NCBI GenBank assembly: GCA_036874045.1
Contig: CM072339.1
Location: 10,361,501 to 10,425,500, forward strand
Length of the DNA: 64,000 nucleotides
Direction: 5' to 3'
Origin: Cymodocea nodosa
Lineage: Eukaryota; Streptophyta; Magnoliopsida; Alismatales; Cymodoceaceae
Shown: one piece after another, positions 1 to 64,000 of the stretch
Position numbering within the stretch: position 1 is the stretch's first letter
How the letters are laid out: each line of letters opens with the position of its first letter
Program-made: the position numbers and the translations under genes
Notes under the pieces: generated by a model
Databases searched by the model: none
Told to the model about the DNA's origin: nothing
What the model saw: the letters and a program-made list of their open reading frames with translations, nothing else

Positions 1-1723
1 CTATATGTCCATCTTGATCTACTTTGTTTCTAAATACCCACCTTGTTCCTATTATGGATTGATTTTCAGGTGGTGGAACTAGATCCCATACCTCATTTCT
101 TATAAATTGATTTAACTCATCTTGCATAGCTAAATACCAAAATTCATCTTCTAAGGCATCTTTAATTTTCTTAGGTTCTAGCAAAGAAACAAATGAATAA
201 GCACCATAGATGTTGACTACTGATGACTGAGTCCTAACTCCTTGATTAGGATCGCCTATTATCTGATCAATAGTATGAGATGAAGTATAACGCCAATTTC
301 TATGTTGTTCCACATTTTCTATAGGTATGACATTATTTTCTTCTAAATTTTCATCAGTCAAACTTAGATTTCTTATTCTGTCAGATAATCTATCAATTTC
401 TCTATCAACATCATTTGGTACTATTCTTGGGAGAATTTCTGAATCGAAGTTTTCAGCATGTCTTAAATCCAAATGAGAATTTTCATGCAATTTTACATGT
501 AGGGTTTCCTCAATGGTTTTTGTTGATTTATTATAAACTCTATATGCTTTACTTCTAATGGAATAACCAACAAAAATACCTTCATCTGATTTAGCTTTAA
601 ATTTGTCTCTTCGTTCCTTAGTGTTTAAAATAAAACACTTATAGCCAAAGGGTTTTAAATAACTTATTTTGGGAACCTTGTTATACCATATCTCATAAGG
701 AGTTTTATCTAAAATTGGTCTTAGATGTACTCTATTTATAACATAGCATGCTGTATGAACTGCTTCTGCCCAAAGAAATAGGGGTAACTTATTCTCATTT
801 AACATGGTTCTGTACATTTTCTAAAGTGATTTGTTTTTACGTTCTACTATCCCATTTTGTGAAGGAGCTCTTGGAAATGAGTACCTATGATCTATGCCTA
901 ATTCTTCACAAAAGGTGTCCATTTGATCATTATCAAATTTTGTACCATGATCACTCCTAAGTTTTTGAATCTTAACATTTTGCTCATTCTGAACTTTATT
1001 ACAGAATATCTTAAATATTTCAAAAACTTCAGTTTTATTAGCTAGAAAATAGACCCAAGTGAATCTAGAATAGTCATCAACTAGTACAAAAACATAATGT
1101 TTACCTCCTAGATTGGTTGTTTTAGTAGGTCCAAATAAATCCGTATGTACTACTTCTAATACTCTTTTGCTTGTTATTTCATTTAAGCTTTTAAAGGATA
1201 TTTTATGTAATTTACCTAGTTGACATGCATCACACATAAACTCTTTCGAGTACTTAATACTAGGTAAACCTCTAACTAGATTCTTTTTAGACAGCTTTTG
1301 TAATAATTTTAAGTTTAAGTGTCTTAGCCTTCTATGCCATTCATCCGATTTTGCAATTAAGGAAGTATTGTCTTTAATAATATAAGAAGGCAAATTTAGA
1401 ATACAAACATATCCTTTCTTGTATGTAGTGAATAAAATTTCGTTTGTAGACATGTCCATAATTTTACAGGAATCTTTTTAAAAAATTACTCTGTAAATCT
1501 TCATTAAAACAGGAACACTCAATAAATTAAAATTGAAGTTTTCCACTAATAAGACATCATTTATAAAGCATTTCTCAGTTACCTGAACCTTGTCAGACCT
1601 AAGGATAGTTGTTTTGCTTTTATTTCCAAAGATAACTTGTCCGTTCTTGGTCTTTGTTATTTTTGTAAGTAATCGTATATTTCTAGTCATGTGGCTGGAT
1701 GCTCCACTGTCCATTATCCATTA
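1..1723 (-). pseudogene. B1 pol: protease, integrase, start of RT (broken, partial)
   Basis: Copia polyprotein. The aspartic protease signature MDSGASSHMT starts at 1714. The GAG-pre-integrase zinc-binding region (WHRRLRHLN...CDACQLGKLH) is followed by the integrase core, with catalytic Asp in HTDLFGP, Asp in LRSDHGTKF and Glu in IVERKN all present. TAG at 821-823 replaces a Gln that sits in a conserved S-L-Q-E-M context in element A2; downstream the frame is open to the window edge. It covers the integrase C-terminus and, at 1-130, the RT start (motif GTRWVFRNKVDQDG). A frameshift separates protease from integrase near 1460-1480. RT and RNase H are expected left of the window. Confidence 0.9.
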
Positions 1724-2033
1724 TTCATTTTGATTTGTGTACCTACAAAATAGTCAAAAAGAGATTTTATCTCTTGGAACCCATTTTTGAGTGGGTCCAA
1801 GAATTTTAGAGAGTCATATCAAAATAATCCATATTTTTAGACTTCAACTTATCTATTTTCTAATAATTATTCTTGTGTTCCTTTCTCTTAGTATTATAAT
1901 TATCAGAACATTTGTCTCTATGTAAACCAGAGTTGAAATTTTCATTTCTAACATTACTTGATTTCCAATATCCGATATTTTTTAAATATGAAGAAAATTG
2001 ATCAAGAATATTAAAATTCTCAAATGTCTTAGC

Positions 2034-3738
2034 TTAATTCTTCTGAAGATTTCTTTTGAAATTCTTGCATCGTGTGCTATCATTTATATGCTGCATTTTA
2101 TCAACTTGCACATATTTTTCTCCCTTTTTAATCACACATGGAATAGTTTTTCTCTTACTATTCTTAGTATTGGAAATAAAGACATTATTTTTAGTAGTAC
2201 CATCATGCAATATATAATTTTTAGAAGATGCATCGTGTAAACCAATACCATGTTTTTCTACATTTGATATTTTACTACTAAGTTCATTTGTTATAGTTTG
2301 ACTATTATTCCATTTACTTAATATAGCCTTTTGATCGCAGACTTTAATCTTTAACACATCAATTTTTGAATTTAAATCAGTAATAGTCAGTTCTATTTTT
2401 TCAATTTCATAGAATTTTCTTCTTATCAGTAATTAAATTTTCACAATCAGTATGCAATTTTCTTTCTATAGTAGTGAACTTTAAAATTTCCTGAGCATGC
2501 CTTTGATTTTCTTCTTTAAATTTATTCAACGTAGAGTTTAGAAAATCAATCTTATTTTCAGATTCATCTAGCATTTTCCTAGTGTCCTTTCTTTCTGTTT
2601 TGACTTTCTTATATTTTTTGGCTAGTCTATTGTATTCAACAAGTAATCCATCAAAACTATCAAAATTTGCATTTTGATCAGAGGATACCTCATTGGATTT
2701 TGCCATAAAGTATACATTTGCCAGATTTTCTTCTGAATCTGATGTTGATGAGGATTTGTTGTCTGATGTTGAATCCTTTGTTTCTTCACTTTGTGAAGCT
2801 GAAGAGTCATCCCATCTCACTTTAAGCACCCTTCTCTTTTTGAATTTCTTATTCCTGAAATTCCTCCTTGAATTCTTCTTATCTTTGTTGAGAGGACAAT
2901 CAGTTTGAAAGTGACCTGGCCTGTTGCACTTGTAGCATATACTTTTGTCTTTTGTGAATGACTTCTTCTCCATATCTCTAGATGTCTTCGCTAACCTGAA
3001 GTTCCTGCATTTCTTCAACAGATTTCTAAATTTTCTAGTTAACAATAGCAAATCATCGTTAGAATCACTAGTGACTTCTGAGACTTTATCAGCTTCAAAA
3101 GGCAGATCCCTTCTAGGATTTTTCCCTTTTGGATCTAAATGTTGTACTTCATAGGTTGTCAGATTTCCTATGAGATCATCAAGAGTATATGTATTTAAGT
3201 CTTTGGACTCTTCAATAGATGTTGTCTTTTGAGCCCAAATTTTAGTTAAAGATCTAAGGATCTTTCTTACCAAGTTTTTTTCCTCGAATTTCTTGCCTAA
3301 AGATTTTAATGAATTTACAATCTCAAGAAAATGGGAAAACATGTCAGAGATACATTCATTTTCGTGCATTTTAAAAAGCTTATATTTATGTACTAACATA
3401 TTGATCTTAGATTCCTTGACTTGATTAGTACCTTCGTTGGCAACTTTTAAAGCATGCCATATCTCATATGTAGTTTGATATGCAGAAACTTTATTAAATT
3501 GATCATGAGATAAAGCACAAAATAAGATGTTTAAACCTTTAGCATTCAGTGTCATTCGCTCCTTTTCATCAAAAGTCTAAGTATCATAGGGAGTCGTAAC
3601 TAACACTATAGGATTGCTAATTATATGCCATAATTTGAAATCAATTGACTGAAAGAATACTTTCATCCTATATTTTCAGTAGCCATAATTGCTACCTTTG
3701 AACATAGGAGGACAATTAGTGGTCTGTCCTTTAGTCAT
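2034..3738 (-). pseudogene. B1 gag (broken)
   Basis: Capsid/nucleocapsid polyprotein of a copia element. The ATG at 3738 is chosen because homologous N-terminal sequence (a K-Y-R-M-x-V-F-F-Q-S-I-D segment) follows it. Order: UBN2-type gag domain (residues about 30-190), basic linker, a single CX2CX4HX4C zinc knuckle (CYKCNRPGHFQTDC, near 2895-2938), an acidic Ser/Glu-rich stretch, then a coiled-coil-like Lys/Glu/Leu tail. Broken by TGA at 3676-3678 and TAG at 3577-3579, both at conserved Trp positions, and by a frameshift near 2405, after which the reading continues in another frame to 2034. About 280 bases of degraded linker, still showing a GPTQKWVPR motif near 1775-1800, join it to the protease. 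Family assignment is firm; the protein is not expressible as it stands. Confidence 0.85.
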
Positions 3739-3848
3739 AACTAAGATTTCAGAATTATCAATTTTAAATAGATGATCCAAAGTAAATAACAGGAAAAACC
3801 GATTCCTAAATAGGGAAATGAAGGCTTTTAATTACGATAATAATGAAA

Positions 3849-3860
3849 GCTCTAATACCA
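3849..3860 (-). other. Primer-binding site of B1 (tRNA-iMet type)
   Basis: Reads TGGTATTAGAGC on the minus strand, two bases inside the 5' LTR. The standard plant copia site is TGGTATCAGAGC (complement of initiator tRNA-Met), so one C-to-T change is present. Confidence 0.85.
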
Positions 3861-3862
3861 GT

Positions 3863-5088
3863 TGTAGGATCGTTTGTATCACAAGAGGGGAGGTGAATTG
3901 TGTCTTTAGTAATTAAATACTAGCGGATAAAATAAGAGCACAAAACACTCGTAAATGAAATTCTATTCTTTTATTTCGAGACAGAATTTACAATATCTTT
4001 TCAGCTCAATTCCCTTCTTGACGGTTTTGATACAGTAATGTTCGATATACAATTCAAATAGGAAAACAAAGCTCTTATTCAAAACTAATTTTGAATTATA
4101 TATAACCTGATCTTTATGCACATTGCTTCTTTCTTTCTCTTTGCTCAACTTCTGTATCTCTTCTTCTCTAGTTGTCGAATTTCCAGACTTCTTATGTTTG
4201 CACCTCCTTTTCTAAAATTGCTTGGAATTTCGAACTTCTTCTGATGTTGGAGAATTTTTCAGAATATGAATATTCAAACTTAACTTTTCAATTAGGGATC
4301 TGGATTGAATATTCAGACTTGGTTTTTGAGATTGGGATCCTCTGTTGTAATGTAGCTCGTACTCTCTATTAGTAGTCGAACTCTGTTGTCTTTCACCTTC
4401 AACATGTTCTTCCACTTGATCCACAATCCATAATCCATAATCCACGTACTAATTTTCTCTTTAATCTAAATTACTTTCTATTTTAATTTCCACTTTCTCC
4501 ACTAACATTTTGAATTTCCATGATCTCCACTTCGTAGATTCACCAAAATTTTATCTTCCTGGAGTCTTGTAGAATATCTTCTAAGTCTTTGATTTAGTCG
4601 AACATTTATCCTTTAAGTCTTGTAAAAACTCAAACATTTATCCTTTAACTCTTCGAGTTTTTGCACCTGCAAAACACATGACTAAACAAAGAAACTTATC
4701 TGTTCGTTAGTCCTTTTATAAAACTCAAATAGTTATCTATCCATGCGTATAAAAACTCTAACAGTTATCTAACTATTCGATTTTTCATTACCGAATGCAT
4801 ATGGAAAACACGTGACAACTTAAAACATTAAAAACACATGTGCAAATAACCTTAATTATACGAGTTTTTAACATAAAGTATTCGACAAAAACGAAACGTT
4901 AACTATTTGAAAGTTTAACTATCAAAAAGTTTAACTATTGCAAATCTAACTCTTCGGAAATCATTAATTTATCTGACATAAAAATAAAACTTTCCGATAA
5001 TCTATTAACTATTATACTTAGAGAATATTATGTAGACTTATTTAAATACGATAATAAAGCATATATCATCAAAATTAAATACCTAACA
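3863..5088 (-). repeat. 5' LTR of B1 (B-type LTR, about 1.2 kb)
   Basis: On the minus strand it begins TGTTAGGTATTTAATTTTG (at 5088) and ends CGATCCTACA (at 3863), with the canonical TG...CA ends, and is followed after two bases by a primer-binding site. A second B-type LTR lies at 28761-29953 and matches it along most of its length. The five bases at 5089-5093 (tcaac) would be one copy of the target duplication. The interior holds several degenerate AACTATTCGA / TCGGAAAG type repeats. Confidence 0.88.
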
Positions 5089-5665
5089 TCAACCAAAAGA
5101 ATCTCACCTTTCTGTAGTTAAAAGGATAATGAAATACTTACAAGGAACTTCAAATTTTGGTTTAATGTATTTCAAAGATAGTAGTTTGGATCTAATTGGA
5201 TACAGTGATGCTGATTATGCTAGATGCAAATCTGATAGAAAGAGTACTAGTGGAACTTGCCAACTATTTGGTAGTTCATTAATTTCCTGGTTCAGTAAGA
5301 AGCAGAATTGTGTTGCCTTATCTACTACTGAAGTTGAATATGTTGCTACTGCCCTATGTTGTGCACAAATTCTTTGAATGAAACAAACTATGAAAGATTA
5401 TGGAATTACATATGGAAAAACTCCTATTAATTGTGATAGTAATAGTGCAATAAGTTTGTCAAAGAACCTTGTGTTGCACTCTCGGGCAAAACATATTGAG
5501 ATAAGACACCATTTTTTGAGAGATAATGTTATGAAAGATAACATTGAGCTGAATTTTGTTTCTACTCATGAGCAATTGGCAGATATTTTTACAAAGCCTC
5601 TTGAAGAAAAATAGTTTATCAAATTGAGAAGAGATTTAGGAATATGTTGCCTAAATGATTTTTAG
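5089..5665 (+). pseudogene. S1 pol C-terminus (RT end and RNase H)
   Basis: Copia RT thumb and RNase H. The frame opens at once with P-K-E-S-H-L, the RT segment interrupted by B1. RNase H acidic residues are visible in YSDADYA, STTEVEY and CDSNSAISLSKN, followed by the usual HIEIRHHFLRD and QLADIFTKPL motifs near the end of copia Pol. Two in-frame stops: TGA at 5375-5377 (Trp in homologues) and TAG at 5612-5614. The natural stop is TAG at 5663-5665. Frame is otherwise kept, so decay is modest. Confidence 0.92.
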
Positions 5666-6845
5666 CTTTACCTACTATCTTTTATCTTCTATTTCTTTTA
5701 TATTTACTTCACCATCTTATTTTCTATTATCTGTTTTAATTATACTGTGTTAGTTTGATAATCTATTTCTATCTAATTCTTATTTTGAGTTATTTCTTGA
5801 GAATATTTACAAATTATTTTTCTTCAAATTTTAAAACAAAAACATCTCTACCAACACTCTTCTTGAGATAATTTTCTACTAAGTTTATAAGTTACAATGA
5901 TTTCTTACATCTATATTAAAATCAACTCAGATTAATTCATCAAAATTACTAAAGGCTTCTGCTCCACAAATAGAATAATGTCCACATGACACTTAGAATG
6001 GGGGCCTAAATCCGAAAAATAGCCAAGTTACCTTAATTAATTCAGTGATTGTATTCCTATTTGCTAGACTGAATGTTTCATGTTTAGAAAATTTAGAAGT
6101 GTTTAATATGTGAGGGTGAAAAACAAGGAAAAGTGGTTGGAAGCAATAAGACTCAAGATACTTAACTTTCTACACTTTCCATTCTTTTCAGTACTGTCAA
6201 AGTGATTTCCATTGCTTAAAAAAAAAAAAAAATTGGAATGTTTGTTGTAAAGAGCAACCAACACCAATATTGTTAAAAAAAAAAAAAACCTCCGATTATG
6301 GCTATGCAGTACTAACAATTTCATAATTCTCAAAGATCTTCTTTTCCTCTTAGTTAATTACATAACAGACGTGGTTAAGGGAAAATATACCTTGGGGTTG
6401 CTTCATGGAAATTTTAAGCTGGTCGGAGAGAACATATTAAATGTGTCTGAATTTTTCTATTCTAAAAACATTAAGTTCTAGCACTGAAGTTTATAAAAAC
6501 TGATTTCTTTAAGGTTAATAAGGTGAACCATAGGATCAAGTCCTTATGCTAAGTGAAATGTGTTATTTATCTTAATGTGGAGCCTTAAATAATTCAGTAA
6601 TTCTCACATAATTAAAATTAAAAATTTTTTTTTTTTAGTCAAGAACTACTTATATATATTTATATCAATATATCTAATCAAATAATAATAATAATAATAA
6701 TATAAAATAAAAACATTATAAAAATACAAATACCTCAACAAAATTATTTTTTTTGCTAATTTCTTTTATTCATATATTCAGGGGGAGTTTATTCTTTTTG
6801 ATATGTTTGATTTTCTCAATTTTAAGATTTTTTTGTCACCATATT
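5666..6845 (+). other. S1 pol-to-env spacer, noncoding
   Basis: No coding sequence that I can support. It contains A-runs (about 6219-6233 and 6275-6288), an (AAT)n microsatellite at about 6681-6702, and a purine motif ggggga at 6781-6786 that resembles a polypurine tract. Comparable long spacers between pol and the accessory ORF occur in A1 (20493-22066). Confidence 0.6.
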
Positions 6846-7150
6846 TTTAGGGGGAGTTATTTTCTTTACTTGGTTGGGTGTTGGCAATCGTCGGAGAGTT
6901 AGTCCTTTTGTTTTAAGGGTTTATCGAACAGTTAAGTTGTAACTATTCGAAAACTTCTTAGTTTTCGACAAGTTACTGTCTTGTGCCTTATTTTTTTTTC
7001 AAACAGTTATCCTGTAACTATCCGAAAATTCTTTTCATTCGGTAAGTTAGGCCTCTAACTCACTAATCTCTAGAACTTTCCGATTTTTATATGCTTTCGG
7101 AGGGCTATCTTCTCACTCTGTCTCAACTCTCCGATTCTTAAAATCCTTCA
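6846..7150 (+). promoter_or_regulatory. LTR-like segment with PPT-like start, just upstream of the S1 env-like ORF (candidate internal promoter)
   Basis: Starts with an aggggga purine tract (near 6849-6856) and then carries the TTCGA/TTCGG...AGTTA repeats otherwise seen in the LTRs: for example taactattcgaaaact (6950s) and taactatccgaaaatt (7010s). A TATA-like ttttatatg lies near 7085, about 95 bases before the env-like ATG at 7184. Seen: motif composition and order. Inferred: that it is a captured LTR fragment driving the downstream ORF. Confidence 0.4.
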
Positions 7151-7183
7151 TCTACTTCATCCCTTTTTCGTGCCTCCTCCTTT

Positions 7184-9361
7184 ATGGATTCATCTGGTCG
7201 TTTCTCTGCCCTCTCTCTGCAAGTGCAAGAACAGCAGATTCACAGAATGGAACAAGATCACCAAACAAGTATGGAAGATCTTTCTCCTAGACAAGTTCAA
7301 CAAATTGTTTCTATCGGAGAAGAAATTGTCGATATTGAGTCAATATATGGCACTTCAGAAATAGTTACTCGTTTATTATGTTTGGAGAAATAGTTGTTTA
7401 TTCTTCATAAATTTCGTCCTATTACCATTGGTGTTAAAAGTAGAAAACAGTTGAAAACCAAGAAGCCTTCCTCAAGAAAATCCACTAAAACCTCTACTAG
7501 TCATAAGAAACTAAAGACCACTTCTACCCGTGCTTCACAAAGTAGTAAAACAGATTGTGTTGATTCTAGGGTTTCTAAGGATTCTTCTTCGGATGATGAA
7601 GACATATTTACTGTCAAAGTGAACTCCTTAGAACCTCAATTTAAATCTGTTTATGAGGTTTATATTAGCCAATTTTTGAATGCTTCTAAGGATACTAGGG
7701 CATCTGAAAAATGAGCACTGCATATGGCCCTACATTTACAAGATACTTTAGTCAAGAGAAGAAATCAAGCATTATTGCATAAACTCAGTGAACAACTAGG
7801 AATTAAAATTCTAGAGCCTACAAAGCCTGCTTGTCTTCATGATTTTTTTGATATGGCAGCAAAGAAGAAATCAGTGGCTGAACCTGAATTCTTTTTGCCC
7901 TAGAAAGGAATTGATTTCCGACATGTGGCTAGTCGTTCATATCCTCTAATTCCTGAGTTATGTATTGGAATTCTACACCAAATTGCTCCTGGTCCTTCTC
8001 ATTTGATCTCCTCAGCTAGTCAAATTTTGCCTACAGTTGTCTCCTCTCCTCTTCCATCTACTTCATTTACTTACACTAGGAGCAGAAAGAAAACTCTCTC
8101 CTCTCATCCGAGTTTCGCCAAACCTCCTTCTATAAATAAAGAAGACTCCACACCTCTTCCACCTTCATCTGATGTAGAATCTCATCCAATTCCTTCTCCT
8201 CACACTCAAATGGTGATACAAGGATTGTATGAAGATTCGGGTTTTGTCTCTATTGCTCAATCTCCTTCTCCTTCTGCAAACCCTCCAGCAGATGAAGATC
8301 TAGATGATGCAGTCAATTATTCTTTAGAAATTGCTATAGATGTATATTATTTCCGATCTTCTACTGCTAGGGATCTCTTCTTCAATAAATATCAAGGCAT
8401 GAAGATTATTTACAACAGACTTGTAAATTTTAAAGGAATAGATTCGATTCATAGTTTGCTAATTCATCAAGGGCTTTTAGGTCTTATTTCTTCCCCATTA
8501 GGGTTATTTGTTTTTAAAGACCTAATTCCCCTTTTCTACTCCAACATTGAAATTTTTCTTCATTTTTGTCTCTTGCACCTCCAAAATCAAATAATAAGGA
8601 TTGATGGAGAATTTTTGGAGAATCTTTTTGGAATACCATCTACTAGTATAAATATTGCTCTTTCTCCATCAGAGCTTAGGTGGCAGGAATCCGAGATGAA
8701 TAAATTGATTGGAAAATCTTCTGACAGAAAATTCAAGTTAGTAAAGATTGTAGATATAAATGGTATGGCTCGGATGATTACTACAATTCTGTCTACCTTT
8801 GTATTTCAAAAGATTGGTCATGCAGATGAATTGGAAAGAAAATTCTACCAAGCCACTCATGTTGTGATGGCTGGTATCAAGGTTAACTGGGAAAAAGTTG
8901 TTATTGCTCAGCTTTCTCATCTACAAAGTTTTCTGTACTATGGAGATTTTATTTATCATTTGATGGCCAGATACATTGATTTTTCGGGGAAGCCTCTGAA
9001 ATCCATTAAAAGAAGAGTATTACAACTTAAGGATCTTCAGAGAATGTCATCTTCTGATCTGGTTGAGTTGCCCTCTCATTTTCAACCATCTACTACTCAG
9101 AATGCAACTTCTCCTTCTACAGCAAATACACCTCCTACTGTACCTCCTTTTGCAGAAACTCCACCTCCTACAGCACCTCCTCCAGCTCCAGCAGCTTCAT
9201 TTACAACAGTTGACAGTTTTGAGACCCTCCTAAAACAGAATGAGCTTCTACTTCAGCATAATCAGATGCTTTTGGATCAAGTGGCTCATTTAGAACATCT
9301 TCTGAGAGAGAGGGATAACTTAATTCAAGAATTGTTACATAAAAAGTCAATTACATCTTAG
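7184..9361 (+). pseudogene. S1 accessory (env-like) ORF, plant-transposon-protein domain
   Basis: One frame of about 725 codons from ATG 7184 to TAG 9359-9361, interrupted by three stops: TAG 7391-7393, TGA 7712-7714 and TAG 7901-7903. The N-terminal third is Gln/Ser/Lys-rich and low complexity. A globular domain follows (roughly residues 385-610) with motifs MKIIYNRLVNFKGIDSIHSL, LFGIPSTSINIALSPSELRW, INGMARMITTIL and SFLYYGDFIYHLMARY. Then come a Pro/Thr/Ala-rich linker and a C-terminal leucine-heptad coiled coil (residues about 675-720). No signal peptide or convincing membrane span is seen, so 'envelope' is only a positional label. The domain matches the putative plant transposon protein family found in several retroelements; A1 and G carry relatives. 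Role unknown. Confidence 0.75.
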
Positions 9362-9537
9362 TTTTGTTGTTTTTCCTTATGATGTAATTTTCATTTCTTT
9401 ATGTATCCCTATTGTTATTACTCTTAAATCTATGAAATTACATTTTATTTCTCTCAGAGTATTCTTCAATTAATTGTCTCCACTTTTTAATTCTAACAAA
9501 GAGAGAGAATATATTTGTTTACAGTTTTGTCATCATC

Positions 9538-9551
9538 AAAAAGGGGGAGAT
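9538..9551 (+). other. Polypurine tract of S1
   Basis: A-rich then ggggg purine run (aaaaagggggaga) immediately before the 3' LTR start TGTTAG, preceded by catcatc. Same layout as in A1, A4 and the 28761 LTR. Confidence 0.9.
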
Positions 9552-11283
9552 TGTTAGTTCATTATTTTATCAATTAATTTTGATGATGAAAAACGTGTGG
9601 TTTAATTATTTCTACCATATTTTAGATGTCTTTTTACTCAAATGAATATTGGCTAACTACTATGTACTTAAAGTCTTTTAAATTAGATTTTGGCAGGTTA
9701 TTTTGTCTACAGTGTATTGATCGGAGAGTTATTTTATAAGTCACCAAACAGAACAGAACAAATCAGATGGTTAAGTCTCTCTCTTGGCTTTTCGGATAGT
9801 TATATCAGTAACTATTTGAAAAGTATTTATCTTCGGTGAGTTGTCTTTTTATGTCCGGATATGATTTTTATGGTAAGTCTCCAAAATCCCTTTGGTTTCA
9901 GATAGTTAAGGCTTTTATTCCGGAGAATTAGCTGTTTCTCTGTTTTTAATATATTTTTGGTTACTTTCTTCTGAAGGACACGTGTCAGTCTCTCATTGCT
10001 TGACTTAAGTGACTTTTTGGAAGGTTACAATGTAACTATTCGAAAACTCTTAAGAATCAGAGAGTTATCTTTAGTAAGTATCCGAAAACAGTTTTTAAAC
10101 TTCAAATGGTTGAGTTTTCTATTATTTCTAACTTAAGTGACTTTTTAGAAAGTTACCTGTGTAACTATCCAAAATGACTTAAGGATCGAAGAGTTATCTT
10201 TATAAGTATCCGAAACATGTCCACTCGATCGCATAGTTTATTTTTTAATATTTTATAATGCTGTTTCAGAAGGACATGTGTTTCAATTTTAATACATGAC
10301 TTAAGTGGTCTTTCGGCATGTTAGTTCTATCTATCCGAAATGATTTTGAGTTTCGGCAGGTTATTTGTTTAAGTCTCTGATTTTCTAAAAGCTTCCGAAG
10401 ATTTTACTTTTACAAAAATTGCAACTATTATAAATTGACTAATCTTTTTGGCAAGATATCTTTTGATTGTAGATCTCAACTTTATTATGGTTGAAGGTTA
10501 GCAGAAATGAATTCCTGCATAAGGCATCTGACCATTTCAGAATTCTTTCCATATATGCAAATCTCAAAGGAAAAATAGAAAGGATTTTGTAGAAAAATAA
10601 AATATACACACATAGAATTTTTCAACACTTGAAAGGAGAAATTGTCTACTTAGTAGTTCTGCAAACACTTTGAAGATTCATTTGCAACAAAGTCTAGAAG
10701 ATCAATAGCTGCAGATCAATCAAGAATTCTCCTTAGAGCTTCTGTGTCAACTCTTCATAGGAGTTGATCTAGTGTTGTGTGTCATTTTCATTTTGAGTTA
10801 GTGACTCCTGGTTTTAAATTGTCTTCTCATTTACTTGAAAACCTTAACTCACAAGGGTGTTGTGAGTATACCTTCACAAGGTCGGGGCATTGGTGAAGAG
10901 AGTGAAGTGTGATACTTCACTTGCTTAAGATTGGGGTCTTGAGTACACAAAGTTGGTGCTTTGTGTGAGGTTTTTGTTTAGCCTTTAAAAACATCTATAA
11001 GGTTGTTGCTTAGCTTGTAAAAGCAACTTGTTTAAGGTTTGTGCTTAGTCTTAAAAGCACTTAGTAGAATTCTTGAGGTTGTGGCCTTGAGGAGTGGACT
11101 ACCTAGTTTAGGGAACCACTATAAATCTCTTTGTGTTCTTTACTTTCTGCACTGCTAGTTTTAATTCTAAAATCAATTAATTAGGGTTCATTAGTGTCAA
11201 CAGCTTCCGAATTTTTTAAAAGCAAAATAAACTTTATTAGGACACTATTCACCCCCCCTCTAGTGTGCCATTCGATCCTTTCA
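9552..11283 (+). repeat. 3' LTR of S1 (about 1.7 kb)
   Basis: Starts TGTTAGTTC right after the PPT. The right end is placed at ...cgatcctttca because the preceding cacccccc...cattcgatcc block matches the 3' end of A-type LTRs (caccccc...catacgatcc), and G1 sequence starts at 11284. The last few bases (ttca rather than taca) are degenerate, so the end is good to about 5 bases. Contains three diverged tandem units (9964-10400). Confidence 0.8.
9964..10400 (+). repeat. Three diverged tandem units inside the S1 LTR
   Basis: Each unit begins acttaagtg (10003, 10131 and 10299), then has a gaaggttac/gaaagttac/gcatgttag element and a tccgaaa/ttcgaaa box. A preceding gaaggacacgtgtcag (9973) is echoed by gaaggacatgtgt (10270). 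The same acttaag...TTTCGGATAGTTA...CCGAAA module is found in A-long LTRs and in G2/G3. Confidence 0.65.
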
Positions 11284-11443
11284 TCTTGTGTGGAACCTAG
11301 GCTCTTATGCCTTTGGTGGCTTACAAGCAAGCCAGTTGCTTTCTCAAAACAGATACCAACAAATTGGATTGATATTTTATTTATTTTTTTCTTTTTTCTT
11401 TTGAAAATAAATGCACAATACACACAACATTAAAAGCACAGAA

Positions 11444-12589
11444 TTATAATTTAAGAACATGATTGAAAAGTAGTAACAAATGGAATAAACGTGTTAGTCC
11501 ATGCAAACTTTTTAGGCATAATTCTTCTTGCTATTAATTCTATTTTAATGCAGTCTGTTTTCCTTTTTAGCTTGTAAACTTGTAGTATGTTATTAATACT
11601 AAATATAAGTGTATTTCCATTAATGAAATGAAATGCAGAAAGGGATCCTCTTCTGTTCCAAGATAATGTAGCTATTTCTATTTCTACATCTATTTCAATA
11701 TATTCCTCTTCCCACTTCCATTCATTTAGGTCTTTTATAATCTATATTTGAAATTTCCTCAATTCATCTCACTATCTTATCAAACATAAAGTAGGATCAT
11801 CATATTCATTATACCACATTCCTAATTGAATTTTATCATATTCTGCAGACGGTGGTTTAGCTATATCACTCGGTATAGGTAATATTTTTATAAAGTCATC
11901 ATCATAACTATCTATACTTACTATGTATAAATCAGATCTAAATGCAACTGATATATCTATGACTAAATATATATATCCATCAAGAATGACATGTATGATG
12001 TTAATTAATGCTTTCTGTCCTAGATATATCATAGTATTTTCAGTTCAACATCTATTTAGAAAATTATACACACTTAAGCATAAATCTTCATCCCAATTTC
12101 TAGTTGGTCTCTAGTAATACAATTTTTCAGGAATGGTTAAATTTTTATCAGAAAAGATTAAAGCTGACCTACAATTTTTAGTTGGTACTTCAAATCTATT
12201 AGACCTTCCTATATTTCATTCTTCTCTAGTAATAGGATTTCTAATCAAAATGTCGGGTAACAAAATTGCATACGTTGGTTTGGTTCTATAAATAATTAAT
12301 CCTTCATCCATCCCTATAATACGATCTATTCCTTCTAATGTATTGGGTGGAATTCCAGTAGTTTCTTTCATATTCAGATATTCATAGCTAATTGAACTAC
12401 GATTAAATGACTTCCATAAAAATCTATCTCTAATCTTAGTCATTTTTGCAGCTTGTAGTCTATGAAAATATTTTTCTTTGACACAGTCTTTGATTTCCTT
12501 TGATACACAATACAATCTGCACATATCTTTAGCTGACAGGTTACTTAGTATTCCCTCAGTGCATCCAATGGTAATTTCATCAATTTCAT
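11444..12589 (-). pseudogene. F-box protein gene, copy 1 (in G1)
   Basis: Retroelement-borne F-box protein of about 380 codons, collinear with copy 2 (36524-37656). ATG 12589 is followed by an F-box start (L-P-L-D-A-L-R-E). One base is missing at about 12548 relative to copy 2, shifting the frame, after which MCRLYCVSKEIKDCVKEKYF completes the F-box. The C-terminal part resembles F-box-associated domains: IIGMDEGLIIYRTKP, DILIRNPITREE, then VILDGYIYLVIDI. Adjacent Trp codons near 11770 have become TAG and TGA. F-box proteins act as substrate adaptors of SCF ubiquitin ligases; that this one ever did so is inference. TAA at 11444-11446 ends the frame. What follows to 11284 is G1 3' sequence cut by S1. 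Confidence 0.65.
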
Positions 12590-12599
12590 TTGTTGTGAT

Positions 12600-12601
12600 T
12601 T
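12600..12601 (-). other. Precise exon-exon-like junction in G1 (gag missing)
   Basis: On the minus strand, leader ...aaagcttcaaacta is joined directly to aatcacaacaaatg. In G3 these halves are aaagctttagactg (ending 57102) and aatcacagcagatg (from 58708), separated by 1605 bases that start GTATGT and end ACAG. In G2 they are separated by 37668-39231. The junction is base-exact, with no extra or missing nucleotide. Confidence 0.8.
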
Positions 12602-12730
12602 AGTTTGAAGCTTTGTATTCAGTAAATAGTTGTTGACAAATGAAGTCGAATCAATTGCTTCTCCTTCTAGTTCCCCAACAAATTTCCTTTTCTTTCAAAA
12701 GTGCTAGTAACTTGTAAATAACATTCTTTC

Positions 12731-12740
12731 TATATTTATA
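12731..12740 (-). promoter_or_regulatory. Conserved TATA box upstream of the G1 leader
   Basis: TATAAATATA on the minus strand, about 130-140 bases before the splice junction. Conserved at the equivalent place in G2 (39365-39374) and G3 (56962-56969) inside otherwise diverging noncoding sequence. Confidence 0.5.
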
Positions 12741-12842
12741 ATGCACGTCCATAAAGCAAATGAATCTCGTTGTAAGAACGTGTCTTGTAACGTGTAGTGG
12801 TGTTCCTACTTTTATGGATACGTGTTCCACTTCTAATTTCAA

Positions 12843-13539
12843 ATTTCAATAACTGCTAAACCCACGAAGTTTCATTTGTGGCTAAAAGAATAACCGTTTA
12901 GCTTAATCCACGAACTAACCTCGTTGAGTTACAGTTAATTCAACAGACTAGCTTTGGTTACTGTTGCTAACTCTATGGACTAACTTCGTTGAGTTACAGA
13001 TAACTAAATTGAGTGACCTTATATTATATTATTGACCTTGTGGAGTTAAGGTTAACTCAACGAACTTACGCCATTGAGTTAACACTTAACAAATTTCTAA
13101 AACTTACTCCTCGTATTAACTTCTATATATTTTTCTTATACTGCATTTTGTCAACTTAAATAAAGTTAAATACATGTCATTAATGCAGTGTTCTAAATAA
13201 AACTCATTTAAATCTGAACATTATATGCATATTTAACTTACAGTTCATTCCTTGTTGTGTAGAATTTACATTTTACTTTTCAGCATGCAGATATATCCAA
13301 GCATTAACCAATTATCATGCATTTAATCCTATCATTCAGAAAATTTGTAAATCTTTTAAACAGTCTTGCACGTCTTTAAACAGTTATATAATATTCAATA
13401 CAGTTCTCTATTATATCATTCTCAAACACGAATGAAAAAACATCTGAAAAACATACATTCATTTATATGAATAGTTTACATTTCAATCAATCAGATATTT
13501 TTCATACAAATATAAGTACAAGTAGATGAACAATACAAT
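12843..13539 (-). other. G1 noncoding stretch between env-like ORF and leader
   Basis: No ORF. It holds four to five copies of the cttcgttgagttac / taactcaacgaac motif (12920-13090), arranged partly as inverted pairs. Homologous to 39480-40170 (G2) and 56180-56940 (G3). Confidence 0.6.
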
Positions 13540-13865
13540 TTAATTTTTCTTCCTAAGTTCATCTACTTCCTTTTGGAGTTTTTCTAATTGTTGCTCTAAT
13601 TGATTTATCCTCTCTACAGCTCCTATAATGCCTCCAAAAGGTTCAGCTATCTTAGTAGCAACATAATTTATATATTCTTTCACTAAAATGGTTCTTGATC
13701 TTATCCTTTTGGATGCCCATTTTGTGAAATCAATACTATCCACCATCAGTAGTGGAATCAGATCTCCATAAAATAATTTCTTCTTTACTACTCTCAACTT
13801 AGAGATAAAAACTGCAGACTAATTAATCTGAATTCTATTCACAATTGCATATGTGGCCCACTTCA
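13540..13865 (-). pseudogene. G1 env-like ORF, C-terminal piece
   Basis: Last part of the G accessory ORF, starting after the solo LTR at 13866. It carries the conserved KKLFYGDLIPLLMVDSIDFT motif and a terminal coiled coil (RINQLEQQLEKLQKEVDELR) and ends with a stop at 13540. The same C-terminal plan, a YGD motif followed by a coiled coil, is seen in the S1 ORF. Removing the LTR joins this piece to 15540-15982 at cttga. Confidence 0.8.
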
Positions 13866-15539
13866 TGTAGGATCGTATGGCTACACAAGAGGGGGTGAAT
13901 TGTGTTTTTCAACATTTTCGATTATAATTGAAACTTTAAAATTCAAAAACAAGTCGAGACACTATTTTCATAAAATCATTTTTATTCAAGGTTTCAATTA
14001 CAATATACAATTCAATTCTCCTTAGAAATTGTAGATGCAATTATATATCGATACCATGTTTCATCTATACAATTTCATAACTACAAACAGAGAAAACTAA
14101 TTTGCAGAATTTAAAACATTTCTCCCTATTTGAAATCTTTCTTCTTCTTCTTCTCTTTCTTCTTTAGTAATTCTTTAGTGACGAATATCTAGTCTTTCTC
14201 TACTTCACCGAATTTGCTTTCTTCTAATACTTTAAATCTTTAGTGACATAAATCTGACCTTTTCTACTTCACTGAATTTTCTTCCTTCTCATACTTTAAA
14301 TCTTCAGTGACATAAATCTGACCTTTTCTACTTCACTGAATTTTCTTCCATTTGATACTTCAAATCTTCAGTGACATATATCTCACCTTTTTCTGCTTCA
14401 CTGAATTTTCTTTCACCTAAGAGCTTTTCCCTGAAGAGGTCTTTTGATCCCTAAAATGATTTTTCGTTTGGTGTGCAGGGATAACTGATCAACAAGAATT
14501 CTATACCTTTTATACTATATCTTCATTTCATGCATATCCTCCACGTTTAATCACTATCAGTCTTCCACTTCTTCACGTCTTTTCTTTTTCCTTCATCGAA
14601 ATACACATGTTCTGACCCACGTTTACATTTCAAATTTTCTTTAATCATCAATCCTGGATCTCTAAAAAATTTCCTGCAAAATAAACTTTCTCGTCCAAAA
14701 TTTTTCATCAAGTATAATAAGAAGTCGTCACTTTAATGTTAACTAAACGAGTAACACGAGTAGATATATAACTTAACATTTCTAACTTAACGAGTTCCTC
14801 ATGTGTCAACTCACGTGACAAGTACTGTAGCTAACTTAACGAACTAAGTCTATGGTGTTACGCCAACACAATGAGCCATCTCTGTTGTGTTATAGATAAC
14901 TCAACAAACCAGTAATAAACAAATGTTTTTATAATAAGAATTTTACCACGTGCAAAAATAACAACTTAAGTTTTAAAACGCTAACCTAAGACGTTGCCTT
15001 AGTGTTCAATATAGCAACTCAACGTGTTTAGTTATGTTAACTTAACGAGTTAAACATGTGCACCTCACATGATACAATATAACATTCCTAACTTATAATT
15101 TCACCACGTGTACAACACTAACTTAATGAGTTCATCTCTTCTTTTACTCACTAACTTAACGAGTTCTCACGTGACCTATTTTAACCTTTAAGCCTCTAAC
15201 TTAACAAGTTCTCATGTGACCTCTATACGAACAAAACTCTAACTTAACGAGTTGTCTAAATGTGCACTGTTCATGATATAGAAGATATAACTTTAAAACA
15301 TATCATGCTTTTCAATAAAAACACACATTAACTTAACGTTTAGTTAAATGAGAAATTAATGCAATGAAACGACTAGTTACTAACTTAGTATAATTTCAAA
15401 TCCAATACAGACACGTATTTATATCAATAAGCTTTTTCTATATTAATTGATGTACTTAATTTCATTTCACAAGCAATAGTAATTGAGCAAATATGATTAT
15501 TTTCATTCAGCACACATCATCAAAACAAAATACTCGACA
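13866..15539 (-). repeat. Solo LTR, A-short type, in G1
   Basis: A complete A-type LTR of 1674 bp with TG...CA ends, no PPT or PBS attached, flanked by cttca (13861-13865) and cttga (15540-15544), a 5-base target duplication with one mismatch. Comparison with G3 shows that the G reading frame continues across it. Solo LTRs arise by recombination between the two LTRs of one element. TATA (TATAAAAGG on the minus strand) lies near 14510. It lacks the extra TTTCGGATAGTTA module present in A1 LTRs. Confidence 0.9.
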
Positions 15540-15982
15540 CTTGACAAATTGACTCAGTTCAATATCATGGCCTTATCGTTGTTAGACATTCTTAATCAAA
15601 ATGTTAGCTATCATGTGTGCTTTACCATTTAAGTGTTTCAGTCTATTTAATAATGGCACACCAGGATTGATAGCTAAACAATCATTTATTATCTGTTCTG
15701 TCCACTCGATTGCAGTTGTGCTTTCCAGAATTTCTATTCCTTCATTCTTTAGTCCTAAAATGTTGTGGAGAAGCTTTGGGGTTATCTGTACATCATCTTG
15801 CTCCACGTTGGAAATTAATCCACTTTCTCCTTCTCTTAAATTTGCATAGAAGTAGGGCACTAGATTCTCATATATTGCATGCCCTTTCTGCTGAGAAATA
15901 AATTGCAGTAGACATTGGAACTCAAATAAATCCTTAATTTCTTGCATACCATCCTAGTTAACTAGTCCATTGTAAATGATAT
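15540..15982 (-). pseudogene. G1 env-like ORF, central piece
   Basis: Open from 15947 to 15582 as a 121-residue stretch: MQEIKDLFEFQCLLQFISQQ, a Tyr-rich LVPYFYANL segment, LHNILGLKNEGIEIL and LNGKAHMIANILIKNV. These match G3 (55450-55820) almost residue for residue, and match A1 and A4 accessory ORFs at EIRDLFEFQ, VLGLKNEGVVV and ARFIANILHAN. A TAG stands for Trp just upstream of the first Met. Cut on the right by A1 at the gatat target site. Confidence 0.8.
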
Positions 15983-17722
15983 TGTAGGATCGTATGGCTA
16001 CACAAGAGGGGGGTGAATTGTGTATTTTTAATATTTTCTGAAATATAATTGAAACTTTAAAACTCAAAAACAAGTCGAGACATTGTTTTCATAAAATCAT
16101 TTTTATTCAAGGTTTAAATTACAATGTACAATTCAATTCTCCTAAGAAATTGTAGATGCAATTATATCTCGATACCATGTATCATCTAAACAATTTCATA
16201 ACTACAAACAAAGAAAACTAATTTACGGAATTTAAAACATTTCTCCCAATTTGAGATCTTTCTTCCTCTTCTTTTTCTTCTTCAGCAATTCTTTAGTGAC
16301 AAATATCTTGTCTTTCTCTGCTTCACCAAATTTGCTTTCTTCTGATACTTCAAATCTTCAGCGACATAAATCTGACCTTTTCTACTTCACTGAATTTTCT
16401 TCCACTTGAGAGATTTTCCCCGAGAAGGTGTTTTTGATCCCTAAAAGAGATTTTTCTTTTGGTGTGCAGGGATAGTTTGATCTTTGAAAAGATTTTTCGT
16501 TTTGTGTGCAAGGATGGTTTGATCAACGAGAATTCTATGCCTTTTATACTGTATCTTCATTTCATGCATATCCTCAACGTTTAACCACTACCAGTTTTCC
16601 ACTTCTCCATGTCTTTTCTTTTTCCCTCATCGAAACACACACGTTCTAACCCACGTTTATATTTCAAATTTTCTTTAATCATCAGTCCTAGATCTCTAAA
16701 AAATTTCCTACAAAATAAACTTTCTCGTCCAAAGAATTTTCCATCAAGTGTAATATGAAGTTGTTACTTTAATGTTAACTAAACGAGTAACACAAGTATA
16801 TATATATAACTTAACGTTTCTAACTTAACGAATTCCTCATGTGCCATTTCACGTGACAAGTACTATAGCTAACTCAACGAACTAAGTCTGTGGTGTTATG
16901 CTAACTCAACGAACCAGCTTAACATTTCTTTCAGAAGGTTAAACGATAACTCACTGAAAATAGTTTAAGTTTCGGATAGTTACGGTTGTAAGTCATCAAA
17001 ATACTCTTTATGAGACACGTGTCAAGACCTGAAAGCATGACTTAAGTTACCTTTCGGATAGTTACGACTGTAAGTCTCCGAAAAAAGCTTTAACTCACCG
17101 ATTCAGTAATAAACAAATGTTTTTATAATAAGAAGTTTACCACGTGCAAAAAATAACAACTTAAGTTTATAACGCTAACTTAACGTGTTGCCTTAGTATT
17201 CAATATAGCAACTCAACGCATTAGTTATGTTAACTTAATGAGTTAAACATGTGCACCTCACGTGATACAATACAACATTCGTAACTTATAATTTCACCAC
17301 GTGTATAACACTAACTTAACGAGTTCGTCTCTTCTTTTACTCACTAACTTAACGAGTTATCACGTGACCTATTTTAACCTTTAAGCCTTTAACTTAACGA
17401 GTTCTCACGTGACCTCTATATAAACAAAACTATAACTTAATGAGTTGTCTAAACGTGCACTGCTCATGATACAGAAGATATAACTTTAAAACATATCATG
17501 CTTTTCAATAAAAACACACGTTAACTTAACGTTTAGTTAAATGAGAAATTAATGCAATGAAACGACTAGTTATTAACTTCAGATCCAATATAGACAAGTA
17601 TTTATACCAGTAAGCTTTTTCTGTATTAATTGATGATTTTAATTTCTTTTCACAAGCAATAGTAATTGAGCAAATATGATTATATTCATTCAGCACACAT
17701 CATCAAAACAAAATACTCAACA
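15983..17722 (-). repeat. 3' LTR of A1 (A-long type, 1740 bp)
   Basis: TG...CA ends, gatat on its left, and the minus-strand PPT on its right (17723-17736). Differs from A-short LTRs by an extra module (about 16915-17100) with two TTTCGGATAGTTACG copies and an ACACGTGT box. Confidence 0.92.
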
Positions 17723-17736
17723 ATCTCCCCCTTTTT
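17723..17736 (-). other. Polypurine tract of A1
   Basis: Plus strand atctccccctttttg, that is caaaaagggggagat on the coding strand, directly before the 3' LTR. Confidence 0.9.
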
Positions 17737-18207
17737 GATGATGACAAAACCATATTAAATCAATTATGAAATATGTTTAACTCAACAAAGCACCTTCGTT
17801 GGGTTAACTTTTAATTCAACAAACTTGTTTGTTGACTTAAGTTCACTTAAGCTTATTTCTATTGTTTGTGTAAATTTTACGTCTCAGATGTCAATAATTA
17901 TATAAGTATCAGTTTTCTAATTATCATCTGTCAGATTACAATAACCATTTAAATAGCATCTCCTTTTATAATATATATATGCAATTAAGATCATAATCAT
18001 CTTTTTATAATATTTCTCCCCCTTTTTGTCATTAATCAAAAAGATAATTACAGAGAATATATATATATATATACGAGATATAATTACAACAACTCTTTCT
18101 GTAAACAAGAATAATAATTGAACATTTTTACAGAAAAATGTATTGTTCAATGAATCAAACAAGTAATACAAACATTACATTTTGTATTCAAAAACAAACA
18201 AAAATAG
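17737..18207 (-). other. A1 3' untranslated region
   Basis: Noncoding and AT-rich, with a tatata run at about 18060-18073 and an inverted pair built on aactcaac / gttgggtt (17780-17812). Homologous to 42600-43023 in A4. Confidence 0.6.
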
Positions 18208-20492
18208 TTATCGACCCCTCCTAAGTATATCACTTATAGCATTACATATTTTATCTCCTAGATGCCTAATATCATTTCTGATGTCATTAAGCACTGCATC
18301 TAAGTTAGGAGGTAGTTGGGTTTGCTGTTCTGCTTGAACTGAATAACTTTGTTGTTGTTGTATATGGTCTGTATAATCAGGTTGTTGATGTTGTCATTGA
18401 GGTTTATGCATGGCCTAAAATTTTTGCAAATCTTTAACACTAAATGCTCTCATGCCTTTAGTTTCAGAGGGCTAGTTAGATAAAGTCAATTGGCTTGTAA
18501 GGATTCTACATACAACATCGCCATAAAATAACTTTGAACTCATATGCTGTAGTTGAGACATAAAAACATCAAACCAATTTATTTGAATTCTATTCAGCAG
18601 GCCGTAAGTTGCATATAAACAGCTTCTGCTGACTTCCAAATTGTGTCCAACTTGTTGAAATAAATTTGCATGCAATATATTTGCAATAAACCTTGCCTCT
18701 ACATTCAAATTTTCCATTAATCTCATTTCAGAATATACATCTGGAATTTTTGATAAAGATTGAATGTTCCATTCCAGTTGTCTTATCATGTCAAATCTGT
18801 TTGTAACAACAACACCTTCATTCTTTAATCCTAAAACTTCAAAAATTAACTCAAGAGACAATATAAACTCTTGTTCATTTATTTGAGTTTTCAGAAAATT
18901 TCCATTCTTGATCAGATTGCTATAAAAAGCTGCAATAAGCTCTGTGTATTGCTTCTATTTCGTTCCTACTAGCAAGAATTTAATGAGGCCTTGAAACTCA
19001 AACAGATCTCTTATTTCCATCAAATTTCTGAATTTTATTGGACGAGCATATAGAATCTGACATGTAATCAGATATTGTATTTCTGCAATGCTTCTACAGA
19101 TCTAAAATGAATTGTATTACCTTGAATTTGTAATATTGTACACAAAGAAGGTGATACCTAAAGCCGTGATTCAGAATTTAATTCATCTTTAGGAACCTCT
19201 TCTTCAAAATGAATGTCATGTTGTTCCTCTTCCAAAATATTATCTTGAAGCTGCTCAGGTAAGCTTGATTCTTCAACTTCAACAGTGTTAGGAACATTGT
19301 CAATATGCTCAACATTCATCTGTTCAGTCTCTATAGAATGTTCAGAGTTCAATTTTTCCACAAATTCTACAACCGATGTATCTGTCTGTAATTGTTCATT
19401 CTGTTCAACAGATATTTCCATTAATTCATGCTGTGAATTGTCAAACTTTGCTTCTATAGATTCTAAAGAAGGCTGGTTAACTTTTAGCTCTTTTGGAGTC
19501 TTAACATTTTCAATATCTGCTACTCTAGACAATTCAGCCTGTAAACTAGTTACTGCCTCAACATTGTTAGTTATATTTGCAATAACTTGTTCAATGTTAG
19601 GTGCTTGATGCTCTGATTTGTCAATTTCTGTATCATTAGGTCAAATGCTAATAGAAAAACTTGAGCTCATATTTGACTTGTATTTCTTCTCAAGCTTTCT
19701 AGCAAGGGAAAATAAAGTCTCATTATCTTCATCAGCTTCAGTGTGTTCGGAACTGATGAGTTTATCAAATGCACAATAAGGTACAATGTCTAGACATACA
19801 TTGTCCTTTGGAAATAAATTTTCATCTGATTTTCCTTTTTCAATAGACTTTGTTTCCTTAGACATAATTTTTCTGATTTTTCTTCTTCTATAACATTTCT
19901 GTTTCTCCTCTTCAAGTATTTCTGTTTTCTTTTCAAATTGCTCCATAAAAGTTTTCTGCTTTAATTCTTCTAAGGCACTTTCTATTGCAACGACCTTTCG
20001 AAGACTGTCAACTTTTGTTTTGTCTACAGCAATATTTGATTCTACTTGTTTTGAATATAAAGGAGTAGGGATAGCTGATTCATGCTCTTCCTCAAATGCA
20101 TGTAGTCTTGTACCATTTATAGGAGTTTGAGTTCTATTTGATGAACCAACATCCTTTTCCAAATATTTTGCATATTGTTCCAAAAATGCAATCTTAGCGC
20201 ATTTCGTTTTGTATTCTCTATCAAATTTACTTCGAATCCCCATGTATGTAATACTAGCATCAGTATTTTGGAGTACTTGTCTAACTTCATTTAGTATACC
20301 TTCAGGAAAGAAATATTCACTATAAATTTCTGCTAACCTTTCGTCCACTCGAAATATTTTCTTGAACCAAGTACGTGGAACTTCATCATTCTCTATTTCT
20401 TTTCCTTTTACATCTCCTATGCTTTTGCCTTTTCCTCTACCATGACCTTTGTAGAACTTGGAGACCATCATTGCAGGTTGTAACAGCAACAA
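18208..20492 (-). pseudogene. A1 accessory (env-like) ORF
   Basis: Post-pol ORF, about 760 codons, reading 20492 to the stop at 18208-18210. The N-terminus is basic (Gly/Lys-rich KGHGRGKGKS) and the middle is a Glu-rich region. The C-terminal domain has EIRDLFEFQG (about 18990-19020), VLGLKNEGVVV, ARFIANILHANLF, RIQINWFDVFMSQLQ and SKLFYGDVVCRIL, then a Gln-rich tail (IQQQQSYSVQ). Breaks: TGA near 19641, TAG at 19158-19160 (Gln context in A4), a frameshift just after 19150, and later stops near 18415. No signal peptide or membrane segment is seen. Homologous to the A4 (43024-44957), G and S1 ORFs. Function unknown. Confidence 0.75.
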
Positions 20493-22066
20493 GCGGGAAA
20501 GATTTTCTTGACAAAGTTTACAAATAACCTAAGTGCTTATGTAATAAGTGCTTAAATAGGTTTTTTAGGCGTATAACTCAACGTGAAAAGAAGTCGGGTT
20601 TAGAAATTAAATAAATATTGAATAAAATTTATTCAATCGAGGTACCCGAAATATTCAACTATAACTCGTTGAGTTAACTAACCTAACAAGTAAAACGCTG
20701 TCTAGAGGTAGTTTTACACGTTACCTTATTTAACATAACGTCTAGTTAGTACACTTAAAACAATTTTCAGATGCTTCCAACTGAAATGTTCCGAAAACAA
20801 CACACATGCTAAACTTAACATTATCTTGAGAACATTGTAAACTATTTGAACATTTTGTCCTTTGAATCTAAAATAGTTTGCATGTCTTTTTAAATTATTT
20901 TAGCAAGATTTGAAGAGGACATTAATTTAGATTAACTAAGATTTGTATTCTAAATTATATTAATCTGTTTTCGACATTGTTAATCCTCCCCCTACAAATA
21001 TACTTCAAATATATTAAATCAAAATACAAAATATACTTGTAGTGACAATAGATGTTAAGTATAACTATACTTTTAAATTTTTTTTTTTTTTTTTGGAGAC
21101 TTTCGTTATTTTGACATCATCAAAAATGATTTCTAGAATCAATTCCTACTGTATATGAATCAAAACATAACTGTGAACTCAATGTGATTAATTCAAGGAG
21201 AATAAAAGAATGTATCTCAAATAAATGTTTTCAAAGGTACTAATGTTGATTCAATAAATCAGTAGTCATATTGGTAGAAACTATATGTGATTCAAAGATA
21301 TTTGTAATTAATGGAACAATATATATATATTTTTTTAAATAGTGAATATTGATAATTTTCTTTAAAAGTTAGTTTGAAAAGCTTGAATCATACAAGAGCT
21401 TTCTAATGTACCCATGTAATGAGCTTCAGTCAACAATCCCAGATCTGATTAGGACTTTAGGTTGCCAGATTTAAAGAATCCTTTTTCAGGACAACAATCC
21501 TTACATACCTATTTGCTCAAGTATAAAAGGCTCGTGATCAAACTGATCAATAAACTCTCAAAGAATTTCACTTTGTAAGCACTTTTCATTTTAAGCATAG
21601 TATATATGTATTCCATTAATACAGATGCAATAAAACACAAATCTCATACAAGTTTTACTTCTATGATTGTACTGAGAATATGAATCAGTTTCAATAAGCT
21701 TATACTTTTGATTAACAATTTAAGATGAGTTACATATAACTTATTCTACAAGTTTAATGAATTAAGTCAAATTTATACATGATCATATGCATTTTCCTTG
21801 ATTTAAAGAAAACATTTAATCAAAACTTCAGAATGTCAGAAGTATTTAATGTTTTTCATTTACACTTCCACTTAAAATCGTAAAAACCATTAAAATTGAT
21901 AAACTACTTAAAATCAATAAGATATTACTATGATTTTACAATAAATACATAGTATTTTAAGCAACAGTTTAGATATTACTTTAGATATTTATAATAAGTA
22001 TATAATATCTATGAGGTGAATAACATCATCAATAATATTTATCTTTTTATGTGGAGTTTAAGCATT
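20493..22066 (-). other. A1 spacer between pol and env-like ORF
   Basis: Noncoding. Conserved with G2 34730-36050, in the same orientation, over blocks such as tcgacattgtt...cctacaaatat (20975), a T-run (21079-21094) and aaaggctcgtgatcaaac (21526). The basis for conservation is unknown; it could be a 5' leader or promoter for the accessory ORF, or shared ancestry through recombination. Confidence 0.6.
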
Positions 22067-22722
22067 TTACACATCACATAGCCTACGAATACCTAAATTT
22101 AATCTAATGTTGCAGAATGTATTTTCGTCTAGAGGTTTTGTAAATATATCAGCTAATTGATTTTTACTAGACACAAATTCTAATTTAATTTTTCCTTTGA
22201 TTACGTTATCTCTTAGAAAATGTTGTCTAACCTCTATATGCTTTGCTCTTGAATGTAATATAGGATTTTTGGAAAGATTTATTGCAGAACTACTGTCACA
22301 ATAAATCTTAGTTATATCATAAGATAATCCAAAATCTTTTAAAGTTTGCCTTATCCACAGAATCTAAGTGCAACATAGTGCAGCAGCAACATATTCACCT
22401 TCTGTAGTAGAAAGTGCTACACAGTTTTGCTTTTTACTAAACCATGATACCAAATTAGTTCCCAATAATTGACATGGGCCACTAGAACTCTTCCTATCAG
22501 ATTTAGATCCTGCATAATCAGCATTAGTATATCCTATAAGATCTATTGAACTATCCTTAGAATAATACAATCCGAAATTTTTAGTTCCTTGTATATATCT
22601 AAATATTCTTTTAACTACAATTAAGTATGATTCTTTAGGATTAGATTGAAATCTAGCACAAACACACACAGCAAACATAATATCAAGTCTACTAGCAGTC
22701 AAATAAAGTAAAGAACCAATCA
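22067..22722 (-). pseudogene. A1 pol fragment: RT end and RNase H
   Basis: Begins at MIGSLLYLTASRLDIMFAVC, the copia RT C-terminal motif, then RNase H with Asp in YTNADYAG, Glu in STTEGEY and Asp in YCDSSSAINLSKN, and HIEVRQHFLRDN and QLADIFTKPLDE near the end. TAG at about 22362-22364 replaces Gln. The stop at 22067-22069 ends Pol. Upstream, the sequence jumps directly to the protease region at about 22722, showing loss of integrase and most of RT. Confidence 0.9.
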
Positions 22723-23037
22723 TACTTCTGTATTTTTATCAATTATTTTGCATACATTATCTTCAAACACTACATAATATCCATTTTCAGTTAGTTTTAT
22801 GACACTCAGCAAATTAAATCCTAGGTTTTCTATATATAGTACATTCGAAATAACACAAGTAGGAGTTATTTGAACATTGCCCATACCTATGATTTTATCT
22901 TTGCTTTTGTTTCCAAATATTACACTTCCTTTCATGGTATTTGTAAAATTTTGTACTAGACTTTTCTGTCCGGTCATGTGACTTGACGCTCCACTGTCCA
23001 AGATCCATTTTAATGTTGTTTCCTCCTGCAACACAAA
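22723..23037 (-). pseudogene. A1 protease fragment
   Basis: Copia aspartic protease: WILDSGASSHMTGQKSL with intact D-S-G, then a beta-strand-rich segment (KDKIIGMGNVQITP, NLGFNLLSVIKL, YYVVFEDNVCKIIDKN). Homology with A2 stops at DKN, where A2 continues into the GAG-pre-integrase domain while A1 switches to RT. It follows a TAA (23038-23040) and a TTGCAG|G acceptor-like sequence. Confidence 0.85.
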
Positions 23038-25297
23038 TTAAGAAAAACTTTTTCTTGGTACCCAATGTTGTTGAGGACCAAGTTCATTAAACGCATATTT
23101 CTTCTTTTTGTTTAAAAATAGTTTAACATTATCATTTATATTCTTATTAATTATAAGTACTATTGATTTATCATTAGCTTCATACTCACATATAGCATTA
23201 TTGCTTTTACAATCATTCTTTTTGTTTTCAGATGTAGTATAATCAAGACCAAACAGATTTTTATCAGATTTTAATTTATTTTGGTCATACTCATACATTT
23301 TAGTAAGTTCATACCAAGATTTTGTACTTGTATTAACATTTTCCGTACATACAAAATCTTTTTCTACACAAGAATTTTTAGTTTTATCACATGCAGAATG
23401 AGTAATTGGTCTAATACCAGTGTATTGAATTACATGCTTAGGTTTCTGAATTTTCAGTTTACTACATTTGTCTGAAATTTTAGAAACATTAGAAACTAAA
23501 TTTCCAGAACAAGAAACAAGATTTTTAGAATCATTTATAGTCATGTTAGAAGTACAATTTGACAAATCACATTGATTTATATTATACTGCTTGATTCATC
23601 CCTTGAAGTACCTAGTTCTACATATTTATTACATTGTTTCATAATAAAAGGAATTTTAGTCTTAGATTTACTTGAACTGCAACTAATAAATCCTTTATTG
23701 GCTTGAGATTCACGATATTCAGGATAATCAAATCCTAAGCCAAATTTATAAGACATCGCAGGGGTACTAGTTAGTTTGTCTAACTTAGTTTGACTTAAAT
23801 TCCATTTCTCAATGGTACAATTTAAATCTTGCTCTCTCAGTTTTAATTTATCTATCTCTAATTCAAGTTCATTTATATTGTTTCTCAACATTTCATTTTC
23901 AGATTCTATCTTTAATTTTTTAGCATTTATATTTTGTATTTGTTCATGCAAGATACATTCATTAAATCTAAATTTTTGTAAATCTCTAGCATGATTTTCA
24001 TTATCACATTTAAACTTTTTTAAAGTAGTAGACAGGAAACAATTTTCTTCTTTCATAATGAATGAAGATTTTCTAATATTCTTATTTTCTAGTTTACATA
24101 CTTTAAGTTTTTGTAATAATGCATGATAAGCACATAATAATTCATCAAAGTTGAAATCTGAATGACTTTCAAGATCAGATATTACCTCAGATTCATCTGC
24201 CATGAAGCACACATGAGCAACATCTTCTAACTCTCGTTCTCCTTCTGAATGTGAAGATTTTGATGTTGATTCTTTAGATTCAGACTCTTCAGACGTGTCA
24301 TCCCAAGTGACCTTCAAAGCTTTTTTCTTGTAAAACTTTTTCTGAGTTTTCTGAGCCATCTTCTTCTGATTTGTCCTACTTTGCTTTTCATTTTTCCTCA
24401 TAGGACAGTCTTGAGAAAGATGTCTCGGTTTCTTACAGTTGTAACATACATACTTTCTGGATGAAGAATTCTTGTCATTTAGTGATTTTGACGTTGAGGG
24501 TTTATTATTTTTGTTCCTTTGCTATTTCCTAGCTTTCCATGCTTTCTTGAATTTCCTAGTTAGCAAAATCAAATTCTTGTCAGAATCAGTAGATATATCA
24601 GAATCTGAATTAATTTCGAAGGCTATTTCTTTCTTCATTTTTAGTTTGTTGTGACTTAGTGATTCATTTAATTGAACTTCATAAGCTGTTAAGTTACCTA
24701 TAAGTTCATTCATAGTATAAACATTTAAATCTCGTGATTCCTCAATTGATGTTACTTTCTGAGACCATTTAGAACTTAGGGATCTGAGAATTTTCCTCAC
24801 CAAATCCTTTTGTTCAAAATTCTTTCCTAAATGTTTTAAAGAGTTTATGATATCAAGAAATCTGGAAAACATCTCAGAAATATTTTCGTCTTCATGCATC
24901 TTAAAGAGTTCATACTTATGAATCAACATGTTTATTTTTGTCTCTTTAACTTGAGAAGTACCTTCATGTGAAACTTTTAATGCATGCCACACCTCATAAG
25001 TAGATTTATATGCTGACATTTTACTGAACTGTTCATAACTTAATGCACAAAATAAAATATTTAAGCCCTTAGCATTCAGAGTTTCATTTTCTTTTTTAGT
25101 AATTGTCTAAGTGTATTATAATGAGCAGTTAACGGAGTATATGGTTTAGAAATCATGAACCACAACTTCTGATCTATACTTTGAAGAAAAACAGTCATCC
25201 TATATTTCCAATATTCAAAATGTATTCTATCAAATAAAGGATGACGATTAAGATTTTAGCCTTCATATAAAGAAAAATTACCATTTCCAGTAGCCAT
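23038..25297 (-). pseudogene. A1 gag (broken)
   Basis: ATG at 25297 (M-A-T-G-N-G-N-F). UBN2-like capsid domain, then zinc knuckle CYNCKKPRHLSQDC (near 24405-24450), a basic linker, a Ser/Glu acidic region and a long coiled coil (about 23800-24100). The C-terminal section ends ELGPQQHWVPRKSFS at the TAA 23038-23040. Defects: TAA 25256-25258 (Gln in A3), a 2-base insertion near 25110, TAG 24522-24524 (Gln in A2), and a frameshift near 23577. Stop-to-stop the reading is otherwise continuous and closely matches A2 and A3 (expected length about 750 residues). Confidence 0.88.
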
Positions 25298-25484
25298 CTT
25301 ACCTTAGATTTTTCAACCTATTTGATTTTAAACAGTCTAAAAACTTTAAAACAACTTGAGCCTTAAATCAAGAAAGTTAAACGTATGCTCAGATATTAAT
25401 TTCTGTTTAAAAACAAGGAAGGTAGAATAAGCAATGATATTAAATAAGTTGGTATCGATTTTATATCAAAGATTATTAACAAAG

Positions 25485-25496
25485 CTCTGATACCAC
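25485..25496 (-). other. Primer-binding site of A1
   Basis: Minus strand TGGTATCAGAGC, perfect for initiator tRNA-Met, two bases inside the 5' LTR. The stretch 25298-25484 between it and the gag ATG is untranslated leader. Confidence 0.93.
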
Positions 25497-25498
25497 TT

Positions 25499-27227
25499 GT
25501 AGGATCGTATGGCTACACAAGATGGGGTGAATTGTGTATTTTTAATATTTTCTGAAATATAATTGAAACTTTAAAACTCAAAAACAAGTCGAGACATTGT
25601 TTCATAAAATCATTTTTATTCAAGGTTTCAATTACAATGTACAATTCAATTCTCCTCAGAAATTGTAGATGCAATTATATCTCGATACCATGTATCATCT
25701 AAACAATTTCATAACTACAAACAGAGAAAACTAATTTGCGGAATTTAAAACATTTCTCCTTGTTTGAGATCTTTCTTCTTCTTCTTCAACAATTCTTCAG
25801 TGATGAATATCTTGTCTTTCTCTGCTTCACCGAATTTGCTTTCTTCTGATACTTCAAATCTTCAGCGACATAAATTTGATCTTTTTTGCTTCACTGAATT
25901 TTCTTCCACTTGAGAGATTTTCCCTAAGAAGGTGTTTTTGATCCCTAAAAGAGATTTTTCTTTTGGTGTGCAGGGATTGCTTGATCCTTGAAAAGATTTT
26001 TCGTTTTGTGTGCAAGGATGGTTTGATCAACGAGAATTCTATGCCTTTTATACTGTATCTTCATTTCATGTATATCCTTCACGTTTAACCACTACTAGTT
26101 TTCCACTTCTCCACGTCTTTTCTTTTTCCTTCATTGAAACACACACGTTCTAACCCACGTTTATATTTTGAATTTTCTTTAATCATCAGTCCTAGATCTC
26201 TGAAAAATTTCCTGCAAAATAAACTTTCTCGTCCAAAGAATTTTCCATCAAGTGTAATACGAAGTTGTTACATTAATGTTAACTAAATGAGTTACACAAG
26301 TATATATATATAACTTAATGTTTCTAACTTAACGAGTTCCTCATGTGCCATTTCACGTGACAAGTACTATAGCTAACTCAACGAACTAAGTTTGTGGTGT
26401 TATGCTAACTCAACGAACTAGCTTAACCTTTCTTTCGGAAGGTTAAACGATAATTCACCGAAAACAGTTTAAGTTTCGGATAGTTACAGTTGTAAGTCAC
26501 CGAAATACTTTTTATGAGACACGTGTCAAGACTTGAAAACATGACTTAAGTTACCTTTTGGATAGTTACGACTGTAAGTCTCCGAAAAAAGCTTTAACTC
26601 ACCGATTCAGTAATAAATAAATGTTTTTATAATAAGAAGTTTACCACGTGAAAAAAATAACAACTTAAGTTTATAATGCTAACCTAATGCGTTGCCTTAG
26701 TGTTCAATATAGCAACTCAACGCATTTAGTTATGTTAACTTAACGAGTTAAACATGTGCACCTCACGTGATACAATACAACATTCGTAACTTATAATTTC
26801 ACCACGTGTATAACACTAACTTAACGAGTTCGTCTCTTCTTTTACTCATTAACTTAATGAGTTATCACGTGACCTATTTTAACCTTTAAGCCTCTAACTT
26901 AATGAGTTCTCACGTGACCTCTATACAAACAAAACTCTAACTTAATGAGTTGTCTAAACGTGCACTATTCATGATATAGAAGATATAACTTTAAAACATA
27001 TCATGCTTTTCAATAAAAACACACATTAACTTAATGTTTAGTTAAATGAGAAATTAATGCAACGAAATGACTAGTTATTAACTTCAGATCCAATACAGAC
27101 AAGTATTTATGCCAGTAAGCTTTTTCTGTATTAATTGATGATTTTAATTTCTTTTCACAAGCAATAGTAATTAAGCAAATATGATTATATTCATTCAGCA
27201 CACATCATCAAAACAAAATATTCAATA
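25499..27227 (-). repeat. 5' LTR of A1 (A-long type, 1729 bp)
   Basis: On the minus strand it runs from 27227 (terminal CA mutated to TA on the plus strand; partner end is CAACA) to CCTACA at 25499. Flanked by gatat at 27228-27232. Nearly identical to 15983-17722. Confidence 0.92.
26044..26916 (-). promoter_or_regulatory. U3 promoter of A1: TATA box and array of seven G-boxes
   Basis: TATAAAAGG (minus strand) at 26044-26052. Upstream of it on that strand, CACGTG occurs at 26354, 26520, 26645, 26764, 26803, 26866 and 26911. These are interleaved with AACTTAACGAGTT or AACTTAATGAGTT near 26325, 26735, 26816, 26851, 26895 and 26938. The composite gagtt-n-tcacgtgacc recurs. CACGTG is the plant G-box/ABRE core bound by bZIP and bHLH factors (established). 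Activity here is inferred from position in U3. Confidence 0.7.
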
Positions 27228-28720
27228 GATATCATAACCCCTAATCTCTTGATATTTATTATATGCTTCCTAACTCCAAAAGTATACTTCATTCAAAACT
27301 ATTGCTTTAGTTAGGTCAGGAATTTGACTTTGTTGCTCTAGATGGGTTTGTTTTTGAACTTCCTCTTCCATGTGCTGAACTTGAATTGGCTGAAAATGCT
27401 CTTGAGATTCCTATATTTTGCTTCTACTTCTGTTTGTGGTGGTGAGCCGGTAGAACTCTCCACTCTTCTCTCTTGAATTCTTTCCAAAATTTGTTGAAGA
27501 GTTTCTTGCTCTTCAATGGAATCTGTCGAGTCATTTCTTTCTTGTTCCATATGTACTTGTTTAGCTTCTTATTCTGTTTCTTCTTTTTCTTCTTCCTCCT
27601 GACTACTAATCTGCATTGTCATTGTTCTTTCTGATTCTGTGATAGATTGGGATGGAGTTACGGGCAAATAAGCTTCTGCCCTAATTTCTGTTTGTTCTAT
27701 TTGTACAGGCTGCAGATTAATTTCAACTTGATTTTCTTCTTTTCTTTGCTCTTGCTACTGCTGCTCATACTCATCCTCAGAATCGGATAGCAGGTCTACA
27801 AAAATTGGCTCTATAGGTCCTATTAATATTGCTAGCTCTGGTTTAATCTCTTCTTGATGTTCAGGCACTATCTCTTTTCCTTTCCTTGTTCTAATTAATT
27901 ATGCCTGGTTTTCCTCTTCTTCTAAGATTAAATCTACAAAAATAAGCTCTACAGGTCCTCGAGCCACAGGTATAGCTCTTCTATTTAACTTTTTCTATAA
28001 TTGCTGGTCTCGAAGGGCCGACTTTAGCTTCTTTTACAGTAGGTATGGTAGTGGCTTCTTAATGCTGTTCAACTTTAATTTTGTATTGGGCCTTCAACTT
28101 TTCTACAGCTCTCCTTTTGTAAAGTGCATCAAACACCAGATGTGCTTTAGCTATTGCCAAATCTTTTGGTTCTCCTTGGTTTTTTCCAACTCAAACCAGT
28201 TCTTCAAATTCTCTTAATTCTTCCTCAGGAGATGGCCCCAAAAATGCTACTCTTTCTAATGGCCTTGGTGGTGGAACTGAAGGTCCGGGCTGTTGTTCCT
28301 CAGGTACATGTCTTTCAGTAGTCGGTTCCTCTTGTTCTTTAGTTGCATGTTCTTCAATTCCTTTCCTCTATTGCTCCCAAATTGCTCACCGTGCATGTCT
28401 ACCTATGCATCTTTTGAACCATAGTTGGGACTTACGTTGGATCAATTCTAGGGCAATTTCATTATTTGGTCTAATTTTTCTTTCTCTATTTAATGCAGCT
28501 TCTATAGCTACTCTAATTCTCGTTTCCATAATCTGAGGTATTTGTATGCCTAAATCCACTAAAACTTTTTGCTAGTAGAAAAGGTCAGATTCTACCTTTT
28601 GCAGCTCTTTTCCCTCGTCGTATTTTTGATCTTCTACCTTGTGTACCATTCTTTCGATTCTTTAAGAAATCTTGTCGTGTCAATTACTTCCTCCTAGAAT
28701 TCTAGTGTCATCTTTTTCAT
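27228..28720 (-). pseudogene. G1 env-like ORF, N-terminal piece
   Basis: ATG at 28720 matches the G3 start at 53961. The product is charged and Glu/Gln-rich and heavily interrupted; only a 70-residue stretch (27550-27338) is open. It aligns with G3 53961-55420 along its whole length, including the N-K-Y-Q segment just before the A1 insertion point that is partly deleted in G3. The A1 target duplicate gatat is 27228-27232. Confidence 0.7.
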
Positions 28721-28760
28721 CGTGGAGTTACGAAATCGCTTTGATCATCTGTATACCAGT

Positions 28761-29304
28761 TGTAGGATCATCTGTATCACAAGAGGGGGGGTGAATTGTG
28801 TCTTTAGTAATTAAATACTAGCGGATAAAATAAGAGCACAAGATACTCGTAAATGAAATTCTATTCTTTATTTAAAAACAGAATTTACAATATCTTTTCA
28901 GCTCAATTCCCTTCTTGAAGGTTTTGATATAGAAATGTTTGATATACAATTCGAATATAACAATAAAGCTCTTATTGAAAACTAATTTCGAATTGTATAA
29001 AACCTGATCTTTCTTTGTCTTTGCTCAGCTTCTGTATCTCTTCTTCTCTAGCTGTCGAATTTTCAGACTTCTTATGCTTGCAGCTCCTTTTCTGAAATTG
29101 CTTGGAATTTCGAACTTCTTCTAATGTTGGAGAACTTTTCAGAATATGAATATTCAAACTTAACTTTTCAGTTAGGGATCTAGATTAAATATTCAGACTT
29201 GGTTTTTGAGATTGGGATCCTCTATTGTAATGTAGCTCGTACTCTCTATTAGTAGTTGAACTTTGTTGTCTTTCACATTCAGCGTGTTCATCCACTTAAT
29301 CCAC

Positions 29305-29338
<34 letters not shown>

Positions 29339-29953
29339 CGTACTATCTTTTTGAGTTTCCACTTTCTCCACAATCATTTTGAATTTCCATGATCTCCACT
29401 CGTAGATACATCGAGACTTTTATCTTCCTAGAGTCTTGTAGAATATCTTCTAAGTCTTCGATTTAGTCGAACACTTATCCTTTAAGTCCTGTAAAAACTC
29501 GAACACTTATTTGTAACTCTTTGAGTTTTTGCACCTACAAAACATGTGACTAAACATAACAAACTTATCTGTTCGTTAGTCATTTTATAAAACTCAAACA
29601 GTTATCTATCCATGCGTATAAAAACTCAAACAGCTATCTAACTATTTGATTTTCATTACCGAATGCACATGGAAAATACGTGACAACTTAAAACATTAAA
29701 AACACACGTGCAGATAACTTAACTATACGAGTTTTTAACATAAACTATTCGACAAAAATGAAACGTTAACTATCTGAAAGTTTAACTATCGAAAATCTAA
29801 CTCTTCGGAAATCTTTAACTTATCCGACATAAAAATGAAACTTTCCGATAATCTATTAACTATTATACTTAGAGAAATATACTTAGAGAATATTATGTAG
29901 ACTTATTTAAAAACGTTAATGAAGCATATATCATCAAAATTAAATATCTAACA
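28761..29953 (-). repeat. B-type LTR at the head of G1
   Basis: Minus-strand LTR, TGTTAGATATTTAATTTTG at 29953 to GATCCTACA at 28761, matching the B1 LTR. On its left, two bases away, is a degenerate primer site (TGGTATACAGATG) leading into G1. On its right is a minus-strand PPT. It therefore looks like a 5' LTR to the left and a 3' LTR to the right. Confidence 0.85.
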
Positions 29954-30156
29954 ATCTCCCCCTTTTTGATGATGTTAAAACCTAATGGTTTGAATTTTAT
30001 TTTCAAACAAGTGGTATTTCAGTTTTTGAATGGTTTGAATTTTATTTTAGGAAGGACAATGAGTATGTTAAATGCTAAATGTTTATGAAATGTTAAATTT
30101 CTTATTGCATGTTTGACTTATTTGAAAAATTTTATCATCATCAAAAAGGGAGAGAT
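29954..30156. other. Tail-to-tail junction of two element 3' ends (inverted PPTs)
   Basis: atctccccctttttgatgat at the left edge and catcatcaaaaagggagagat at the right edge form an inverted repeat of about 21 bases around 160 bases of noncoding sequence. The left arm is the PPT of the minus-strand 28761 LTR; the right arm is the PPT of the plus-strand Y LTR. Confidence 0.75.
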
Positions 30157-31608
30157 TGTTCAGGATAATGTTCTTATTTATTAATATTGGTAGATTTTGA
30201 TGAGTGACAAAATGATTATTTAAAGTATGCAAAATGATGAATTTCATAAATAATATCAAGTCCATAATGTTTAAGCATAATTGAAAATTTATCTAACTTA
30301 TAACTCTAGTTTTAAACTCTGAATTTTATTTAAGTATATAATTCTACAACAATTTGTATGGTTATAATGATAAATTGATGAATGACTGTAAAGTTATGGA
30401 GTTATATAATTAAGTCTTAAGTTTGTAAATATATGACTTTAACGTTACGGACCTTCATAAACTTATGTCATATAAAATCCATAAAGTTATTAGGATAACC
30501 TGACGGACCTTCGTAAGGTTAATTCCTAAGGGGGTTCGTAAAGTTATAAGTCTAGTATAGGTAGTTTGTAAAAAGATATAGAATTATATTTTACACGTGT
30601 CAACTTGTAAAAGTCCGTAAAGTTAAGGAAATCAGTTTATAGATGTTCATAATGTTTTGTTATACATAAGTTCGTAAAGTTATGGACATAAGTCTATGAA
30701 GGGTCCTAATGTTAGCACTTTGATGAATACATTTAAATTGTTATAATTTTATTTAATCAAAGTTTTGGTGTAGGATTATTTATTTGTTTTGTAGATGACA
30801 CATGGCACACACGTATACACATACACACGTTTCACCATATTACAAAAGACTTGGTTAAAATATTTACAGATGGCAATCAGAGATTGATTTGAAAAAGTCA
30901 AGATTAAAGATCGTGGTTCAAAAAAAATTAACTCTACGAAGTAAGTCCGTTGAGTAAAGTTAACTCCACAAAGTAAGTCTATTGAGTAAAGTTAACTCTA
31001 CGAAGTAGGTCTATTGAGTTATAGTTAAGTCCATGGAGTAAGTTCGTTGAGTTTAGCTTAACTCCACGAACCAATTTATTTCTCGATGATCATGTAGTAA
31101 GTGGTTGTAGAAAATCTGGAAAAAAAAGAACGTATTGCAAGGTCATGTGCAAACAATTATATTTTCTCAATGAAATATAAATTGAGTAAAATCTATGTTT
31201 GTAAGTGAGTTCTCTTTCAGCAAAAACTCCAGAGAGAAAATTCTAAGAAGACTTAAAGATACATGAAGAACGAAAGTTGAAAGTCATCAAAAGGAACTCT
31301 ATGGCAACAAAGCAATTACCTGAAGATTTAAGTGTTGCCATATCTACAAGAGGAAAGTTAGATTATATTTATACTTTCATGATCAATTCTTCTTTGCATT
31401 AAATTGTTTAATTGAAAAAGAGAACCTATCCATAAGGGATGTTGTGGAAGAAACTCTAAAAGGTGTTCTTTTAGAAGATTTTTGGAGGGATTTTACAAGA
31501 GCACGTAAAGTTGTATAGATAACTATACGTAGGCTGGTATAGATAGTATGGTAACTACACAAGGGTTCGTACAGTTCGAAGGAGAACTTGATGAAGGATC
31601 AGTGCCTT
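30157..31608 (+). repeat. LTR of element Y (3' LTR, about 1.45 kb)
   Basis: Starts TGTTCAGGATAATG right after a PPT. It contains several taactccacgaagtaagt / gttgag motifs (30930-31070). No second copy is in the window, so the right end is inferred from where G2 homology to G3 begins (about 31609). Its internal region appears lost. Confidence 0.6.
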
Positions 31609-32851
31609 GAAAATTAATCACGATATTGACAATGATAACATTAATCACGATACAAACAAATAATACAATACATTAATACTAACTGTAAACATAGATAATT
31701 ATTTTTTTTGGTATTTTTGGTTTGATATGTTCCTGAATATGAGCGAAAGGTGAAATGTAAAAATCTCTATCGACAGTAAGAACTTCTATCACTACATGCA
31801 ACACGATTAGACCATTGAAAATTTAATCACTTACAATCTTACCTCCTCTCCCTATAGAATCACGAACCAAGACTTGTAAGTTGATCTCCTCTTCAGTATG
31901 CTAGCATCAACCTGAAACTAAGGCTAGAAGTTTTATGATCTCTTGAGATATGAGTCGGTGCTTGGTGAAAATGGCTTCCCTTCTTGTGACGCGATTACTC
32001 CTTATAGTGGTTGCTAGTCACTATGTTTGGCTTGGAATTGACCCGACATCTGGAAAGTATCTTGATAGACCTTCGATGGTTGGTGATTTTGGTGGTGATG
32101 TGGAGCTTTAGGAAACTTCTAACGTTTCCTACAGTTAGCGCGGTCCTCCACCTTCACACCCACCCTTTTTCTTCGTCTTTCTCCTCTTCTTTTAATTCTT
32201 TCAATAGTAACTACTTCTGCTTAAATGATTAGTTGGATTTCCTTCATTCATATCTACGATGGTGATTTCTTCTTCATTCCATAAGTTAATTCCTACGTGA
32301 TACGTGCAATCGTGGTTTTCTTGTAAATTTTCTGTTTCTGCAATTGCTATAGTGGCATGTTAGAAAATAACTGGTCCGTAGAGTTAGTGTAACTCAACGG
32401 ACTTACTTCATTGACTTAACTATAAAACACGTGGAATAATACAACTTATAAATTTATAACACTAACACAACGTATTACCTTAGTGTATATTCAAGTAACC
32501 CAACGCGTATAGTTATACTAACTTAACGAGTTAAACATGTGTAGCTCACATGACATAATAAAGTATTTAATTTCAACATGTGCATAATTCTAACTTAATG
32601 AGTTCAGATATTTCGAATAGTTACAACTATAAGTATTCGAAACTTATATGCATTTCAAATAGTTAACATCTAACCTTTTGAAAGATAACTTAAGTCAAGT
32701 TTCTAGATCATGATATGTGTCCTCAATCAGTTTTATGATAAAAAGATATTTTGGATACTTGTAGACCTAACTATTTGATGCTCAAATGCATTTTAGATAG
32801 TTAGAATCTAACTTACCAAATCCACTTAAGTCATGTATTAAGGTTACAACA
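31609..32851 (-). other. G2 tail, noncoding
   Basis: Homologous in antisense to G3 59050-60168 (for example the gccgctatagcgg / ccactatagcaattgc region near 32340-32360 and the tctatcgacagtaag block near 31770). I see no gene; short ORFs such as 32011-32232 are not conserved in G3. Confidence 0.55.
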
Positions 32852-32856
32852 CATGT

Positions 32857-34430
32857 TGTAGGATCGTATGGCTACACAAGAGGGGGGGTGAATTGTGTTT
32901 TTCAACATTTTCAATTATAATTGAAACTTCAAAACTCAAAAACAAGTCGAGACACTATTTTCATAAAATCATTTTTATTCAACATTTCAATTATAATATA
33001 CAATTCAATTCTCCTTAGAAATTGTAGATACAATTATATATCGATACCATGTTTCCTCTATACAATTTCATAACTACAAACAAAGAAAACTAATTTGTGG
33101 AATTTAAAATATTTCTCCCTGTTTGAGATTTTTCTTCTTCTTTCTCTTCTTTAGTAATTTTTCAATGACGAATATCTTGTCTTTCTCTACTTCACCAAAT
33201 TTACTTTCTCCTGATACTTCAAATCTTCAGTGACATAAATCTTACCTTTTTCTACTTCACTGAATTTTCTTCCATCTGAGAGCTTTTCCCCAAAAGGTGT
33301 TTTTGATCCCTGAAAAGATTTTTCGTTTGGTGTGCAGGGATAATTGATCAACGAGAATTCTATGCCTTTTATACTATATCTTTATTTCATGCATATCTTC
33401 CATGTTTAATCACTACCAGTTTTCCACTTCTTCACGTATTCTCTTTTTCCTTTATCGAAATACACATGTTTTGACCCACATTTACATTTCGAATTTTCTT
33501 TAATCATCAATCCTGAATCTCTGAAAAATTTCCTGCAAAATAAACTTTCTCATCCAAAATTTTTCATCAAGTGTAATAATAAGTCGTTGTGTTAATATTA
33601 ACTAAACAAGTAAAACAAGTACATATATAACTTAACATTTCTAACTTAACGAGTTTCTCATGTGACAACTCACGTGACAAGTATTGTAGTTAACTCAACG
33701 AACTAAGTTTGTGGTGTTACTCTAACTCAACGAACCATCTCCGTGGTGTTACGATAACTCAACGAACCATCTCCATTGTGTTATAGATAACTCAAGGAAC
33801 CAATGATAAATAAATGTTTTTATAATAAGAATTTTACCACGTGCAATAATAACAACTTAAGTTTATAACGCTAACCTAACGCGTTGCCTTAGTGTTCAAT
33901 ATAGCAACTCAACGCGTGCAGTTATGTTAACTTAATGAGTTAAACATGTGCACCTCACGTGATACAATATAACATTCCTAACTTTTAATTTCACCACGTG
34001 TACAAGACTAACTTAACGAGTTCGTCTCTTCTTTTACTCACTAACTTAATGAGTTCTTACGTGACTTATTTTAACCTTTAAGCCTCTAACTTAACGAGTT
34101 CTCACGTGACCTCTATACAAATAACACTCTAACTTAAGGAGTTGTCTAAACATGCAATGTTCATGATACAAAAAATATAACTTTAAAACATATCACGTTT
34201 TTCAATAAAAACACACGTTAACTTAACGTTTAGTTAAATGAGAAATTAATGCAACGAAATGACTAGTTATTTAACTTAGTATAATTTCAGATCCAATACA
34301 GACAAGTATTTATATCAGTAAGCTTTTTCTATATTAATTGATGTTCTTAATTTCTTTTCACATGCAATAGTAATTGAGCAAATATGATTACTTTCATTCA
34401 GCACACATCATCAAAACAAAATACTCAACA
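32857..34430 (-). repeat. Solo LTR, A-short type, in G2
   Basis: 1574 bp, TG...CA ends, flanked by a perfect 5-base duplication catgt (32852-32856 and 34431-34435). No PBS or PPT. G3 shows the uninterrupted sequence (around 59005-59015). Contains the 31-33 bp tandem unit at about 33689-33800. Confidence 0.93.
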
Positions 34431-34435
34431 CATGT

Positions 34436-36523
34436 ACTCCAAGAAATAATAAAGTATTCTTTAAGCGTTTAAAATATAACTATCCAGTATATGAAATGTA
34501 ACTCTCCAAAATAACAAACAATTCGGATACTAAAAAATTACAAAGCCTATAACTCACTGATAGTGCAAAACTGTACTTAATTAACACTAACTCCTTGAAA
34601 TTATGCAGATTTTTCCATTAAAGCATATTATAGTGCAATTATAACATAATAGCTTAATTCTCATATGATAAGCTAAATATTATGCAATTAACCATTAATA
34701 TTATGTACTATTTCATTCTAAAGACTTCCCCCGTATTTAACTTTTGCTAGTCCCTTAGCAAACTACTAAGATCTAACTAGTTGGTCTTTCTAAAGTGCTA
34801 GAACTAATTCTTCATTTTGTATCTTCAGAATACATAGATTAGATTAATGTAAAGATATTTTGTATTAATTTAGTAATCTAATTCGACATTGTTTTCTCCT
34901 CTCCAACCTACAAATATATTTAAAACATATGTAATGTACATACAAAATATACTAGCATCACATAGGTGGTAATTATATTATCATTTTTTTTCTTTTCAAA
35001 CATCTGTTATCTTGAATTTTCCAATATGATTTCCAAAATAAATTTCAGCTACATACGAATTAAAACACAATTCAACTTAATGTGATTAAAACAAGAAGAA
35101 TAATGAATTGTATCTTAAATAAACAACTTCAAAAGTCTAATTCTAGATTCATACTTTAGTAATCATAGATAACATAAAATATAATTGATTCAAAAGATAT
35201 ATGTATCTTCACAAAATACTTTTATCTTTTAGAACAGTATATGCATATTTTTACTTTAAAAGTTAGTTTAAAAAGCTTAAATTATATAAGAGCTTTCTAG
35301 TGTACCTATGTATCAAGCTTTCAGTCAACAATCTCAAATTTGATCAAGATCTTAGGTTGCTAGATTTAAAGAGTCATTTTTCAAGTTAACAATCCTTACA
35401 TACTTATCTACTCAAGTACAAAAGGCTCGTGATCAAACAAATCAATAAACTCTCAAAGTTTCTCTTTTTTTCTTTTCAACACAGTATATATATGTATTTC
35501 ATTAATACAGATGCAATAAAGCACAAATCTCATATTATTCTACTTCTATAATTTACCGACGACATGAATCCATATCAATAAGCTCATACTTTTTTTGTAG
35601 TTTAATAAGATTTACTCGTAAATCATTCTATAAGTTTAATCAATTAAATTAAATGTATCCTTGATCATATGCATCTCATTTAATCCAAAAATCAACATTT
35701 CAGCTCTTTTAGGATTTTAGATTATTTCCAGAGTTTTAGTTAAGCATTTTGATTTCTTTTTAAAATCGTGAAACTATTAAACTCATAAAATTTAGCAAAA
35801 CATAAGATACTATATCCAAATTTGTATTAATAATAAAATTTTGTAGCATCTTATATAAGATTCTAAATATAACATTCAAGTAGTTACAATTCTCAAAAAA
35901 AAAATTTCATATTTTCAATTATCAGATAGTTATAGGAAATTTTGGTTAGTTATAGTAAATTTATAAAAGATTTTCAATTTCCATAGAAATTTGCAACACA
36001 ATCTTAATTCCTCTAATTAACAAGATTACTTAGATTTTAATCTGATTACCTCCCCCCCATACTTACATTTTGCATTGTCCTCAATGTAAAAGATTTATAG
36101 TAAATACAGAAAATGTTAGCAAGCATGAATACTGTTCCATTGACTTAGTTCACCTAGCTCAACAAACTGTGCTTGAATGTAAATTCAAGGTAAGTAATCA
36201 ATTACATACTTTGTTCTTTGTATCTTCTTCAATATCTTTTGACTTTTAATTCTAAAAAGCTTTTCATTCATAAATAAAAGCAGAATATATAACAAAATAA
36301 CAACTAACAACAAAACATAAATTGTTAAATCAATGTCTTGTGTGGAACCTAGGCTCCTATGCCTTTGGTGGCTCAAAAGCAAGCTAGTTGATTTCTCAGA
36401 ACAAATACCAACAAACTAGATTGATATTTTATTTATTTTTATTTTCTAAAATAATTAAAACAGAGAAACATATTTTTTTCTTAAAAATAAATGCAGCATA
36501 CACACAATATTAAAAGTATAAGA
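34436..36523 (-). other. G2 spacer, partly shared with copia A1
   Basis: Noncoding. 34730-36050 matches A1 20880-22080 (spacer between pol and env-like ORF), including the cgacattg...cctacaaatat block at 34893 and aaaggctcgtgatcaaac at 35421. A purine tract (plus-strand ctcccccccat) lies at about 36050. Confidence 0.6.
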
Positions 36524-37656
36524 TCACAGTTTAGGAACATGATTGAAAAGTAGTGACAAATGGAATAAATGTGTTAGTCCAAGCATAATTCTTATTGCTA
36601 TTAATTCTATTTTAATGCAGTTTGCTTCCCTTTTTAACTTATAAATTTGCAATATGTTATCAATGCTAAATACAAGTGTATTACCATTAATGAATTGAAA
36701 TGCAGGAAGGGATCCTCTTTTATTCCAAGATAATGTAGTTGTTTCTATTGTTACATATATTTCAATATATTCCTCTTCCCACTTCTATTCATTTAGGTAT
36801 TTCATAATCCATATTTGAAATTTCATCAATTCATCCCACCATCTTACAAAATATAGTGTAGGATCATCATATTCATTATACCACACTTCTAATTGAATTT
36901 TATCATATTCTGTAGATGGTGGCTCAGCTATATCATTAGGTATAGGCAATATTTTTATAAAGTCATCATCATAACTATCTATGCTTACTATGTATAAATC
37001 AGATCTCAATGTAATTGATATATCCATGATTAGATATATATATCCATCAAGTATGACATGTATGTTATTAACTAATGCTTTTTCTCCTAGATATATCATA
37101 GTATTTTCATTCCAAGACTTATTCAGAAAATTATATACACTTAAACATAGATCCTCATTCCAATTACCAGTTGGTCTCCAGTAATACAATTTTTCAAGAA
37201 TGGTTGAATTTTTATTAGAAAATGTTAAAGCTGACTCATAATTTTTAGTTGGTACTTCAAATCGATTAGGCCTTCCTATATTCCATTCTTCTCTAGTAAT
37301 AGGATTTCAAATCAAAATATCGGGTAATAGAATAGTATACCTTGGTTTGGTTCTGTAAATATCAATCTTTCATCTATCCCCATAATATGATCTATTCCTT
37401 CTAATGTATTTGGTGGAATTCCAACATTTTCCTCCATATTCAAATATTCATAGCTAATTGAACTATGATTAAATGACTTCCATAAAAATCCATCTCTAAT
37501 ATTAATTATCTTTGCAAGTTGTAGTCTATGAAAATATTTTTCTCTAACACATTCTTTAATTTGTCATGACACACAACACAATCTACACAGATCTTTAGTT
37601 GATAAGTTACTTAGTACTTCCCTCAATGCATCTAGTGGTAATTCCATCAATTCCAT
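36524..37656 (-). pseudogene. F-box protein gene, copy 2 (in G2)
   Basis: About 378 codons from ATG 37656 to TGA 36524-36526. The N-terminal F-box MELPLDALREVLSNLS, then TKDLCRLCCVS and a stop (TGA), fits the L-P-x-D-x-L-x-x-x-L-x-x-L-x-x-x-D-L-x-R-x-x-x-V-S consensus. Then come YLNMEENVGIPPNTLEGID and a long C-terminal F-box-associated-like region, open for 134 residues (37189-36785) with ILDGYIYLIMDI and YDDPTLYFVRWW. Frameshifts near 37310 and 37360 break the middle. The gene sits 200 bases downstream of gag, directly after a splice acceptor (ACAG at 37668-37671), where Athila pol would be expected. Homologue: copy 1 at 11444-12589. Assignment rests on the F-box motif; the partner and target are unknown. 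Confidence 0.65.
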
Positions 37657-37740
37657 CTGTTGTGATTCTGTAACATAAATAAAATTTAAACAGAGATAAA
37701 ATTAACATAGCTACTTACATATCTTCGTAGAGTTAGGTCA

Positions 37741-37769
37741 TAACTCAACGGACTAAGTTCGTTGAGTTA
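37741..37769. repeat. 29-bp near-perfect palindrome
   Basis: taactcaacggac, then taa, then gttcgttgagtta: 13-base arms with a single G/T-type mismatch. As RNA it would fold into a hairpin. It is the clearest example of a half-site that recurs across the window. Confidence 0.75.
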
Positions 37770-37855
37770 AGTAATAACTCTACAGTATTACTAACTATAA
37801 TTAAACTTTCATTTTCTTTGTTTTTATATTTTTCTACTTACTATATTATACTACC

Positions 37856-39187
37856 TCATTTAGCTTCCCTCTCATAGGAGGTGTCAATTTCATTAGCAGT
37901 TCTATTGATAAGGTTAGATATTGCTTGCATTGGCAATCCTCCCATAGGTCTACCTTCTATTGATTCTTTCTATCTAGGGGGTATATTTCTATTCATATTT
38001 TGATTTTGAATAGTAGCATTTCCAAATACATGGTCTAGATGATTATTTAATTGTTAAATTATCTTTTCTAACTTCTCCATTTTAGATCCTTGTTCAATTA
38101 ATACTTCATAACTTATATTTTCTCCTCCCTGGAAATTGTTATTTCTCCAAGATAGGTTTGGGTGATTTCTCCAATTAGGGTTATAAGAATTTCCAAAGTT
38201 ATCTTTCTGGTTTCAAGCATAAATAATATCTAAGTCATTAATATTTGCATTCTTTTCTACTAGTTTTTGATTTAATGATAACTCCTCTATTTTCTTTGTT
38301 AACTCAATTAATTTAACTTCAAGCATAGTGTTTGAATCTATTTCATGCATTTCCCTTGGCAATATTCTTTGATCTGTAATAGCTTCAACCGAGTTTTCCT
38401 ACTGAGTAGTTCTTTTTGCAAAGTTTTCTAAGTATGCCCATGTTTCTTCACTACACAAGTTTAAAAATCCATTCTAACAAGCAGATTCTCATAAAGATTT
38501 AGTTGAAACATCTATGCCTTCATAAATTATACTTATTAATTGTGCTTTACTCATTGCATGATATGGACATTGAGTCATTAAATCTTTAAATTGTTCAAAA
38601 TATTTTCAAAATGATTCTTCGTGTTTTTGGCTACACATTAATATTTCCTTTTTCTTTTTAATCGTTTGATGTGTTGGATAATATTTTTCTAGAAAAATAG
38701 AGCAAAATTCAGTCTAAGCAGAAATTAAATTAGGCGATAGAGTATATAATCATCTCTTAGCTATCTTTTAAAACAAAAGGAATATATTTAAGTTTAATAG
38801 CATCAATACTCATGTTGGGTATTTTCATCATTTGACAAACTTCGTTAAATTCTCTAAGGAAATAATAGGCATATTCTCTTTCTAATCCATGAAAGTGTGG
38901 CAATTGACTAATATAATTAGATTTCAGTTCAAACTAGTCTCCCTCAAAGTTTGGCAATTGTATATATGAAGGTTCATCAACTAGTTTAGGAAACAAAATT
39001 TTTCCTAATAGTTTTTCTACTAGAGTAGCCATATTTTCGTTCCCCTTTAAAGAAAGGTTAGTTACACCCCTAAAGATTTCATTAAAGTCCAATTTAGAAA
39101 ATTTTTCAATATGCTTCTGTGTTGAATAATCTTGTATAGTTGTTCTTACTAATCATTTAGTGCTAGGAGAACGAGTCCATGTGCTCA
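37856..39187 (-). pseudogene. G2 gag, Athila-type Ty3/gypsy (broken)
   Basis: ATG at 39187, equivalent to the G3 start at 57147 (M-S-T-W-x-R-S-P-S-T-K). Contains the retrotransposon Gag core (LPHFHGLERE, YIPFVLKDS) and NPNWRNHPNLSWRNN near the C-terminus. Many stops and frameshifts; terminal TGA at 37856-37858. No zinc knuckle seen. The gene lies wholly within the intron-like interval. Confidence 0.75.
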
Positions 39188-39364
39188 TAAACTCTTAACA
39201 TAAAGTAAAATTGCAGAAGATTAATTACATATCAATCTAAAGCTTTGTTCTCAATAAATAGTTGTTGATAGATGAAGTTGAATCAACTGCTTTTCCTTCC
39301 AGTTCCCCAACGAATTTTCTTTTCTCTCCTCAATTGCTGGTAACCAGTAAATAACATTCTATTC

Positions 39365-39374
39365 TATATTTATA
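39365..39374 (-). promoter_or_regulatory. Conserved TATA box in G2
   Basis: TATAAATATA on the minus strand, about 135 bases before the splice donor, as in G1 and G3. Confidence 0.5.
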
Positions 39375-40172
39375 ATGCATGTCCATAAGGCAAATGAATC
39401 TCATTGCAAGAATGTGTCTTGTAACGTGCAGTATGATTCCTATTTTAATGGATACATGTTCCACTTCTAATTTTAAATTTTAGTAACTACTAAACCCATG
39501 AAGTTTCATTTGTGGATAAAAGAGTAATCGTTACACTAACTCCATGAACTAACCTCGTTGAGTTACAGATAACTCAACGGACTAGCCTTAGTTACTGTTT
39601 GCTAACTCCACAGACTAACTTCGTTGAGTTATAGATAACTCAATAGAGTGACCTTATATTTCAATATTGACTTCATGGAGTTAAGGTTAACTCCACGAAC
39701 TAACTTCGTTGAGTTAACACTTAGTAAATTTTCCTAAAAACTTACTCCTCATCTTAACTTCTATATTGTCTTCCTACATTTTATTAACTTAAATAAAGTT
39801 AAATACATTACATTAATGTAGTGTTCCAATTTAAACTTATTTAAATTTGAACATTATATGCATATTTAACTTACAGTTCATTTCCTGTTATGCAAAAATT
39901 ACATCTTACTTTTTAGTATGTAGATATATTTTATCAATTCATCATGCATGTTTCCACATCATTCCTAAAATTGTAAAACTTTTAAAATAGTCTTGCAAAA
40001 TTTTAAACAGATATATATATAATATTCATCTTCAATACAGTTCTCAATTAAATCATTCATTCACAATCATACGTATTTAGAAACATCTGATGTTCAAACA
40101 TTCATATATATAAATAGTTTACAATTACATACAAATAGATATTTTTCAGTACAAGTAGATAAATAATACATT
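39375..40172 (-). other. G2 noncoding stretch between env-like ORF and TATA
   Basis: No gene. At least six copies of the cgttgagtta / taactccacgaac motif between 39540 and 39720, several as facing pairs. Confidence 0.6.
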
Positions 40173-40906
40173 TTAATTCTTCTTCCTTAGTTTATCTACT
40201 TCCTTCTAGAGCTTTTCTAGTTGTTCTAGTTGATTAATTCATTCTACAGCTCCTACAAATTCTCTAGAAGGTATAGTCATCCCAACAGCAATAGTAGCAT
40301 AATTTTTGTATTCTTTCACTGAAATGGTTCTTGATCTCATCCTTTTAGACGTCCATTTCGGGAAATCTATTCTTACCACCATTGATTCTTGTATCAAGTC
40401 TCTATAAAATAGTTTCTTCTTTGTTGATTTAATCTTTGACAGGAAGACTTGACACCAATTGGCCTATTTAACAAATTGACTCAGTTCAATGTCGTGGCCA
40501 TACCTTTGATAGATAGTTTTAACTAAAATATTTGCCACCATGTGTGCCTTCCCATTTAAATACTTTAGTATGTTCAGTAGTGGCACACTAGGGTCGATGG
40601 CCAAGCATTGCTTGATTTCCTGTTCTGTCCATTCAGTTACAGTTGTATTTTCCAAAATTTCAATCCCTTCATTTTTCAATCCAAAAATGTTGTGGAGTTC
40701 AAGTGTTATTTGAATATTAACTTCTTCCACGTTTGTAACTAAATTTCCTTCTTTCTCTCTCAAATTTGTATAAAAATAGGGTACTAAATTTTCATAGATT
40801 GCATGGCTTTTTGCTTTGGAATAATTTCTAGTAGACCCTAGAATTCAAATAGTTCTTTAACATCATCCATTCTAGTCCAATCTACTAGCCTACTGTAAAT
40901 TATATA
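40173..40906 (-). pseudogene. G2 env-like ORF, C-terminal half
   Basis: Open from 40763 to 40464 (99 residues): LHNIFGLKNEGIEIL, CLAIDPSVPLLN, LNGKAHMVANILVK and YGHDIELSQFVK. After a frameshift come the YGD-like segment and a coiled coil, ending at the stop 40173-40175. It is collinear with G3 55460-56179. The right edge is the A4 LTR, inserted within one base of the site used by A1 in G1. Confidence 0.75.
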
Positions 40907-42583
40907 TGTAGGATCGAATGACTACACAAGAGGGGGGTGAATTGTATTTTTCAACATTTTCAATAATAATTGAAACTTCAAAATTAAAAACAAGTCGAAA
41001 CATTGTTTTAATCAAATCATTTTATTCAAGGTTTCAATTACAATATACAATTCAATTCTCCTCAAAAATTGTAGATGCAATTATATAATGATACCATGTT
41101 TCATCTAATCAATTTCATAACTACAAATAGAGAAAACTAATTTGTAGAATTTAAAACATTTCTCCTTGTTTGAGATTTTTTTTTTCTTCTTCTTCTTTTG
41201 CAATTCTTCAGTAACAAATATCTAACTTTCTCTTCTTCACTGAATTTGCTTTTCTTTGAGAGCTTTTCCGTGGAGAGGTGTTTTGATCCTTGAAAATATA
41301 TTTCGTTTGATGTGTAGGGATAATTGATCAACGAGAATTCTATACCTTTTATACTATATCTCTATTTCATGCATATCCTCCACATTTAACCATAATCAGT
41401 TTTCCACTCTTCACATCTCTTTTTCCTTCATCGAAATACACACGTTATGACCCACATTTTTCTCTTCAAATTTTCTTTAATCATCAATCTTGGATCTCTA
41501 AAAAATTTCCTAAAAAATATTATTGTCTAAAAATTTTTCATCAAGTGTAATAGCAAGTCGTTGTGTTAATGTTAACTAGATGAGTAAAACAAGTAGATTT
41601 ATAACTTAACATATCTAACTTAACAAGTTCATCATGTGCCAAATCACGTGACAAGTACTGTAGCTAACTCAATGAAGTAAGTCTATGGTGTTATGCTAAC
41701 TCAATGAACTAGTAAAAATGTCTTTCGGAAGGTTAAATGCTAACTCACTAAAAAGTGATTGTATCAGATAGTTAAGTTTTCAAAGTATCTGAAATACCTT
41801 TTTATCATAAAACTAGTGAAACACGTGTCGTAACCTGAAAACATGACTTGAGTTATCTTTCAGAATGTTAGATGCTAACTATCCAAAATGAGTTTGAGTT
41901 TTAGATAGTTACAGTTGCAAGTCTCCGAAAAACTCCTAATAACTCACAGATCCAGTAATAAATAAATGTTTTTACAATAAGGTATTTACCATGTGCAATA
42001 ATAATAACGTTAAGTTTATAACGCTAACCTAACGCGTTGCCTTAGTGTTCAATATAGTAACTCAACGCGTACAGTTATGTTAACTTAACGAGTTAAACAT
42101 GTGTAACTCACGTGATATAATATAAACTTTAATTTCACCACGTGCATAATACTAACTTAACAAGTTCGTCTCTTCATTTTAACCTTTTGCTCACTAACTT
42201 AATGAGTTCTCACGTGACCTCTTTTAACCTTTAAGCCTATAACTCAATGAGTTCTCATGTGACTTTTATATAAATAATGCACTAACTCAACGAGTTGTCT
42301 TAATGTGCACTGTACATGATATAGAAAATGTAACTTTAAAACATATCATGCTTTATAATAGAAACACACGTTAACTTAATGTTTAGTTAAATGAAAAGTT
42401 AGTATAACTTAACGACTAGTTATTTAACTTAGCATAATTTCAGATCCATTATAGACAAATATTTATATCAGTAAACTTTTTCTATATTAATTGATGTTCT
42501 TAATTTACTTTCACAAACAATAGTAATTGAGTAAATATGATTACATTTGTTTAGCACACATCATCAAAACAAAATACTCAACA
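40907..42583 (-). repeat. 3' LTR of A4 (A-long type, 1677 bp)
   Basis: TG...CA ends, PPT on its right (42584-42598). Contains the TTTCGGAAGG/agatagtta module (41720-41940). More diverged from A1 LTRs than these are from each other. TATA is near 41347-41355. Confidence 0.88.
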
Positions 42584-43023
42584 ATCTCCCCCTTTTTGAT
42601 GATGACAAAAATCATATTAAATCAATTATAAAATATGTTTAACTCAATGAAGCACCTCCGTTGGGTTAAGTTTTAATTCAACGAACAAGTTTGTTGACTT
42701 AAGTTCACTTAAGCTTATATCTGTTGTTTTTGTGAAAAACATCTCTTAGAAGTAAAACTTTTAGAAAAAATTCAATGATTACATAATCATCTCTCCTTTT
42801 AACATATACATTTAAACTCATAATCATCTCCTCCTTTTTATCATTAATAAAAAAGATGATTAAAAAAAGAGAGAGATAAGTATGTATAGCTAAACTTTCT
42901 GTAAACATTAGTAAGACTTATAACACATTTATAGTAAAATGTATTGTTTAAATAGTCAATCAATAAATACAAACATTACATTTTGTATTTAGAAATTAAG
43001 TAAACAGACAAATGACAATACAT
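42584..43023 (-). other. A4 PPT and 3' untranslated region
   Basis: PPT (plus strand atctccccctttttgatgat) at 42584, then a noncoding region homologous to A1 17737-18207. Confidence 0.8.
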
Positions 43024-44957
43024 TTATCTATTCCTCCTAATGATATCACTTATAGCATTACAAATTTTATCTCCTAAATGCCTAATATCATTTTTGATGT
43101 CATTCAGTACTGCATTTAAGTCAAGAGGTAGCTTTGGTTGCTGTTGTACTTAATCTGAATAGTTTCATTGTTGTTGTTGTTGTTGTTGTTGTTGTGGAAG
43201 GTCAGGTTGTTGTTGCTATTATTGCGTTTGTTGGTGTTTTTGCAAATCTCTTACATTGAACACTCTCATGCCTTTAGTTTCAGAAGGCTAGTCAGATAAA
43301 TCTAGTTGGCTTGCAATAATTCAACATACAGCATCACCAAAAAATAACTTTGAACTCAAATGTTGTAATTGATATATGAAAACATCAAACCAATTTATTT
43401 GTATTTTGTTTAGTATGCCATAAGTTGTATATAAATAACTTCTACTTACTTCTAGATTATATTTGACTCTCTAATAAATTTGCATGTAGAATATTTGCAA
43501 TAAACCTAGCTTATGCATTCAAATTTTCCATTAATCTCATTTCTAAATATACACCAGAAATTTGTGATAAAGACTAAATGTCTCATTCCAATTATCTAAC
43601 AATGTGAAATCTGTTTATAACAACACCTTTATTCCTTAATCCCAAAACTTCTAAAATTAGTTCAGGAGATAAAGTAAACTCTTGTTGAGTTATTTAAGTT
43701 GTCAATAGATTTTCATTCTATACCAGATTGTTGTAAAATGCTGCAATAGGCTCTTTATATTGCTTCCATTTCATTTTAACTGGTAAGAATTGCATTAAGC
43801 CTTGAAACTCAAATAAATCCTTTATTTCTAGTAAACTTCTAAATTTTATTGGACGAACATGTAGAATTTGATATGAAATTAAACTATTGTATTTTTACAA
43901 TGCTTCCTCAAATCTAAAATAAATTGAATTGCCTTGAATATTTAGTGTTCTATACTTAGAATGTGATACTTGAAGCCTTAATTCAGAATTTAAGTCTCCT
44001 TTAGGAATCTCTTCTTCAAAATGAATGTCATTGTATTCCTTTGTCAAAATATTTTCTTGAAGCTACTTAGGTAAGCTTGACTCTTCAGCTTCAACAATGT
44101 AAGGAACATTTTCAATATCTACAACATCCATTAATTTAGTTTCTATAAAGTGTTCAGAGTATAATTTTTCCACAAATTCAATAGTCGGTGTATCTGTCTG
44201 TAATTCTTCATTTTCGTCAATAGATATTTCCATTTTTACATGTTGTGAATTTTCATACTCTAGTTCTATAGATTCTAAAATAGGCTAATCAACGTTAAGC
44301 TCTTCTAGAATCTTGTCTTTTTCAAGCACTACTGCAATAACTTGTTTAATGTCATCTGCTTGATGTTGTGATTGTTTAATTACCTTATCATCAGGGCTTG
44401 ATGCTATAGAAAAACTTGAACTAATTTGTTGCTTTGTTCTCTTTTCAAGTTTTCTAGAAAAAGATAATAATGTTTCAATGTCGTCATCAGTTTGAGTGTG
44501 TTCTGAATTGATAACCTTGTTAGTTGCAATGTAAGGCACAATGTCTAGACAAACATTGCCCTTTGAAATTAAATCATCATTTGATTTTTTTTTTTCAACT
44601 AAATTTGTTTCTTTAGAAACAATTTTTGTTTCGATTTTCTAACTCCTTTTCTCTTATAGCAAGTCAATTCCTCTTTTGCTATTATTGTTGTTTTCTATTG
44701 AATTTGTTCCAAAAAAGTTTTCTATTTCAATTCTTCTAAGGTACTTTCTATAGCTATTGTCTTTCGAAAACTTTCAACTTTTCTCTGATCTACACAATAT
44801 TTATCTATTTTTCTTTTGAAAACAAAGGTGTAGGTATTGCAGATTCATGTACTTCCTCAAATGATGTAAGTCATGTTCTGTTTATAGGTGTTTAAGGAAT
44901 TCTACTCGATGAACCTACTCATTTTTCCAAGTATTGAGCATATTGTTCCAAAATGTT
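43024..44957 (-). pseudogene. A4 accessory (env-like) ORF, N-terminally truncated
   Basis: Same family as A1 18208-20492, more decayed. Recognisable: EQYAQYLEK at the right end, VGSSSR, HESAIPTPLFSK, an 84-residue open stretch (44539-44285), HVRPIKFRSLLEIKDLFEFQ (near 43830), ILEVLGLRNKGV and ARFIANILHANL. A (GTT)n tract at 43168-43196 encodes a poly-Gln run where A1 has only four Gln. Stop at 43024-43026. Upstream it does not continue into copia pol but joins Athila integrase at about 44960-44990. Confidence 0.7.
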
Positions 44958-44976
44958 TCAAGGCTACTTGATGAAC

Positions 44977-47542
44977 CTACTCCTTTTGCATTTTTCTATT
45001 TTCAATAGTTTGATTTAAATTAGTGTTTAGAGTGTTTAATGCCCAATAAGCTTTATGTTCAATTTTACCTGATAAATGACAACTTTTTCTATAAACTATC
45101 CTAAAAGGTGATATACCTAAGCATGTCTTATAAGCAGTTCTATAGGCCCAAAGTGCATCTATTAATCTATCAACCCAATCTTTCCTAGTAGGATTTACTA
45201 CTTTTTCTAAAATTAATGTAATTTGTTTGTTTACACTTTCTACTTGTCCACTTGTTTGTGGATGATATGATGTTGCTATTTTATGATTTACTCCATATTT
45301 CTTTATTAAGGCTTCAAAACTTTTATTACAGAAATGAGCTCCTCTATCACTAATAATAACTTTAGGTATTCCAAATCTAACAATTATATTAGTTCTAATA
45401 AAATGTATTACCACTTTGTTGTCATTAGTTTTTGTAGGAATAGCTTTTACCCATTTAGATACATAATCCACCCCTAACAATATATAATTAAATTGATTAG
45501 ATAAAGGAAATTGACCCATAAAATCTATTCCCCACACATCAAAGATTTCAACCTCAACAATAGGATTCAGAGGCATCATATTCCTCTTTGATATCCTTCC
45601 TACTTGTTGACATCTTAAACAACTTAAAGTAGTATTTATGAGCATCTTTGAATAGTGTTGGCTAATATAAACCACATTGTAGAATCTTGGTAGTAGTTTT
45701 CCCTGAACCAAAATGTCTGCCACATGCTTGGTCATGGTAGAAAGACAATATGCTCTGATATTTAGTTTCTAGAACATGCCTCCTTAAAACTAGATCAGGA
45801 TATTTCTTAAATAAGTATGGGTCTTCCTAATAATAATATTTCACTTTTGAAAAGAATAATTTCTTATCTTGTCTATTCCAATCTTTAGGTGTTAAACTAG
45901 TAACTAAGTAGTTAACTATGTCTACATACCAAGGCATTGTGTTTATGGTCATTAATTGTTCAATATCCTTAATTTCAATGTTTGATTTTTCTATTTGTAA
46001 TATTGATAAATGGTCTGCTACTACATTCTCACATCTTTTTTTATCTTTAATTTCTAGATCAAATTCTTGTAATAACAATATCCAACGGATCAACCTAGGT
46101 TTAGTCTCTTTCTTTACTATTAGGTGTTTTAAAGTTGAATGATCCGTGAATACTATCACTTTAGCTTTAATTAAATATGGTCTAAACTTTTCTAAGGCAA
46201 ACACAATAGCTAATAGTTCTTTTTCATTAGTTGTATAATTAACTTGAGCATCATTTAAAGTTTTGCATGTATAATAAATCACTCAACGGAGATTTTTCTA
46301 TCTTTTGTCCCAACACTGCTCTTAAAGCAAAATCAAATGCATCGCACATTAATTTAAATGGATGGCTCCAATTAGGTGCTTGTATTATAAGAGTTGAAAT
46401 TAAACTAGTTTTAAGCTTGAAAAATGCTTCTTTGCAATTCTTATCAAAGTTAAATAGAACATCTTTTAATAAATTAGTTAAAGGTCTAGCTATTTTGCTA
46501 AAATCTTTAATAAATCTCCTATAAAATCCTACATGTCCTAGAAATGATCTAATATCTTTTATTGTTTTGGGTTTTGGTAGATTAGAAATTACTTCTATTT
46601 TAGCCTTATCTACTTCCAACCCTTTCTTTGAAACATGTCCCAAGACTATTCCTTGTTTAACTATAAAGTGACATTTTTCCCAATTTAAAACTAGATTTTT
46701 TCCACACAGTGTTTTAATACTCGGTTTAAATTGTTTAAACACATTTCATTTGAAGTTCCATATACAGTAAAATCATTCATAAATATTTCTAAAAAATCTT
46801 CAGTCATTCTAGTGAATATGCCTTGTATACACCTTTGAAAGATAACTGGTGCATTGCATAATCTGAATGGCATCCTCTTAAAAGCATAAGTTCCATTAGG
46901 ACATGTGAAAGTTGTTTTCTCTTAATCCTTAAATGCTACTAGAACTTGGTTATTTCCTAAATACCCATTTAAGAAACAAAAATATTTTTGCCTTGCTAAT
47001 TTTTCTAGCATTTGATCTATAAAAGGTAAGGGAAAATGATATTTCCTAGTCACAACATTTAGCTTTTTATAGTCTATACACACTCTCTAGCCTGATTGAA
47101 TTCTAGTAGATATCAAATCCTAACTTTCATTCCTAACAACTATTAATCCTAATTTCTTGGAGACTACATGGATTGGACTAACCCATAAGCTATTAAAAAT
47201 TGGATAAATTATGTCATCATCTAACCATTTCACTATTTCCTTCCTAACAACTTCTTTAAAGTTTGGATTTAATTTCCTTTCAGGAATTCTAACTAGTTTA
47301 GTATTCACTTCTAAATATATATGGTGACAACATAAAGTTGCACTTAACCTTTTTATATCAGCTATAGTCCATCCTATTGCCTCTTTATAAGTTTTTACTA
47401 CATCTTTTAATTTAGAAATTTGATCTACTTTTAAATTTGATGCAATAATGATTGGACATATTCATTTTTCTTCCAGAAATATATAGGTTAATTTAGGAGT
47501 TAAAGGTTTTAAATCTAAATGTTGACCATCAGAAGTTAAAGC
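44977..47542 (-). pseudogene. Athila-type Ty3/gypsy pol: RT, RNase H, integrase
   Basis: Order RT (47308-46691), RNase H (about 46500-45830), integrase (45735-44977), hence Ty3/gypsy. Motifs: IPERKLNPNFKEVVRKEIVK and WVSPIHVVSKKLG in RT; the catalytic box reads FMNDFTVYG where Athila-like RTs have an M-D-D, so one Asp is lost by GAT to AAT. RNase [21 protein letters not shown] and [11 protein letters not shown]. Integrase: zinc-finger region CLRCQQVGRISKRNMMPLN, Asp in VWGIDFMG, Asp in ISDRGAHF, Glu in SGQVESVN. Frameshifts at about 46260-46280, 46700 and 45800. The right end is cut by A2 in the linker before RT. It may be the missing pol of a G-like or true Athila element. Confidence 0.9.
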
Positions 47543-49162
47543 TGTTGAGTATTTTGTTTTGATGATGTGTGTTGAATGAAAATAATTATATTTGCTCAAT
47601 TACTATTGCTTGTGAAAGGAAATTAAGTACATCAATTAATACAGAAAAAAGTTTACTGATATAAATACTTATCTATATTGGATCTGAAATTATACTAAGT
47701 TAATAACTAGTCATTTCATTGCATTAATTTCTCATTTAACTAAACGTTAAGTTAACGTGTGTTTTTATTGAAAAGTATGATATATTTTAAAGTTATATCT
47801 TCTGTATCATGAACAGAGCACGTTTAGACAACTCATTAAGTTAGAGTATTATTTGTATAGAGATCACGTGAGAACTCGTTAAGTTAGAGGCTTAAAGGTT
47901 AAAATAGGTCACGTGAGAACTCGTTAAGTTAGTGAGTAAAAGAAGAGACGAACTCGTTAAGTTAGTGTTGTACACGTGGTGATATTATAAGTTATGAATG
48001 TTATATTGTATCTCGTGATGTGCACATATTTAACTTGTTAAGTTAACATAACTAAACACATTGAGTTGCTATATTGAACACTAAGACAACGCGTTAGGTT
48101 AGCGTTATAAAACTTAAGTTGTTATTTTTGCACGTGGTAAAATTCTTATTATAAAAATATTTATTTATTACTGGTTTGTTGAGTTATCTGTAACACAACG
48201 GAGATGGTTCGTTGAGTTATCGTAACACCACAGAGATAGTTCGTTGAGTTAGCTACAGTACTTGTCACGTGAGTTGGCACATGAGGAACTCGTTAAGTTA
48301 GAAACATTAAGTTATATATCTACTTTTTTACACATTTAGTTAACATTGAAGTAACAACTTCTTATTACACTTGATGAAAGATTTTGGAGGAGAAAGTTTA
48401 TTTTGCAAGAAATTTTTCAAAGATCCAGGATTGATGATTAAAGAAAATTCAAAATGTAAACGTGGGTCAGAACGTGTGTATTTCGATGAAGGAAAAAGAA
48501 AAAACATGAAGAAGTAAAAAACTGATAGTGATTAAATGTGGAGGATATGCATGAAATGAAGATACAGTATAAAAGGCATAGAATTCTCATTGATCAGTTA
48601 TCCTTGAACACCAAATGAAAAATCTTTTCAGGGATCAAAAACACCTCTTCGGGGAAAAGCTCTCAGGTGGAAGAAAATTCAGTGAAGTAGAAAAAAGAGA
48701 GGTAAGATATATGTTACTGAAGATTTGAAGTATTAAATGGAAGAAAATTCAATGAAGCTGAAAATGTCAGATTTATGTCATTGAAGATTTAAAGTATCAG
48801 AAGAAAGCAAATTCGGTGAAGTAGAGAAAGAATAGATATTCGTCACTGAAGAATTGCTGAAGAAGAAAAAGAAGAAGAAGAAGAAGAAAGATCTCAAACA
48901 GGGAGAAATGTTTCAAATTCTGTAAATTAGTTTTCTCTATTTGTAGTTATGAAATTGTATAGATGAAATATGGTATCGATATATAATTGCATCTACAATT
49001 TCTAAGGAGAATTGAATTGTATATTGTAATTGAAATGTTGAATAAAAATGATTTTATTAAAACAATGTCTTGACTTGTTTTTGAGTTTTAAAGTTTCAAT
49101 TATAATCGAAAATGTTGAAAAATACAATTCACCCCCCTCTTGTATAGCCATACGATCCTACA
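47543..49162 (+). repeat. 5' LTR of A2 (A-short type, 1620 bp)
   Basis: TGTTGAGTATTTTG...CGATCCTACA. TATA box TATAAAAGG at 48568-48576. Two complete 31-33 bp tandem units plus a partial one at 48173-48252. Several CACGTG/AACTCGTTAAGTT composites between 47860 and 48300. Confidence 0.93.
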
Positions 49163-49164
49163 AG

Positions 49165-49176
49165 TGGTATCAGAGC
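49165..49176 (+). other. Primer-binding site of A2
   Basis: TGGTATCAGAGC, perfect initiator-tRNA-Met complement, two bases after the LTR. 49177-49361 is untranslated leader. Confidence 0.93.
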
Positions 49177-49361
49177 TTTGTTAATAATCTTTGATATAAA
49201 ATCGATACCAACTTATTTAATATCATTGCTTATTCTGCCTTCCTTGTTTTTAAACAGAAATTAATATCTGAGCATATGTTTAACTTTCTTGATTTAAGGC
49301 TCGAGTTGTTTTAAAGTTTTAAACTATTTAAAATCAAATAGGTTGAAAAATATAAGGTAAG

Positions 49362-51149
49362 ATGGCTACTAGAAATGGTAATTTTTTTTTGTATGAAGGC
49401 TAAAATCTTAATCGTCCTCCTTTATTTGATGGAATACATTTTGAATATTGGAAATATAGGATGACATTTTTTCTTCAAAGTATAGATCATAAGTTGTGGT
49501 TTATGATTTCTAAACCATATACTCCGTTAACTACTCCTTATAATACTTGGACAATTACTAAAAAAAAAAATGAAACTCTGAATGCTAAGGGCTTAAATAT
49601 TTTATTTTGTACATTGAGTTATGAACAGTTCAGTAAAGTGTCAGCATATAAATCTGCTTATGAGGTGTGGCATGCATTACAAGTTTCACATGAAGGTACT
49701 TCTTAAGTTAAAGAGACTAAGATAAACATGTTAATTCATAAGTATGAACTCTTTAAGATCCATGAAGATGAAAGTATTTCTGAGATGTTTTCCAGATTTT
49801 GTGATATCATAAACTCTTTAAAATGCTTAGGAAAGAATTTTGAACAGAAGGATTTGGTGAGGAAAATTGTTAGATCCATAAGTTCTAAATGATCTTAGAA
49901 AATAACATCAATTGAGGAATCACGAGATTTAAATGTTTATACCATGAATGAACTTATAGGAAACTTAACTACTTATGAAGTTCAATTAAATGAATCTCTA
50001 AGTCACAACAAACTAAAAATGAAGAAAGAAATGACCTTCGAAATTAATTCAGATTCTGATATATCTACTAATTCTGACGAGGATTTGATTTTGCTGACTA
50101 GGAAATTCAAGAAAGCATGGAAAGCTAGGAAACAGCAAAGGAACAAAAATGATAAACCCTCAACGTCAAAATCATTTAATGACAAGAATTCTTCATCCAG
50201 AAAGTATGTATGTTACAACTGTAAGAAACTTGGACTTCTTTCTCCAAATTGTCCTATAAGGAAAAATGAAAAGCATAGTAGGACAAATTAGAAGAAGACG
50301 GCTTAGAAAACTCAGAAAAAGTTTTACAAGAAAAAGGCTTTGAAGGTCACTTGGGATGACACGTCTGAAGAGTCTGAATCTAAGGAATCATCATCGAAAT
50401 CTTCACATTCAAAAGGAGAACTAGAGTTAGAAGACGTTGCTCATGTGTGCTTCAAGGCAGATGAGTCTGAGGTAATATCTGATCCTGAAAGTTGTTCAGA
50501 TTTTAACTTTGATAAATTATTATATGCTTATCATGCGTTATTACAAAAACTTAAAGGTTGTAAACTGGAAAATAAGAATATCAGAAACTCTTTATCCACT
50601 GTGGAAGAAGAAAATTGTTTCCTGTCTACTACTTTAGAAAAGCTTAAATGTGATAATGAAAGTCATGCTAGAGATTTGCATAAATTTAGATTTAATGAAT
50701 GTGTCTTGCATGAACAATTACAGAATACAAATGTTGAAAAATTAAAGATAGAATCTGAAAATGAAATGTTGAGAAAAAATGTAAATGATCTTGAGGTAGA
50801 GATTGATAAATTAAAAATGAGAGAGCTAGATTTAAATTCTACCATTGAGAAATGGAATTTAAGTCAAACTAAGTTAGACAAACTAACTAGTACCCTTGCG
50901 GTGTCATATAAATTTGGCTTAGGATTTGATTATCTTGAATATCCTGAATCTCAAGCCAATAAAGGATTTATTAGTTGCAGTTCAAGTAAATTTAAGACTA
51001 AAGTTCCTTTTATCATGAAACAAGGTAATAAATACGTGGAAGTAGGTAATTCAAGGGATGAATCATGCAGTAATAATATAAATCAATGTGATTTGTCTAA
51101 ATGTACTTCTAACATGACTATTAATGTTTCTAAAAATCTTGTTTCTTAA
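49362..51149 (+). pseudogene. A2 gag (six in-frame premature stops, no frameshift)
   Basis: Single frame from ATG 49362. Capsid domain (QSIDHKLWFMISKPYTPLTT, YEVWHALQVSHEG), zinc knuckle CYNCKKLGLLSPNC (near 50210-50255; the knuckle His is replaced by Leu), Ser/Glu-rich region and coiled coil (50560-50870). Stops: TAA 49401, TAA 49704, TGA 49890, TAG 49896, TAG 50289 and TAG 50304. In A1 or A3 the same positions are Gln (five) or Trp (one). The C-terminal section seen in A1 and A3 (about 130 codons ending RKSFS) is deleted, so the conserved terminal TAA is at 51147-51149. Homology is firm. Confidence 0.9.
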
Positions 51150-52373
51150 TTTGTTTTGTAGGAGGAAACAACATCAAAATGGATCTTGGACAGTGGAGTA
51201 TCAAATCACATGACCGAACAAAAAAGTCTACTAAAAAATTTTACAAATACCACGAAAGGTAGTGTAACATTTGGAAACAAAAGCAAAGATAAAATCATAG
51301 GTATGGGCAATGTTGAAATAACTCCGACTTGTTTTATTTTGAATGTACTATATGTAGAAAACCTAGGATTTAATTTGCTAAGTATTATAAAACTAATTGA
51401 GAATGGATATTATGTAGTGTTTGAAGATAATGTATGCAAAATTATTGATAAAAATATAGATGAACTTATGTTTATTGCTAAAAGAAATGGTTCTGTATGT
51501 ATTTTATCTTTACCTTCTGGTGTAGTTGATTTAAATTCATGTTTGCTAGTTGAAACTAGTGATGCATATTTGTGGCATAGAAGGTTCGAGCATATAAATA
51601 TGAAACTATTACATAAACTGTCTAGAAAACATTTAGTGAGAGGTTTACCAAAGATTAAATACGTAAAGGACTTTATGCGTGATGCATGTGAGTTAGGTAA
51701 ACTTCACAAAAACTCTTTTAAATCCAAAACTGATATATCAAGCAAGAGAGTCTTAGAACTTATACATATAGATCTATTTGGACTAACAAGAATCATGTGT
51801 CTTGGTGGTAAACAGTATGTATTTGTTTTAGTAGATGACTTCTCTAAATACACTTGGGTATATTTTCTAACATCTAAGACAAAAGTTTTTGAAAAGTTTA
51901 AAATGTTTTGCAATCTTGTTCAAAATGAACAAAGTGTCTATTCAAAAACATAGGAGTGATCATGGTACAGAATTTGATAATGATCAAATGGATAATTATT
52001 GTAAAGAGCATGGCATTGATCAGAGATTTTCTTTTCCAAGAGCACCGTCTCAAAATGGTGTTGTTGAGAGAAAGAATAGATCACTTCAGGAAATGGCCAG
52101 AACTATGTTGAATGAACATAAGTTACCTCAAAATCTTTGGGCTGAAGCCATGAATACAGCTTGCTATGTTATTAACAGAAGTCACTTAAGACCTCGTGTT
52201 AATAAAACTCCTTTTGAAATTATGTTTAATAGGGTTCCAAAAATTTTCTATATGAAATCATTTGGCTGCAAGTGTTTTATTCTTAATACTAAGGATAAAA
52301 GGGATAAATTTCAAGCCAAAGTGGATGAAGGAATTTTTGTAGGTTACTCTACTAGAAGTAAAGCCTATAAAGT
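51150..52373 (+). pseudogene. A2 pol: protease and integrase (partial)
   Basis: Same frame as gag. TAG at 51159-51161 replaces Gln. Protease WILDSGVSNHMTEQKSL (51183 on), then GAG-pre-integrase WHRRFEHIN...RDACELGKLH (the first Cys of the usual CDAC is Arg), integrase Asp in HIDLFGLTR, a 1-base deletion near 51940, Asp in RSDHGTEFDN and Glu in VVERKNRSLQEMAR. The frame is open to IFVGYSTRSKAYK, where the A3 LTR begins. Gag-to-IN collinearity fits copia. Confidence 0.9.
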
Positions 52374-53251
52374 TGTTGAGTATTTTGTTTTAATGATGTG
52401 TGTTGAATGAAAAATAATCATATTTGCTCAATTACTATTGCTTGTGAAAAAAAATTAAAATCATCAATTAATACAGAGAAAGCTTACTGATATAAATACT
52501 TGTCTATATTGGATCCGAAATTATACTAAGTTAATAACTAGTTGTTTTGTTGCATTGATTTCTCATTTAACTAAACATTAAGTTAACGTGTGTTTTTATT
52601 GAAAAGTATGATATGTTTTAAAGTTATATTTTCTGTATCACGAACAGTGCACGTTTAGACAACTTGTTAAGTTAGAGTTTTGTTCGTATAGAGATCACAT
52701 GAGAACTCGTTAAGTTAGAGGCTTAAAGGTTAAAATAGGTCATGTGACAACTTATTAAGTTAGTGAGTAAAAGAAGAGACGAACTCGTTAAGTTAGTGTT
52801 TTACACGTGGTGAAATTATAAGTTACGAATGTTATATTATATCACGTGAGGTGCACATGTTTAACTCGTTAAGTTAACATAACTAAACGCGTTGAGTTGC
52901 TATATTGAACACTAAGGCAACGCATTAGGTTAGCGTTATAAACTTAAGTTGTTATTTTTGCACGTAGTAAAATTCTTATTATAAAAACATTTGTTTATTA
53001 CTGGTTCGTTGAGTTATTGTAACACAACGGAGATAGTTCATTGAGTTATCTATAACACAATGGAGATGGTTCGTTAAGTTAGTGTAACACCATGGAGATA
53101 GTTCATTGAGTTAGCTACAATACTTATCACGTGAGTTGGCACATGAGGAACTCGTTAAGTTAGAAATGTTAAGTTATATATATATATACTTGTGTTACTC
53201 ATTTAGTTAACATTAAAGTAACAACTTCTTATTATATCTGATGAAAAATAC
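52374..53251 (+). repeat. 5' LTR of A3, left piece
   Basis: TGTTGAGTATTTTG start. Collinear with A2 47543 onward until cttattatatctgatgaaaaa. Three complete tandem units at 53003-53099 against two in A2. About 80 bases of LTR present in A2 (48377-48455) are missing between the two pieces. Confidence 0.88.
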
Positions 53252-53660
53252 TTAGTATAAAAAAAAAAACCTTATTTAAATATAATCACGGTTAAACTGA
53301 AAGGAATTATCGGTTTTACCGAAATATATATTTTAAAAAGAAAAAAATTATTGCAGTTTAATCGACAAGATCCATCGATCTGACTGAAAAAAGAAAAAGA
53401 AAAAGAGATATTTATATTATATTTAGTTTAATGTTGGTGTTACCGAAGTATAGTATCAGTTCAACCGATAGAGAAAAAAAGAAAAAAAAAAAAGAAAAAG
53501 AAATATATATATATATATATGTAATTTAGGTTCAACCGAGGAATAAAATGGTTTGACCAGAAAATTTTAAAATGTAGAAAAAGTAAGATCGGCTAGATTG
53601 GAAATTCTTTGGTCTTAACTGAAGTAAAAATTATTATTATATGCATTTTTATTAGATATA
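53252..53660 (+). other. Low-complexity AT/purine-rich block
   Basis: A- and GA-rich runs (53380-53410, 53470-53505), (AT)n at about 53504-53520, and short ggttcaaccgag / ggttttaccga / gttcaaccgat echoes. No ORF and no match to other window sequences that I can see. Origin unknown; it forms the left edge of the G3 insertion. Confidence 0.45.
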
Positions 53661-53960
53661 ACTTTATGGGAAGTCCGTTGAGTTACACATAACTGAACGA
53701 ACTTACTCCATTGAGTTTAGGATAAGTTAACTCTAACTCAATGGAGTATTGTAGTTAAGTCCACAGACTAAGTTCGTGGAGTTAATTGTAATTCCATGGA
53801 CAAGAGAGCAAGAGTTTTGCGTGGGAAATGACCCGATTACCTACCTAAATTTAGGGCTTATTTATACTAAACTTAGGGTTTGGGGGTATTATCTGCAGAA
53901 TCATTTAAAACATAGAACAGTAAAGATCAGAGCGATTACGTTCCGTTGTGTAACTCCAAG

Positions 53961-56179
53961 ATGAGGAAGATGGCACCTGAATTCTGGTAAAATGCAGTAG
54001 ACACGTTAGAATTTCTCTAAGATACAGAGGAATGGCATACGAGATAGAAAATCAAGAATACGACGAAGGAAAAAGAGCTACAAAAGGTAGAATCTGACAT
54101 TTTCTATTGGAGGAAAGAGTTAGTAGATTTGGGTATACAAATCCCTCAGATAATGGAAACTAGAATCAAGGTTGCTACAGAAATTACTGTGAGTAGAGAA
54201 AGAAAAATCAGGCCAAATAACGAAGTTGCCCTAGAACTAATCCAACGTAAGTCCCGACTATGGTTCAAAAGGAACATTGTTGGTTGTGCAAGGGGAGTAA
54301 TTAGATGGGAGCAACAAATGAAGGCAACTACAGAACAAGAGGAACTGACTACTGAAAGACCTATTCCTGAGGAACAGCAGCTAGGACCTTCAGTTCTACC
54401 ACCAAGGCCGTTGGAACAAGCAATAATTTTGGGGCCTTCTACTGAAGAAGAAAGAAGAGAATTTCAAGAACTAGTTCTAATAGGAAAAGACCAAGGAGAA
54501 CTAGAAGAATTGGTAGTAGCTATAGCACATCTAGTGTTTGATGCACGGTGCAAAAAGAGGGCTACAGAAAAGTTGAAAGCCCAATATAAAATCAAAGTGG
54601 AACAGCATCGTGAAGCTACTGCCCGACCTACCGCAAAAGGAGATGAAGCTGGTCCTTCGAAACTAGTAATTATGGAAAGAGTTAAACAAGAAGAGTTAGT
54701 ACCTATGGCTCAAAGGCCTATAGAGCCCATTTTTGTAGATTTAATCTTAGATGAAGAAGAGGAAGACCAAGCACAATTAATCAGAAGAAGGAAAGGAAAA
54801 GAGATAGTGCCTGAACATCAAGAGGAAATTAAATCTGAAATACCAAGATCAATAGGGCCTGTAGAGTCGCTTCATGTAAACCTGCTATCCGATTTTGAAG
54901 AGGAGCAGCAGCAGCAGCAAGAGCAAAAAGAAGAAGATAATCAGGTTGAAACTAGTTTACAACTTGTATAAGAAGAAAAAACAGAAATTAGGGTAGAAGG
55001 TGATTTGCCTGTAACTCCATCCCAATCTGCCACAGAATCAGAAAGAACAGTGACATTGCAGATTGGTAGTCAGGAGGAAGAATAAAAAGAAGAAAACGAA
55101 CAAGAAGTTGAACAATTACAAATGGAAAGAGATGACTCGACATATTCCACTAAAGAGCAAAGAACTCTTCAGCAAATTTTGGACAGTATTCAAGACAAAG
55201 TGGAGAGTTCTGTCGGCTCACTACCACAGACAAAAGTAGAAGCAAAAATGCCAGAATCTGTGGAGTATTTTCAGCAAGTTCAAATTCAGCTTATGGTAGA
55301 GGAAGTTCAAGAACAAACCCCTCTAGAGCAACAAATTGACATTCCTGACTCGACTGAAACAACAGTTTTAAATGAAGTACACTTTTGGAGTTAGGAAGCT
55401 TATAATAAGGGGTTGTGATATCATTTTTAGTAGACTAGTAAATTGGGATGGAATGCAAGAAATCAAAGATTTAATTGAGTTCCAAGATCTACTGCAGTTT
55501 ATTTCTCAAGAGAGAGGGCATGTAGTATATGAAAATCTAGTGCCCTGCTTTTATGCAAACCTAAAGGAAGGAGAAAGTGGATTAATTTTCAATGTGGAGC
55601 AAGTTGATGTACAGATAACACCAAAGCTTCTCCACAACATTTTCAAATTGAAGAATGAAGGATTGGAAATTTTGGAAAGCACAACTACAGTCGAGTGGAC
55701 AAAACAGATCATAAAAGATTGTTTAGCTATCAATCCTAATGTGTCATTATTAAATAGACTAAAGCAGCTAAATGGTAAAGCACACATGATAGCTAACATT
55801 TTTATTAAGAATGTCTACCAATGACAAGACCATGGCATAGAACTAAGTCAATTTGTCAAATGGGCCACATGTAGTTGTGAACAGAATTCAGATAAATTGG
55901 TCTGCAGTTTTTATCTCCAAGCTGAGAACAGTGAGGAAAAAATTATTTTATGGAGATTTAATTCCACTATTGATGGTAGACTGTATCGATTTCACGAAAT
56001 GGACATCCAAAAGGATAAGATCTAGAACCATTTTAGTGAAAGAGTACAAAAGTTATGTGGCTGCAGAGATAGCTGAACCTTCTAGAGGAGTTACAAGAGT
56101 TGTAGAAAGGATTAATCAATTAGAGCAACAAGTAGAAAGACTCCAGAAGGAAGTAGATGAACTTGGGAGAAAGGATTAA
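53961..56179 (+). pseudogene. G3 env-like (first) ORF
   Basis: About 740 codons. Start ATG 53961 matches G1 28720. Frame 0 is open for 280 residues from 54129: a basic N-terminus, then a long Glu/Gln-rich segment with an IDLI/VDLILDEEEEDQ acidic repeat and a QQQQQ tract (54906-54920). A 13-14 base deletion near 55405 (relative to G1) shifts the frame. The conserved domain follows: DIIFSRLVNWDGMQEIKDL, LVPCFYANLKEGE, LHNIFKLKNEGLEIL, LNGKAHMIANIFIKNVY (stop TGA at 55822-55824), then RIQINWSAVFISKL, KKLFYGDLIPLLM and a C-terminal coiled coil ending at 56179. It lies upstream of gag, not after pol. No signal peptide. Homologues: A1, A4 and S1 ORFs. Confidence 0.75.
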
Positions 56180-57102
56180 TTTGTATTGTTTGTCTACTTG
56201 TACTTGTATATAATTGTATGAAAAATATCTGACTAATTGTAATGAAAATTATTCATATAAATGAAGGTATGTTTTTCAGATGTTTTTGTATTAATATTGG
56301 AGAATGATGTAATCAATGAATTATCTTGAATATTATATAACTGTTTGAACAATGTATAAAACTATTTAAAAGAGTTATAAATTTTATAAATAACAAGATT
56401 AAATGCAAGATAAGTGGTTAATGCTGAAATATCTATATGCTGCAAAGTAAAATATAAATTCTGCATAATATGAAATGAACTATAAGTTAAATATTTATAT
56501 AATGATCAGATTCAAATAAGTTTAATGACATGTATTTAACTTGATTTAAGTTAACAGAATACAAGAGAGAAGAAAAATATAGAAGTTAATATGAGGAGTA
56601 ACTTAAAGGTTGCTAAGTATTAACTCAACGAAGTAAGTTTGTTGAGTTAACCTTAACTCCACGAAGTTAATAATATAATATAAAGTCACTCCGTTGAGTT
56701 ATCTATAACTTAACGAAGTTAGTACGTGGAGTAAGCAACAGTAACTGAAGTTTGTCTGTTGAGTTAACTATAACTCAACGAGGTTAGTTCATGGATTAAG
56801 CTTAACGGTTATTCTTTTAGCCACGAACAAAACTTCGAAGATCAAGCGGTTATTAAAATTTGAAATTAGAAGTGACACACGTACCCATAAAAATAGGAAC
56901 TGCACTACATGTTACAAGACATGTTCTTGCAACGAGATTCATTTGCTTTATGGAAGTGCATTATAAATATAGAACAAAATGTTATTCATGAGTTATCAGC
57001 ACTTTTGAAAGAAAAGAAACTTCGTTGGGGAATTGGAAGGAGAAGCAACTGATTCAACTTCGTTCGTTAACAATTATTTACTGAGTATAAAGCTTTAGAC
57101 TG
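56180..57102 (+). promoter_or_regulatory. G3 noncoding leader: motif pairs, TATA box, exon-1-like segment
   Basis: 56620-56800 holds five gttgagtta/taactcaacgaag motifs in facing orientation. TATAAATA at 56962-56969 is conserved in all three G copies. The leader ends in aaagctttagactg at 57102, the presumed splice donor boundary. A cttcgttggggaattgg stretch (57020) vaguely resembles an Athila primer site but is too degenerate to call. Confidence 0.5.
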
Positions 57103-58707
57103 GTATGTAATTAATCTTCTGTTATTTTACTTCATGTTAAGAGTTTATGAGCACATGGATTCGTTCTCCTAGCACTAAAAGATTAGTAAGAACACCTACA
57201 CAGGATTCTTCAACACAAAGACGAACTGAAATATTTTCTGAATTAGACTTTAACGAAATCCTAAGGGGTATAGCTAACCTTTCTTTAAAAGAGAACGAAG
57301 AGATGGCTGCTCTAGTAGAGAAACCATTAGGGGAAATTCTGTATCCTGAATTAGTTGATGAACCTTCATGTATTTGATTACCAAACTTTGAGGGAGATAG
57401 GTTTGAACTGAAATCTAATTATATTAGTTAATTGCCACATTTTCATGGATTAGAAAGAGAGGATGCCTATTATTTCCTTAGAGATTTAATGAAGTTTATC
57501 AAATGATAAAAATGCCGAACAAGAGTATTGATGCTATTAAATTTAGATATATCCCTTTTGCTTTAAAAGACACAGCTAAGAGATGGTTATATACTCTATC
57601 GCCTGATTCAATTTTTGCATGGACTGAATTTTGCTCTGTTTTTCTAAAAAAATATTATCCAACACATCAAATGATTAAAAAGAAGAAAGAAATATTAATG
57701 TGTAGCCAAAAATAAGGAGAATCATTTTGGAAATATTTTGAAAGATTTAAAGATTTATTGACTCAATGTCCACATCATGCAATGAGTAAAGCACAATTAA
57801 TAGGTATAATTTATGAAGGTATAGATGTTTCAACGAAATCTTTATTAGAATCTACTTGTCATAATGGATTTTTAAAATTGTATAGTGAAGAAGCATGGGC
57901 ATATTTAGAAAACTTTGCAAAAAGAACTACATAGTGGGAAAATTCAGCTAAAGCTATTGCAGATAAAAGAATATTGCCAAGGGGAATGCATGAAATAGAT
58001 TCAAGCACTATGCTTGAAGTTAAATTAACTGAATTAACAAAGAAAACAGAAGAGTTATCATTAAATCAAAAACTAGTAGAAAAGAATGCAAACGTTAATG
58101 ATTTAGATATTATTTATGCTAGAAACCAGAAAGATAACTTTGGAAATTCATATAACCCTAATTGGAGAAATCATCTGAATTTATCTTGGAGAAACAACAA
58201 TTTTCAGGGAGGAGAAAATATAAATGACAAAAATATAAGTTATGAAGCTTTAATTGAACAAGGATCTAGAATAGAAAAATTAGAAAAGATAATCCAACAA
58301 TTAAACAATCATTTGGATCTTGTATTTGGAAATGCTGCAATTCAAAATCAAAATATAAATTGAAATATACCCCCTAGACAGAAAGAATCAATGGAAGTTA
58401 GACCTACTAGAGGATTGCCAATGCAAGCAATACCTAATCCTATCAACAGAACTGTTAATGAAATTGATACCTCCTCTAGGAGGGTAGCTGAATGAAATAG
58501 TATAACTGAAGTAATTATGTATATATAGTAAGTAGAAAAATATAAGAATATAAAAAGAAAAAAATGTAAGTTTGATTATAGTTAGTAGTATCGTAGAGTT
58601 ATTACTTAACTCAATGAACTTAGTCCATTCAGTTATGACCTAACTCCACGAGGGTGTGAAGTAGCTATGTTAATTTTGTCTCTATAATTTTTGTTTATGT
58701 TATACAG
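57103..58707 (+). other. Intron-like segment of G3 containing the whole gag
   Basis: 1605 bases starting GTATGTAA (consensus plant donor CTG|GTATGT) and ending TTTTTGTTTATGTTATACAG. In G1 precisely this interval is absent. Splicing is inferred from the comparison, not shown. Confidence 0.75.
57147..58495 (+). pseudogene. G3 gag, Athila-type Ty3/gypsy
   Basis: About 450 codons from ATG 57147. N-terminal linker, then the retrotransposon Gag domain: PHFHGLEREDAYYFLRDL, FRYIPFALKDTAKRWLYTL, FLKKYYPTHQMIKKKKEI, ESFWKYFERFKDLLTQCPHH and EEAWAYLENFAKRT. This is the order and spacing of Athila/Tat Gag. The C-terminal part has a coiled coil and YNPNWRNHLNLSWRNN. One-base deletion near 57485; stops at 57375 (TGA), 57714 (TAA), about 57932 (TAG) and 58361 (TGA), several at Trp or Gln positions. 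No zinc knuckle. Terminal TGA 58493-58495. Confidence 0.85.
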
Positions 58708-58760
58708 AATCACAGCAGATGAAATTGATGAAATTACCACTAGAATCACAACAGATGGTT
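58708..58760 (+). pseudogene. F-box gene remnant (copy 3)
   Basis: Directly after the acceptor: the start of the F-box exon (M-K-L-M-K-L-P-L), then a second copy of aatcacaacagatgg, then a jump to ttaattgcataat, which in G2 lies about 3 kb downstream (34690). The ATGG shared at the break suggests a microhomology or template-switch deletion. Confidence 0.7.
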
Positions 58761-60711
58761 AATTGCATAATATTTAGCTTATCATATGAGAATTAAGCCA
58801 TTATGTTATAATTGCACTATTATATGCTTTAATGAAAGAATTTGCATAATTCTAGGAAATTAATGTTAATTTAGTACATTTTTGGACTGACGGTAAATTG
58901 CAAGCTGTGAAATTCTTAAGTATCCGAATTTTCTGTTATTTTGGAGAGTTATGTTTAATGTACTGGATAGTTATGTTTTAAAGAATATTTAATTATTTCC
59001 TGAAGTACACGTGTTGAAACCATAATGCATGACTTAAGTGGATTTTCGGTAAGTTATCTATTAACTATCCGAAATGCATTTGGGCATCAGATAGTTAGGT
59101 TTGTAAGTGCCCGAAATATTTGAACTTATTAAGTTAGAATTATGCACGTGCTGAATTTAAATACTTTAGTATATCACATGAGATACACATGTTTAACTCG
59201 TTAAGTTAGCATAACTGTACGCGTTGAGTTACATGAATACACACTAAGGTACTGCGTTATGTTAGCATCTTATTTCTTTATTACATGTGTTTTATAGTTA
59301 AATCAACGAAGTAAGTCCATTGAGTTATCTATAACTCCACGGACCATTTAATTTCTAATATGCCGCTATAGCGGTTACAGAAACAGGACATTCGAAGGAA
59401 AGCCACGATTACACGTATCATGTAGGAATTCACTCGTGGAAGGGAGAGAAATCACCATCGTTGATCTGAATGAAGGAAATCCAACCAATCATCTAAAGCA
59501 GAAGCAGCTACTACTGAAGAAAAATAAAAGAAGAGGAGAAAAAACGAAGAAGGTGTGGTTGGAGGTGTGTGGCAGTGTGTGTAAAGGTGGAGGACCGCGC
59601 TAACTGCAGGCAGCGTCGGAAGTTCACTGAATCATCCACACCAACACCAACAATTCACCAACATCACCATAATTACCGTAATCACCAACTATTAGAGGTC
59701 TGTGAGGATACATTCCCGATGTCAAGTCGATTCCGAGTCAAACACGGTGCCTGACAACCATTGTGAGGAGTGATTACGTTGTGGGAAGGGAAGCCATTTT
59801 CACCAAGCATCGACTCATATCTTAAGAGATCGTAAAGCTTCTAGTTTTGGTTTCGGGTTGATGCCAATATGTTGGAGAGGAGATCATCTTGCAATTCTGG
59901 ACTCGTGATTCTATAGGGAGAGGAGGCAGAATTGTAAGTGATTAAGTTTTCAGTGGTGTAATTGCATAGCATGTAGTGACAGAAGTATTTACTATCGATA
60001 GAGATTTTTACATTTCACCTTTCGCCCATTTTCATGAATATCTCAAAACAAAAATACCAAAAACAACAACTTATCTGAGTTTATATTTAGTATTCAAGTG
60101 TTGTATTGTTTGTTTTATATTGTGATTAAAGTTGTTATTGTTAGTATTGTGAATGTTTTGTGTTTGTTTGATTTAAAAAATAGAAAATAGTATCACAGTT
60201 TACTGAAATCGATTGTTCTAGATACTTAAAGATTTTAATGGTTATTGTTTGAAATATTTGAATGTTAGTGTTGCTAAATGATAAATCTAATATTCACTAG
60301 CATTAAAGAGCTCAATTGATGTTATTTACAATTTGTGGGATCGCCCAATGGTTGGCTGAATTCCTCTGTAAATTGCAATATTAAACTAAAAAGATAGGCT
60401 CCTGGAGTTAACTTAAGTCCACGAGATCAGTCTGTTGTGTCAACTGTAACTCAATGGAGGGATTACTAAACACATTAAGTATATTATAAAATAATAAAAA
60501 TAGTACACAATTCTTAATCAATTTCTCTATGGGATCAACCTGTACTTGCATACAAATACAATATACACTGTGCACTTGTAGTTAAAATACAAACTAGAAT
60601 TAATATCTAATTTGTGTGAAAGGTTGTTCGTTTACTTCTAAAAAGGAATTACTGATAAGCATAAAGATAAACTAACTAAGTTAAAAACAGAAGTTAACAA
60701 ATACAAGTTAT
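58761..60711 (+). other. G3 tail and LTR-end-like sequence, noncoding
   Basis: 58761-60168 is collinear with G2 34690-31609. It includes a TTTTCGGTAAGTTA...CCGAAA module (59043-59135) and an A-LTR-like segment with cgttaagttag and cacgtg (59130-59260). 60300-60711 has ctatgggatcaacctgtact and a terminal block typical of the end of a gypsy LTR. ORF 59569-59754 is not supported. Confidence 0.5.
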
Positions 60712-60732
60712 TTAGTGTTGTTGCCTGGGAAC
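60712..60732 (+). other. Degenerate Athila-type primer-binding site
   Basis: Reads tagtgttgttgcctggga. The Athila/Tat site is TGGCGCCGTTGCCGGGGA. Four of the five differences are C-to-T or G-to-A. Only about 37 bases of internal sequence follow before the A3 LTR. Confidence 0.4.
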
Positions 60733-60769
60733 CAATACAAGTTCTCTGGTGCCACCTAAGCAACCTAAA

Positions 60770-61472
60770 CAAAATGTAAATGTGGGTTAGAATGTGTGTA
60801 TTTCGATAAAGAAAAAAGAAAAGACGTGAAGAAGTGGAAGACTGATAGTGATTAAATGTGGAGGATATGCATGAAATGAAGATATAGTATAAAAGGCATA
60901 GAATTCTCGTTGTTCAGTTATCCCTGCACACCAAAAGAAAAATCTTTTTAGGGATCAAAAATACCTCTTCGGGGAAAAGCTCTCAGAAGGAAGAAAATTC
61001 AATGAAGCATAAAAAGGTAAGATATGTCACTAAAGATTTGAAGTATTAGATGGAAGAAAATTCAGTGAAGCAGAAAAGGTCAGATTTACGTCACTAAAGA
61101 TTTAAAGTATTAGAAGAAAGCAAATTCGGTGAAGTAGAGAAAGACAAGATATTCGTCACTGAAGAATTGCTAAAAAAGAAAAAGGAGAAGAAGAAGAAAG
61201 ATCTCAAATAGGAAGAAATGTTTTAAATTCCGCAAATTAGTTTTCTTTGTTTGTAGTTATGAAATTGTATAGATGAAGCATGGTATCGATATATAATTGC
61301 ATCTACAATTTTTGAGGGGAATTGAATTGTATATTGTAATTAAAACCTTGAATAAAAATGATTTTATGAAAATAGTGTCTCAACTTGTTTTTGAGTTTTA
61401 AAGTTTCAATTATATTTGAAAATGTTGAAAAACACAATTCACCCCCCTCTTGTGTAGCCATACAATCCTACA
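60770..61472 (+). repeat. 5' LTR of A3, right piece
   Basis: Collinear with A2 48456-49162: TATA box TATAAAAGG at 60888-60896, R/U5, and the CCTACA end at 61472. Confidence 0.9.
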
Positions 61473-61474
61473 AG

Positions 61475-61486
61475 TGGTATTAAAGC
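61475..61486 (+). other. Primer-binding site of A3
   Basis: TGGTATTAAAGC, with C-to-T and G-to-A changes from TGGTATCAGAGC. 61487-61671 is leader. Confidence 0.85.
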
Positions 61487-61671
61487 TTTGTTAATAATCT
61501 TTGATATAAAATCGATACCAACTTATTTAATATCATTGCTTATTCTGCCTTCCTTGTTTTTAAACAGAAATTAATATCTAAACATACGTTTAACTTTCTT
61601 GATTTAAGGCTCAAGTTGTTTTAAAGTTTTAAATTGTTTAAAATTAAATAGGTTGAAAAATCTAAGGTAAG

Positions 61672-63921
61672 ATGGCTACTGGAAATGGTAATTTTTCTTT
61701 ATATGAAGGCCAAAATCTTAATCGTCCTCCTTTATTTGATGGAATACATTTTGAATATTGGAAATATAGGATGACTGTTTTTCTTCAAAGTATAGATCAT
61801 AAGTTGTGGTTTATGATTTCTAAACCATATACTCCGTTAACTACTCCTTATAATACTTGGACAATTACTGAAAAAGAAAATGAAACTCTGAATGCTAAGG
61901 GCTTAAATATTTTATTTTGTGCATTGAGTTATGAACAGTTCAGTAAAGTGTCGACATATAAATCTGCTTATGAGGTGTGGCATTCATTAGAAGTTCCACA
62001 TGAAGGAACTTCTCAAGTTAAAGAGACTAAGATAAACATGTTAATTCATAAGTATGAACTCTTTAAGATGCATGAAGAAGAAAGTATTTCTGAGATGTTT
62101 TCCAAATTTCTTGATATCATAAACTCTTTAAAATGCTTAGGAAAGAATTTTGAACAAAAGGATTTGGTGAGGAAAATTCTAAGATCCCTAAGTTCTAAAT
62201 GGTCTTAGAAAATAACATCAATTGAGGAATCAGGAGATTTAAATGTTTATACCATGAATGAACTTTTAGGAAACTTAATTGCTTATGAAGTTCAATTAAA
62301 TGAATCACTAAGTCAAAACAAACTAAAAATGAAGAAAGAAATAGCCTTCAAAATTAATTCAGATTCTGATATATCTACTCATTCTAACGAGGATTTGATT
62401 TTGCTAACTAGGAAATTCAAGAAAGCATGGAAAGCTAGGAAACAACAAAGGAACAAAAGTGATAAACCCTCAACATCGAAATCACTAAATGACAAGAATT
62501 CTTCATCTAGAAAGTATGTATGTTACAACTGTAAGAAACCTAAACATCTTTCTCCAGATTGTCCTATAAGGAAAAATGAAAAGTATAGTAGGACAAATCA
62601 GAAGAAGATGGCTTAGAAAACATAGAAAAAGTTTTACAAGAAAAAGGCTTTGAAGGTCACTTGGGATGACACGTCTGAATCTGAGGAATCATCATCAAAA
62701 TCTTCACATTCAAAAGGAGAACCAAAGTTAGAAGATGTTGCTCATGTGTGCTTCATGGCAGATGAGTTTGAGATAATATCTGAACATGAAAGTTATTCAG
62801 ATTTTAACTTTGATGAATTATTATGTGCTTATCATGCATTATTACAAAAACTTAAAGTTTGTAAATTAGAAAATAAGAATATCAGAAACTCTTTATCCAT
62901 TGTGGAAGAAGAAAATTGTTTCTTGTCTACTACTTTAGAAAAGTTTAAATGTGATAATGAAAATCATGCTAGAGATTTGCATAAATTTAGATTTAATGAA
63001 TGTGTCTTGCATGAACAAATACAAAATATAAATGTTGAAAAATTAAAGATAGAATTTGAAAATGAAGTGTTCAGAAAAAGTATAAATGATCTCGAATTAG
63101 AGATTGATAAATTAAAAATGAGAGAGCTAGATTTAAATTCTACCAATGAGAAATGGAATTTAAGTCAAACTAAGTTATACAAACTAACTAGTACCCCTAT
63201 GGTGTCATATAAATTTGGCTTAGGATTTTATTATCCTAAATATCCTAAATCTCAAGCCAATAAAGGATTTATTAGTTGCAATTCAAGTAAATTTAAGACT
63301 CAAATTCCTTTTATCATGAAACAAGGTAATAAATACGTGGAAGTAGGTAATTCAAGGGATGAATCATGCAATAATAATATAAATCAATGTGATTTGTCTA
63401 AATGTACTTCTAACATGACTATTAATGTTTCTAAAAATCTTGTTTCTTGTTTTGGAAATTCAGTTTCTAATGTTCCTAAAATTTCAGACAATTGTAGTAA
63501 ACTGAAACTTTAGAAACCCGAGCATGTAATTCAAAACACTAGTGTTAGACCAATTACTCATTCTACATGTGATAAATTTGAAAATTCTTGTGTAGAAAAA
63601 GATTTTGTATGTACTGAAAATTCGAATACAAGTACAAAATATTGGTATGAACTTACTAAAATGTATGAGCATGACCAAAATAAATTAACATCTGATAAAA
63701 ATCAGTTTGGTCTTGGTTATACTACATCTAAAAACAAAAAGAATGATTATAAGAGCAATAATGCTATATGTAAGTATGATATTAATGATAAGTCAATAGT
63801 ACTTACAAGTAATAAGAATGTAAATGATAATGTTAAACTATTTTTACACAAAAAGAAGAAATATGCATTTAATGAACTTGGTCCTCAACAACATTGTGTA
63901 CCAAGAAAAAGTTTTTCTTAA
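61672..63921 (+). pseudogene. A3 gag (749 codons, four Gln-to-stop changes)
   Basis: The best preserved Gag in the window, one frame throughout from ATG 61672. Capsid (UBN2-like) domain: FDGIHFEYWKYRMTVFLQSI and KINMLIHKYELFKMHEEES. Zinc knuckle CYNCKKPKHLSPDC (62520-62561), basic linker, a conserved KVTWDDTSE motif, Ser/Glu acidic region and coiled coil (62860-63170). C-terminal section ends at NELGPQQHCVPRKSFS. Stops at 62206, 62614, 62623 and 63511, all TAG in positions that are Gln in A1 or A2. The final TAA (63919-63921) is shared with A1, so it is probably natural. Nucleocapsid and capsid roles follow from family knowledge. Confidence 0.92.
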
Positions 63922-64000
63922 TTTATTTTGCAGGAGGAAACAACATCAAAATGGATCTTAGACTGTGGAGCGTCAAGTCACATGACTAGACAGAAAAGTC
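63922..64000 (+). pseudogene. A3 protease start (cut by window edge)
   Basis: In frame with gag after the TAA: TTTATTTTGCAG|GAGG, then a protease signature WILDCGASSHMT. The catalytic triplet is D-C-G where A1, A2 and B1 have D-S-G, a likely inactivating change. Confidence 0.85.

Follow-up and report, generated by a model that had tools for sequence, protein, structure and literature searches.

Intron-like edges around the gag interval of a plant retroelement, and a gag-less copy that probably derives from spliced RNA

Among plant LTR retrotransposons, functional introns are described for Ogre and EVADE, and similar splicing for BARE1, in the section of the literature drawn on here (PMC12786077). 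In the Ty1/copia elements BARE1 and EVADE, alternative splicing splits one transcript between products, as is proposed below for the element that we call G; there, however, splicing favours Gag, whereas in G it would remove Gag (PMC3735527, PMC12786077; relevant portions of both). According to the excerpted BARE1 report, spliced RNA must stay out of replication, and DNA copies of it were not amplifiable from barley (PMC3735527). BAGY-2 of barley and Athila-type elements with spliced env-like RNA are described as splicing over upstream genes to reach a downstream ORF, which is also the arrangement suggested for G (PMC7264820; PMC2829016; parts of each). In Arabidopsis, pol is absent from most Athila elements, some of which have intact gag and env under purifying selection, as stated in the extract cited (PMC2410132). 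Ogre, a member of the Tat clade, is reported to carry a long ORF upstream of gag, as G does (PMC1142308), and its functional intron is likewise a feature that we propose for G (PMC12786077). As of 2005, introns upstream of gag were listed as unreported in the portion of the Diaspora paper used here, whose authors suggested for this Glycine max element that packaging and reverse transcription of a spliced RNA could remove a gene in a single event (PMC1142308). In Diaspora it is env that was lost, and that portion shows no junction, whereas the G copy at issue here has lost gag and the junction is visible (PMC1142308).

Self-comparison of the window, the stretch of 64,000 nt that was analysed, revealed three copies of G, two on the minus strand (G1 and G2) and one on the plus strand (G3). 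The gag of G is of the PF03732 kind, as in Athila-type elements, but G differs from BAGY-2 and Athila in having an F-box ORF at the place of env, no pol in between and a genomic copy with the spliced join. The Ogre intron lies within the polyprotein region; the interval in G, by contrast, runs from a point ahead of gag to one ahead of the F-box ORF and thus contains gag. Non-autonomous TR-GAG elements have gag without pol and resemble G by this definition, although G possesses two further ORFs, the upstream one and the F-box ORF. In titles and abstract openings of the open-access literature, none of the matches listed described either a plant LTR element with an F-box ORF or a spliced plant LTR RNA copied into a genome. 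With a probability of about three in four, we read G as a retroelement with an intron-like gag interval and env-style expression of its F-box ORF, G1 being a retrocopy of the spliced RNA.

Copies, coding content and surroundings of G

Comparison of the three copies gives the order upstream ORF, leader, donor, gag, acceptor and F-box ORF. In G3, the broken upstream ORF (ORF B, distantly PF20167-like, its start placed by eye) spans about 53961..56179 and is followed by the leader at 56180..57102, which includes the exon-1 part up to the donor. The gag-bearing interval (57103..58707) contains a broken gag ORF with a putative start codon at about 57147..58494, and the F-box exon begins at 58708..58752, with an ATG at 58719, so that 45 bases of this exon are present before another repeat interrupts. 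G2 comprises the leader with the exon-1 part (39233..40172, the upper limit being approximate), the gag-bearing interval (37668..39232) and a broken F-box ORF at about 36527..37656; its upstream ORF starts at 40905, as judged by self-comparison, and this ORF precedes leader and gag in G2 and G3 alike. In G1, the end of the upstream ORF (to 13540), the leader and the exon-1 part, up to the join, occupy 12601..13863, and a broken F-box exon (11454..12600, ATG at 12589) stands directly after the leader. The middle part of its upstream ORF lies at 15540..15982, between a copia element and a single LTR, and the first part at about 27228..28731, with a copia-type LTR just before. The statement of a first-pass annotation that G1 retains the upstream ORF is thus borne out, the ORF being present in three pieces (about 28720-27228, 15982-15540 and 13863-13540) split by the copia element and the single LTR.

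All three ORFs are broken within the window. Two pieces of the G3 interval match PF03732 (Retrotrans_gag) with E values of 7.4e-9 (57482-57712) and 3.4e-6 (57716-57931), while two further gag pieces gave no convincing domain match; on the basis of its motifs, this gag is putatively Athila-type. The gag had initially been called complete, and the interval indeed spans a whole gag-like ORF, yet this ORF contains stops and frameshifts in both copies. No pol follows gag, the distance from the last gag piece to the acceptor being about 215 bases in G3 and 190 bases in G2. The F-box domain (PF00646) was detected with E values of 3e-8 in G2 (37567-37698) and 2.7e-4 in G1 (12219-12599), both above the curated cut-off. 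For the upstream ORF, the matches of its pieces to PF20167 are weak and below the curated Pfam cut-off (E = 0.0009 in G1; E = 0.0034 in G3, 55372-55824), and the G3 piece at 54129-54971 has no PF20167 match, so that the env-like character first ascribed to this ORF is tentative. Differences by codon position are nearly flat for the F-box ORF (41, 39, 47) and for gag (37, 41, 55), which points to weak constraint on both; for the upstream ORF, the comparison of G3 with G2 gives 40, 19 and 50, a clearer sign of constraint. Protein searches with two open F-box pieces returned 17 and 3 candidates, none of them significant, whole-length relatives lying outside the length limits. Scans of viral contigs with a gag piece and with the junction pattern found no relative, in a collection that is not expected to contain plant DNA. 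The window itself consists of plant repeat DNA, in which an open copia-type gag ORF (2407-3555) has 342 relatives at E values up to 0.001 among 3202 candidates. The names given for the best 120 of these 342 are those of plants, among them Cephalotus follicularis, Citrus sinensis and Cucumis sativus, and the best match shows 49% identity over 63% of the query, so that this search brought up no close relative of the host.

Self-comparison of the window did not find an LTR pair bounding any G copy. The leader was considered as the LTR of G and rejected, as it has no second copy within a G unit and no primer-binding site discernible by eye. We likewise discarded the copia-type LTR that adjoins the upstream ORF of G1 (29953-28761, followed by 8 bases of primer-binding site at 28760-28753), given its copia polypurine tract and copia primer-binding site and its absence from G3. 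The polypurine tract stands before this LTR, and the contact between the LTR and the 5' side of G1 could have arisen when reverse transcription switched to a copia RNA template, or by rearrangement of the DNA; the LTR with its primer-binding site (28753-29953) marks a possible LTR-mediated capture join. The 3' end of G1 is interrupted by an opposite LTR at 11284.

The copia element inserted in G1 (15983-27227) has LTRs that are 94.8% alike and a target duplication, ATATC, whose empty site is found at 55418-55422 in G3. A copia LTR also occurs at nearly the same site of the upstream ORF in G2 (40906, compared with 15983 in G1; 1-2 bases apart), apparently as an independent event. We dismissed the idea that G1 and G2 are duplicates of one locus with a common copia insertion, because the G1 insertion is flanked by the ATATC duplication, G3 has no insertion at this site and the LTR in G2 shows greater divergence. 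A noncoding stretch of copia between pol and the env-like ORF (20942-21792) is 75% identical to 34859-35674, downstream of the G2 F-box ORF. At 44953-46742, pieces of RNase H (PF17919) and integrase (PF00665), presumably gypsy-like, abut a region homologous to the copia env-like part (17724-20185, within G1), an arrangement explicable as a nested insertion or as a mosaic of the two superfamilies. The F-box exon of G3 (58708-58755) breaks off once a short stretch of its own start has been repeated (GAATCACAACAGATGG), resembling templated filler, and past this duplicate lies a repeat that is also present at 34697.

The gag-less junction and the edges of the gag interval

The left edge of the interval in G3 reads TTTAGACTG followed by GTATGTAATT at 57102/57103 (CTG/GTATGT), and the right edge reads TTATACAG followed by AATCACAGCAG at 58707/58708 (TATACAG/AATCAC), confirming the splice-like edges proposed from first inspection. 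In G1, on the minus strand, TTCAAACTA passes directly into AATCACAACAA at 12601/12600 (ACTA/AATCAC). Local alignment equates G1 13863-12602 with G3 55858-57101 and G1 12600-12569 with G3 58708-58739, leaving a single mismatched base at the join (A at 12601, G at 57102) and no gaps, and it pairs G1 12600 with G2 37667. The join was taken from this local alignment, since the multiple alignment misplaced 14 bases of the G1 join across the gap. The claim that G1 joins leader and downstream exon with no base gained or lost thus proved correct, apart from one substitution. As also noted on first inspection, G2 keeps the interval, but its left edge lies at 39232 rather than 39231, and its donor is mutated (TTG/ATATGT), while its acceptor is intact (TTACAG/AATCAC). 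With the junction aligned across all three copies, the flanks are common and the gag interval is absent from G1 only, the one gag-less copy in the window. The start of the F-box exon occurs three times in the window, against an expectation of 0.00.

GT-AG edges in consensus context are present in G3, the donor having decayed in G2. When positions 55418-58760 were scored with a plant splice matrix that was not trained on the host plant, the donor at 57103 ranked first and the acceptor at 58708 second among 3303 positions. Among 103174 randomly placed deletions 800-2400 bases long (those kept out of 200000 drawn), 554 were readable as GT-AG and one scored as high as the observed pair; in an exhaustive count of the 2726503 edge pairs 800-2400 bases apart, the observed pair alone reaches its score. 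No target duplication was found around the interval, whose edges share no repeat when compared in register. TATGT, the longest word common to the 15 bases around both edges, falls within the interval on either side and is missing from G1; it is therefore not the target duplication of a G1-like empty site.

Plant introns contain more U than exons. In G3, the first 44 bases of the interval (52% T) and its last 60 (45%) exceed the 31% of exon 1, whereas the whole interval (31.0%) is no T-richer than its surroundings (30.9% in exon 1, 33.7% in the leader), which may speak against the intron reading. In G2, the whole interval has 31.2% T, compared with 26.1% in exon 1 and 32.4% in the F-box exon. 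The BARE1 intron, by contrast, is described as much U-richer than its flanks in the passage cited, which the G3 interval as a whole is not (PMC3735527).

The positions of start codons relative to these edges are conserved. The F-box ATG lies 11 bases past the acceptor site in all three copies, and the putative gag ATG 44 bases past the donor in both gag-bearing ones. A conserved TATA motif, TATAAATATAG, is found about 140 bases upstream of the donor in each copy (at 56962 in G3). If transcription starts some 30 bases past it, exon 1 has no ATG in any of the three, so that the F-box ATG would be the first in the spliced RNA; unspliced RNA with the same assumed start would contain AUGUAA at the donor, then a 12-codon ORF and then gag. 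By analogy, this layout matches that of retroviruses, which make Gag from unspliced and Env from spliced RNA.

The leader also contains copies of a palindromic motif (TAACTCAACGAA/TTCGTTGAGTTA), which has 131 matches in the window with at most two mismatches, compared with 9.5 expected. Clusters occur in copia LTRs and G leaders, ahead of the upstream ORF and within the gag interval (12920-13064, 39537-39716, 53674-53784, 56621-56782, 58590-58652 and 37724-37769, in addition to the copia LTRs). Those inside the interval, at 58590-58652 in G3 and 37724-37769 in G2, are promoter-type motifs just ahead of the F-box ORF, which could consequently have a promoter of its own. Sirevirus LTRs likewise carry repeated palindromes upstream of a TATA box, but the palindromes described in the cited portion of that work have a CGG-CCG core, whereas those found here lack it and are common to unrelated elements (PMC2829016).

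Origin of the gag-less copy

The direction of change can be approached through substitutions private to one copy. Among 889 columns of leader and exon 1, counted after gapped columns had been dropped, 663 are identical, 45 are private to G1, 91 to G2 and 78 to G3, and 12 differ in all three. G1 is lowest (binomial p = 1e-4 against G2, 0.004 against G3), and its leader is nearer to both others (identities of 0.85 and 0.851) than G2 is to G3 (0.804). In two stretches of the upstream ORF, the private changes of G1, G2 and G3 number 18, 52 and 21, and 20, 88 and 33, respectively; G1 is again lowest, although close to G3 in the first stretch, and the unusual divergence of G2 is perhaps due to recombination. 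A low count in the G1 leader is what would be expected of a younger copy, supporting loss of gag from G1 over its late gain elsewhere. Counted per 150 leader columns toward the junction, the changes private to G1 (5, 5, 7, 12, 5, 5 and 6) show no dip at the join, which mildly favours a whole retrocopy over a local conversion tract.

There is good support for a splice-style removal of the gag interval in its exact edges, the rank of its splice sites, the lack of a flanking target duplication and the placement of donor and acceptor next to the start codons of gag and the F-box ORF. Deletions by end-joining are frequent in plant repeats, and G3 itself ends in exon 2 after a short filler-like repeated stretch, so that a chance DNA deletion in G1 falling on GT...AG deserves mention; the G1 join, however, has neither filler nor gap, and the fact that no other of the 2726503 edge pairs scores as high makes such an accident very improbable. 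Nor do we think it probable that G1 preserves an ancestral gag-free state, with gag entering the line of G2 and G3 later, possibly inside an intron that was already there. Stripped of gag, the G3 interval would shrink to about 260 bases (44 + 215) and be an ordinary intron, and gag is otherwise known from gag-pol elements, but no target duplication flanks the interval, and the leader of G1, nearer both others and with the fewest private changes, is not the outlier expected of an ancestor.

A different case is intron loss by gene conversion, in which a cDNA reaching from leader to F-box exon would have recombined with a gag-bearing copy of G; splicing would then be real, and G1 would not be a retrocopy as a whole. 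The junction would be identical, a long RNA covering the upstream ORF would be unnecessary, and the conserved TATA motif at 56962 could start a short RNA. Set against this, the leader of G1 has few private changes throughout, with no decrease at the join, as would suit a copy that is younger as a whole, and we regard conversion as unlikely. The proposal that G1 arose from a long RNA starting before the upstream ORF fits the presence of this ORF in G1, given which RNA from the TATA motif at 56962 alone could not yield all of G1, although conversion by cDNA would leave the same junction. Similarly, the view of G1 as a retrocopy gains from the intron-like removal and from its derived status, with conversion by spliced cDNA standing as the alternative. 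On balance, a retrocopy is the likely origin of G1.

Proposed expression of G and its implications

Splicing, reverse transcription and translation of the F-box ORF are steps that we infer from the three copies. In the retrocopy model, unspliced G RNA would be translated to Gag, whereas splicing from the donor in the leader to the acceptor immediately ahead of the F-box ATG would give rise to the F-box protein, in the way retroviruses express env. The source of G1 would have been a spliced RNA still containing the upstream ORF, which would have been reverse transcribed and then reinserted without gag. Since G shows no pol, the enzymes would have been supplied in trans. The more specific scenario, in which a captured F-box ORF is expressed env-style from a donor placed before gag and spliced, gag-free RNA is packaged in trans and reinserted, is put forward tentatively, at somewhat below even odds; if true, splicing would generate gag-free daughter elements in one step.

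With an F-box ORF at the place of env, reached from a donor ahead of gag, the element may encode a protein capable of acting on the protein-degradation machinery of the host. Moreover, G1 may contrast with the view, expressed for BARE in the section cited, that spliced RNA must be excluded from replication (PMC3735527). It is a candidate fossil of reverse-transcribed spliced RNA, the kind of event that was proposed for Diaspora in the portion of the report considered here (PMC1142308).
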